The notes beneath the pieces were generated by a model. The model worked only from the letters and a program-made list of their open reading frames with translations. It was not told the origin of the DNA and did not search any database. From Coriaria nepalensis (taxonomy: Eukaryota; Streptophyta; Magnoliopsida; Cucurbitales; Coriariaceae), in NCBI GenBank assembly GCA_027186245.1, contig CP114481.1, positions 43,493,501-43,557,500 on the forward strand: DNA of 64,000 nt. The letters run 5' to 3'. A program made the translations under genes and the position numbers. This document shows positions 1 to 64,000 of this stretch, in pieces (the first letter of the stretch is position 1; the number at the start of each line of letters is the position of its first letter).

Positions 1-7
1 CACTTTC

Positions 8-28
8 CTTGCATTGATCATTTGCAAG
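8..28. other. Conserved dyad CTTGCA / TGATCA / TGCAAG
   Basis: The arms CTTGCA (8-13) and TGCAAG (23-28) are exact reverse complements. They flank the palindrome TGATCA (15-20), with one base on one side and two on the other. The motif recurs in most monomers of the left domain. Common variants are CAATGATC, GCAACTT and, in the right domain, GGAAGTT, and each weakens one arm. It could form a short hairpin or bind a dimeric protein. No function is known to me. Confidence 0.75.
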
Positions 29-33
29 CTATG

Positions 34-46
34 CACAAAACTTGTG
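34..46. other. Conserved short inverted repeat CACAA-AAC-TTGTG
   Basis: The five-base arms CACAA and TTGTG flank a three-base spacer. Monomers with AAAGTTGTG in place of AAACTTGTG keep both arms, because the change falls in the spacer. Variants with TTGAGTTTG break one arm. The motif lies just after the CTTGCA/TGCAAG dyad, so each monomer has two adjacent symmetrical elements within about 40 bp. Confidence 0.6.
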
Positions 47-105
47 TTTGTAGTGCAAAAATAGAATTCGTTCGACTTGCTTTGAAATAAGTTATTGACT
101 TGAAA

Positions 106-112
106 TGACTCA
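106..112. other. TGACTCA heptamer, identical to the AP-1/GCN4 core
   Basis: The heptamer TGACTCA occurs at this place in most monomers across the window, hence several hundred times. It equals the consensus core bound by bZIP factors of the Jun/Fos and GCN4 families. That identity is established knowledge, but binding to this satellite is only a possibility. It is lost in variants such as AATCACTC, TGACTGA, TGACTAA, TGACTCG and AATTTCTC. Confidence 0.5.
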
Positions 113-206
113 TTGAAATGATTGTAAAGTTAAACGAATGCACACTTTGCTTGCATTGATCATTTGCAAGTTATGCACAAAACTTGTGTTTGTAGTGAAA
201 AAATAG

Positions 207-220
207 AATTCGTTCGAATT
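207..220. other. Perfect dyad AATTCG-TT-CGAATT of one monomer class
   Basis: In monomers reading GTTCGAATTGC after the EcoRI site, the bases AATTCG-TT-CGAATT form a perfect inverted repeat with a two-base spacer. In the commoner class reading GTTCGACTTGC a single A-to-C change breaks it. Both classes are spread through the window, and the intact form is usually linked to AGTGAAAAAATAG or AGTGAAAAAGTAG just upstream. Confidence 0.7.
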
Positions 221-299
221 GCTTTGAAAGAAGATATTGAGTTGAAATGACTCATTGAAATGATTTTAAGGTTAAACGAATGGACACTTTCCTTGCAAT

Positions 300-935
300 G
301 ATCATTTGCAAGCTATGCACAAAACTTGAGTTTGTAGTGGAAAAATAGAATTCATTCGACTTGCTTTGAAATAAGTTATTGACTTGAAATGACTCATTGA
401 AATGATTTTGAAGGTTAAACGAATGCACACTTTCCTTGTATTGATCATTTGCAAGTTTTGCACAAAACTTGTGTTTGTAGTTCAAAAATAGAATGCGTTT
501 GACTTGCTTTGAAAGAAGATATTGAGTTGAAATGACTCATTGAAATGGTTTTAAGGTTAAACGAATGGACACTTTCTTCGCATTGATCATTTGCAAGTTA
601 TGCACAAAACTTGTGTTTGTAGTGAAAAAATAGAATTCGTTCGACTTGCTTTGAAAGAAGATATTGAGTTGAAATGACTCATTGAAATGATTTTAAGGTT
701 AAACGAATGGACACTTTCCTTGCATTGATCATTTGCAAGTTATGCACAAAAGTTGTGTTTGTAGTGCAAAAATAGAATTCGTTCGACTTGCTTTGAAATA
801 AGTTATTGACATGAAATGACTCATTGAAATGATTTTAAGGTTAAACGAATGCACACTTTCCTTTCATTGATCATTTGCAAGTTATGCACAAAAGTTGTGT
901 TTGTAGTGCAAAAATAGAATTCGTTCGACTTGCTC
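300..935. repeat. Segmental duplication, copy 1 (offset 3,409 bp)
   Basis: Matches 3,709-4,344 through the same series of rare variants: GATTTTGAAGG, AAGTTTTGCAC, GTAGTTCAAAAATAG, AAATGGTTTTAAGG, CTTTCTTCGC, TTGACATGAAATG and CTTTCATTGATC. The offset is 24 monomers plus one base. The match ends where this copy reads GCTCTGAAAGAAAATATT. Confidence 0.8.
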
Positions 936-1179
936 TGAAAGAAAATATTGAGTTGAAATGACTCATTGAAATGATTTTAAGGTTAAACGAATGGACACTT
1001 TCCTTGCAAGGATCATTTGGAACTTATGCACAAAAGTTGAGTTTGTAGTGCAAAAATAGAATCCGTTCGACTTGCTTTGAAATAAGTTATTGACTTGAAA
1101 TGACTCATTGAAATGATTTTAAGGTTAAACGAATGCACACTTTCCTTGCATTGATCATTTGCAAGTTATGCACAAAACT

Positions 1180-1515
1180 TGTGTTTGTAATGCAAAAATA
1201 GAATGCGTTTCACTTGCTCTGAAAGAAAATATTGAGTTGAAATGACTCATTGAAATGATTTTAAGGTTAAACGAATGGACACTTTCCTTGCATTGATCAT
1301 TTGCAAGCTATGCACAAAACTTGTGTTTGTAGTGCAAAAATAGAATTCGTTCGACTTGCTTTGAAATAAGTTATTGACTTGAAATGACTCATTGAAATGA
1401 TTTTAAGGTTAAATGAATGCACACTTTCCTTGCATTGATCATTTGCAAGTTATGCACAAAACTTGTGTTTGTAGTGCAAAAATAGAATCCGTTCGACTTG
1501 CTTTGAAAGAAGATA
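1180..1515. repeat. Short segmental duplication, copy 1 (offset 2,130 bp)
   Basis: Shares the rare series GTAATGCAAAAATAG, GAATGCGTTTCACTTG and GCTCTGAAAGAAAATATT with 3,310-3,645. The offset is exactly 15 monomers. Confidence 0.7.
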
Positions 1516-1704
1516 TTGAGTTGAAATGACTCATTGAAATGATTTTAAGGTTAAACGAATGGACACTTTCCTTGCAATGATCATTTGCAAGCTATGCACA
1601 AAACTTGAGTTTGTAGTGGAAAAATAGAATTCATTCGACTTGCTTTGAAATAAGTTATTGACATGAAATGACTCATTGAAATGATTTTAAGGTTAAACGA
1701 ATGG

Positions 1705-3000
1705 ACACTTTCCTTGCATTGATCATTTGCAAGTTATGCACAAAACTTGTGTTTGTAGTGCAAAAATAGAATGCGTTTTACTTGCTTTGAAAGAAGATAT
1801 TGAGTTGAAATGACTCATTGAAATGATTTTAAGGTTAAACGAATGGACACTTTCCTTGCAATGATCATTTGCAAGCTATGCACAAAACTTGAGTTTGTAG
1901 TGGAAAAATAGAATTCATTCGACTTGCTTTGAAATAAGTTATTGACATGAAATGACTCATTGAAATGATTTTAAGGTTAAACGAATGCACACTTTCCTTG
2001 CATTGATCATTTGCTAGTTATGCACAAAAGGTGTGTTTGTAGTGAAAAAATAGAATTCGTTCGAATTGCTTTGAAAGAAGATATTGAGTTGAAATGACTC
2101 ATTGAAATTATATTAAGGTTAAACGAATGGAAACTTTCCTTGCAATGATCATTTGCAAGTTATGCACCAAACTTGTGTTAGTAGTGCAAAAATAGAATTC
2201 GTTCGACTTGCTTTGAAATATGTTATTGACTTGAAATCACTCATGATAATGATTGTAAGGTTAAACGAATGCACACTTTCCTTGCAATGATCATTTGCAA
2301 GTTATGCACAAAAGTTGTGTTCGTAGTGCAAAAATAGAATTCGTTCTAGTGCCTTTGAAATAAGTTATTGACTTGAAATGACTCATTGAAATGATTTTAA
2401 AGTTAAACGAATGGACACTTTCCTTGCAATGATCATTTGCAAGTTATGCACAAAACTTGAGTTTGTAGTGCAAAAATAGAATGCGTTCGACTTGCTTTGA
2501 AATAAGTTATTGACTTGAAATGACTCGTTGAAATGATTTTATGGTTAAACGAATGCACACTTTCCTTGCATTGATCATTTGCAACTTATGCACAAAAGTT
2601 ATGTTTGTAGTGAAAAAGTAGAATTCGTTCGAATTTCTTTGAAATAAGTTATTGACTTCAAATGACTCATTGAAATGATTTTAAGGTTAAACGAATGCAC
2701 ACTTTCCTTGCATTGATCATTTGCAAGTTATGCACAAAAGTTGTGTTTGTAGTGAAAAAATAGAATTCGTTCGAATTGCTTTGAAAGAAGATATTGACTT
2801 GTAATGACTCATTGAAATGATTGTAAAGTTAAACGAATGCACACTTTGCTTGCATTGATCATTTGCAAGTTATGCACAAAATATGTATTTGTAATGCAAA
2901 AATAGAATGCGTTTGACTTGCCTTGAAAGAAGATATTGAGTTGAAATGACTCATTGAAAAGATTTTAAGGTTCAACGAATGCACACTTTCCTTGCATTGA
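1705..3000. repeat. 1.3-kb segmental duplication, copy 1 (offset 4,262 bp)
   Basis: Nine monomers repeat in the same order at 5,967-7,262. Diagnostic variants are GTGGAAAAATAG with GAATTCATTCG, AAAAGGTGTG, AAATTATATTAAGG, GTGTTAGTAGTG, GTTCTAGTGCC, AAAGTTATGTTTG and TGCCTTGAAAG. The copy ends near 3,000, where TTGATCATT here meets TTGATTATT in the partner. Confidence 0.8.
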
Positions 3001-3309
3001 TCATTTGCAAGTTATGCACAAAACTTGTGTTTGTAGTGCAAAAATAGAATTCGTTCGAATTGTTTTGAAATAAGATATCGACTGGAAATGACTCATTGAA
3101 ATGATTTTAAGGTTAAACGAATGCACACTTTCCTTGCATTGATCATTTGCAAGTTATGCTCAAAACTTGCATTTGTAGTGCAAAAATAGAGCTCGTTCGA
3201 CTTGCTTTGAAATAAGTTATTGACTTGAAATGACTCATTGAAATGATTGTAAGGTTAAACGAATGCACACTTTCCTTGCATTGATCACTTGCAAGTTATG
3301 CACAAAACT

Positions 3310-3645
3310 TGTGTTTGTAATGCAAAAATAGAATGCGTTTCACTTGCTCTGAAAGAAAATATTGAGTTGAAATGACTCATTGAAATGATTTTAAGGTTAA
3401 ACGAATGGACACTTTCCTTGCATTGATCATTTGCAAGCTATGCACAAAACTTGTGTTTGTAGTGCAAAAATAGAATTCGTTCGACTTGCTTTGAAATAAG
3501 TTATTGACTTGAAATGACTCATTGAAATGATTTTAAGGTTAAACGAATGCACACTTTCCTTGCATTGATCATTTGCATGTTATGCACAAAACTTGTGTTT
3601 GTAGTGCAAAAATAGAATCCGTTCGACTTGCTTTGAAATAAGTTA
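3310..3645. repeat. Short segmental duplication, copy 2 (offset 2,130 bp)
   Basis: Partner of 1,180-1,515, with the same GTTTCACTTGCTCTG variant at about 3,337-3,351. Confidence 0.7.
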
Positions 3646-3708
3646 TTGACTTGAAATGACTCATTGAAATGATTTTAAGGTTAAATGAATGCACACTTTC
3701 CTTGCATT

Positions 3709-4344
3709 GATCATTTGCAAGCTATGCACAAAACTTGTGTTTGTAGTGGAAAAATAGAATTCATTCGACTTGCTTTGAAATAAGTTATTGACTTGAAATG
3801 ACTCATTGAAATGATTTTGAAGGTTAAACGAATGCACACTTTCCTTGCATTGATCATTTGCAAGTTTTGCACAAAACTTGTGTTTGTAGTTCAAAAATAG
3901 AATGCGTTTGACTTGCTTTGAAAGAAGATATTGAGTTTAAATGACTCATTGAAATGGTTTTAAGGTTAAATGAATGGACACTTTCTTCGCATTGATCATT
4001 TGCAAGTTATGCACAAAACTTGTGTTTGTAGTGAAAAAATAGAATTCGTTCGAATTGCTTTGAAAGAAGATATTGAGTTGAAATGACTCATTGAAATGAT
4101 TTTAAGGTTAAACGAATGGACACTTTCCTTGCATTGATCATTTGCAAGTTATGCACAAAAGTTGTGTTTGTAGTGCAAAAATAGAATTCGTTCGACTTGC
4201 TTTGAAATAAGTTATTGACATGAAATGACTCATTGAAATGATTTTAAGGTTAAAAGAATGCACACTTTCCTTTCATTGATCATTTGCAAGTTATGCACAA
4301 AAGTTGTGTTTGTAGTGCAAAAATAGAATTCGTTCGACTTGCTT
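3709..4344. repeat. Segmental duplication, copy 2 (offset 3,409 bp)
   Basis: Partner of 300-935, with a few scattered substitutions such as TTGAGTTTAAATG and TTAAATGAATGG. The differences show that this is not an exact recent copy. Confidence 0.8.
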
Positions 4345-4838
4345 TGAAATAAGTTATTGACTTGAAATGACTCATTGAAATGATTTTAAGGTTAAACGAA
4401 TGCACACTTTCCTTGCATTGATCATTTGCAAGTTATGCACAAAACTTGTGTTTGTAGTGCAAAAATAGAATCCGTTCGACTTGCTTTGAAATAAGTTATT
4501 GACATGAAATGACTCATTGAAATGATTTTAAGGTTAAATGAATGCACACTTTCCTTGCATTGATCATTTGCAAGTTATGCACAAAACTTGTGTTTGTAAT
4601 GCAAAAATAGAATGCGTTTCACTTGCTTTGAAAGAACATATTGAGTTGAAATGACTCATTGAAAATATTTTAAGGTTCAACGAATGCACAGTTTCCTTGC
4701 ATTGATCATTTGCAAGTTATGCACAAAACTTGTGTTTGTAGTGCAAAAATAGAATGCGTTTGACTTGCTTTGAAATAAGTTATTGACTTGAAATGACTCG
4801 TTGAAATGATTTTAAGGTTAAACGAATGCACACTTTCC

Positions 4839-4975
4839 TTGCATTGATGATTTGGAAGTTATGCGGAAAACTTGTGTTTGTATTGCAAAAATAGAATTCG
4901 TTCGACTTGCTTTGAAATATGATATTGACTTGAAATGACTCATTGAAATGATTTTAAGGTCAAACTAATGCACAC
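4839..4975. repeat. Right-domain-type monomer embedded in the left domain
   Basis: One monomer carries GATGATTTGGAAG, TTATGCGGAAAAC, GTATTGCAAAAATAG, AAATATGATATTGAC and GGTCAAACTAATG. This combination otherwise belongs to the right domain and is found together at 49,180-49,320 and 49,890-50,030. Monomers on either side are ordinary left-domain type. Confidence 0.75.
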
Positions 4976-5966
4976 TTTCCTTGCATTGATCATTTGCAAG
5001 CTATGCACAAAACTTGTGTTTGTAGTGGAAAAATAGAATTCATTCGACTTGCTTTGAAATAAGTTATTGACTTGAAATGACTCATTGAAATGATTTTGAA
5101 GGTTAAACGAATGCACACTTTCCTTGCATTGATCATTTGCAAGTTCTGCACCAAACTTGTGTTTGTAGTGTAAAAATAGAATGCGTTCGAATTGCTTTGA
5201 AATAAGTTATTGAGTTGAAATGACTCATTGAAATGATTTTAAGGTTAAACGAATGGACACTTTCCTTGCATTGATCATTTGCAAGCTATGCACAAAACTT
5301 GTGTTTGTAGTGTAAAAATAGAATTCGTTTGAATTGCTTTGAAAGAAGATATTGAGTTGAAATGACTCATTGAAATGATTTTAAGGTTAAACGAATGGAC
5401 ACTTTCCTTGCATTGATCATTTGCAAGTTATGCACAAAAGTTGTGTTTGCAGTGCAAAAATAGAATTCGTTCGACTTGCTTTGAAATAAGTTATTGACAT
5501 GAAATGACTCATTGAAATGATTTTAAGGTTAAACGAATGCACACTTTCCTTGCATTGATCATTTGCAAGTTATGCACAAAAGGTGTGTTTGTAGTGAAAA
5601 AATAGAATTCGTTCGAATTGCTTTGAAAGAAGATATTGACTTGTAATGACTCATTGAAATGATTGTAAAGTTAAACGAATGCACACTTTGCTTGCATTGA
5701 TCATTTGCAAGTTATGCACAAAACTTGTGTTTGCAATGCAAAAATAGAATGCGTTTGACTTGCCTTGAAAGAAGATATTGAGTTGAAATGACTCATTGAA
5801 AAGATTTTAAGGTTCAACGAATGCACACTTTCCTTGCATTGATTATTTACAAGCTATGCACAAAACTTGTGTTTGTAGTGGAAAAATAGAATTCGTTCGA
5901 CTTGCTTTGAAATAAGTTATTGACTTGAAATGACTCATTGAAATGATTGTAAGGTTAAACGAATGC

Positions 5967-7262
5967 ACACTTTCCTTGCATTGATCATTTGCAAGTTATG
6001 CACAAAACTTGTGTTTGTAGTGCAAAAATAGAATGCGTTTGACTTGCTCTGAAAGAAGATATTGAGTTGAAATGACTCATTGAAATGATTTTAAGGTTAA
6101 ACGAATGGACACTTTCCTTGCAATGATCATTTGCAAGCTATGCACAAAACTTGAGTTTGTAGTGGAAAAATAGAATTCATTCGACTTGCTTTGAAATAAG
6201 TTATTGACATGAAATGACTCATTGAAATGATTTTAAGGTTAAACGAATGCACACTTTCCTTGCATTGATCATTTGCAAGTTATGCACAAAAGGTGTGTTT
6301 GTAGTGAAAAAATAGAATTCGTTCGAATTGCTTTGAAAGAAGATATTGAGTTGAAATGACTCATTGAAATTATATTAAGGTTAAACGAATGGAAACTTTC
6401 CTTGCAATGATCATTTGCAAGTTATGCACCAAACTTGTGTTAGTAGTGCAAAAATAGAATTCGTTCGACTTGCTTTGAAATATGTTATTGACTTGAAATC
6501 ACTCATTATAATGATTGTAAGGTTAAACGAATGCACACTTTCCTTGCAATGATCATTTGCAAGTTATGCACAAAAGTTGTGTTCGTAGTGCAAAAATAGA
6601 ATTCGTTCTAGTGCCTTTGAAATAAGTTATTGACTTGAAATGACTCATTGAAATGATTTTAAAGTTAAACGAATGGACACTTTCCTTGCAATGATCATTT
6701 GCAAGTTATGCACAAAACTTGAGTTTGTAGTGCAAAAATAGAATGCGTTCGACTTGCTTTGAAATAAGTTATTGACTTGAAATGACTCGTTGAAATGATT
6801 CTAAGGTTAAACGAATGCACACTTTCCTTGCATTGATCATTTGCAACTTATGCACAAAAGTTATGTTTGTAGTGAAAAAGTAGAATTCGTTCGAATTGCT
6901 TTGAAATAAGTTATTGACTTCAAATGACTCATTGAAATGATTTTAAGGTTAAACGAATGCACACTTTCCTTGCATTGATCATTTGCAAGTTATGCACAAA
7001 AGTTGTGTTTGTAGTGAAAAAATAGAATTCGTTCGAATTGCTTTGAAAGAAGATATTGACTTGTAATGACTCATTGAAATGATTGTAAAGTTAAACGAAT
7101 GCACACTTTGCTTGCATTGATCATTTGCAAGTTATGCACAAAATATGTGTTTGTAATGCAAAAATAGAATGCGTTTGACTTGCCTTGAAAGATGATATTG
7201 AGTTGAAATGACTCATTGAAAAGATTTTAAGGTTCAACGAATGCACACTTTCCTTGCATTGA
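5967..7262. repeat. 1.3-kb segmental duplication, copy 2 (offset 4,262 bp)
   Basis: Partner of 1,705-3,000, with scattered single-base differences, for example GATGATATTGAG for GAAGATATTGAG near 7,190. Confidence 0.8.
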
Positions 7263-7487
7263 TTATTTGCAAGCTATGCACAAAACTTGTGTTTGTAGTG
7301 GAAAAATAGAATTCATTCGACTTGCTTTGAAATAAGTTATTGACTTGAAATGACTCATTGAAATGATTGTAAGGTTAAACGAATGCACACTTTCCTTGCA
7401 TTGATCATTTGCAAGTTATGCACAAAACTTGTGTTTGTCGTGCAAAAATAGAATGCGTTTGACTTGCTCTAAAAGAAGATATTGAGT

Positions 7488-8197
7488 TGAAATGACTCAT
7501 TGAAATGATTTTAAGGTTAAACGAATGGACACTTTCCTTGCAATGATCATTTGCAAGTTATGCACAAAACATGAGTTTGTAGTGCAAAAATAGAATGCGT
7601 TCGACTTGCTTTGAAATAAGTTATTGACTTGAAATGACTCATTGAAATGATTTTAAGGTTAAACGAATGCACACTTTCCTTGCATTGATCATTTGCAACT
7701 TATGCACAAAACTTGTGTTTGTAGTGCAAAAATAGAATTCGTTCGACTTGCTTTGAAATAAGTTATTGACCTGAAATGACTCATTGAAATGATTTTAAGG
7801 TTAAACGAATGCACACTTTCCTTGCATTGATCATTCGCAACTTATGCACAAAAGTTGTGTTTGTAGTGAAAAAGTAGAATTCGTTCGAATTGCTTTGAAA
7901 GAAGATATTGAGTTGAAATGACTCATTGAAATTATATTAAGGTTAAACGAATGGAAACTTTCCTTGCAATGATCATTTGCAAGTTATGCACCAAACTTGT
8001 GTTAGTAGTGCAAAAATAGAATTCGCTCGACTTGCTTTGAAATATGTTATTGACTTGAAATCACTCATTGAAATGATTGTAAGGTTAAACGAATGCACAC
8101 TTTCCTTACGTTGATGATTTCCAAGTTATGCACAAAAGTTGTAATCCTAGTGCAAAAATAGAATTCGTTCGAGTGCCTTTGAAATAAGTTATTGACT
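7488..8197. repeat. 710-bp tandem duplication (5-mer), copy 1
   Basis: Five monomers are followed directly by a second copy at 8,198-8,907. Markers are AAACATGAGTTTG, TTGACCTGAAATG, CATTCGCAAC, GAATTCGCTCG, TTACGTTGATGATTTCC and GTAATCCTAG. Read line by line I found no difference between the copies. Confidence 0.9.
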
Positions 8198-8907
8198 TGA
8201 AATGACTCATTGAAATGATTTTAAGGTTAAACGAATGGACACTTTCCTTGCAATGATCATTTGCAAGTTATGCACAAAACATGAGTTTGTAGTGCAAAAA
8301 TAGAATGCGTTCGACTTGCTTTGAAATAAGTTATTGACTTGAAATGACTCATTGAAATGATTTTAAGGTTAAACGAATGCACACTTTCCTTGCATTGATC
8401 ATTTGCAACTTATGCACAAAACTTGTGTTTGTAGTGCAAAAATAGAATTCGTTCGACTTGCTTTGAAATAAGTTATTGACCTGAAATGACTCATTGAAAT
8501 GATTTTAAGGTTAAACGAATGCACACTTTCCTTGCATTGATCATTCGCAACTTATGCACAAAAGTTGTGTTTGTAGTGAAAAAGTAGAATTCGTTCGAAT
8601 TGCTTTGAAAGAAGATATTGAGTTGAAATGACTCATTGAAATTATATTAAGGTTAAACGAATGGAAACTTTCCTTGCAATGATCATTTGCAAGTTATGCA
8701 CCAAACTTGTGTTAGTAGTGCAAAAATAGAATTCGCTCGACTTGCTTTGAAATATGTTATTGACTTGAAATCACTCATTGAAATGATTGTAAGGTTAAAC
8801 GAATGCACACTTTCCTTACGTTGATGATTTCCAAGTTATGCACAAAAGTTGTAATCCTAGTGCAAAAATAGAATTCGTTCGAGTGCCTTTGAAATAAGTT
8901 ATTGACT
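8198..8907. repeat. 710-bp tandem duplication (5-mer), copy 2
   Basis: Appears identical to 7,488-8,197. The match continues to about 8,923, where this copy reads TGAAAAGATT and copy 1's continuation reads TGAAATGATT. Confidence 0.9.
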
Positions 8908-8923
8908 TGAAATGACTCATTGA

Positions 8924-9362
8924 AAAGATTTTAAGGTTCAACGAATGCACACTTTGCTTGCATTGATCATTTGCAAATTATGCACAAAACTTGTGTTAGT
9001 AGTGCAAAAATAGAATTCGTTCGACTTGCTTTGAAATAAGTTATTGACTTGAAATGACTCATTGAAATGATTGTAAGGTTAAACGAATGCACACTTTCCT
9101 TGCATTGATCATTTGCAAGTTATGCACAAAACTTGTGTTTGTAGTGCAAAAATAAAATGCGTTTGACTTGCTTTGAAAGAAGATATTGAGTTGAAACGAC
9201 TCATTGAAATGATTTTAAGGTTAAACGAATGGACACTTTCCTTGCAATGATCATTTGCAAGTTATGCACAAAACTTGAGTTTGTAGTGCAAAAAAAGAAT
9301 GCGTTCGACTTGCTTTGAAATCAGTTATTGACTTGAAATGACTCATTGACTTGAAATGACTC
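8924..9362. repeat. Three satellite monomers between two higher-order blocks
   Basis: Ordinary left-domain monomers, including an AAAAAAGAATGCG variant near 9,290. The stretch ends in a two-unit 18-bp micro-repeat. Nothing but satellite is seen. Confidence 0.8.
9327..9362. repeat. 18-bp micro-tandem repeat, 2 units
   Basis: The unit ATTGACTTGAAATGACTC, single in normal monomers, occurs twice in a row. It is preceded by GAAATCAGTT where other monomers have GAAATAAGTT. This monomer is 18 bp longer than usual. Confidence 0.9.
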
Positions 9363-12300
9363 ATTGAAATGATTTTAAGGTTAAACGAATGCACACTTTC
9401 CTTGCATTGATCATTTGCAAGTTACGCACAAAAGTTGTGTTTGTAGTGAAAAAGTAGAATTCGTTCGAATTGCTTTGAAATAAGTTATTGACTTGAAATG
9501 ACTCATTGAAATGATTTTAAGGTTAAACGAATGCACACTTTCCTTGCATTGATCATTTGCAAGTTATGCACAAAAGTTGTGTTTGTAGTGAAAAAATAGA
9601 ATTCGTTCGAATTGCTTTGAAAGAAGATATTGACTTGTAATGACTCATTGAAATGATTGTAAAGTTAAACGAATGCACACTTTGCTTGCATTGATCATTT
9701 GCAAGTTATGCACAAAACTTGTGTTTGTAATGCAAAAACAGAATGCGTTTGACTTGCCTTGAAAGAAGATATTGAGTTGAAATGACTCATTGAAAAGATT
9801 TTAAGGTTCAACGAATGCACACTTTCCTTGCATTGATTATTTGCAAGCTATGCACAAAACTTGAGTTTGTAGTGCAAAAATAGAATGCGTTCGACTTGCT
9901 TTGAAATACGTTATTGACTTGGAATGACTCATTGAAATGATTGTAAGGTTAAACGAATGCACACTTTCCTTGCATTGATCATTTGCAAGTTATGCACAAA
10001 ACTTGTGTTTGTAGTGCAAAAATAGAATGCGTTTGACTTGCTTTGAAAGAAGATATTGAGTTGAAATGACTCATTGAAACGATTTTAAGGTTAAACGAAT
10101 GGACACTTTCCTTGCAATGATCATTTGCAAGTTATGCACAAAACTTGAGTTTGTAGTGCAAAAATAGAATGCGTTCGACTTGCTTTGAAATAAGTTATTG
10201 ACTTGAAATGACTCATAGAAATGATTTTAAGGTTAAACGAATGCACACTTTCCCCGCATTGATCATTTGCAACTTATGCACAAAAGTTGTGTTTGTAGTG
10301 CAAAAATAGAATTCGTCCGACTTGCTTTGAAATAAGTTATTGACCTGAAATGACTCATTGAAATGATTTTAAGTTTAAACGAATGCACACTTTCCTTGCA
10401 TTGATCATTTGCAACTTATGCACAAAAGTTGTGTTTGTAGTGAAAAAGTAGAATTCGTTCGAATTGCTTTGAAAGAAGATATTGAGTTGAAATGACTCAT
10501 TGAAATTATATTAAGGTTAAACGAATGGAAACTTTCCTTGTAATGATCATTTGCAAGTTATGCACCAACCTTCTGTTAGTAGTGCAAAAATAGAATTCGT
10601 TCCACTTGCTTTGAAATATGTTATTGACTTGGAATCACTCATTGAAATGATTGTAAGGTTAAACGAATGCACACTTTCCTTGCATTGATCATTTGCAAGT
10701 TATGCACAAAAGTTGTGTTCGTAGTGCAAAAATAGAATTCGTTCGAGTGCCTTTGAAATAAGTTATTGACTTGAAATGACTCATTGAAATGATTTTAAGG
10801 TTAAACGAATGGACACTTTCCTTGCAATGATCATTTGCAGGTTATGCACAAAACTTGAGTTTGTAGTGCAAAAATAGAATGCGTTCGACTTGCTTTGAAA
10901 TAAGTTATTGACTTGAAATGACTTGTTGAAATGATTTTAAGGTTAAACGAATGCACACTTTCCTTGCATTGATCATTTGCAACTTATGCACAAAAGTTGT
11001 GTTTGTAGTGAAAAAGTAGAATTCGTTCGAATTGTTTTGAAATAAGTTATTGACTTGAAATGACTCATTGAAATGATTTTAAGGTTAAACGAATGCATAC
11101 TTTCCTTGCATTGATCATTTGCCAGTTATGCACAAAAGTTGTGTTTGTAGTGAAAAAATAGAATTCGTTCGAATTGCTTTGAAAGAAGATATTGACTTGT
11201 AAAGACTCATTGAAATGATTGTAAAGTTAAACGAATGCACACTTTGCTTGCATTGATCATTTGCAAGTTATGCACAAAACTTGTGTTTGTAATGCAAAAA
11301 TAGAATGCGTTTGACTTGCCTTGAAAGAAGATATTGAGTTGAAATGACTCATTGAAAAGATTTTAAGGTTCAACAAATGCACACTTTCCTTGCATTGATT
11401 ATTTGCAAGCTATGCACAAAACTTGTGTTTCTAGTGGAAAAATAGAATTCGTTCGACTTGCTTTGAAATAAGTTATTGACTTGAAATGACTCATTGAAAT
11501 GATTGTAAGGTTAAACGAATGCACACTTTCCTTGCATTGATCATTTGCAAGTTATGCACAAAACTTGTGTTTGTAGTGCAAAAATAGAATGCGTTTGACT
11601 TGCTTTGAAAGAAGATATTGAGTTGAAATGACTCATTGAAATGATTTCAAGGTTAAACGAATGGACACTTTCCTTGCAATGATCATTTGCAAGTTATGCA
11701 CAAAACTTGAGTTTGTAGTGCAAAAATAGAATGCGTTCGACTTGCTTTGAAATAAGTTATTGACTTGAAATGACTCATTGAAATGATTTTAAGGTTAAAC
11801 GAATGCACACTTTCCTTGCATTGATCATTTGCAACTTATGCACAAAACTTGTGTTTGTAGTGCAAAAATAGAATGCGTTCGACTTGCTTTGAAATAAGTT
11901 ATTGACTTGAAATGACTCATTGAAATGATTTTAAGGTTAAACGAATGCACACTTTCCTTGCATTGATCATTTGCAACTTATGCACAAAACTTGTGTTTGT
12001 AGTGCAAAAATAGAATTCGTCCGACTTGGTTTGAAATAAGTTATTGACCTGAAATGACTCATTGAAATGATTTTAAGTTTAAACGAATGCACACTTTCCT
12101 TGCATTGATCATTTGCAACTTATGCACCAAAGTTGTGTTTGTAGTGAAAAAGTAGAATTCGTTCGAATTGCTTTGAAATAAGTTATTGACCTGAAATGAC
12201 TCATTGAAATGATTTTAAGGTTAAACGAATGCACACTTTCCTTGCATTGATCATTTGCAAGTTATGCACAAAAGTTGTGTTCGTAGTGCAAAAATAGATT

Positions 12301-13076
12301 TCGTTCGAGTGCCTTTGAAATAAGTTATTGACTTGAAATGACTCATTGAAATGATTTTAAGGTTAAACGAATGGACACTTTCCTTGCAATGATCATTTGC
12401 AAGTTAAGCACAAAACTTGAGTTTGTAGTGCAAAAATACAATGCGTTCGACTTGCTTTGAAATAAGTTATTGACTTGAAATGACTCGTTGAAATGATTTT
12501 AAGGTTAAATGAATGCACACTTTCCTTGCATTGATCATTTGCAACTTATGCACAAAAGTTGTGTTTATAGTGAAAAAGTAGAATTCGTCCGAATTGCTTT
12601 GAAATAAGTTATTGACTGGAAATGACTCATTGAAATGATTTTAAGGTTAAACGAATGCACACTTTCCTTGCATTGATCATTTGCAAGTTATGCCCAAAAG
12701 TTGTGTTTGTAGTGAAAAAATAGAATTCGTTCGAATTGCTTTGAAAGAAGATATTGACTTGTAATGACTCATTGAAATGATTGTAAAGTTAAACGAATGC
12801 ACACTTTGCCTGCATTGATCATTTGCAAGTTATGCACAAAACATGTGTTTGTAATGCAAAAATAGAATGCGTTTGACTTGCCTTGAAAGAAGATATTGAG
12901 TTGAAATGACTCATTGAAAAGATTTTAAGGTTCAACGAATGCACACTTTCCTTGCATTGATTATTTGCAAGCTATGCACAAAACTTGTGTTTGTAGTGGA
13001 AAAATAGAATGCGTTCGACTTGCTTTGAAATAAGTTATTGACTTGAAATGACTCATTGAAATGATTTTAAGGTTAA
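9363..13076. repeat. 11-mer higher-order repeat, period 1,562 bp
   Basis: The marker GAATTGCTTTGAAAG followed by TTGACTTGTAA lies at about 9,611, 11,173 and 12,735, and GTTCGAGTGCC at 10,741 and 12,303. All spacings are 1,562 bp, or 11 monomers. Copies are about 9,363-10,924, 10,925-12,486 and a partial third. Inside copy 2 one monomer was gained (the GTCCGACTTG marker moves by 1,704 bp, 12 monomers) and one lost further on, leaving the period unchanged. Confidence 0.8.
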
Positions 13077-15544
13077 ACGAATGCACACTTTCCTTGCATT
13101 GATCATTTGCAAGTTATGCACAAAAGTTGTGTTTGTAGTGAAAAAATAGAATTCGTTCGAATTGCTTGGAAAGAAGATATTGACTTGTAATGACTCATTG
13201 AAATGATTGTAAAGTTAAACGAATGCACACTTTGCTTGCTTTGATCATTTGCAAGTTATGCACAAAACTTGTGTTTGTAATGCAAAAATAGAATGCATTT
13301 GACTTGCCTTGAAAGAAGATATTGAGTTGAAATGACTCATTGAAAAGATTTTAAGGTTCAACGAATGCACACTTTCCTTGCATTGATTATTTGCAAGCTA
13401 TGAACAAAACTTGTGTTTGTAGTGGAAAAATAGAATTCGTTCGACTTGCTTTGAAATAAGTTATTGACTTGAAATGATTCATTGAAATGATTGTAAGGTT
13501 AAACGAATGCACATTTTCCTTGCATTGATCATTTGCAAGTTATGCACAAAACTTGTGTTTGTAGTGCAAAAATAGAATGCGTTTGACTTGCTTTGAAAGA
13601 CGATATTGAGTTGAAATGACTCATTGAAATGATTTTAAGGTTAAACGAATGGACACTTTCCTTGCAATGATCATTTGCAAGTTATGCACAAAACTTGAGT
13701 TTGTAGTGCAAAAATAGAATGCGTTCGACTTGCTTTGAAATAAGTTATTGACTTGAAATGACTCATTGAAATGATTGTAAGGTTAAACGAATGCACATTT
13801 TCCTTGCATTGATTATTTGCAAGTTATGCACAAAACTTGTGTTTGTAGTGCAAAAATAGAATGCGTTTGACTTGCTTTGAAAGAAGATATTGAGTTGAAA
13901 TGACTCATTGAAATGATTTTAAGGTTAAACGAATGGCCACTTTCCTTGCAATGATCATTTGCAAGTTATGCACAAAACTTGAGTTTGTAGTGCAAAAATA
14001 GAATGCGTTCGACTTGCTTTGAAATAAGTTATTGACTTGAAATGACTCATTGAAATGATTGTAAGGTTAAACGAATGCACATTTTCCTTGCATTGATCAT
14101 TCGCAAGTTATGCACAAAACTTGTGTTTGTAGTGCAAAAATAGAATGCGTTTGACTTGCTTTGAAAGAAGATATTGAGTTGAAATGACTCATTGAAATGA
14201 TTTTAAGGTTAAACGAATGGACACTTTCCTTGCAATGATCATTTGCAAGTTATGCACAAAACTTGAGTTTGTAGTGCAAAAATAGAATGCGTTCGACTTG
14301 CTTTGAAATCAGTTATTGACTTGAAATGACTCATTGACTTGAAATGACACATTGACTTGAAATGACTCATTGACTTGAAATGACTCATTGAAATGATTTT
14401 AAGGTTAAATGAATGCACACTTTCCTTGCATTGATCATTTGCAACTTATGCACAAAACTTGTGTTTGTAGTGCAAAAATAGAATGCGTTTGACTTGCTTT
14501 GAAAGAAGATATTGAGTTGAAATGACTCATTGAAATGATTTTAAGGTTAAACGAATGGACACTTTCCTTGCAATGATCATTTGCAAGTTATGCACAAAAC
14601 TTGAGTTTGTAGTGCAAAAATAGAATTCGTTCGACTGGCTTTGAAATATGTTATTGACTTGAAATCACTCATTGAAATGATTGTAAGGTTAAACGAATGC
14701 ACACTTTCCTTGCATTGATCATTTGCAAGTTATGCACAAAAGTTGTGTTCGTAGTGCAAAAATAGAATTCGTTCGAGTGCCTTTGAAATAAGTTATTGAC
14801 TTGAAATGACTCATTGAAATGATTTTAAGGTTAAACGAATGCACACTTTCCTTGCAATGATCATTTGCAAGTTATGCACAAAACTTGAGTTTGTAGTGCA
14901 AAAATAGAATTCGTTCGACTTGCTTTGAAATATGTTATTGACTTGAAATCACTCATTGAAATGATTGTAAGGTTAAACGAATGCACACTTTCCTTGCATT
15001 GATCATTTGCAAGTTATGCACAAAAGTTCTGTTCGTAGTGCAAAAATAGAATTCGTTCGAGTGCCTTTGAAATAAGTTATTGACTTGAAATGACTCATTG
15101 AAAAGATTTTAAGGTTCAACAAATGCACACTTTGCTTGCATTGATCATTTGCAAATTATGCACAAAACTTGTGTTAGTAGTGCAAAAATAGAATTCGTTC
15201 GACTTGCTTTGAAATATGTTAAAGATTTGAAATCACTCATTGAAATAATTATAAGGTTAAACGAATGCACACTTTCCTTGCATTGATCATTTGCAAGTTA
15301 TGCACAAAACTTGTGTTTGTAGTGCAAAAATAGAATGCGTTTGACTTGCTTTGAAAGAAGATATTGAGTTGACATGACTCATTGAAATGATTTTAAGGTT
15401 AAACGAATGGACACTTTCCTTGCATTGATGATTTGCAAGTTATGCACAAAACTTGTGTTTGTAGTGCAAAAATAGATTGCGTTCGACTTGCTTTGAAATA
15501 AGTTATTGACTTGAAATGACTCATTGAAATGATTTTAAGGTTAA
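13077..15544. repeat. 15-mer-family HOR, copy 1 (2,468 bp)
   Basis: The copy runs from the monomer before GAATTGCTTGGAAAG (13,161) to the equivalent point at 15,545. Order of markers: TTGACTTGTAATG, TGCCTTGAAAG, GCTATGAACAAAAC, three 284-bp dimers, a four-unit 18-bp repeat, CGACTGGC, GTTCGAGTGCC, AAAGTTCTGTTCG, GTTAAAGATTTG, ATTGATGATTTG and AATAGATTGCG. Its length is 17 monomers plus 54 bp. Confidence 0.85.
14315..14386. repeat. 18-bp micro-tandem repeat, 4 units
   Basis: Four units of ATTGACTTGAAATGACTC, the second ending ACAC. GAAATCAGTT precedes them. The host monomer is 54 bp longer than usual. Confidence 0.93.
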
Positions 15545-17728
15545 ACGAATGCACACTTTCCTTGCATTGATCATTTGCAAGTTATGCACAAAAGTTGTGT
15601 TTGTAGTGAAAAAATAGAATTCGTTCGAATTGCTTGGAAAGAAGATATTGACTTGTAATGACACATTGAAATGATTGTAAAGTTAAACGAATGCACACTT
15701 TGCTTGCATTGATCATTTGCAAGTTATGCACAAAACTTGTGTTTGTAATGCAAAAATAGAATGCGTTTGACTTGCCTTGAAAGAAGATATTGAGTTGAAA
15801 TGACTCATTGAAAAGATTTTAAGGTTCAACGAATGCACACTTTCCTTGCATTGATTATTTGCAAGCTATGAACAAAACTTGTGTTTGTAGTGGAAAAATA
15901 GAATTCGTTCGACTTGCTTTGAAATAAGTTATTGACTTGAAATGATTCATTGAAATGATTGTAAGGTTAAACGAATGCACATTTTCCTTGCATTGATCAT
16001 TTGCAAGTTATGCACAAAACTTGTGTTTGTAGTGCAAAAATAGAATGCGTTTGACTTGCTTTGAAAGAAGATATTGAGTTGAAATGACTCATTGAAATGA
16101 TTTTAAGGTTAAACGAATGGACACTTTCCTTGCAATGATCATTTGCAAGTTATGCACAAAACTTGAGTTTGTAGTGCAAAAATAGAATGCGTTCGACTTG
16201 CTTTGAAATAAGTTATTGACTTGAAATGACTCATTGAAATGATTGTAAGGTTAAACGAATGCACATTTTCCTTGCATTGATCATTCGCAAGTTATGCACA
16301 AAACTTGTGTTTGTAGTGCAAAAATAGAATGCGTTTGACTTGCTTTGAAAGAAGATATTGAGTTGAAATGACTCATTGAAATGATTTTAAGGTTAAACGA
16401 ATGGACACTTTCCTTGCAATGATCATTTGCAAGTTATGCACAAAACTTGAGTTTGTAGTGCAAAAATAGAATGCGTTCGACTTGCTTTGAAATCAGTTAT
16501 TGACTTGAAATGACTCATTGACTTGAAATGACACATTGACTTGAAATGACTCATTGACTTGAAATGACTCATTGAAATGATTTTAAGGTTAAATGAATGC
16601 ACACTTTCCTTGCATTGATCATTTGCAACTTATGCACAAAACTTGTGTTTGTAGTGCAAAAATAGAATTCGTTCGACTTGCTTTGAAATAAGTTATTGAC
16701 TTGAAATGACTCATTGAAATGATTGTAAGGTTAAACGAATGCACATTTTCCTTGCATTGATCATTTGCAAGTTATGCACCAAACTTGTGTTAGTAGTGCA
16801 AAAATAGAATTCGTTCGACTGGCTTTGAAATATGTTATTGACTTGAAATCACTCATTGAAATGATTGTAAGGTTAAACGAATGCACACTTTCCTTGCATT
16901 GATCATTTGCAAGTTATGCACAAAAGTTGTGTTCGTAGTGCAAAAATAGAATTCGTTCGAGTGCCTTTGAAATAAGTTATTGACTTGAAATGACTCATTG
17001 AAATGATTTTAAGGTTAAACGAATGCACACTTTCCTTGCAATGATCATTTGCAAGTTATGCACAAAACTTGAGTTTGTAGTGCAAAAATAGAATTCGTTC
17101 GACTTGCTTTGAAATATGTTATTGACTTGAAATCACTCATTGAAATGATTGTAAGGTTAAACGAATGCACACTTTCCTTGCATTGATCATTTGCAAGTTA
17201 TGCACAAAAGTTCTGTTCGTAGTGCAAAAATAGAATTCGTTCGAGTGCCTTTGAAATAAGTTATTGACTTGAAATGACTCATTGAAAAGATTTTAAGGTT
17301 CAACAAATGCACACTTTGCTTGCATTGATCATTTGCAAATTATGCACAAAACTTGTGTTAGTAGTGCAAAAATAGAATTCGTTCGACTTGCTTTGAAATA
17401 TGTTAAAGATTTGAAATCACTCATTGAAATAATTATAAGGTTAAACGAATGCACACTTTCCTTGCATTGATCATTTGCAAGTTATGCACAAAACTTGTGT
17501 TTGTAGTGCAAAAATAGAATGCGTTTGACTTGCTTTGAAAGAAGATATTGAGTTGACATGACTCATTGAAATGATTTTAAGGTTAAACGAATGGACACTT
17601 TCCTTGCATTGATGATTTGCAAGTTATGCACAAAACTTGTGTTTGTAGTGCAAAAATAGATTGCGTTCGACTTGCTTTGAAATAAGTTATTGACTTGAAA
17701 TGACTCATTGAAATGATTTTAAGGTTAA
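15545..17728. repeat. 15-mer-family HOR, copy 2 (2,184 bp)
   Basis: Same marker order as copy 1, with two rather than three 284-bp dimers (starting near 15,961 and 16,245) and a four-unit 18-bp repeat. Its length is 15 monomers plus 54 bp, exactly 284 bp shorter than copy 1. Confidence 0.87.
16499..16570. repeat. 18-bp micro-tandem repeat, 4 units
   Basis: Same position in the HOR and same ACAC variant in unit 2 as at 14,315, so it was carried along when the HOR was copied. Confidence 0.93.
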
Positions 17729-20586
17729 ACGAATGCACACTTTCCTTGCATTGATCATTTGCAAGTTATGCACAAAAGTTGTGTTTGTAGTGAAAAAATA
17801 GAATTCGTTCGAATTGCTTGGAAAGAAGATATTGACTTGTAATGACACATTGAAATGATTGTAAAGTTAAACGAATGCACACTTTGCTTGCATTGATCAT
17901 TTGCAAGTTATGCACAAAACTTGTGTTTGTAATGCAAAAATAGAATGCGTTTGACTTGCCTTGAAAGAAGATATTGAGTTGAAATGACTCATTGAAAAGA
18001 TTTTAAGGTTCAACGAATGCACACTTTCCTTGCATTGATTATTTGCAAGCTATGAACAAAACTTGTGTTTGTAGTGGAAAAATAGAATTCGTTCGACTTG
18101 CTTTGAAATAAGTTATTGACTTGAAATGATTCATTGAAATGATTGTAAGGTTAAACGAATGCACATTTTCCTTGCATTGATCATTTGCAAGTTATGCACA
18201 AAACTTGTGTTTGTAGTGCAAAAATAGAATGCGTTTGACTTGCTTTGAAAGAAGATATTGAGTTGAAATGACTCATTGAAATGATTTTAAGGTTAAACGA
18301 ATGGACACTTTCCTTGCAATGATCATTTGCAAGTTATGCACAAAACTTGAGTTTGTAGTGCAAAAATAGAATGCGTTCGACTTGCTTTGAAATAAGTTAT
18401 TGACTTGAAATGACTCATTGAAATGATTGTAAGGTTAAACGAATGCACACTTTCCTTGCATTGATTATTTGCAAGTTATGCACAAAACTTGTGTTTGTAG
18501 TGCAAAAATAGAATGCGTTTGACTTGCTTTGAAAGAAGATATTGAGTAGAAATGACTCATTGAAATGATTTTAAGGTTAAACGAATGGACACTTTCCTTG
18601 CAATGATCATTTGCAAGTTATGCACAAAACTTGAGTTTGTAGTGCAAAAATAGAATGCGTTCGACTTGCTTTGAAATAAGTTATTGACTTGAAATGACTC
18701 ATTGAAATGATTGTAAGGTTAAACGAATGCACATTTTCCTTGCATTGATCATTCGCAAGTTATGCACAAAACTTGTGTTTGTAGTGCAAAAATAGAATGC
18801 GTTTGACTTGCTTTGAAAGAAGATATTGAGTTGAAATGACTCATTGAAATGATTTTAAGGTTAAACGAATGGACACTTTCCTTGCAATGATCATTTGCAA
18901 GTTATGCACAAAACTTGAGTTTGTAGTGCAAAAATAGAATGCGTTCGACTTGCTTTGAAATCAGTTATTGACTTGAAATGACTCATTGACTTGAAATGAC
19001 TCATTGAAATGATTTTAAGGTTAAATGAATGCACACTTTCCTTGCATTGATCATTTGCAACTTATGCACAAAACTTGTGTTTGTAGTGCAAAAATAGAAT
19101 TCGTTCGACTTGCTTTGAAATAAGTTATTGACTTGAAATGACTCATTGAAATGATTGTAAGGTTAAACGAATGCACATTTTCCTTGCATTGATCATTTGC
19201 AAGTTATGCACCAAACTTGTGTTTGTAATGCAAAAATAGAATGCGTTTGACTTGCCTTGAAAGAAGATATTGAGTTGAAATGACTCATTGAAAAGATTTT
19301 AAGGTTCAACGAATGCACACTTTCCTTGCATTGATTATTTGCAAGCTATGAACAAAACTTGTGTTTGTAGTGGAAAAATAGAATTCGTTCGACTTGCTTT
19401 GAAATAAGTTATTGACTTGAAATGATTCATTGAAATGATTGTAAGGTTAAACGAATGCACATTTTCCTTGCATTGATCATTTGCAAGTTATGCACAAAAC
19501 TTGTGTTTGTAGTGCAAAAATAGAATGCGTTTGACTTGCTTTGAAAGAAGATATTGAGTTGAAATGACTCATTGAAATGATTTTAAGGTTAAACGAATGG
19601 ACACTTTCCTTGCAATGATCATTTGCAAGTTATGCACAAAACTTGAGTTTGTAGTGCAAAAATAGAATTCGTTCGACTGGCTTTGAAATATGTTATTGAC
19701 TTGAAATCACTCATTGAAATGATTGTAAGGTTAAACGAATGCACACTTTCCTTGCATTGATCATTTGCAAGTTATGCACAAAAGTTGTGTTCGTAGTGCA
19801 AAAATAGAATTCGTTCGAGTGCCTTTGAAATAAGTTATTGACTTGAAATGACTCATTGAAATGATTTTAAGGTTAAACGAATGCACACTTTCCTTGCAAT
19901 GATCATTTGCAAGTTATGCACAAAACTTGAGTTTGTAGTGCAAAAATAGAATTCGTTCGACTTGCTTTGAAATATGTTATTGACTTGAAATCACTCATTG
20001 AAATGATTGTAAGGTTAAACGAATGCACACTTTCCTTGCATTGATCATTTGCAAGTTATGCACAAAAGTTCTGTTCGTAGTGCAAAAATAGAATTCGTTC
20101 GAGTGCCTTTGAAATAAGTTATTGACTTGAAATGACTCATTGAAAAGATTTTAAGGTTCAACAAATGCACACTTTGCTTGCATTGATCATTTGCAAATTA
20201 TGCACAAAACTTGTGTTAGTAGTGCAAAAATAGAATTCGTTCGACTTGCTTTGAAATATGTTAAAGATTTGAAATCACTCATTGAAATAATTATAAGGTT
20301 AAACGAATGCACACTTTCCTTGCATTGATCATTTGCAAGTTATGCACAAAACTTGTGTTTGTAGTGCAAAAATAGAATGCGTTTGACTTGCTTTGAAAGA
20401 AGATATTGAGTTGACATGACTCATTGAAATGATTTTAAGGTTAAACGAATGGACACTTTCCTTGCATTGATGATTTGCAAGTTATGCACAAAACTTGTGT
20501 TTGTAGTGCAAAAATAGATTGCGTTCGACTTGCTTTGAAATAAGTTATTGACTTGAAATGACTCATTGAAATGATTTTAAGGTTAA
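17729..20586. repeat. 15-mer-family HOR, copy 3 (2,858 bp, internally rearranged)
   Basis: Length is 20 monomers plus 18 bp. After three dimers and a two-unit 18-bp repeat the order jumps back: TGCCTTGAAAG and GCTATGAACAAAAC appear a second time near 19,250-19,350, before CGACTGGC at about 19,674. This is what an unequal exchange inside the HOR would leave. Confidence 0.85.
18967..19002. repeat. 18-bp micro-tandem repeat, 2 units
   Basis: Two units after GAAATCAGTT. Either two units were lost from the four-unit state or this is an older state, since 9,327-9,362 has the same form. Confidence 0.92.
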
Positions 20587-23455
20587 ACGAATGCACACTT
20601 TCCTTGCATTGATCATTTGCAAGTTATGCACAAAAGTTGTGTTTGTAGTGAAAAAATAGAATTCGTTCGAATTGCTTGGAAAGAAGATATTGACTTGTAA
20701 TGACACATTGAAATGATTGTAAAGTTAAACGAATGCACACTTTGCTTGCATTGATCATTTGCAAGTTATGCACAAAACTTGTGTTTGTAATGCAAAAATA
20801 GAATGCGTTTGACTTGCCTTGAAAGAAGATATTGAGTTGAAATGACTCATTGAAAAGATTTTAAGGTTCAACGAATGCACACTTTCCTTGCATTGATTAT
20901 TTGCAAGCTATGAACAAAACTTGTGTTTGTAGTGGAAAAATAGAATTCGTTCGACTTGCTTTGAAATAAGTTATTGACTTGAAATGATTCATTGAAATGA
21001 TTGTAAGGTTAAACGAATGCACATTTTCCTTGCATTGATCATTTGCAAGTTATGCACAAAACTTGTGTTTGTAGTGCAAAAATAGAATGCGTTTGACTTG
21101 CTTTGAAAGAAGATATTGAGTTGAAATGACTCATTGAAATGATTTTAAGGTTAAACGAATGGACACTTTCCTTGCAATGATCATTTGCAAGTTATGCACA
21201 AAACTTGAGTTTGTAGTGCAAAAATAGAATGCGTTCGACTTGCTTTGAAATAAGTTATTGACTTGAAATGACTCATTGAAATGATTGTAAGGTTAAACGA
21301 ATGCACATTTTCCTTGCATTGATTATTTGCAAGTTATGCACAAAACTTGTGTTTGTAGTGCAAAAATAGAATGCGTTTGACTTGCTTTGAAAGAAGATAT
21401 TGAGTTGAAATGACTCATTGAAATGATTTTAAGGTTAAACGAATGGACACTTTCCTTGCAATGATCATTTGCAAGTTATGCACAAAACTTGAGTTTGTAG
21501 TGCAAAAATAGAATGCGTTCGACTTGCTTTGAAATAAGTTATTGACTTGAAATGACTCATTGAAATGATTGTAAGGTTAAACGAATGCACATTTTCCTTG
21601 CATTGATCATTCGCAAGTTATGCACAAAACTTGTGTTTGTAGTGCAAAAATAGAATGCGTTTGACTTGCTTTGAAAGAAGATATTGAGTTGAAATGACTC
21701 ATTGAAATGATTTTAAGGTTAAACGAATGGACACTTTCCTTGCAATGATCATTTGCAAGTTATGCACAAAACTTGAGTTTGTAGTGCAAAAATAGAATGC
21801 GTTCGACTTGCTTTGAAATAAGTTATTGACTTGAAATGACTCATTGAAATGATTGTAAGGTTAAACGAATGCACATTTTCCTTGCATTGATTATTTGCAA
21901 GTTATGCACAAAACTTGTGTTTGTAGTGCAAAAATAGAATGCGTTTGACTTGCTTTGAAAGAAGATATTGAGTTGAAATGACTCATTGAAATGATTTTAA
22001 GGTTAAACGAATGGACACTTTCCTTGCAATGATCATTTGCAAGTTATGCACAAAACTTGAGTTTGTAGTGCAAAAATAGAATGCGTTCGACTTGCTTTGA
22101 AATAAGTTATTGACTTGAAATGACTCATTGAAATGATTGTAAGGTTAAACGAATGCACATTTTCCTTGCATTGATCATTCGCAAGTTATGCACAAAACTT
22201 GTGTTTGTAGTGCAAAAATAGAATGCGTTTGACTTGCTTTGAAAGAAGATATTGAGTTGAAATGACTCATTGAAATGATTTTAAGGTTAAACGAATGGAC
22301 ACTTTCCTTGCAATGATCATTTGCAAGTTATGCACAAAACTTGAGTTTGTAGTGCAAAAATAGAATGCGTTCGACTTGCTTTGAAATCAGTTATTGACTT
22401 GAAATGACTCATTGACTTGAAATGACTCATTGACTTGAAATGACTCATTGACTTGAAATGACTCATTGAAATGATTTTAAGGTTAAATGAATGCACACTT
22501 TCCTTGCATTGATCATTTGCAACTTATGCACAAAACTTGTGTTTGTAGTGCAAAAATAGAATTCGTTCGACTTGCTTTGAAATAAGTTATTGACCTGAAA
22601 TGACTCATTGAAATGATTGTAAGGTTAAACGAATGCACATTTTCCTTGCATTGATCATTTGCAAGTTATGCACCAAACTTGTGTTAGTAGTGCAAAAATA
22701 GAATTCGTTCGACTGGCTTTGAAATATGTTATTGACTTGAAATCACTCATTGAAATGATTGTAAGGTTAAACGAATGCACACTTTCCTTGCATTGATCAT
22801 TTGCAAGTTATGCACAAAAGTTGTGTTCGTAGTGCAAAAATAGAATTCGTTCGAGTGCCTTTGAAATAAGTTATTGACTTGAAATGACTCATTGAAATGA
22901 TTTTAAGGTTAAACGAATGCACACTTTCCTTGCAATGATCATTTGCAAGTTATGCACAAAACTTGAGTTTGTAGTGCAAAAATAGAATTCGTTCGACTTG
23001 CTATGAAATATGTTATTGACTTGAAATCACTCATTGAAATGATTGTAAGGTTAAACGAATGCACACTTTCCTTGCATTGATCATTTGCAAGTTATGCACA
23101 AAAGTTCTGTTCGTAGTGCAAAAATAGAATTCGTTCGAGTGCCTTTGAAATAAGTTATTGACTTGAAATGACTCATTGAAAAGATTTTAAGGTTCAACAA
23201 ATGCACACTTTGCTTGCATTGATCATTTGCAAATTATGCACAAAACTTGTGTTAGTAGTGCAAAAATAGAATTCGTTCGACTTGCTTTGAAATATGTTAA
23301 AGATTTGAAATCACTCATTGAAATAATTATAAGGTTAAACGAATGCACACTTTCCTTGCATTGATCATTTGCAAGTTATGCACAAAACTTGTGTTTGTAG
23401 TGCAAAAATAGAATGCGTTTGACTTGCTTTGAAAGAAGATATTGAGTTGACATGA
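20587..23455. repeat. 15-mer-family HOR, copy 4 (five dimers, truncated)
   Basis: Five 284-bp dimers (near 21,001, 21,285, 21,569, 21,853 and 22,137) precede a four-unit 18-bp repeat. The GTTAAAGATTTG marker here lies 3,036 bp after that of copy 3, which is 21 monomers plus 54 bp. The copy breaks off near 23,455, before the ATTGATGATTTG and AATAGATTGCG monomers. Confidence 0.82.
22393..22464. repeat. 18-bp micro-tandem repeat, 4 units, all ACTC
   Basis: Four units, none with the ACAC change seen at 14,315 and 16,499. The four-unit state therefore arose separately here or was homogenised. Confidence 0.92.
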
Positions 23456-23488
23456 CTCTTTGAAAAGATTTTAAGGTTCAACAAATGC

Positions 23489-24357
23489 ACACTTTCCTTG
23501 CATTGATTATTTGCAAGCTAATCACAAAACTTGAGTTTGTAGTGCAAAAATAGAATGCGTTCGACTTGCTTTGAAATAAGTTATTGACTTGAAATGACTC
23601 ATTGAATTGATTGTAAGGTTAAACGAATGCACACTTTCCTTCCATTGATCATTTGCAAGTTATGCACAAAACTTGTGTTTGTAGTGCAAAAATAGAATGC
23701 GTTTGACTTGCTTTGAAAGAAGATATTGAGTTGAAATGACTCATTGAAACGATTTTAAAGTTAAAGGAATGGACAGTTTCCTTGCAATGATCATTTGCAA
23801 GTTATGCACAAAACTTGTGTTTGTAGTGAAAAAATGGAATTCATTCGAATTGCTTTGAAAGAAGATATTGACTTGAAATGACTCATTGAAATGATTTTAA
23901 GGTTAAACGAGTGGACACTTTCCTTGCATTGATTATTTGCAAGCTAATCACAAAACTTGAGTTTGTAGTGCAAAAATAGAATGCGTTCGACTTGCTTTGA
24001 AATAAGTTATTGACTTGAAATGACTCATTGAATTGATTGTAAGGTTAAACGAATGCACACTTTCCTTCCATTGATCATTTGCAAGTTATGCACAAAACTT
24101 GTGTTTGTAGTGCAAAAATAGAATGCGTTTGACTTGCTTTGAAAGAAGATATTGAGTTGAAATGACTCATTGAAACGATTTTAAAGTTAAAGGAATGGAC
24201 AGTTTCCTTGCAATGATCATTTGCAAGTTATGCACAAAACTTGTGTTTGTAGTGAAAAAATGGAATTCATTCGAATTGCTTTGAAAGAAGATATTGACTT
24301 GAAATGACTCATTGAAATGATTTTAAGGTTAAACGAGTGGACACTTTCCTTGCATTG
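23489..24357. repeat. 426-bp (3-mer) tandem duplication
   Basis: GCTAATCACAAAAC recurs 426 bp apart (23,517 and 23,943). Rare variants TTGAATTGATTG, CTTCCATTGATC, AAAGTTAAAGGAATGG, ACAGTTTCC, AAAAATGGAATTCATTCG and AAACGAGTGG occur in both copies. No difference between copies was seen by eye. The duplication sits exactly where HOR copy 4 breaks off. Confidence 0.88.
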
Positions 24358-26094
24358 ATCATTTGCAACTTATGCACAAAACTTGTGTTTGTAGTGCAAA
24401 AATAGAATTCGTCCGACTTGCTCTGAAATAAGTTATTGACCTGAAATGACTCATTGAAATGATTTTAAGTTTAAACGAATGCACACTTTCCTTGCATTAA
24501 TCATTTGCAACTTATGCACAAAAGTTGTGTTTGTAGTGCAAAAATAGAATTCGTTCGACTTGCTTTGAAATAAGTTATTGACTTGAAATGACTCATTGAA
24601 ATGATTGTAAGGTTAAACGAATGCACACTTTCCTTGCATTGATCACTTGCAAGTTATGCACAAAAGTTCTGTTCGTAGTGCAAAAATAGAATTCGTTCGA
24701 CTGGCTTTGAAATATGTTATTGACTTGAAATCACTCATTGAAATGATTGTAAGGTTAAACGAATGCACACTTTCCTTGCATTGATCATTTGCAAGTTATG
24801 CACAAAAGTTGTGTTCGTAGTGCAAAAATAGAATTCGTTCGAGTGCCTTTGAAATAAGTTATTGACTTGAAATGACTCATTGAAATGATTTTAAGGTTAA
24901 ACGAATGCACACTTTCCTTGCAATGATCATTTGCAAGTTATGCACAAAACTTGAGTTTGTAGTGCAAAAATAGAATTCGTTCGACTTGCTTTGAAATATG
25001 TTATTGACTTGAAATCACTCATTGAAATGATTGTAAGGTTAAACGAATGCACACTTTCCTTGCATTGATCATTTGCAAGTTATGCACAAAAGTTCTGTTC
25101 GTAGTGCAAAAATAGAATTCGTTCGAGTGCCTTTGAAATAAGTTATTGACTTGAAATGACTCATTGAAAAGATTTTAAGGTTCAACAAATGCACACTTTG
25201 CTTGCATTGATCATTTGCAAATTATGCACAAAACTTGTGTTAGTAGTGCAAAAATAGAATTCGTTCGACTTGCTTTGAAATATGTTAAAGATTTGAAATC
25301 ACTCATTGAAATAATTATAAGGTTAAACGAATGCACACTTTCCTTGCATTGATCATTTGCAAGTTATGCACAAAACTTGTGTTTGTAGTGCAAAAATAGA
25401 ATGCGTTTGACTTGCTTTGAAAGAAGATATTGAGTTGACATGACTCATTGAAATGATTTTAAGGTTAAACGAATGGACACTTTCCTTGCATTGATGATTT
25501 GCAAGTTATGCACAAAACTTGTGTTTGTAGTGCAAAAATAGATTGCGTTCGACTTGCTTTGAAATAAGTTATTGACTTGAAATGACTCATTGAAATGATT
25601 TTAAGGTTAAACGAATGCACACTTTCCTTGCATTGATCATTTGCAAGTTACGCACAAAAGTTGTGTTTGTAGTGAAAAAATAGAATTCGTTCGAATTGCT
25701 TTGAAAGAAGATATTGACTTGTAATGACTCATTGAAATGATTGTAAAGTTAAACGAATGCACACTTTGCTTGCATTGATCATTTGCAAGTTATGCACAAA
25801 ACTTGTGTTTGTAATGCAAAAATAGAATGCGTTTGACTTGCCTTGAAAGAAGATATTGAGTTGAAATGACTCTTTGAAACGATTTTAAAGTTAAACGAAT
25901 GGACACTTTCCTTGCAATGATCATTTGCAAGTTATGCACAAAACTTGTGTTTGTAGTGAAAAAATGGAATTCATTCGAATTGCTTTGAAAGAAGATATTG
26001 ACTTGAAATGACTCATTGAAATGATTTTAAGGTTAAACGAATGGACACTTTCCTTGCATTGATCATTTGCAACTTATGCACAAAACTTGTGTTT
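24358..26094. repeat. Mosaic stretch with a fifth partial copy of the 15-mer HOR
   Basis: From about 24,680 to 25,650 the markers CGACTGGC, GTTCGAGTGCC, AAAGTTCTGTTCG, GTTAAAGATTTG (25,277) and AATAGATTGCG (25,541) follow in the same order as in the 13-23.5 kb HOR, 1,988 bp after those of copy 4. The flanks carry GTCCGACTTGCTCTG monomers (24,411 and 26,115, 1,704 bp apart) of the kind that build the next block. Confidence 0.78.
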
Positions 26095-28082
26095 GTAGTG
26101 CAAAAATAGAATTCGTCCGACTTGCTCTGAAATAAGTTATTGACCTGAAATGACTCATTGAAATGATTTTAAGTTTAAACGAATGCACACTTTCCTTGCA
26201 TTAATCATTTGCAACTTATGCACAAAAGTTGTGTTTGTAGTGAAAAAGTAGAATTCGTTCGAATTGCTTTGAAAGAAGATATTGAGTTGAAAGGACTCAT
26301 TGAAATTATATTAAGGTTAAACGAATGGAAACTTTCCTTGCAATGATCATTTGCAAGTTATGCACCAAACTTGTGTTAGTAGTGCAAAAATAGAATTCGT
26401 TCGACTTGCTTTGAAATATGTTATTGACTTGAAATCACTCATTGAAATGATTGTAAGGTTAAACGAATGCACACTTTCCTTGCATTGATCATTTGCAAGT
26501 TATGCACAAAAGTTCTGTTCGTAGTGCAAAAATAGAATTCGTTCGAGTGCCTTTGAAATAAGTTATTGACTTGAAATGACTCATTGAAAAGATTTTAAGG
26601 TTCAACGAATGCACACTTTGCTTGCATTGATCATTTGCAAATTATGCACAAAACTTGTGTTAGTAGTGCAAAAATAGAATTCGTTCGACTTGATTTGAAA
26701 TATGTTAAAGATTTGAAATCACTCATTGAAATAATTGTAAGGTTAAACGACTGCACACTTTCCTTGCATTGATCATTTGCAAGTTATGCACAAAACTTGT
26801 GTTTGTAGTGCAAAAATAGAATGCGTTTGACTTGCTTTGAAAGAAGATATTGAGTTGACATGACTCATTGAAATGATTTTAAGGTTAAACGAATGGACAC
26901 TTTCCTTGCAATGATCATTTGCATGTTATGCACAAAACTTGTGTTAGTAGTGCAAAAATAGAATACGTTCGACTTGCTTTGAAATATGTTATTGATTTGA
27001 AATCACTCATTGAAATGATTGTAAGGTTAAACGAATGCACACTTTACTTGCATTCATCATTTGCAAGTTATGCACAAAAGTTGTGTTCGTAGTGCAAAAA
27101 TAGAATTCGTTCGAGTGCCTTTGAAATAAGTTATTGACTTGAAATGACTCATTGAAAAGATTTTAAGGTTCAACGAATGCACACTTTGCTTGCATTGATC
27201 ATTTGCAAGTTATGCACAAAACTTGTGTCAGTAGTGCAAAAATAGAATTCGTTCGACTTGCTTTGAAATATGTTATTTACTTAAAATCACTCATTGAAAT
27301 GATTGTAAGGTTAAACGACTGCACACTTTCCTTGCATTGATCATTTGCAAGTTATGCACAAAACTTGTGTTTGTAGTGCAAAAATAGAATGCGTTCGAAT
27401 TGCTTTGAAAGAAGATATTGACTTGAAATGACTCATTGGAATGATTTTAAGGTTAAACGAATGCACACTGTCCTTGCATTAATAATTTGCAAGTTATGCA
27501 CAAAACTTGTGTTTGTAGTGCAAAAATAGAATGCGTTCGACTTGCTTTGAAATAAGTTATTGACTTGAAATGACTCATTGAAATGATTTTAAGGTTAAAT
27601 GAATGCACACTTTCCTTGCATTGATCATTTGCAAGTTATGCACAAAACTTGTGTTTGTAGTGAAAAAATAGAATTCGTTCGAATTGCTTTGAAAGAAGAT
27701 ATTGATATGAAATGACTCATTGAAATGATTTTAAGGTTCAACGAATGCACACTTTCCTTGCATTGATCATTTGCAACTTATGCACAAAACTTGTGTTTGT
27801 AGTGCAAAAATAGAATTCGTCCGACTTGCTCTGAAATAAGTTATTGACCTGAAATGACTCATTGAAATGATTTTAAGTTTAAACGAATGCACACTTTCCT
27901 TGCATTAATCATTTGCAACTTATGCACAAAAGTTGTGTTTGTAGTGAAAAAGTAGAATTCGTTCGAATTGCTTTGAAAGAAGATATTTAGTTGAAAGGAC
28001 TCATTGAAATTATATTAAGGTTAAACGAATGGAAACTTTCCTTGCAATGATCATTTGCAAGTTATGCACCAAACTTGTGTTA
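26095..28082. repeat. 14-mer HOR, copy 1 (1,988 bp)
   Basis: Markers in order: GTCCGACTTGCTCTG, TTGAAAGGACTC, AAAGTTCTGTTCG, CTTGATTTGAAATATG with GTTAAAGATTTG (26,691), TTTGCATGTTATGC, TTTACTTGCATTCATC, GTGTCAGTAGTG, CATTGGAATG (27,435), CACTGTCC, ATTAATAATTTGC and TTGATATGAAATG. Equivalent markers recur 1,988 bp on. Confidence 0.85.
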
Positions 28083-30638
28083 GTAGTGCAAAAATAGAAT
28101 TCGTCCGACTTGCTTTGAAATAAGTTATTGACCTGAAATGACTCATTGAAATGATTTTAAGTTTAAACGAATGCACACTTTCCTTGCATTGATCATTTGC
28201 AACTTATGCACAAAAGTTGTGTTTGTAGTGAAAAAGTAGAATTCGTTCGAATTGCTTTGAAAGAAGATATTGAGTTGAAAGGACTCATTGAAATTATATT
28301 AAGGTTAAACGAATGGAAACTTTCCTTGCAATGATCATTTGCAAGTTATGCACCAAACTTGTGTTAGTAGTGCAAAAATAGAATTTGTTCGACTTGCTTT
28401 GAAATATGTTATTGACTTGAAATCACTCATTGAAATGATTGTAAGGTTAAACGAATGCACACTTTCCTTGCATTGATCATTTGCAAGTTATGCACAAAAG
28501 TTCTGTTCGTAGTGCAAAAATAGAATTCGTTCGAGTGCCTTTGAAATAAGTTATTGACTTGAAATGACTCATTGAAAAGATTTTAAGGTTCAACGAATGC
28601 ACACTTTGCTTGCATTGATCATTTGCAAATTATGCACAAAACTTGTGTTAGTAGTGCAAAAATAGAATTCGTTCGACTTGATTTGAAATATGTTAAAGAT
28701 TTGAAATCACTCATTGAAATAATTGTAAGGTTAAACGAATGCACACTTTCCTTGCATTGATCATTTGCAAGTTATGCACAAAACTTGTGTTTGTAGTGCA
28801 AAAATAGAATGCGTTTGACTTGCTTTGAAAGAAGATATTGAGTTGACATGACTCATTGAAATGATTTTAAGGTTAAACGAATGGACACTTTCCTTGCAAT
28901 GATCATTTGCATGTTATGCACAAAACTTGTGTTAGTAGTGCAAAAATAGAATACGTTCGACTTGCTTTGAAATATGTTATTGACTTGAAATCACTCATTG
29001 AAATGATTGTAAGGTTAAACGAATGCACACTTTACTTGCATTGATCATTTGCAAGTTATGCACAAAAGTTCTGTTCGTAGTGCAAAAATAGAATTCGTTC
29101 GAGTGCCTTTGAAATAAGTTATTGACTTGAAATGACTCATTGAAAAGATTTTAAGGTTCAACGAATGCACACTTTGCTTGCATTGATCATTTGCAAATTA
29201 TGCACAAAACTTGTGTTAGTAGTGCAAAAATAGAATTCGTTCGACTTGATTTGAAATATGTTAAAGATTTGAAATCACTCATTGAAATAATTGTAAGGTT
29301 AAACGAATGCACACTTTCCTTGCATTGATCATTTGCAAGTTATGCACAAAACTTGTGTTTGTAGTGCAAAAATAGAATGCGTTTGACTTGCTTTGAAAGA
29401 AGATATTGAGTTGACATGACTCATTGAAATGATTTTAAGGTTAAACGAATGGACACTTTCCTTGCAATGATCATTTGCATGTTATGCACAAAACTTGTGT
29501 TAGTAGTGCAAAAATAGAATACGTTCGACTTGCTTTGAAATATGTTATTGATTTGAAATCACTCATTGAAATGATTGTAAGGTTAAACGAATGCACACTT
29601 TACTTGCATTCATCATTTGCAAGTTATGCACAAAAGTTGTGTTCGTAGTGCAAAAATAGAATTCGTTCGAGTGCCTTTGAAATAAGTTATTGACTTGAAA
29701 TGACTCATTGAAAAGATTTTAAGGTTCAACGAATGCACACTTTGCTTGCATTGATCATTTGCAAGTTATGCACAAAACTTGTGTCAGTAGTGCAAAAATA
29801 GAATTCGTTCGACTTGCTTTGAAATATGTTATTTACTTAAAATCACTCATTGAAATGATTGTAAGGTTAAACGACTGCACACTTTCCTTGCATTGATCAT
29901 TTGCAAGTTATGCACAAAACTTGTGTTTGTAGTGCAAAAATAGAATGCGTTCGAATTGCTTTGAAAGAAGATATTGACTTGAAATGACTCATTGGAATGA
30001 TTTTAAGGTTAAACGAATGCACACTGTCCTTGCATTAATAATTTGCAAGTTATGCACAAAACTTGTGTTTGTAGTGCAAAAATAGAATGCGTTCGACTTG
30101 CTTTGAAATAAGTTATTGACTTGAAATGACTCATTGAAATGATTTTAAGGTTAAATGAATGCACACTTTCCTTGCATTGATCATTTGCAAGTTATGCACA
30201 AAACTTGTGTTTGTAGTGAAAAAATAGAATTCGTTCGAATTGCTTTGAAAGAAGATATTGATATGAAATGACTCATTGAAATGATTTTAAGGTTCAACGA
30301 ATGCACACTTTCCTTGCATTGATCATTTGCAACTTATGCACAAAACTTGTGTTTGTAGTGCAAAAATAGAATTCGTCCGACTTGCTCTGAAATAAGTTAT
30401 TGACCTGAAATGACTCATTGAAATGATTTTAAGTTTAAACGAATGCACACTTTCCTTGCATTAATCATTTGCAACTTATGCACAAAAGTTGTGTTTGTAG
30501 TGAAAAAGTAGAATTCGTTCGAATTGCTTTGAAAGAAGATATTTAGTTGAAAGGACTCATTGAAATTATATTAAGGTTAAACGAATGGAAACTTTCCTTG
30601 CAATGATCATTTGCAAGTTATGCACCAAACTTGTGTTA
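28083..30638. repeat. 14-mer HOR, copy 2, enlarged to 18 monomers (2,556 bp)
   Basis: Same order as copy 1, with one four-monomer stretch present twice (28,470-29,606). The CATTGGAATG marker consequently falls 2,556 bp after that of copy 1, exactly 18 monomers. Confidence 0.85.
28470..29606. repeat. 568-bp (4-mer) duplication inside HOR copy 2
   Basis: AAAGTTCTGTTCG (about 28,498 and 29,066) and CTTGATTTGAAATATG (28,679 and 29,247) each recur 568 bp apart, which is four monomers. The second set ends with the CATTCATC and ATTGATTTGAAATC variants typical of copy 1. Confidence 0.85.
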
Positions 30639-32860
30639 GTAGTGCAAAAATAGAATTCGTCCGACTTGCTTTGAAATAAGTTATTGACCTGAAATGACTC
30701 ATTGAAATGATTTTAAGTTTAAACGAATGCACACTTTCCTTGCATTGATCATTTGCAACTTATGCACAAAAGTTGTGTTTGTAGTGAAAAAGTAGAATTC
30801 GTTCGAATTGCTTTGAAAGAAGATATTGAGTTGAAAGGACTCATTGAAATTATATTAAGGTTAAACGAATGGAAACTTTCCTTGCAATGATCATTTGCAA
30901 GTTATGCACCAAACTTGTGTTAGTAGTGCAAAAATAGAATTTGTTCGACTTGCTTTGAAATATGTTATTGACTTGAAATCACTCATTGAAATGATTGTAA
31001 GGTTAAACGAATGCACACTTTCCTTGCATTGATCATTTGCAAGTTATGCACAAAAGTTCTGTTCGTAGTGCAAAAATAGAATTCGTTCGAGTGCCTTTGA
31101 AATAAGTTATTGACTTGAAATGACTCATTGAAAAGATTTTAAGGTTCAACGAATGCACACTTTGCTTGCATTGATCATTTGCAAATTATGCACAAAACTT
31201 GTGTTAGTAGTGCAAAAATAGAATTCATTCGATTTGCTTTGAAATATGTTAAAGATTTGAAATCACTCATTGAAATAATTGTAAGGTTAAACGAATGCAC
31301 ACTTTCCTTGCATTGATCATTTGCAAGTTATGCACAAAACTTGTGTTTGTAGTGCAAAAATAGAATGCGTTTGACTTGCTTTGAAAGAAGATATTGAGTT
31401 GACATGACTCATTGAAATGATTTTAAGGTTAAACGAATGGACACTTTCCTTGCAATGATCATTTGCATGTTATGCACAAAACTTGTGTTAGTAGTGCAAA
31501 AATAGAATACGTTCGACTTGCTTTGAAATATGTTATTGATTTGAAATCACTCATTGAAATGATTGTAAGGTTAAACAAATGCACACTTTCCTTGCATTCA
31601 TCATTTGCAAGTTATGCACAAAAGTTGTGTTCGTAGTGCAAAAATAGAATTCGTTCGAGTGCCTTTGAAATAAGTTATTGACTTGAAATGACTCATTGAA
31701 AAGATTTTAAGGTTCAACGAATGCACACTTTGCTTGCATTGATCATTTGCAAGTTATGCACAAAACTTGTGTCAGTAGTGCAAAAATAGAATTCGTTCGA
31801 CTTGCTTTGAAATATGTTATTTACTTGAAATCACTCATTGAAATGATTGTAAGGTTAAACGAATGCACACTTTCCTTGCATTGATCATTTGCAAGTTATG
31901 CACAAAACTTGTGTTTGTAGTGCAAAAATAGAATGCGTTCGAATTGCTTTGAAAGAAGATATTGACTTGAAATGACTCATTGGAATGATTTTAAGGTTAA
32001 ACGAATGCACACTGTCCTTGCATTACTAATTTGCAAGTTATGCACAAAACTTGTGTTTGTAGTGCAAAAATAGAATGCGTTCGACTTGCTTTGAAATAAG
32101 TTATTGACTTGAAATGACTCATTGAAATGATTTTAAGGTTAAATGAATGCACACTTTCCTTGCATTGATCATTTGCAAGTTATGCACAAAACTTGTGTTT
32201 GTAGTGAAAAAATAGAATTCGTTCGAATTGCTTTGAAAGAAGATATTGATATGAAATGACTCATTGAAATGATTTTAAGGTTCAACGAATGCACACTTTC
32301 CTTGCATTGATCATTTGCAACTTATGCACGAAACTTGTGTTTGTAGTGCAAAAATAGAATTCGTCCGACTTGCTCTGAAATAAGTTATTGACCTGAAATG
32401 ACTCATTGAAATGATTTTAAGTTTAAACGAATGCACACTTTCCTTGCATTAATCATTTGCAACTTATGCACGAAAGTTGTGTTTGTAGTGAAAAAGTAGA
32501 ATTCGTTCGAATTGCTTTGAAAGAAGATATTGAGTTGAAAGGACTCATTGAAATTATATTAAGGTTAAACGAATGGAAACTTTCCTTGCAATGATCATTT
32601 GCAAGTTATGCACCAAACTTGTGTTAGTAGTGCAAAAATAGAATTCGTCCGACTTGCTTTGAAATAAGTTATTGACCTGAAATGACTCATTGAAATGATT
32701 TTAAGTTTAAACGAATGCACACTTTCCTTGCATTGATCATTTGCAACTTATGCACAAAAGTTGTGTTTGTAGTGAAAAAGTAGAATTCGTTCGAATTGCT
32801 TTGAAAGAAGATATTGAGTTGAAAGGACTCATTGAAATTATATTAAGGTTAAACGAATGC
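30639..32860. repeat. 14-mer HOR, copy 3 and start of copy 4
   Basis: Copy 3 covers about 30,639-32,626, and GTCCGACTTG at 30,659 recurs at 32,647, 1,988 bp on. Copy 4 stops after about 230 bp, at a shortened monomer. Copy 3 has its own changes, such as GAATTCATTCGATTTGC near 31,225 and TGCACGAAAC near 32,330. Confidence 0.85.
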
Positions 32861-32980
32861 ACATTTTCCTTGCATTGATCATTTGCAAGTTAGTGCAAAA
32901 ATAGAATGCGTTCGACTTGCTTTGAAACAAGTTATTGACTTGAAATGACTCATTGAAATGATTTTAAGGTTAAACGAATA
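32860..32980. repeat. Shortened monomer of 121 bp
   Basis: GCAAGTTA joins directly to GTGCAAAAATAG at about 32,885-32,905. The 21 bp that hold the end of the first dyad region and all of CACAA-AAC-TTGTG are missing. The same deletion occurs at about 35,510-35,530 as part of the segmental duplication. Confidence 0.85.
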
Positions 32981-33620
32981 CACACTTTCCTTCCATTTAT
33001 CATTTGCAAGTTATGCACAAAAGTTGTGTTTGTAGTGAAAAAATAGAATTCGTTCGAATTGCTTTGAAAGAAGATATTGAGTTGAAATGACTCATTGAAA
33101 TCATTTTAAGGTTAAACGAATGGACACTTTCCTTGCATTGATGATTTGCAAGTTATGCACAAAACTTGTGTTTGTAGTGAAAAAATAGAATGCGTTCGAC
33201 TTGCTTTGAAATAAGTTATTGACTTGAAATGACTCATTGAAATGATTTTATGGTTAAACGAATGCACACTTTCCTTGCATTGATCATTTGCAAGTTATGC
33301 ACAAAACTTGTGTTTGTATTGAAAAAATGGAATGCGTTCGACTTGCTTTGAAATAAGTTATTGACTTGAAATGACTCATTGAAATGATTTTATGGTTAAA
33401 CGAATGCACAATTTCCTTGCATTGATCATTTGCAAGTTATGCACAAAACTTGTGTTTGTAGTTAAAAAATGGAATTCATTCGAATTGCTTTGAAAGAAGA
33501 TATTGAGTTGAAATGACTCATTGAAATGATTTTAAGGTTAAACGAATGGACACTTTCCGTGCAATGATCATTTGCAAGTTATGCAGAAAACTTGAGTTTG
33601 TAGTGCAAAAATAGAATGCG
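32861..33620. repeat. Segmental duplication, copy 1 (offset 2,625 bp)
   Basis: Begins with a 121-bp monomer and continues through CCTTCCATTTATC, GTATTGAAAAAATGG, AAAAAATGGAATTCATTCG and TTATGCAGAAAAC. The same series lies at 35,486-36,245 with a constant offset of 2,625 bp. Confidence 0.85.
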
Positions 33621-33789
33621 TTCGACTTGCTTTGAAATAAGTTATTGACTTGAAATGACTCATTGAAATGATTTTAAGGTTAAACGAATGCACACTTTCC
33701 TTGCATTGATCATTTGCAAGTTATGCACAAAACTTGTGTTTGTAGTGCAAAAATAGAATGCGGTCGACTTGCTTCGAAATAAGTTATTG

Positions 33790-34360
33790 ACTTGAAATGA
33801 CTCATTGAAATGATTTTATGGTTAAACGAATGCACACTTTCCTTGCATTGATCATTTGCAAGTTATGCACAAAAGTTGGGTTTGTAGTGAAAAAGTAGAA
33901 TTCGTTCGAATTGCTTTGAAAGAAGGTATTGAGTTGAAATGACTCATTGAAATGATTTTAAGGTTAAACGAACGGACACTTTCCTTGCAATGATCATTTG
34001 CAAGTAATGCACAAAACTTGTGTTTGTAGTGCAAAAATAGAATTCGTTCGACTTGCTTTGAAATAAGTTCTTGACTTGAAATGACTCATTGAAATGATTT
34101 TATGGTTAAACGAATGCACACTTTCCTTGCATTGATCATTTGCAACTTACGCACAAAAGTTGGGTTTGTAGTGAAAAAGTAGAATTCGTTCGAATTGCTT
34201 TGAAAGAAGGTATTGAGTTGAAATGACTCATTGAAATGATTTTAAGGTTAAACGAACGGACACTTTCCTTGCAATGATCATTTGCAAGTAATGCACAAAA
34301 CTTGTGTTTGTAGTGCAAAAATAGAATTCGTTCGACTTGCTTTGAAATAAGTTATTGACT
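33790..34360. repeat. 284-bp (2-mer) tandem duplication
   Basis: The rare variants AAAGTTGGGTTTG, GAAGGTATTGAG, AAACGAACGG and GCAAGTAATGC occur in both halves, 284 bp apart. Few differences are seen, among them GCAACTTACGC in the second half. Confidence 0.85.
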
Positions 34361-34992
34361 TGAAATGACTCATTGAAATGATTTTAAGGTTAAACGAATG
34401 CACACTTTCCTTGCATTGATCATTTCCAAGTTATACACAAAAGTTGTGTTTGTAGTGAAAAAATAGAATTCGTTCGAATTGCTTTCAAAGAAGATATTGA
34501 GTTGAAATGACTCATTGAAATGATTTTAAGGTTAAACGAATGCACACTTTCCTTGCAATTATCATTTGCAAGTTATGCACAAAACTTGTGTTTGTATTGA
34601 AAAAATGGAATGCGTTCGACTTGCTTTGAAATAAGTTATTGACTTGAAATGACTCATTGAAATGATTTTATGGTTAAACGAATGCACACTTTCCTTGCAT
34701 TGATCATTTGCTAGTTATGCACAAAACTTGGGTTTGTAGTGCAAAAATAGAATTTGTTCGACCTGCTTTGAAATAAGTTGTTGACTTGGAATGACTCATT
34801 GAAATGATTTTAAGGTTAAACGAATGGACACATTCCTTACATTGATCATTTGCAAGTTATGCACAAAACTTGCGTTTGAAGTGCGAAAATACAATTCGTT
34901 CGACTTGCTTTGAAATAAGATATTGACTTGAAATGACTCAATGAAATGATTTTAAGGTTAAAAGAATGCACACTTTCCTTGCATTGGTCATT

Positions 34993-35083
34993 TCCAAGTT
35001 ATGCACAAAACTTGTGTTTGAAGTGTGAAAATAGAATTCGTTCGACTTGCTTTGAAATATGATATTTCCTTACATTGGTCGTT
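34993..35083. repeat. 91-bp truncated monomer, solitary copy in the left domain
   Basis: GAAGTGTGAAAATAG is followed by AAATATGATAT joined directly to TTCCTTACATTGG at 35,061. A 51-bp piece, including TGACTCA, is missing. The same junction recurs twelve times in the right domain. Here GTCGTTGC follows, a further one-base loss. Confidence 0.85.
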
Positions 35084-35485
35084 GCAAGTTATACACAAAT
35101 TTTGTGTTTGTAGTGCACAAATAGAATTCGTTCGACTTGCTTTGAAATAAGATATTGACTTGAAATGACTCATTGAAATGATTTTAATGTTCAGCGAATG
35201 CACACTTTCCTTGCATTTATTATTTGCAAGCTATGCACAAAACTTGTGTTTGTAGTGCAAAAATAGAATTCGTTCGACTTGCTTTGAAATAAGATATTGA
35301 CATGAAATGACTCATTGAAATGATTTTAAGGTTAAACGACTGCACATTTTGCTTGCATTGATCATTTGCAAGTTATGCACAAAACTTGTGTTTGTAGTGC
35401 AAAAATATAATTCGTTAGAATTGCTTTGAAAGAAGATATTGAGTTGAAATGACTCATTGAAATGATTTTCAGGTTAAACAAATGC

Positions 35486-36245
35486 ACATTTTCCTTGCAT
35501 TGATCATTTGCAAGTTAGTGCAAAAATAGAATGCGTTCGACTTGCTTTGAAACAAGTTATTGACTTGAAATGACTCATTGAAATGATATTAAGGTTAAAC
35601 GAATGCACACTTTCCTTCCATTTATCATTTGCAAGTTATGCACAAAAGTTGTGTTTGTAGTGAAAAAATAGAATTCGTTCGAATTGCTTTGAAAGAAGAT
35701 ATTGAGTTGAAATGACTCATTGAAATCATTTTAAGGTTAAACGAATGGACACTTTCCTTACATTGATGATTTGCAAGTTATGCACAAAACTTGTGTTTGT
35801 AGTGAAAAAATAGAATGCGTTCGACTTGCTTTGAAATAAGTTATTGACTTGAAATGACTCATTGAAATGATTTTATGGTTAAACGAATGCACACTTTCCT
35901 TGCATTGATCATTTGCAAGTTATGCACAAAACTTGTGTTTGTATTGAAAAAATGGAATGCGTTCGACTTGCTTTGAAATAAGTTATTGACTTGAAATGAC
36001 TCATTGAAATGATTTTATGGTTAAACGAATGCACACTTTCCTTGCATTGATCATTTGCAAGTTATGCACAAAACTTGTGTTTGTAGTGAAAAAATGGAAT
36101 TCATTCGAATTGCTTTGGAAGAAGATATTGAGTTGAAATGACTCATTGAAATGATTTTAAGGTTAAACGAATGGACACTTTCCTTGCAATGATCATTTGC
36201 AAGTTATGCAGAAAACTTGAGTTTGTAGTGCAAAAATAGAATGCG
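35486..36245. repeat. Segmental duplication, copy 2 (offset 2,625 bp)
   Basis: Partner of 32,861-33,620, including the same 121-bp monomer. It differs at scattered bases, for example CCTTACATTGATG near 35,757 and CTTTGGAAG near 36,113. Confidence 0.85.
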
Positions 36246-37089
36246 TTCGACTTGCTTTGAAATAAGTTATTGACTGAAAATGACTCATTGAAATGATGTT
36301 AAGGTTAAACGAATGCACACTTTCCTTGCATTGATCATTTGCAAGTTATGCACAAAACTTGTGTTTGTAGTGCACAAATAGAATTCGTTCGAATTGCTTT
36401 AAAATAAGTTATTTACTTGGAATGACTGATTGAAATGATTTTAAGGTTAAACGAATGCACACTTTCATTGCATTGATCATTGCAACTTATGCACAAAAGT
36501 TGTGTTTGTAGTGAAAAAGTAGAATTCGTTCGAATTGCTTTGAAATAAGTTATTGACTTGGAATGACTCATTGAAATGATTTTAAGGTTAAACGAATGCA
36601 CACTTTCATTGCATTGATCATTGCAACTTATGCACAAAAGTTGTGTTTGTAGTGAAAAAGTAGAATTCGTTCGAATTGCTTTGAAATAAGTTATTAACTT
36701 GAAATGACTCATTGAAATAATTTTAAGGTTAAACGAATGGACACTTTCCGTGCAATGATCAGTTGCAAGTTATGCACAAAACTTTTGTTTGTAGTGCAAA
36801 AATAGAATTCGTTCGACTTTCTTTGAAATAAGTTATTGACTTGAAATGACTCATTGAAATGATTTTAAGGTTAATAGAATGCACACATTCCTTACATTGA
36901 TCCTTTGCAAGTTATGCATAAAACTTGCGTTTGAAGTGCGAAAATACAATTCGTTCGACTTGCTTTGAAGTAAGATATTGACTTGAAATGACTCATTGAA
37001 ATGATTTTAAGGTTAAACGAATGCACACTTTGCTTGCATTGATCATTTGCAAGTTATGCACAAAACTTGTGTTTGTAGTGCAAAAATAG
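36240..37089. repeat. 850-bp tandem duplication, copy 1
   Basis: Six monomers, two of them 141 bp (CATTGATCATTGC with one T missing). Markers are TTGACTGAAAATGAC with AAATGATGTTAAGG (36,271), GTGCACAAATAG, GGAATGACTGATTG, TTTCATTGCATTG, TTAATAGAATGC with TTACATTGATCC, and GCGAAAATACAATTCG. One monomer near 36,715-36,835 differs from the partner copy. Confidence 0.85.
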
Positions 37090-37939
37090 AATGCGTTCGA
37101 CTTGCTTTGAAATAAGTTATTGACTGAAAATGACTCATTGAAATGATGTTAAGGTTAAACGAATGCACACTTTCCTTGCATTGATCATTTGCAAGTTATG
37201 CACAAAACTTGTGTTTGTAGTGCACAAATAGAATTCGTTCGAATTGCTTTAAAATAAGTTATTTACTTGGAATGACTGATTGAAATGATTTTAAGGTTAA
37301 ACGAATGCACACTTTCATTGCATTGATCATTGCAACTTATGCACAAAAGTTGTGTTTGTAGTGAAAAAGTAGAATTCGTTCGAATTGCTTTGAAATAAGT
37401 TATTGACTTGGAATGACTCATTGAAATGATTTTAAGGTTAAACGAATGCACACTTTCATTGCATTGATCATTGCAACTTATGCACAAAAGTTGTGTTTGT
37501 AGTGAAAAAGTAGAATTCGTTCGAATTGCTTTGAAATAAGTTATTAACTTGAAATGACTCATTGAAATGATTTTAATGTTCAACGAATGCACACTTTCAT
37601 TGCATTGATCATTTGCAAGTTATGCACAAAACTTGTGTTTGTAGTGCAAAAATAGAACTCGTTCGAATTGCTTGGAAATAAGTTATTGACTTGAAATGAC
37701 TCATTGAAATGATTTTAAGGTTAATAGAATGCACACATTCCTTACATTGATCCTTTGCAAGTTATGCATAAAACTTGCGTTTGAAGTGCGAAAATACAAT
37801 TCGTTCGACTTGCTTTGAAGTAAGATATTGACTTGAAATGACTCATTGAAATGATTTTAAGGTTAAACGAATGCACACTTTGCTTGCATTGATCATTTGC
37901 AAGTTATGCACAAAACTTGTGTTTGTAGTGCAAAAATAG
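37090..37939. repeat. 850-bp tandem duplication, copy 2
   Basis: Follows copy 1 with a constant offset of 850 bp before and after the patch at 37,570-37,685. That patch instead reads TTTTAATGTTCAACG, TTTCATTGC, GAACTCGTTCG and TTGCTTGGAAATAAG, as also found at about 40,392-40,500. Confidence 0.85.
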
Positions 37940-38856
37940 AATTCGTTCGACTTGCTTTGAAATAAGTTATTGACTTGAAATGACTCATTGAAAAGATTTT
38001 AAGGTTCAACGAATGCACACTTTCCTTGAATTGATCATTTGCAAGCTATGCACAAAACTTGTGTTTGTAGTGCAAAAATAGAATTCGTTCGACTTGCTTT
38101 GAAATAAGATATTGACTTGAAATGACTCATTGAAATGATTGCAAGGTTAAACGAATACACACTTTGCTTGGATTGATCATTTGCAAGTTATGCACAAAAC
38201 TTTTGTTTGTAATTGAAAAATAGAATGCGTTTGACTTGCCTTGAAAGAAAATATTGAGTTGAAATGACTCATTGAAAAGATTTTAAGGTTCAACGAATGC
38301 ACACTTTCCTTGCATTGATCAGTTGCAAGCTATGCACAAAACTTGTGTTTGTAGTGGAAAAATAGAATTCGTTCGACTTGCTTTGAAATAAGTTATTGAC
38401 TTGAAATGACTCATTGAAATGATTGTAAGGTTAAACGAATGCACACTTTCCTTGCATTGATCATTTGCAAGTTATGCACAAAACTTCTGTTTGTAGTGCA
38501 AAAATAGAATGCGTTTGACTTGCTTTGAAAGAACATATTGAGTTGAAATGACTCATTGAAATGATTTTAAGGTTAAACGAATGCACACTTTCCTTGCATT
38601 GATCATTTGCAAGTTATGCAGAAAACTTGTGTTTGTAGTGAAAAAATAGAATTCGTTCGAAAGAAGATATTGAGTTGAAATGACTCATTGAAATGATTTT
38701 AAGGTTAAACGAATGCACACTTTCCTTGCATTGATCATTTGCAAGTTATGCACAAAACTTGTGTTTGTAGTGCAAAAAGAGAATTTGTTCGACTTGCTTT
38801 GAAATAAGTTATTGACTTGAAATGACTCATTGAAATGATTTTAAGGTTAAACGAAT
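37873..38856. repeat. 984-bp HOR, copy 1
   Basis: A seven-monomer unit, one of them 132 bp. Markers in order: CACTTTGCTTGC, TTGAAAAGATTTTAAGGTTC, CCTTGAATTG, ATTGCAAGGTT, GTAATTGAAAAATAG, AGTGGAAAAATAG, AACTTCTGTTTG, TTATGCAGAAAAC, GTTCGAAAGAAG (38,655) and GCAAAAAGAGAATTTG. Confidence 0.83.
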
Positions 38857-39830
38857 GCACACTTTGCTTGCATTGATCATTTGCAAGTTATGCACAAAAC
38901 TTGTGTTTGTAATGCAAAAATAGAATTCGTTCGACATGCTTTGAAATAAGTTATTGACTTGAAATGACTCATTGAAAAGATTTTAAGGTTCAACGAATGC
39001 ACACTTTCCTTGCATTGATCATTTGCAAGCTATGCACAAAACTTGTGTTTGTAGTGCAAAAATAGAATTCGTTCGACTTGCTTTGAAATAAGATATTGAC
39101 TTGAAATGACTCATTGAAATGATTGTAAGGTTAAACGAATGCACACTTTGCTTGCATTGATCATTTGCAAGTTTGCACGAAACTTGTGTTTGTAGTGAAA
39201 AAATAGAATTCGTTCGGATTGCTTTGAAAGAAGATATTGAGTTGAAATGACTCATTGAAAATATTTTAAGGTTCAACGAATGCACACTTTCCTTGCATTG
39301 ATCATTTGCAAGCTATGCACAAAACTTGTGTTTGTAGTGGAAAAATAGAATTCGTTCGACTTGCTTTGAAATAAGTTATTGACTTGAAATGACTCATCGA
39401 AATGGTTGTAAGGTTAAACGAATGCACACTTTCCTTGCATTGATCATTTGCAAGTTATGCACAAAACTTGTGTTTGTAGTGCAAAAATGGAATGCGTTTG
39501 ACTTGCTTTGAAAGAAGATATTGAGTTGAAATGACTCATTAAAATGATTTTAAGGTTAAACGAATGGACACTTTCCTTGCATTGATCATTTGCAAGTTAT
39601 GCACAAAACTTGTGTTTGTAGTGAAAAAATAGAATTCGTTCGAAAGAAGATATTAAGTTGAAATGACTCATTCAATTGATTTTAAGGTTAAATGAATGGA
39701 CACTTTCTTTGCATTGATCATTTGCAAGTTATGCACAAAACTTGTGTTTGTAGTGCAAAAATAGAATTTGTTCGACTTGCTTTGAAATAAGTTATTGACT
39801 TGAAATGACTCATTGAAATGATTTTAAGGT
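38857..39830. repeat. 984-bp HOR, copy 2
   Basis: Starts at GCACACTTTGCTTGC and includes the 132-bp monomer at about 39,635-39,645. A one-base deletion, GCAAGTTTGCACG, lies near 39,171. It resembles copy 3 (GGACACTTTCTTTGC) more than copy 1 in its later part. Confidence 0.8.
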
Positions 39831-41116
39831 TAAACGAATGGACACTTTCCTTGCAATGATCATTTGCAAGTTATGCACAAAACTTGAGTTTGTAGTGCAA
39901 AAATAGAATGCGTTCGACTTCCTTTGAAATAAGTTATTGACTTGAAATGACTCATTGAAATGATTTTAAGGTTAAATGAATGTACACTTTCCTTGCATTG
40001 ATCATTTGCAACTTATGCACAAAACTTGTGTTTGTAGTGCAAAAATAGAATTCGTTCGACTTGCTTTGAAATAAGTTATTTACTTGAAATGACTGATTGA
40101 AATGATTTTAAGGTTAAACGAATGCACACTTTCATTGCATTGATCATTGCAACTTATGCACAAAAGTTGTGTTTGTAGTGAAAAAGTAGAATTCGTTCGA
40201 ATTGCTTTGAAATAAGTTATTGACTTGAAATGACTCATTGAAATGATTTTAAGGTTAAACAAATGGACACTTTCCTTGCAATGATCATTTGCAAGTTATG
40301 CACAAAACTTGTGTTTGTAGTGCAAAAATAGAATTCGTTCGACTTGCTTTGAAATAAGTTATTGACTTGAAATGACTCATTGAAATGATTTTAATGTTCA
40401 GCGAATGCACACTTTCATTGCATTGATCATTTGCAAGTTATGCACAAAACTTGTGTTTGTAGTGCAAAAATAGAACTCGTTCGAATTGCTTGGAAATAAG
40501 TTATTGACTTGAAATGACTCATTGAAATGATTTTAAGGTTAAAAGAATGCACACTTTCCTTGCATTGATCATTTGCAAGTTATTCACAAAACTTGTGTTT
40601 GTAGTGCACAAATAGAAATCGTTCGAATTGCTTTAAAATAAGTTATTAACTTGAAATGACTCATTGAAATGATTTTAAGGTTAAACGAATGGACACTTTC
40701 CTTGCAATGATCATTTGCAAGTTATGCACAAAACTTGTGTTCGTAGTGCAAAAATAGAATTCGTTCGACTTTCTTTCAAATAAGTTATTGACTTGAAATG
40801 ACTCATTGAAATGATTTTAATGTTCAGCGAATGGACACTTTCCTTTCATTGATCATTTGCAAGTTATGCACCAAAGTTGTGTTCGTAGTGCAAAAATAGA
40901 ATTCGTTCGAGTGCCTTTGAAATAAGTTATTGACTTGAAATGACTCATTGAAAAGATTTTAAGGTTCAACGAATGCACACTTTCCTTGCACTGATCATTC
41001 GCAAGTTATGCACAAAACTTTTGTTTGTAGTGCAAAAATACAATTCATTCGACTTGCTTTGAAATAAGTTATTGACTTGAAATGACTCATTGAAATGATT
41101 TTAAGGTTAAACGAAT
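39831..41116. repeat. Mixed monomers interrupting the 984-bp HOR
   Basis: Nine monomers. 40,080-40,262 resembles the 36.4-36.7 kb stretch (GACTGATTG, TTTCATTGC, AAAAAGTAG). 40,390-40,500 carries the GAACTCG / GCTTGGAAATAAG patch. 40,870-40,930 has GTTCGAGTGCC, a variant common at 7-32 kb. Confidence 0.75.
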
Positions 41117-42099
41117 GCACACTTTGCTTGCATTGATCATTTGCAAGTTATGCACAAAACTTGTGTTTGTAGTGCAAAAATAGAATTCGTTCGACTTGCT
41201 TTGAAATAAGTTATTGACTTGAAATGACTCATTGAAAAGATTTTAAGGTTCAACGAATGCACACTTTCCTTGCATTGATCATTTGCAAGCTATGCACAAA
41301 ACTTGTGTTTGTAGTGCAAAAATAGAATTCGTTCGACTTGCTTTGAAATAAGATATTGACTTGAAATGACTCATTGAAATGATTGTAAGGTTAAACGAAT
41401 ACACACTTTGCTTGCCTTGATCATTTGCAAGTTATTCACAAAACTTGTGTTTGTAATTGAAAAATAGAATGCGTTCGACTTGCCTTGAAAGAAGATTTTG
41501 AGTTGAAATGACTCATTGAAAAGATTTTAAGGTTCAACGAATCCACACTTTCCTTGCATTGATCATTTGCAAGCTATGCACAAAACTTGTGTTTGTAGTG
41601 GAAAAATAGAATTCGTTCGACTTGCTTTGAAATAAGTTATTGACTTGAAATGACTCATTGAAATGATTGTAAGGTTAAACGATGCACACTTTCCTTGCAT
41701 TGATCATTTGCAAGTTATGCACAAAACTTGTGTTTGTAGTGCAAAAATAGAATGCGTTTGACTTGCTTTGAAAGATGATATTGAGTTGAAATGACTCATT
41801 GAAATGATTTTAAGGTTAAACGAATGCACACTTTCCTTGCATTGATCATTTGCAAGTTATGCACAAAACTTGTGTTTGTAGTGAAAAAATAGAATTCGTT
41901 CGAAAGAAGATATTGAGTTGAAATGACTCATTGAAATGATTTTAAGGTTAAATGAATGGACACTTTCTTTGCGTTGATCATTTGCAAGTTATGCACAAAA
42001 CTTGTGTTTGGAGTGCAAAAAGAGAATTTGTTCGACTTGCTTTGAAATAAGTTATTGACTTGAAATGACTCATTGAAATGATTGTAAGGTTAAACGAAT
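41117..42099. repeat. 984-bp HOR, copy 3
   Basis: 983 bp from GCACACTTTGCTTGC to the next one. Contains the 132-bp monomer at about 41,895, a one-base loss in AAACGATGCACAC near 41,680 and GCAAAAAGAGAATTTG near 42,018. Confidence 0.82.
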
Positions 42100-43170
42100 G
42101 CACACTTTGCTTGCATTGATCATTCGCAAGTTATGCACAAAATTTGTGTTTGTAGTGCCAAAATAGAATTCGTTCGACATGCTTTGAAATAAGTTATTGA
42201 CTTGAAATGACTCATTGAAAAGATTTTAAGGTTCAACGAATGCACACTTTCCTTGCATTCATCATTTGCAGGCTATGCACAAAACTTGTGTTTGTAGTGC
42301 AAAAATAGAATTCGTTCGACTTGCTTTGAAATAAGTTATTGACTTGAAATGACTCATTGAAAAGATTTTAAGGTTCAACGAATGCACACTTTCCTTGAAT
42401 TGATCATTTGCAAGCTATGCACAAAACTTGTGTTTGTAGTGCAAAAATAGAATTCGTTCGACTTGCTTTGAAATAAGATATTGACTTGAAATGACTCATT
42501 GAAATGATTGCAAGGTTAAACGAATACACACTTTGCTTGGATTGATCATTTGCAAGTTATGCACAAAACTTGTGGTTGTAATTGAAAAATAGAATGCGTT
42601 TGACTTGCCTTGAAAGAAGATATTGAGTTGAAATGACTCATTGAAAAGATTTTAAGGTTCAACGAATGCACACTTTCCTTGCATTGATCAGTTGCAAGCT
42701 ATGCACAAAACTTGTGTTTGTAGTGGAAAAATAGAATTCGTTCGACTTGCTTTGAAATAAGTTATTGACTTGAAATGACTCATTGAAATGATTGTAAGGT
42801 TAAACGAATGCACACTTTCCTTGCATTGATCATTTGCAAGTTATGCACAAAACTTCTGTTTGTAGTGCAAAAATAGAATGCGTTTGACTTGCTTTGAAAG
42901 AACATATTGAGTTGAAATGACTCATTGAAATGATTTTAAGGTTAAACGAATGCACACCTTCCTTGCATTGATCATTTGCAAGTTATGCAGAAAACTTGTG
43001 TTTGTAGTGAAAAAATAGAATTCGTTCGAAAGAAGATATTGAGTTGAAATGACTCATTGAAATGATTTTAAGGTTAAACGAATGCACACTTTCCTTGCAT
43101 TGATCATTTGCAAGTTATGCACAAAACTTGTGTTTGTAGTGCAAAAAGAGAATTTGTTCGACTTGCTTTG
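42100..43170. repeat. 984-bp HOR, copy 4, with one extra monomer
   Basis: From about 42,287 it matches copy 1 at a constant offset of 4,369 bp, including CCTTGAATTG (42,391) and GTTCGAAAGAAG (43,024). A monomer with TTGAAAAGATTTTAAGGTTC is present twice, so the unit has eight monomers. The match ends near 43,170. Confidence 0.83.
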
Positions 43171-43744
43171 AAATAAGATATTGACTGAAAACGACTCATT
43201 GAAATGATGTGAAGGTTAAACGAATGCAAACTTTCCTTGCATTGATCATTTGCAAGTTATGCACAAAACTTGTGTTTGTAGTGCGAAAATAGAATTCGTT
43301 CGACTTGCTTTGAAATAATATATTGACTTAAAATGACTCATAGAAATGTTTTTAAGGTTAATAGAATGCACATATTCCTTGCAATGATCATTTGCAAGTT
43401 ATGCACAAAACTTGTGTTTGTAGTGCAAAAATAGAATTCATTCGAATTGCTTTAAAATAAGTTATTTACTTGAAATGACTCATTGAAATGATTTTAAGGT
43501 TAAACGAATGCACACTTTCATTGCATTGATCATTTGCAAGTTATGAACAAAACTTGCGTTTGAAGTGCGAAGATAGAATTCGTTCGACTTGCTTTGAAAG
43601 AAGATATTTACTTGAAATGACTCATTGAAATGATTTTCAGGTTAAAAGAATGCACACTTTCCTTGCATTGGTCATATCCAAGTTATGTACAAAACTTGTG
43701 TTTGAAGTGTGAAAATAGAATTCGTTCGACTTGCTTTGAAATAT

Positions 43745-44828
43745 GATATTTCCTTACATTGGTCAGTTGCAAGTTATGCACAAAATTTGTGTTTGTAGTG
43801 AAAAAATAGAATTCGTTCGACTTGCTTTGAAGTAAGATATTGACTGAAAATGACTCATTGAAATGTATTTGAGGTTAATAGAATGCACACATTCCTTGCA
43901 TTGATCATTTGGAAGTTATGCGCAAAACTTGTGTTTGTAGTGCAAAAATAGAATTCGTTCGACTTGCTTTGAAATATGATATTGACTTGAAATGATTCAT
44001 TGAAATGATTTTAAGGTTAAACTAATGCACACTTTCCTTGCATTGATCAGTTGCAAGTTATACACAAAACTTGTGTTCGTAGTGCAAAAATAGAATTCGT
44101 TCGAATTGCTTTGGAATAAGATAATGACTTGAAATGACTCATTGAAATGATTTTAAGGTTAAACGAATGCACACTTTCCTTGCATTGATCATTTGCAAGT
44201 TATCACAAAACTTGTGTTTGTAGTGCGAAAATAGAATTCGTTCGAGTTGCTTTGAAATAAGATATTGACTTAAAATGACTCATTGAAATGATTTTAAGGT
44301 TAATAGAATGCACACTTTCCTTGCATTGATCATTTGCAAGTTATGCGCAAAACTTATGTTTGTAGTGCAAAAATAGAATTCGTTCGACTTGCTTTGAAAT
44401 AAGATATTGACTTCAAATGACTCATTGAAATGATTTTATGGTTAAACTAATGCACACTTTCCTTACATTGGTCATTTGCAAGTTATGCACAAAATTTGTG
44501 TTTGTAGTGCAAAAATAGAATTCGTTCGACTTGCTTTGAAATATGATATTGACTTGAAATGACTCATTGAAATGACTTTAAGGTTAAACTAATGCACACA
44601 TTCCTTGCATTGATCATTTGCAAGTTATGCACAAAACTTGTGTTTGAAGTGCGAAAATAGAATTCGTTTGACTTGCTTTGGAATAAGATATTGCCTTGAA
44701 ATGACTCATTGAAATGATTTTAAGGTTAAAAGACTGCACACTTTCCTTGCATTGGTCATTTGCAAGTTATGCACAAAACTTGTGTTTGAAGTGTGAAAAT
44801 AGAATTCCTTCGACTTGCTTTGAAATAT
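43745..44828. repeat. 91-bp-monomer HOR, a-to-b unit, copy 1
   Basis: Order: GTAAGATATTGACTG, AAATGTATTTGAGG, GGAAGTTATGCGC, AATGATTCATTG, GGAATAAGATAATGAC, GTTATCACAAAAC, AAAACTTATGTTTG, GATTTTATGG, AATGACTTTAAGG, ATTGCCTTG and TTGAAGTGTGAAAATAG. The same order is found from 45,204 and 47,799. Confidence 0.85.
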
Positions 44829-45203
44829 GATATTTCCTTACATTGGTCATTTGCAAGTTATGCACAAAATTTGTGTTTGTAGTGCAAAAATAGAATTCGT
44901 TCGACTTGCTTTGAAATGAGATATTGACTGAAAATGACTCATTGAAATGATTTTAAGGTTAAACGAATGCACACTTTCATTGCATTGATCATTTGCAAGT
45001 TATGCGCAAAACTTGTGCTTGTAGTGCAAAAATAGAATTCATTCGGCTTGCTTTGAAATGTGATATTGACTTGAAATGACTCATTGAAATGATTTTAAGG
45101 TTAAACTAATGCACACTTTCCTTGCATTAGTCATTTCCAAGTTATGGACGAAACTTGTGTTTGAAGTGTGAAAATAGAATTCGTTCGACTTGCTTTTAAA
45201 TAT

Positions 45204-46288
45204 GATATTTCCTTACATTGGTCATTTGCAAGTTATGCACTAAATTTGTGTTTGTAGTGCAAAAATAGAATTCGTTCGACTTGCTTTGAAGTAAGATATT
45301 GACTGAAAATGACTCATTGAAATGTATTTGAGGTTAATAGAATGCACACATTCCTTGCATTGATCATTTGGAAGTTATGCGCAAAACTTGTGTTTGTAGT
45401 GCAAAAATAGAATTCGTTCGACTTGCTTTGAAATATGATATTGACTTGAAATGATTCATTGAAATGATTTTATGGTTAAACTAATGCACACTTTCCTTGC
45501 ATTGATCATTTGCAAGTTATGAAGAAAAACTTGTGTTTGTAGTGCAAAAATAGAATTCGTTCGAATTGCTTTGGAATAAGATAATGACTTGAAATGACTC
45601 ATTGAAATGATTTTAAGGTTAAACGAATGCACACTTTCCTTGCATTGATCATTTGCAAGTTATCACAAAACTTGTGTTTGTAGTGCGAAAATAGAATTCG
45701 TTCGAGTTGCTTTGAAATAAGATATTGACTTCAAATGACTCATTCAAATGATTTTAAGGTTAATAGAATGCACACTTTCCTTGCATTGATCATTTGCAAG
45801 TTATGCGCAAAACTTATGTTTGTAGTGCAAAAATAGAATTCGTTCGACATGCTTTGAAATAAGATATTGACTTCAAATGACTCATTGATATGATTTTGTG
45901 GTTAAACTAATGCACACTTTCCTTACATTGGTCATTTGCAAGTTATGCACAAAATTTGTGTTTGTAGTGCAAAAATAGAATTCGTTCGACTTGCTTTGAA
46001 ATATGATATTGACTTGAAATGGCTCATTGAAATGACTTTAAGGTTAAACTAATGCACACATTCCTTGCATTGATCATTTGCAAGTTATGCACAAAACTTG
46101 TCTTTGAAGTGCGAAAATAGAATTCGTTCGACTTGCTTTGGAATAAGATATTGCCTCGAAATGACTCGTTGAAATGATTTTGAGGTTAAAAAAATGCACA
46201 CTTTCTTTGCATTGGTCATTTGCAAGTTATGCACAAAACTTGTGTTTCAAGTGTGAAAATAGAATTCGTTCGACTTGCTTTGAAATAT
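45204..46288. repeat. 91-bp-monomer HOR, a-to-b unit, copy 2
   Basis: 1,085 bp with the same marker order as copy 1, among scattered differences such as TTATGAAGAAAAAC near 45,518 and CATTGATATG near 45,884. Confidence 0.85.
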
Positions 46289-47798
46289 GATATTTCCTTA
46301 CATTGGTCATTTGCAAGCTATGCACAAAATTTGTGTTTGTAGTGCAAAAATAGAATTCGTTCGACTTGCCTTGAAATAAAATATTGACTGAAAATGACTC
46401 ATTGAAATGATTTTAAGGTTAAACGAATGCACACTTTCCTTGCATTGATCATTTGCAAGTTATGCACGAAACTTGTGTTTGTAGTGCGAAAATAGAATTT
46501 GTTCGACTTGCTTTGAAATAAGATATTGACTTAAAATGACTCATTGAAATGATTTTAAGGTTAATAGAATGCACACATTCCTTGCATTGATGATTTGGAA
46601 GTTATGCGCAAAACTTGTGTTTGTAGTGCAAAAATAGAATTCGTTCGGCTTGCTTTGAAATATGATATTGACTTGAAATGACTCATTGAAATGATTTTAA
46701 GGTTAAACTAATGCACACTTTCCTTGCATTGATCATTCGCAAGTTATACACAAAACTTGTGTTTGTAGTGCAAAAATAGAATTCGTTCGAATTGCTTTGG
46801 AATAAGATAATGACTTGAAATGACTCATTGAAATGATTTTAAGGTTAAACGAATGCACACTTTCCTTGCATTGATCATTTGCAAGTTATCACAAAACTTG
46901 TGTTTGTAGTGCGAAAATAGAATTCGTTCGAGTTGCTTTGAAATAAGATATTGACTTAAAATGACTCATTGAAATGATTTTAAGGTTAATAGAATGCACA
47001 CATTCCTTGCATTAATGATTTGCAAGTTATGCGCAAAACTTGTGTTTGTCGTGCAAAAATAGAATTCGTTCGACTTGCTTTGAAATATGATATTGACTTG
47101 AAATGACTCATTGAAATGTTTTTAAGGTCAAAGTAATGCACACTTTCCTTGCATTGATCATTTGCAAGTTGTGCACAAAAGTTGTGTTCGTAGTGCAAAA
47201 ATAGAATTAGTTCGAGTGCCTTTGAAATAAGTTATTGACTTGAAATGACTCATTGAAAAGATTTTAAGGTTCAACGAATGCACACTTTCCTTGCATTGTT
47301 CATTTGCAAGTTATGCGCAAATCTTATGTTTGTAGTGCAAAAATAGAATTCGTTCGACTTGCTTTGAAATAAGATATTGACTTCAAATGACTCATTGAAA
47401 TGATTTTATGGTTAAACTAATGCACACTTTCCTTACATTGGTCATTTGCAAGTTATGCACAAAATATGTGTTTGTAGTGCAAAAATAGAATTCGTTCGAC
47501 TTGCTTTGAAATATGATATTCACTTGAAATGACTCATTGAAATGACTTTAAGGTTAAACTAATGCACACATTCCTTGCATTGACTATTTGCAAGTTATGC
47601 ACAAAACTTGTGTTTGAAGTTCGAAAATAGAATTCGTTCGACTTGCTTTGGAATGAGATATTGCCTCGAAATGACTCATTGAAATGATTTTAAGGTTAAA
47701 AGAATGCACACTTTCCTTGCATTGGTCATTTCCAAGTTATGCACAAAACTTGTGTTTGAAGTGTGAAAATAGAATTCGTTCGACTTGCTTTGAAATAT
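46289..47798. repeat. Ten-monomer b-to-a segment with a left-type monomer inside
   Basis: 1,510 bp between junctions. It holds a partial repeat of the a-to-b order (GTTATCACAAAAC near 46,887, GATTTTATGG near 47,403), interrupted at 47,170-47,300 by a left-domain-type monomer. Confidence 0.8.
47170..47300. repeat. Left-domain-type monomer embedded in the right domain
   Basis: AAAAGTTGTGTTCG, GTTCGAGTGCC, AAATAAGTTATTGAC and TTGAAAAGATTTTAAGGTTC occur together here. In the left domain the same set is found many times, for example at 8,850-8,945 and 27,080-27,175. Flanking monomers are right-domain type (GTTATGCGC). Confidence 0.8.
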
Positions 47799-48882
47799 GA
47801 TATTTCCTTACATTGGTCATTTGCAAGTTATGCACAAAATTTGTGTTTGTAGTGCAAAAATATAATTCGTTCGACTTGCTTTGAAATAAGATATTGACTG
47901 AAAATGACTCATTGAAATGTATTTGAGGTTAATAGAATGCACACATTCCTTGCATTGATCATTTGGAAGTTATGAGCAAAACTTGTGTTTGTAGTGCAAA
48001 AATAGAATTCGTTCCACTTGCTTTGAAATATGATATTGACTTGAAATGACTCACTGAAATGATTTTAAGGTTAAACTAATGCACACTTTCCTTGCATTGA
48101 TCAGTTGCAAGTTATACACAAAACTTGTGTTCGTAGTGCAAAAATAGAATTCGTTCGAATTGCTTTGGAATAAGATAATGACTTGAAATGACTCATTGAA
48201 ATGATTTTAAGGTTAAACGAATGCACACTTTCCTTGCATTGATCATTTGCAAGTTATCACAAAACTTGTGTTTGTAGTGCGAAAATAGAATTCGTTCGAG
48301 TTGCTTTGAAATAAGATATTGACTTAAAACGACTCATTGAAATGATTTTAAGGTTAATAGAATGCACACTTTCCTTGCATTGATCATTTGCAAGTTATGC
48401 GCAAAACTTATGTTTGTAGTGCAAAAATAGAATTCGTTCGACTTGCTTTGAAATAAGATATTGACTTCAAATGACTCATTGAAATGATTTTATGGATAAA
48501 CTAATGCACACTTTCCTTACATTGGTCATTTGCAAGTTATGCACAAAATTTGTGTTTGTAGTGCAAAAATAGAATTTGTTCGACTTGCTTTGAAATATGA
48601 TATTGACTTGAAATGACTCATTGAAATGACTTTAAGGTTAAACTAATGCACACATTCCTTGCATTGATCATTTGCAAGTTATGCACAAAACTTGTGTTTG
48701 AAGTGCGAAAATAGAATTCGTTCGACTTGCTTTGGAATAAGATATTGCCTTGAAATGACTCATTGAAATGATTTTAGGGTTAAAAGAATGCACACTTTCC
48801 TTGCATTGGACATTTGCAAGTTATGCACAAAACTTGTGTTTGAAGTGTGAAAATAGAATTCGTTCGACTTGCTTTGAAATAT
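47799..48882. repeat. 91-bp-monomer HOR, a-to-b unit, copy 3
   Basis: 1,084 bp with the same marker order. Differences include GTTATGAGC near 47,969 and GGATAAACTAATG near 48,493. Confidence 0.85.
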
Positions 48883-48984
48883 GATATTTCCTTACATTGG
48901 TCATTTGCAAGTTATGCACAAAATTTGTGTTTGTAGTGCAAAAATATAATTCGTTCGACTTGCTTTGAAATAAGATATTGACTG

Positions 48985-50439
48985 AAAATGACTCATTGAA
49001 ATGATTTTAAGGTTAAACGAATGCACACTTTCCTTGCATTGATCATTTGCAAGTTATGCACAAAACTTGTGTTTGTAGTGCGAAAATAGAATTCGTTCGA
49101 CTTGGTTTGAAATAAGATATTGACTTAAAATGACTCATTGAAATGATTTTAAGGTTAATAGAATGCACACATTCCTTGCATTGATGATTTGGAAGTTATG
49201 CGGAAAACTTGTGTTTGTATTGCAAAAATAGAATTCGTTCGACTTGCTTTGAAATATGATATTGACTTGAAATGACTCATTGAAATGATTTTAAGGTCAA
49301 ACTAATGCACACTTTCCTTGCATTGATCATTTGCAAGTTATGCACAAAACTTGTGTTTGTAGTGCAAAAATAGAATTCATTCGAATTGCTTTGGAATAAG
49401 ATAATGACTTGAAATGACTCATTGAAATGATTTTAAGGTTAAACGAATGCACACTTTCCTTGCATTGATCATTTGCAAGTTATGCACAAAACTTGTGTTT
49501 GTAGTGCGAAAATAGAATTCGTTCGACTTGTTTTGAAATAAGATATTGGCTTAAAATGACTCATTGAAATGATTTTAACGTTGATAGAATGCACACATTC
49601 CTTGCATTGATCATTTGGAAGTTATGCGCAGAACTTGTGTTTGTAGTGCAAAAATAGAATTCGTTCGACTTGCTTTGAAATAAGATATTGACTTGAAATA
49701 ACTCATTGAAATGATTTTAAGGTTAAACGAATGCACACTTTCCTTGCATTGATCATTTGCAAATTATGCACAAAACTTGTGTTTGTAGTGCGAAAATAGA
49801 ATTCGTTCGACTTGGTTTGAAATAAGATATTGACTTAAAATGACTCATTGAAATGATTTTAAGGTTAATAGAATGCACACATTCCTTGCATTGATGATTT
49901 GGAAGTTATGCGGAAAACTTGTGTTTGTATTGCAAAAATAGAATTCGTTCGACTTGCTTTGAAATATGATATTGACTTGAAATGACTCATTGAAATGATT
50001 TTAAGGTCAAACTAATGCACACTTTCCTTGCATTGATCATTTGCAAGTTATGCACAAAACATGTGTTTGTAGTGCAAAAATAGAATTCATTCGAATTGCT
50101 TTGGAATAAGATAATGACTTGAAATGACTCATTGAAATGATTTTAAGGTTAAACGAATGCACAGTTTCCTTGCATTGATCATTTGCAAGTTATGCACAAA
50201 ACTTGTGTTTGTAGTGCGAAAATAGAATTCGTTCGACTTGTTTTGAAATAAGATATTGGCTTAAAATGACTCATTGAAATGATTTTAACGTTGATAGAAT
50301 GCACACATTCCTTGCATTGATCATTTGGAAGTTATGCGCAGAACTTGTGTTTTTAGTGCAAAAATAGAATTCGTTGGACTTGCTTTGAAATAAGATATTG
50401 ACTTGAAATGACTCATTGAAATGATTTTAAGGTTAAACT
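48985..50439. repeat. 710-bp (5-mer) tandem duplication in the right domain
   Basis: GCGGAAAACTTG with GTATTGCAAAAATAG lies at 49,200 and 49,910, 710 bp apart. AACGTTGATAG, TATTGGCTTAAAATG, GTTATGCGCAGAAC and GGTCAAACTAATG also occur in both. Copies are about 48,985-49,694 and 49,695-50,404, with the match continuing to about 50,439. They differ at several bases, for example AAACATGTGTTTG in copy 2. Confidence 0.85.
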
Positions 50440-51497
50440 AATGCACACTTTCCTTGCATTGATCATTTGAAAGTTATGCACAAAACTTGTGTTTGTAGTG
50501 CGAAAATAGAATTCGTTCGACTTGCTTTGACATAAGATATTGACTTAAAATGACTCATTGAAATGATTTTAAGGCTAATAGAATGCACACATTCCTTGCA
50601 CTGATGATTTGGAAGTTATGTGCAAAAGTTGTGTTTGTAGTGCAAAATTAGAATTCGTTCGACTTGCTTTGAAATATGATATTGACTTGAAATGACTCAT
50701 TGAAATGATTTTAAGGTTAAATGAATGCACACATTCCTTGCATTGATCATTTGCAAGTTCTGCACAAAACTTGTGTTTGTAGTGCGAAAATAGAATTCGT
50801 TCGACTTGCTTTGAAATAAGATATTGACTTAAAATGACTCATTGAAATGATTTTAAGGTTAATAGAATGCACATTTTCCTTCCATTGATCATTTGCTACT
50901 TATGCACAAAACATGTGTTTGTAGTGCACAAATAGAATTCGTTCGACTTGGTTTGAAATAAGATATTGACTTAAAATGACTCATTGAAATGATTTTAAGG
51001 TTAATAGAATGCACACATTCCTTGCATTGATCATTTGGAAGTTATGCGCAAAACTTGTGTTTGTAGTGCAAAAATAGAATTCGTTCGACTTGCTTTGAAA
51101 TATTATATTGAGTTGAAATGACTCATTGAAATGATTTTAAGGTTAAACTAATGCACACTTTCATTGCATTGATCATTTGGAAGTTATGCGCAAAACTTGT
51201 GTTTGTAGTGCGAAAATAGAATTCGTTCGACTTGCTTTGAAATAAGATATTGACTGAAAATGACTCATTGAAATGATTTTAAGGTTAAACGAATGCACAC
51301 TTTTCTTGCATTGATCATTTGCAAGTTATGCACAAAACTTGTGTTTGTAGTGCAAAAATAGAATTCGTTCGACTTGCTTTGAAATAAGTTATTGACTTGA
51401 AATGACTCATTGAAATGATTTTAAGGTTAAACGAATGCACACTTTCCTTGCATTGATCATTTGCAAGTTATGCACAAAATTTGTGTTTGTAGTGCAA
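50440..51497. repeat. Right-domain monomers between two duplication blocks
   Basis: Seven to eight monomers, including a GCACTGATGATTTGG monomer (about 50,597) related to those at 51,967 and 52,859, a TTGCTACTTATGC variant near 50,893, and a left-like monomer with AAGTTATTGAC near 51,390. Only satellite is seen. Confidence 0.78.
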
Positions 51498-53085
51498 AAA
51501 TAGAATTCGTTCGACTTGCTTTGAAATAAAATATTGACTTGAAATGACTCATTGAAATGATTTTAAGGTTAAAAGAATGCACACTTTCCTTGCATTGGTC
51601 ATTTCCAAGTTATGCACAAAACTTGTGTTTGAAGTGTGAAAATAGAATTCGTTCGACTTGTTTTGAAATATGATATTTCCTGACATTGGTCATTTGCAAG
51701 TTATGCACAAAATTTGTGTTTGTAGTGCAAAAATAGAATTCGTTCGACTTGCTTTGAAATAAGATATTGACTGAAAATGACTCATTGAAATGATTTTAAG
51801 GTTAAACGAATGCACACTTTCCTTGCATTGATCATTTGAAAGTTATGCACAAAACTTGTGTTTGTAGTGCGAAAATAGAATTCGTTCGACTTGCTTTGAA
51901 ATAAGATATTGACTTAAAATGACTCATTGAAATGATTTTAAGGCTAATAGAATGCACACATTCCTTGCACTGATGATTTGGAAGTTATGCGCAAAAGTTG
52001 TGTTTGTAGTGCAAAAATAGAATTCGTTCCACTTGCTTTGAAATATGATATTGACTTGAAATGACTCATTGAAATGATTTTAAGGTTAAAAGAATGCACA
52101 CTTTCCTTGCATTAGTCATTTCCAAGTTATGCACAAAACTTGTGTTTGAAGTGTGAAAATAGAATTCGTTCGACTTGCTTTGAAATATGATATTTCCTTG
52201 CATTGATCATTTGCAAGTTATGCACAAAACTTGTGTTTGTAGTGCAAAAATAGAATTCGTTCGAATTGCTTTGGAATAAGATAATGACTTGAAATGACTC
52301 ATTGAAATGATTTTAAGGTTAAACGAATGCACACTTTCATTGCATTGATCATTTGCAAGTTATGCACAAAACTTGCGTTTGAAATGCGAAAATAGAATTC
52401 GTTCGACTTGCTTTGAAATAGGATATTGACTTGAAATGACTCATTGAAATGATTTTAAGGTTAAAAGAATGCACACTTTCCTTGCATTGGTCATTTCCAA
52501 GTTATGCACAAAACTTGTGTTTGAAGTGTGAAAATAGAATTCGTTCGACTTGCTTTGAAATATGATATTTCCTGACATTGGTCATTTGCAAGTTAGGCAC
52601 AAAATTTGTGTTTGTAGTGCAAAAATAGAATTCGTTCGACTTGCTTTGAAATAAGATATTGACTGAAAATGACTCATTGAAATGATTTTAAGGTTAAACG
52701 AATGCACACTTTCCTTGCATTGATCATTTGAAAGTTATGCACAAAACTTGTGTTTGTAGTGCGAATATAGAATTCGTTCGACTTGCTTTGAAATAAGATA
52801 TTGACTTAAAATGACTCATTGAAATGATTTTAAGGCTAATAGCATGCACACATTCCTTGCACTGATGATTTGGAAGTTATGCGCAAAAGTTGTGTTTGTA
52901 GTGCAAAAATAGAATTCGTTCCACTTGCTTTGAAATATGATATTGACTTGAAATGACTCATTGAAATGATTTTAAGGTTAAAAGAATGCACACTTTCCTT
53001 GCATTAGTCATTTCCAAGTTATGCACAAAACTTGTGTTTGAAGTGTGAAAATAGAATTCGTTCGACTTGCTCTGAAATATGATAT
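51498..53085. repeat. 892-bp-offset duplication with four 91-bp monomers
   Basis: Junctions GATAT/TTCC lie at 51,672, 52,189, 52,564 and 53,081, spacings 517, 375 and 517 bp, which are three, two and three monomers plus 91 bp. About 695 bp of 51,498-52,193 repeats at 52,390-53,085 at a constant offset of 892 bp, with CCTGACATTGG, TTGCACTGATGATTTGG and GTTCCACTTG as markers. Confidence 0.86.
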
Positions 53086-54309
53086 TTCCTTACATTGGTC
53101 ATTTGCAAGTTATGCACAAAATTTGTGTTTGTAGTGCAAAAATAGAATTCGTTCGACTTGCTTTGAAATAAGATATTGACTGAAAATGACTCATTGAAAT
53201 GTATTTGAGGTTAATAGAATGCACACATTCCTTGCATTGATCATTTGGAAGTTATGCGCAAAACTTGTGTTTGTAGCGCAAAAATAGAATTCGTTCGACT
53301 TGCTATGAAATATGATATTGACTTGAAAGGACTCATTGAAATGATTTTAAGGTTAAACTAATGCACACTTTCCTTGCATTGATCATTTGCAAGTTATGCA
53401 CAAAACTTGTGTTTGTAGTGCAAAAATAGAATTCGTTTGAATTTCTTTGGAATAAGATCATGACTTGAAATGACTCATTGAAATGATTTTAAGGTTAATA
53501 GAATGCACACATTCCTTGCATTGATGATTTGGAAGTTATGCGCAAAACTTGTGTTTGTAGTGCAAAAATAGAATTCGTTCGACTTGCTTTGAAATAAGAT
53601 ATTGACTTCAAATGAGTCATTGAAATGATTTTAAGGTTAAACGAATGCACACTTTCCTTGCATTGATCATTTGCAAGTTATGCACAGAACTTGTGTTTGT
53701 AGTGCGAAAATAGAATTCGTTCGACTTGCTTTGAAATAAGATATTGACTTAAAAAGACTCATTGAAATGATTTTAAGGTTGATAGAATGCACACATTCCT
53801 TGCATTGATCATTTGGAAGTTATGCGCAAAACTTGTGTTTGTAGTGCAAAAATAGATTTCGTTCGACTTGCTTTGAAATAAGATATTGACTTGAAATGAC
53901 TCATTGAAATGATTTTAAGGTTAAACTAATGCACACTTTCCTTACATTGGTCATTTGCAAGTTATGCACAAAATTTGTGTTTGTAGTGCAAAATTAGAAT
54001 TCGTTCGACTTGCTTTGAAATAAGATATTGACTTAAAATGACTCATTGAAATGATTTTAAGGTTAAACGAATGCACACTTTCCTTGCATTGATCGTTCGC
54101 AAGTTATGCACAAAACTTGCGTTTGAAGTGCGAAAATAGAATTCGTTCGACTTGCTGTGAAATAAGATATTGACTTGAAATGACACACTGAAATGATTTT
54201 AAGGTTAAACTAATGCACACTTTCCTTGCATTGATCACTTGCAAGTTATGCACAAAACTTGTGTTTGAAGTGCGAAAATAGAATTCGTTCGACTTGCTTC
54301 GATATAAGA

Positions 54310-54360
54310 TATTGACTTGAAATTTCTCACTGAAATGATTTTGATAATGCAGACTTTCCT
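54310..54360. repeat. AATTTCTC-type shortened monomer, copy 1
   Basis: GATATAAGATATTGAC and AATTTCTC are followed by a short deletion of about 8 bp, so that TTTT runs into GATAATGCAGAC. The AAGGTTAAACG segment and the TGACTCA heptamer are lost. Confidence 0.8.
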
Positions 54361-55434
54361 TGCATTGATCATTTGCAAGTTATGCACAAAACTTGTGTTT
54401 GTAGTGCAAAAATAGAATTCGTTCGCCTTGCTTTGAAATAAGATATTGACTTAAAATGACTGATTGAAATGATTTTAAGGTTGATAGAATGCACACATTC
54501 CTTGCATTTATCATTTGGAAGTTATGCGCAAAACTTGTGTTTGTAGTGCAAAAATAGATTTCGTTCGACTTGCTTTGAAATAAGATATTGACTTGAGATG
54601 ACTCGTTGAAATGATTTTAAGGTTAAAGGAATGCACACTTTCATTGCATTGATCATTTGCAAGTTATGCACAAAACTTGGGTTTGTAGTGAAAAAATAGA
54701 ATTGGTACGAATTGCTTTAAAATAAGTTACTGACTTGAAATGACTCATTGAAATGATTTTAAGGTTAAACGAATGCACACTTTCATTGCATTGACCATTT
54801 GCAAGTTATGCCCCAAACTTGCGTTTGAAGTGCGAAAATAGAATTCGTTCGACTTGCTTTGAAATAAGATATTGACTTGAAATGACTCATTGAAATGATT
54901 TTAAGGTTAAACGAATGCACACTTTCATTGCATTGATCATTTGCAAGTTATGCCCAAAACTTGCGTTTGAAGTGTGAAAATAGAATTCGTTCGACTTGCT
55001 TTGAAATAAGATATTGACTTGAAATGACTCATTGAAATGATTTTAAGGTTAAACGAATGCACACTTTCATTGCATTGATAAATTGCAAGTTATGCACAAA
55101 ACATGCGTTTGAAGTGCGAAAGTAGAATTCGTTCGACTTGCTTTAGAATAAGATATAGACTTCAAATGACTCATTGAAATGATTTTAAGGTTAAACGAAT
55201 GCACACTTTCCTTGCATTGATCATTTGCAAGTTGTGCACAAAACTTGTGTTTGTAGTGAAAAAACAGAATTCGTTCGAATTGCTTTGAAAGAATATATTG
55301 AGTTGAAATGACTCACTGAAATCATTTTAAGGTTAAACGAATGCACCCTTTCCGTGGATTGATCATTTGGAAGTTATGCCCAAAAATTGTGTTTGTAGTG
55401 CAAAAATAGATTTCGTTCGACTTGCTTTGAAATA

Positions 55435-55480
55435 AGATATTGACTTGAAATTTCTCATTGAAATGAATAATGCACACTTT
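55435..55480. repeat. AATTTCTC-type shortened monomer, copy 2
   Basis: AATTTCTCATTG is followed by AAATGAATAATGCACAC, a deletion of about 13 bp. Confidence 0.8.
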
Positions 55481-55839
55481 CCTTGCATTGATCATTTGCA
55501 AGTTATGCACAAAACTTCTGTTTGTAGTGAGAAAATAGAATTCGTTCGACTTGCTTTGAAATAAGATATTGACTTAAAATGACTCATTGAAATGATTTTA
55601 AGGTTGATAGAATGCACACATTCCTTGCATTGATCATTTGGAAGTTATGCGCAAAACTCGTGTTTGTAGTGCAAAAATAGATTTCGTTCGACTTGCTGTG
55701 AAATAAGATATTGACTTGAAATGACTCATTGAAATGATTTTAAGGTTAAACTAATGCACACTTTTCTTGCATTAATCATTTGCAAGTTATGCACAAAACT
55801 TGTGTCTGTAGTGCAAAAATAGAATTCGTTGGAATTGCT

Positions 55840-56330
55840 TTGAAATAAGTTATTGACTTGAAATGACTCATTGAAATGATTTTAAGGTTAAAGGAATGCA
55901 CACTTTCATTGCATTGATCATTCGCAAGTTATGCACAAAACTTGTGTTTGTAGTGCAAAAATAGAATTCGTTCGAATTGCTTTGAAATAAGTTATTGACT
56001 TGAAATGACTCATTGAAATGATTTTAAGGTTAAACGAATGGACACTTTCCTTGCAATGATCATTTGCAAGTTATGCACAAAACTTGTGTTTGTAGTGCAA
56101 AAATAGAATTCGTTCGACTTGCTTTGAAATAAGTTATTGACTTGAAAAGACTCATTGAAAAGATTTTAAGTTCAACGAATGCACACTTTCCTTGCAATGA
56201 TCATTTGCAAGTTATGCACAAAACTTGACTTTGTAGTGCAAAAATAGAATTCGTTCGAATTGCTTTGAAATAAGTTATTGACTTGAAATGACTCATTGAA
56301 ATGATTTTAAGGTTAAAGGAATGCACACTT
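55840..56330. repeat. Left-type stretch of three to four monomers within the right domain
   Basis: These monomers read GTGCAAAAATAG, AAATAAGTTATTGAC, GGACACTTTCCTTGCAATG and TTGAAAAGATTTTAAG, all typical of the left domain, with GGTTAAAGGAATGC at either end. Confidence 0.72.
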
Positions 56331-56549
56331 TCATTGCATTGATCATTCGCAAGTTATGCAGAAAACTTGCATTTGAAGTGCGAAAATAGAATTCGTTCGA
56401 CTTGCTTTGAAATAAGATATTGACTTGAAATGACTCATTGAAATGATTTTAAGGTTAATAGAATACACACTTTCCTTGCATTGATCATTTGCAAGTTATA
56501 CACAAAACTTGTGTTTGAAGTGCGAAAATAGAATTCGTTTGACTTGCTT

Positions 56550-56610
56550 TGATATAAGATATTGACTTAAAATTTCTCATTGAAATGATTTTAATAATGC
56601 ACACTTTCCT
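56550..56610. repeat. AATTTCTC-type shortened monomer, copy 3
   Basis: GATATAAGATATTGAC, AATTTCTCATTG and TTTTAATAATGCACAC, with about 8 bp missing. The next monomer has also lost two bases in TTATGCAAAAACTTG. Confidence 0.8.
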
Positions 56611-56959
56611 TGCTTTGATCAATTGCAAGTTATGCAAAAACTTGTGTTTGAAGTGCGAAAATAGAATTCGTTCGACTTGCTTTGAAATAAGATATTGAAT
56701 TAAAATGACTCATTGAAATGATTTTCAGGTTAATAGAATGCACCCTTTCCTTGGATTGATCATTTGGAAGTTATGCGCAAAACTTGTGTTTGTTGTGCAA
56801 AAATAGAATTCGTTCGACCTGCTTTGGAATACGATATTGACTTCAAATGACTCATTGAAATGATTTTAAGGTTAAACGAATGCACACTTTCCTTGCAGTG
56901 GTCATTTGCAAGTTATGCAGAAAACTTGTGTTTGAAGTGTGAAAATAGAATTCCTTCGA

Positions 56960-59230
56960 CTTGCTTTGAAATAAGATATTGATTTAGAATGACTCATTGA
57001 AATGATTTTAAGGTTAATAGAATGCACCCTTTCCTTGGATTGATGATTTGGAAGTTATGCGCAAAACTTGTGTTTGTAGTGCAAAAATAGAATTCGTTCA
57101 ACTTGCTTTGGAATAAGATATTGACTTGGAATGACTAATTGAAATGATTTTAAGGTCAAACAAATGCACACTTTCCTTGCATTGATCATTCGCAAGTTAT
57201 GCACAAAACTTGTGTTTGTAGTGCGAAAATAGAATTCGTTCGACTTTCTTTGAAATAAGATATTGACTTAAAATGACTCATTGAAATGATTTTATGGTCA
57301 AACAAATGCACACTTTCCTTGGATTGATCATTTGCAAGTTATGCAGAAAACTAGTGTTTGAAGTGCGAAAATAGAATTCGTTGGACTTGCTTAGGAATAA
57401 GATAATGACTTGAAATGACTCATCGAAATGATTTTAAGGTTAAATGAATGCACACTTTCCTTGCATTGATCATTTGCAAGTTATGCACAAAACTTGTGTT
57501 TGTAGTGCGAAAATAGAATTCGTTCGACTTGCTTTGAAATATGATATTGACTTGAAATGAATGATTGAAATGATTTTAAGGTTAAACTAATGCACACTTT
57601 CCTTACATTGGTCATTTGCAAGTTATGCACAAAATTTGTGTTTGTAGTGCAAAAATAGAATTCGTTCGACTTGCTTTGAAATAAGATATTGACTTAAAAT
57701 GACTCATTGAAATGATTTTATGGTTAAACGAATGCACACTTTCCTCGCATTGATCATTTGCAAGTTATGCACAAAACTTGTGTTTGTAGTGCGAAAATAG
57801 AATTCATTCAACTTGGTTTGAAATAAGATATTGAATTAGAATGACTCATTGAAATGATTTTAAGGTTAATAGAATGCACCCTTTCCTTGGATGGATCATT
57901 TGGAAGTTATGCGCAAAACGTGTGTTTGTAGTGCAAAAATAGAATTCGTTCGACTTGCTTTGGAATAAGATATTGACTTGGAATGACTAATTGAAATGAT
58001 TTTAAGGTCAAACAAATGCACACTTTCCTTGCATTGATCATTCGCAAGTTATGCACAAAACTTGTGTTTGTAGTGCGAAAATAGAATTCGTTCGACTTTC
58101 TTTGAAATAAGATATTGACTTAAAATGAATCATTGAAATGATTTTATGGTCAAACAAATGCACACTTTCCTTGGATTGATCATTTGCAAGTTATGCAGAA
58201 AACTTGTGTTTGAAGTGCGAAAATAGAATTCGTTCGACTTGCTTAGGAATAAGATAATGACTTGAAATGACTCATCGAAATGATTTTAAGGTTAAACGAA
58301 TGCACACTTTCCTTGCATTGATCATTTGCAAGTTATGCACAAAACTTGTGTTTGTAGTGCGAAAATAGAATTCGTTCGACTTGCTTTGAAATATGATATT
58401 GACTTGAAATGAATGATTGAAATGATTTTAAGGTTAAACTAATGCACACTTTCTTTACATTGGTCATTTGCAAGTTATGCACAAAATTTGTGTTTGTAGT
58501 GCAAAAATAGAATTCGTTCGACTTGCTTTGAAATAAGATATTGACTTAAAATGACTCATTGAAATGATTTTATGGTTAAACGAATGCACACTTTCCTCGC
58601 ATTGATCATTTGCAAGTTATGCACAAAACTTGTGTTTGTAGTGCGAAAATAGAATTCATTCGACTTGGTTTGAAATAAGATATTGAATTAGAATGACTCA
58701 TTGAAATGATTTTAAGGTTAATAGAATGCACCCTTTCCTTGGATGGATCATTTGGAAGTTATGCGCAAAACGTGTGTTTGTAGTGCAAAAATAGAATTCG
58801 TTCGACTTGCTTTGGAATAAGATATTGACTTGGAATGACTAATTGAAATGATTTTAAGGTCAAACAAATGCACACTTTCCTTGCATTGATCATTCGCAAG
58901 TTATCCACAAAACTTGTGTTTGTAGTGCGAAAATAGAATTCGTTCGACTTGCTTTGAAATAAGATATTGACTTAAAATGACTCATTGAAATGATTTTAAG
59001 GTCAAACAAATGCACACTTTCCTTGGATTGATCATTTGCAAGTTATGCGCAAAACTTGTGTTTGAAGTGCGAATATAGAATTCGTTCGACTTGCTTAGGA
59101 ATACGATAATGACTTGAAATGACTCATTGAAATGATTTTAAGGTTAAACGAATGCACACTTTCCTTGAATTGATCATTTGCAAGTTATGCACAAAACTTG
59201 TGTTTGTAGTGCGAAAATAGAATTCGTTCG
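56960..59230. repeat. 6-mer HOR, period 852 bp, about 2.7 copies
   Basis: TTGACTTGGAATGACTAATTG lies at 57,121, 57,973 and 58,825, and AGAATGCACCCTTTCC at about 57,019, 57,871 and 58,723. All spacings are 852 bp. Further shared variants are GGATGGATC, AAAACGTGTG, GGTCAAACAAATGC, CTTAGGAATAAGATAATGAC and AATGAATGATTG. Copies are close but not identical, for example GATTTAG in copy 1 and GAATTAG later. Confidence 0.87.
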
Positions 59231-60374
59231 ACTTGCTTCGAAATAAGATATTGACTTAAAATGACTCATTGAAATGATTTTAAGGTTGATAGAATGCACA
59301 CATTCCTTGCATTGATCATTTGGAAGTTATACGCAAAACTTGTGTTTGTAGTGCAAAAATAGATTTCGTTCGACTTGCTTTGAAATAAGATATTGACTTG
59401 AAATGACTCATTGAAATGATTTTAAGGTTAAACTAATGCACACTTTCCTTGCATTGATCATTTGCAAATTATGCACAAAACTTGTGTTTGTAGTGCAAAA
59501 ATAGAATTCGTTCGAATTGCTTTGAAATAAGTTATTGTGTTGAAATGACTCATTGAAATGATTTTAAGGTTAAAGGAATGCACACTTTCATTGCATTGAT
59601 CATTTGCAAGTTATGCACAAAACTTGTGTTTGTAGTGCAAAAATAGAATTTGTTCGAATAGCTTTGAAATAAGTTATTGACTTGAAATGACTCATTGAAA
59701 TGATTTTAAGGTTAAAGGAATGCACACTTTCATTGCATTGATCATTTGCAAGTTATGCACAAAACTTGTGTTTCGAGTGCAAAAATAGAACTCGTTTGAA
59801 TTGCTTGGGAATAAGTTATTGACTTGAAATGACTCATTTAAATGATTTTAAGGTTAATAGAATGCACACTTTCCTTGCATTGATCATTTGCAAGTTATGC
59901 ACAAAACTTGTGTTTGTAGTGCAAAAATAGAATTCGTTCGAATTGCTTTAAAATAAGTTATTGACTTGAAATGACTAATTGAAATGATTTTAAGGTTAAA
60001 CGAATGCACACTTTCATTGCATTGATCATTTGCAAGTTATACCCAAAACTTGCGTTTGAAGTGCGAAAATAGAATTCGTTCGACTTGCTTTGAAATAAGA
60101 TATTGACTTGAAATGACTCATTGAAATGATTTTAAGGTTAAATGAATGCACACTTTCATTGCATTGATCAATTGCAAGTTATGCACGAAACTTGCGTTTG
60201 AACTGTGAAAATAGAATTCGTTCGACTTGCTTTGAAATAAGATATTGACTTGAAATGACTCATTGAAATGATTTTAAGGTTAATAGAATGCACACTTTCC
60301 TTGCATTGATCATTTGCAAGTTATGCACAAAACTTGTGTTTCAAGTGCGGAAATAGAATTCGTTCGACTTGCCT

Positions 60375-60430
60375 TGATATAAGATATTGACTTGAAATTG
60401 CTCATCGAAATCATTTTAATAATGCACACT
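60375..60430. repeat. AATTTCTC-related shortened monomer, copy 4
   Basis: GATATAAGATATTGAC, AAATTGCTCATCG and CATTTTAATAATGCACAC, with about 8 bp missing as in copy 3. Confidence 0.78.
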
Positions 60431-60929
60431 TTCGTTGCATTGATCATTTGCAAGTTATGCACAAAACTTGTGTTTGTAGTGCGAAAATAGAATTCGTTCG
60501 ACTTGCTTTGAAATAAGATATTGACTTAAAATGACTCATTGAAATGATTTTAAGGTTAAACGAATGCACACTTTCCGTGCATTGATCATTTGCAAGTTAT
60601 GCACCGAACTTGTGTTTGTAGTGCGAAAATAGAATTCGTTCGACTTGCTTTGAAATAAGATATTGACTTAAAATGACTCATTGAAATGATTTTAAGGTTA
60701 ATAGAATGCACACTTTCCCTGCATTGATCATTTGCTAGTTATGCACAAAACTTGTGTTTGTAGTGCGAAAATAGAATTCGTTCGACTTGCTTTGAAATAA
60801 GATATTGACTTGAAATGATTGATTGAAATGATTTTAATGTTGAACTAATGCACACTTTCCTTGCATTGATCATTTGAAAGTTATGCACAAAACTTGTGTT
60901 TGAAGTGCGAAAATAGAATTCGTTCGACT

Positions 60930-60990
60930 TACTTTGATATAAGATATTGACTTGAAATTTCTTATTGAAATGATTTTAATCATGCACACT
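60930..60990. repeat. AATTTCTC-related shortened monomer, copy 5
   Basis: GATATAAGATATTGAC, AAATTTCTTATTG and TTTTAATCATGCACAC, with about 8 bp missing. Confidence 0.78.
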
Positions 60991-61644
60991 TTCCTTGCAT
61001 TGGTCATTTGCAAGTTATGCAGAAAACTTGTGTTTGAAGTGTGAAAATAGAATTCATTCGAATTGCTTTGGAATAAGATAATGACTTGAAATGACTCATT
61101 GAAACGATTTTAAGGTTAAACGAATGCACGCTTTCCTTGCATTGATCATTTGCAAGTTATCACAAAACTTGTGTTTGTAGTGCGAAAATAGAATTCGTTC
61201 GAGTTGTTTCGAAATAAGATATTGACTTAAAATGACTCATTGAAATGATTTTAAGGTTAATAGAATGCAGACTTTCCTTGCATTGATCATTTGCAAGTTA
61301 TGCGCAAAACTTATGTTTGTAGTGCAAAAATAGAATTCGTTCGACTTGCTTTGAAATAAGATATTGACTTCAAATGACTCATTGAAATGATTTTATGGTT
61401 AAACGAATGCACACTTTCCTTGCATTGATCATTTGCAAGTTATGCACAAAACTTGTGTTTGTAGTTCGAAAATAGAATTCGTTCGACTTGCTTTGAAATA
61501 AGATATTGACTTCAAATGACTCATTGAAATGATTTGAAGGTTCGTAGAATGCACACATTCCTTGCATTGATCATTTGGAAGTTATGCGCAAAACTTGTGT
61601 TTGTAGTGCAAAAATAGAATTCGTTCGACTTCCTTTGAAATAAG

Positions 61645-62020
61645 ATATTGCCTTGAAATGACTCATTGAAATGATTTTATGGTTAAAAGAATGCACACTT
61701 TCCTTGCATTGGTCATTTGCAAGTTATGCACAAAACTTGTGTTTGAAGTGTGAAAATAGAATTCGTTCGACTTGCTTTGAAATATGATATTTCCTTACAT
61801 TGGTCATTTGCAAGTTATGCACAAAATTTGTGTTTGTAGTGCAAAAATAGAATTCGTTCGACTTGCTTTGAAATAAGATATTGACTGAAAATGACTCATT
61901 GAAATGATTTTAAGGTTAAACGAATGCACACTTTCCTTGCATTGATCATTTGCAAGTTATGCACAAAACTTGTGTTTGTAGTGCGAAAATAGAATTCGTT
62001 CGACTTGCTTTGAAACAAGA
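61645..62020. repeat. 1,369-bp-offset duplication, copy 1
   Basis: ATTGCCTTGAAATG, GGTTAAAAGAATGC, TTGAAGTGTGAAAATAG, the 91-bp monomer junction (61,786), TTGACTGAAAATGAC and GCGAAAATAG recur at 63,014-63,389. The offset is nine monomers plus 91 bp. Confidence 0.82.
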
Positions 62021-63013
62021 TATTGACTTCAAATGACTCATTGAAATGATTTTAAGGTTAAACTAATGCACACTTTCATTGCATTGATCATTTGCAAGTA
62101 ATGCACAAAACTTGTGTTTGTAGTGCAAAAATAGAATTCGTTCGAATTGCTTTGCAATAAGATATTGACTTGAAATGACTCATTGAAATGATTTTAAGGT
62201 TAAACGAACGCACACTTTCATTGCATTGATAATTTGCAAGTTAGGCCCAAAACTTGCGTTTGAAGTGCGAAAATGGAATTCGTTCGACTTGCTTTGAAAT
62301 AAGATATTGACTTGAAATGACTCATTGAAATGATTTTAAGGTCAAACGAATGCACACCTTCCTTGCATTGATCAATTGCAAGTTATGCACAAAACATGCG
62401 TTTGAAGTGCGAAAGTAGAATTCGTTCGACTTGCTTTGGAATAAGATATTGACTTGAAATGACTCATTGAAATGATTTTAAGGTTAAACGAATGCACATC
62501 TTTCGTTGCATTGATCATTTGCAAGTTTTGCACAAAACTTGTGTTTGTAGTGCAAAAATAAAATGCAGTCGACTTGCTTTGAAAAAAGATATTGAGTTGA
62601 AATGACTCATTGAAATAATTTTAAGGTTAAACGAATGCACACTTTCCTTGCATTGATCATTTGCAAGTTATGCACAAAACTTGTGTTTGTAGTGCAAAAA
62701 TAGAATGCGTTTGACTTGCTTTGAAATAAGTTATTGAGTTGAAATGACTCATTGAAATGATTTTAAGGTTAAACGAATGCACACTTTCCTTGCATTGATA
62801 ATTTGGAAGTTATGCATAAAAATTGTGTTTGTAGTGCAAAAATAGAATTCGTTCGACTTGCTTTGGAATAAGATATAGACTTCAAATGACTCATTGAAAT
62901 GATTTTAAGGTTAAACGAATGCACACTTTCATTGCATTGATCAATTGCAAGTTATGACAAAACTCGCGTTTGAAGTGCGAAAATAGAATTCGTTCGACTT
63001 GCTTTGGAATAAG
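62021..63013. repeat. Mixed monomers between the 1,369-bp-offset copies
   Basis: Seven monomers. One base is inserted in GCACATCTTTCG (near 62,498). A left-like pair at 62.57-62.77 kb carries AAAGATATTGAGTTG and GAATGCGTTTGAC. GTTATGACAAAACTCGCG near 62,951 has lost two bases. Only satellite is present. Confidence 0.75.
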
Positions 63014-63389
63014 ATATTGCCTTGAAATGACTCATTGAAATGATTTTAAGGTTAAAAGAATGCACACTTTCCTTGCATTGGTCATTTGCAAGTTATGCAC
63101 AAAACTTGTGTTTGAAGTGTGAAAATAGAATTTGTTCGACTTGCTTTGAAATATGATATTTCCTTACATTGGTCATTTGCAAGTTATGCACAAAATTTGT
63201 GTTTGTAGTGCAAAAATAGAATTCGTTCGACTTGCTTTGAGATAAGATATTGACTGAAAATGACTCATTGAAATGATTTTAAGGTTAAACGAATGCACGC
63301 TTTCCTTGCATTGATCATTTGCGAGTTATGCACAAAACTTGTGTTTGTAGTGCGAAAATAGAATTCGTTCGACTTGCTTTGAAATAAGA
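63014..63389. repeat. 1,369-bp-offset duplication, copy 2
   Basis: Partner of 61,645-62,020, with the 91-bp monomer junction at 63,155 and small differences such as GAATTTGTTCG and GAGATAAGATATT. Confidence 0.82.
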
Positions 63390-64000
63390 TATTGACTGAA
63401 AATCACTCACTGAAATGATTTTAAGGTTAAACGAATGCACACTTTCCTTGCATTGATCATTTGCAAGTTACGCTCAAAACTTGTGTTTGTAGTGCGAAAA
63501 TAGAATTCGTTCGACTTGGTTTGAAATAAGATTTTGACTTAAAATGACTCATTGAAATGATTTTAAGGTTAATAGAATGCACACATTCCTTGCATTGATG
63601 ATTTGGAAGTTATGCGCAAAACTTGTGTTTGTAGTGCAAAAATAGAATTCGTTCGACTTGCTTTGAAATAAGATATTGACTTAAAATGACTCATTGAAAT
63701 GATTTTAAGGTTAAACGAATGCACACTTTCCTTGCATTGATCATTTGCAAGTTACGCACAAAACTTGCGTTTGTAGTGCAAAAATAGAATTCCTTCGACT
63801 TGCTTTGAAATAAGATATTGAATTAGAATGACTAATTGAAATGATTTTAAGGTTAATAGAATGCACCCTTCCCTTGGATTGATCATTTGGAAGTTATGCG
63901 CAAAACTTGTGTTTGTAGTGCAAAAATAGAATTCGTTCGCTTTGGAATAAGATATTGACTTGGAATGAGTAATTGAAATGATTTTAAGGTCAAACAAATG
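63390..64000. repeat. Window end, returning to the 852-bp HOR type
   Basis: Four monomers. From about 63,820 the text reads GAATTAGAATGAC, AATGCACCCTTCCCTTGG, GGAAGTTATGCGC, GGAATGAGTAATTG and GGTCAAACAAATG, which is the order found in the 56.96-59.23 kb HOR. One monomer has lost five bases (GAATTCGTTCGCTTTGG near 63,930). The array continues beyond the window. Confidence 0.8.

What the first reader, a model, noticed from the sequence alone, without database searches (positions are those of the whole stretch)
13077..23455. HOR copies that differ by whole numbers of an inner 284-bp dimer
Four successive copies of one HOR measure 2,468, 2,184 and 2,858 bp, with a 3,036-bp spacing for the fourth. 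Relative to the 15-mer plus 54 bp, copy 1 has one more 284-bp dimer (3 against 2) and the fourth three more (5 against 2). The third is a rearranged 20-mer with a backward jump. This is a repeat inside a repeat inside a repeat (monomer, dimer, HOR), each level changing by itself. It is a snapshot of ongoing unequal exchange and could serve as a copy-number marker between individuals.
Basis: seen in the sequence. Interest (0 to 1): 0.75.

Follow-up and report, generated by a model that had tools for sequence, protein, structure and literature searches.

The report
Nested repeat island in plant satellite
In a huge block of repeated DNA on a chromosome of what is almost certainly the shrub Coriaria nepalensis, four neighbouring long repeats differ mainly in how many copies they hold of a small inner pair of units, a readable but ordinary trace of recent DNA exchange between misaligned repeats.

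Summary
Observation confirmed. The window is one 142-bp satellite, matching the published Coriaria nepalensis tandem repeat (679,177 copies, chr01-03). Decomposition into 455 monomers gives the claimed lengths exactly: 2,468, 2,184 and 2,858 bp plus a 3,036-bp spacing, with 3, 2, 3 and 5 inner dimers. Copies 2 and 4 differ at 8 of 2,042 bp; different monomers inside a copy average 92%.

The interpretation needs correcting. SNV markers name the dimers: copy 1 abc, copy 2 ac, copy 3 abc, copy 4 a-bc-bc. The baseline is therefore probably a 17-mer with three dimers, not the 15-mer: copy 2 lost one dimer, copy 4 gained two in one 568-bp duplication, and copy 3 reads as two units with losses of 8 and 6 monomers. 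That 17-mer is intact in no copy. An 18-bp repeat inside one monomer is a fourth level.

The island is local: its 13* marker has 5 exact hits in the 316-Mb haplotype, all in this window. Dimer steps are no rule of the array (40 of 75 length changes elsewhere are even). Likely mechanism: unequal homologous exchange or conversion, as presumed for human HOR variants. "Ongoing" and "marker between individuals" could not be tested.

The parts
13085..15552 (+). HOR copy 1: 15 16 24 [a 13][b 13][c 13*] 26|9 35' 12 35 36 37 9' 38; 17 monomers + 54 bp, 2,468 bp
15553..17736 (+). HOR copy 2: 15 16 24 [a 13][c 13*] 26 39 12 35 36 37 9' 38; 15 monomers + 54 bp, 2,184 bp
17737..20594 (+). HOR copy 3: 15 16 24 [a 13][b 13][c 13*] 26 40 24 a 35' 12 35 36 37 9' 38; 20 monomers + 18 bp, 2,858 bp
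20595..23458 (+). HOR copy 4: 15 16 24 [a 13][b 13][c 13][b 13][c 13*] 26 39 12 35 36 37 and most of 9'; ends in chimeric monomer 41
   Evidence: first difference from copy 2 at the right edge at 23459
24483..25760 (+). Partial fifth copy: 26 45 12 35 36 37 9' 38 15; slots 12 to 38 identical to copies 1, 2 and the second half of copy 3
13511..14416 (+). Dimer tract of copy 1 (abc)
15979..16600 (+). Dimer tract of copy 2 (ac)
18163..19032 (+). Dimer tract of copy 3 (abc; its b monomer lacks C3T and has T101A)
21021..22494 (+). Dimer tract of copy 4 (a bc bc); the two b-13-c blocks are identical over 426 bp
14303..14391 (+). 18-bp tandem repeat in monomer 13* of copy 1 (+54 bp)
16487..16575 (+). 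18-bp tandem repeat in monomer 13* of copy 2 (+54 bp)
18955..19007 (+). 18-bp tandem repeat in monomer 13* of copy 3 (+18 bp)
22381..22469 (+). 18-bp tandem repeat in monomer 13* of copy 4 (+54 bp)
19175..19316 (+). Junction monomer 40 in copy 3: 39 on the left, 16 on the right, exact, breakpoint 38-49
19601..19742 (+). Junction monomer 35' in copy 3: 13 (breakpoint 50-68) or 35 (50-78) on the left, 39 on the right, exact; identical to 14559-14700 in copy 1
14417..14558 (+). Junction monomer in copy 1: 26 on the left, 9a on the right, exact, breakpoint 29-68
23347..23488 (+). Monomer 41, right edge of copy 4: 9' on the left, 36 on the right, 1 mismatch
24625..24766 (+). Monomer 45 in the partial fifth copy: 36 on the left, 39 or 35' on the right, 1 mismatch

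Best explanation
A small island (about 12.7 kb: four copies and a partial fifth) of a locally amplified higher-order repeat inside the 142-bp heterochromatic satellite of, almost certainly, Coriaria nepalensis. The ancestral unit was probably a 17-mer, 15-16-24-[a-13]-[b-13]-[c-13*]-26-39-12-35-36-37-9'-38, 2,468 bp with three near-identical dimers. Homologous recombination between misaligned copies (unequal sister exchange, or conversion) removed the b dimer in copy 2, duplicated the b-c pair in copy 4, and turned a two-unit stretch into the 20-mer of copy 3 by losing 8 and 6 monomers. Slippage probably changed the 18-bp repeat inside monomer 13*. Shown: lengths, monomer strings, dimer markers, fit of the junction monomers. 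Inferred: ancestral state, order of events, type of recombination, lack of a function of its own.
For: Exact lengths and strings. Copies far more alike than their monomers: copies 2 and 4 differ at 8 of 2,042 bp, 5 of them in one chimeric monomer, against 92.2% mean identity between different monomers of copy 2. Dimer markers abc / ac / abc / abcbc. The two b-13-c blocks of copy 4 are identical over 426 bp. Junction monomers 40, 35' and the 26|9 monomer fit their two parents exactly, with the outer neighbours also matching, and keep the 142-bp register. Not chance.
Against: The inferred ancestral 17-mer is intact in none of the four copies (copy 1 has 26|9 35' instead of 26 39). Its outgroup support is one SNV (T110A in monomer 15, shared by copies 2-4, absent from copy 1 and from outgroup 15s), while monomer 13* groups copies 1 and 2. 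Two-parent fits are easy to find here: of 391 full-length monomers 214 fit two parents without mismatch, 147 of them already one parent, so the chimera reading leans on the neighbours. Monomers 41 and 45 fit with one mismatch, not exactly. Exchange and conversion cannot be told apart. No reads and no second haplotype.
Confidence: 0.7

Rival explanations
1. One reading: the 15-mer with two dimers is the baseline, and copies 1, 3 and 4 gained dimers.
For: Copy 2 carries a normal 26 39 junction and no chimeric monomer. A related stretch further left (11,097-11,948: 15 16 24 9 13 26) has a single dimer, so growth in number did happen at some time.
Against: b is present in copies 1, 3 and 4; if copy 1 is the outgroup (T110A) two gains of the same b are needed against one loss. 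Copy 4 then needs +b and a bc duplication, not three dimer steps.
Confidence: 0.2
2. The dimer tract and the jumps come from replication slippage or template switching on one strand, not from exchange between chromatids.
For: The dimers are adjacent and near-identical, and the 18-bp tract (+54, +54, +18, +54) changes out of monomer register, as slippage does.
Against: Losses of 8 and 6 monomers join parents only 88% and 94% alike (17 and 9 differences of 142) with the register kept, which homologous exchange explains more easily. For the dimer steps alone the sequence cannot decide.
Confidence: 0.2
3. The length differences are an assembly or polishing effect.
For: 60 of the assembly's 62 gaps lie on chr01-03, gaps were filled with reads, and short reads were used for polishing (PMC10167230).
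Against: HiFi reads average 19 kb, longer than the island. No N in 264 kb. Copies 1, 3 and 4 carry private SNVs (for example A90C and G70A; T101A; T100C), so they are not one copy laid down several times. Copy 2 shows no private SNV in the monomers listed.
Confidence: 0.07

Closest known systems
Coriaria nepalensis 142-bp tandem repeat of chr01-03 (PMC10167230; section 6 and passages seen)
   Same: Same 142-bp length; window consensus differs from the printed one at 5 of 142 positions; assembly size and 20 contigs fit one haplotype.
   Different: The paper gives a consensus and a copy number; the words higher-order, HOR, monomer and dimer do not occur in its main text.
Human alpha-satellite HOR structural variants, e.g. 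the 13-mer form of the 16-mer D17Z1 (PMC9549924, passages seen)
   Same: Copies of one HOR that differ by whole monomers; presumed mechanisms are unequal crossover and gene conversion.
   Different: Other satellite and kingdom, very large live centromeric arrays; here four copies and a partial fifth, with no evidence of a centromere.
Cascading HORs, human chromosome 15 15-mer and 20-mer (PMC11050224, passages seen)
   Same: Monomer types recur inside one HOR unit, giving subfragments shorter than the HOR.
   Different: There 429 and 164 copies with a clear canonical form (65% and 94%); here no two of four copies have the same length or string.
HORs in non-centromeric satellite arrays of poplar and willow, Palv148 and Sar145 (PMC12046899, passages seen)
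   Same: Plant satellite of similar unit length arranged in local HOR blocks, without CENH3 peaks there.
   Different: Other sequence; nested dimers are not mentioned in the passages seen.

Membership tests
Coriaria nepalensis 142-bp satellite | Monomer sequence of the published consensus | tested here: met
   5 of 142 positions differ between consensuses; 391 full-length monomers average 92.5% to the printed one.
Higher-order repeat | Units of several divergent monomers repeated in tandem with little divergence between units | tested here: met
   98.9-99.6% between copies 1, 2 and 4 over 2,042-2,326 bp against 92.2% between monomers of copy 2; shuffles.
Cascading HOR | Some monomer types recur within one unit | tested here: met
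   Types 9, 13 and 35 recur in a unit.
Cascading HOR | A canonical unit that is the commonest copy | tested here: inconclusive
   Four copies, four different strings; the 17-mer is inferred.
Willard-type HOR | Every monomer of a unit is of a different type | tested here: not met
   Types 9, 13 and 35 recur.
Centromeric satellite | Occupied by CENH3 | not testable with these tools
   No ChIP data; no word beginning with centromer in the main text of the genome paper.
Polymorphic copy-number locus | Length differs between individuals or haplotypes | not testable with these tools
   One haplotype was reachable, no reads.

The most novel reading that the evidence does not exclude
A four-level nest (18-bp unit, monomer, dimer, HOR) at one locus, readable event by event, in which each level changes at its own rate; since its 13* marker is confined to one place in the haplotype, it could be followed in pedigrees as a natural recorder of unequal exchange in plant heterochromatin.
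Probability: 0.15. Interest if true: 0.5.

Novelty: new member of a known kind. Interest (0 to 1): 0.3.

Why it matters
It is a clean, readable case of how satellite arrays change: few enough copies and enough markers to name separate events. It also shows that this Coriaria satellite is, at least over 264 kb, a patchwork of small local HORs, which its genome paper does not describe. If the locus proves variable, its locus-specific marker would let exchange in plant heterochromatin be measured.

Tried and rejected
Tenebrio molitor: its major satellite is also 142 bp (passages of PMC10445852, PMC10742464 and PMC13192020). Dropped when the Coriaria consensus matched; the beetle sequence was not in the passages seen, so this is rejection by a better match, not by comparison.

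A general 284-bp rule: tested in 264 kb and not found. 40 of 75 collapsed lag changes are even (46 of 84 uncollapsed). Near-identical runs at even against odd lag are 25 to 19 in the window and 80 to 59 in 264 kb; such runs are not independent.

Breakpoint hot spot: of 49 junction monomers found among 1,868, 20 clean distinct ones lean to monomer positions 98-125 (uncorrected p 0.011 and 0.003 in 2 of 11 bins). Of the five junction monomers of this island four break at 29-78 and one at 104-118, so the island does not bear it out. Left as a hint. The first version of that script failed.

No Rfam family at the gathering score, no tRNA, no exact match of a 32-mer in viral contigs, longest closed ORF 109 aa.

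Genome searches for monomers 37 and 24 did not complete. Confinement to this locus therefore rests on exact 13* matches in the genome and on markers in 264 kb: 24, a and b occur only between 13.3 and 21.9 kb, but 37, 12 and 39 also occur in the neighbourhood and 38 across the 264 kb.

A search for plant HOR papers with six terms found none; one for Coriaria with repeat words was capped at 15 of 2,849 papers and told nothing.
Full report
WHAT IT IS. The window is satellite from end to end: 142-bp period, 32% GC, no break over 64 kb, and in the 264 kb around it one orientation and no N. A text search for six 14-mers of the repeat found one paper, the Coriaria nepalensis genome, which prints a 142-bp consensus found 679,177 times on its three long, heterochromatin-rich chromosomes. 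The window consensus differs from it at 5 of 142 positions. The assembly that holds the window has 316,458,532 bases in 20 contigs, and the window is C1:43,493,501-43,557,500; this fits one haplotype of that genome (620 Mb, 40 pseudochromosomes).

OBSERVATION. Alignment to the cyclic consensus gave 460 pieces, merged to 455 monomers because five monomers carry extra 18-bp units. Grouped at 3% average distance, the string from 13,085 reads: 15 16 24 [9 13]x3 9 35' 12 35 36 37 9' 38 / 15 16 24 [9 13]x2 26 39 12 35 36 37 9' 38 / 15 16 24 [9 13]x3 26 40 24 9 35' 12 35 36 37 9' 38 / 15 16 24 [9 13]x5 26 39 12 35 36 37 41. The script labels 35' like 35 and 9' like 9; I separate them by their SNVs. 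The last 13 of each tract, 13*, carries the extra 18-bp units. The lengths 2,468, 2,184, 2,858 and the spacing 3,036 are exact. Shuffles of monomer order do not give such runs.

Type-9 monomers of the dimers carry SNVs that name them: a (C3T), b (C3T, C19T), c (C3T, T23C) (positions counted from 0). Copy 1 is abc (its a has a further A90C), copy 2 ac, copy 3 abc (its b lacks C3T and has T101A), copy 4 a-bc-bc. In copy 4 the two b-13-c blocks are identical over 426 bp. The simplest history is an abc unit of 17 monomers, one dimer lost in copy 2, and one two-dimer duplication in copy 4, probably the latest event. Against this: the 17-mer is intact in no copy, the outgroup test rests on one SNV (T110A), and monomer 13* groups copies 1 and 2 instead. 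I put abc at about four in five.

Copy 3 can be written as two 17-mer units (34) minus 8 minus 6 = 20 monomers. The first loss leaves a 39|16 monomer, exact, breakpoint 38-49; the second a 13|39 (or 35|39) monomer, 35', exact. The same 35' stands in copy 1, next to a monomer that is 26 on the left and 9a on the right, exact. So copy 1 looks like the product of exchange or conversion between a normal unit and a copy-3-like one. Monomer 41 at the right edge and 45 in the partial fifth copy fit two parents with one mismatch each. A caution: with 391 full-length monomers as possible parents, 214 fit two parents without mismatch (147 of them already one parent), so the fit alone proves little; the matching neighbours carry the argument. 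The junctions keep the 142-bp register, as homologous exchange requires.

A fourth level: monomer 13* holds extra copies of an 18-bp unit, +54, +54, +18, +54 bp in copies 1-4. It ignores the monomer register; slippage is the likely cause (inference).

HOW LOCAL IT IS. The 13* marker has 5 exact hits in the 316-Mb haplotype, all in this window: four in the HOR copies and one at 9,317. In 264 kb, monomers 24, a and b occur only in the island; 37, 12 and 39 also in the neighbourhood, and 38 across the 264 kb. The surroundings hold other small HORs: a 14-mer with one extra 4-mer at 26-33 kb, an 18-mer at 79-87 kb, a 16-mer at 93-100 kb, a 46-mer at -46 to -33 kb (window coordinates). 1,081 of 1,868 monomers lie in near-identical runs of four or more. 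Steps of an even number of monomers are not preferred elsewhere: 40 of 75.

AGE. Leaving out the chimeric slot, copies 2 and 4 differ at 3 of 1,900 bp. With a plant rate of about 7e-9 per site and year (recalled, not looked up) that is of the order of 100,000 years, a minimum if conversion has erased differences. Recent is shown, ongoing is not.

MECHANISM AND FUNCTION. Unequal crossover and gene conversion are the presumed causes of homogenisation and variation in human alpha-satellite HORs (PMC9549924, passages) and fit here. Nothing points to a function of its own: no closed ORF above 109 aa, no RNA family, no tRNA. The main text of the genome paper has no word beginning with centromer.

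NOVELTY. HOR variants, units with repeated monomer types (PMC11050224, passages) and HORs in non-centromeric plant satellites (PMC12046899, passages) are in print. I found no description of HORs in the Coriaria repeat: the genome paper lacks the words, and of the 4 papers holding Coriaria, chromosome and satellite none is on this repeat by its title. Papers outside the held library were not searched. It is a new, well-resolved member of a known kind.

Noticed in passing
26187-32860: A second HOR, a 14-mer, in which one of three copies has an extra 4-monomer block (spacings 14, 18, 14 monomers): another unit that changes by a whole inner block.
   Followed up: partly
57026-59155: A hexamer (types 143 144 145 146 123 147) in two full copies and a third cut after two monomers.
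   Followed up: no
34970-63158: Thirteen monomers shortened to 95 bp by the same 51-bp deletion, between 35.0 and 63.2 kb.
   Followed up: no
9233-9392: A 13* monomer with +18 bp outside the HOR, the only other exact hit of that marker in the haplotype.
   Followed up: partly
L006-L025 (100 kb on each side of the window): The flanks are a patchwork of small HORs of other lengths (18-mer, 16-mer, 46-mer).
   Followed up: partly
L006-L025 and window: Twenty clean junction monomers lean to monomer positions 98-125, where the 18-bp motif lies (uncorrected p 0.011 and 0.003 in 2 of 11 bins). Weak.
   Followed up: partly
1-64000: The genome paper assigns 280 Mb (45.2%) to Mutator transposons with a distribution like this array and says the motif lies inside them. 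The window looks like pure satellite, so much of that may be mis-annotation (inference).
   Followed up: no
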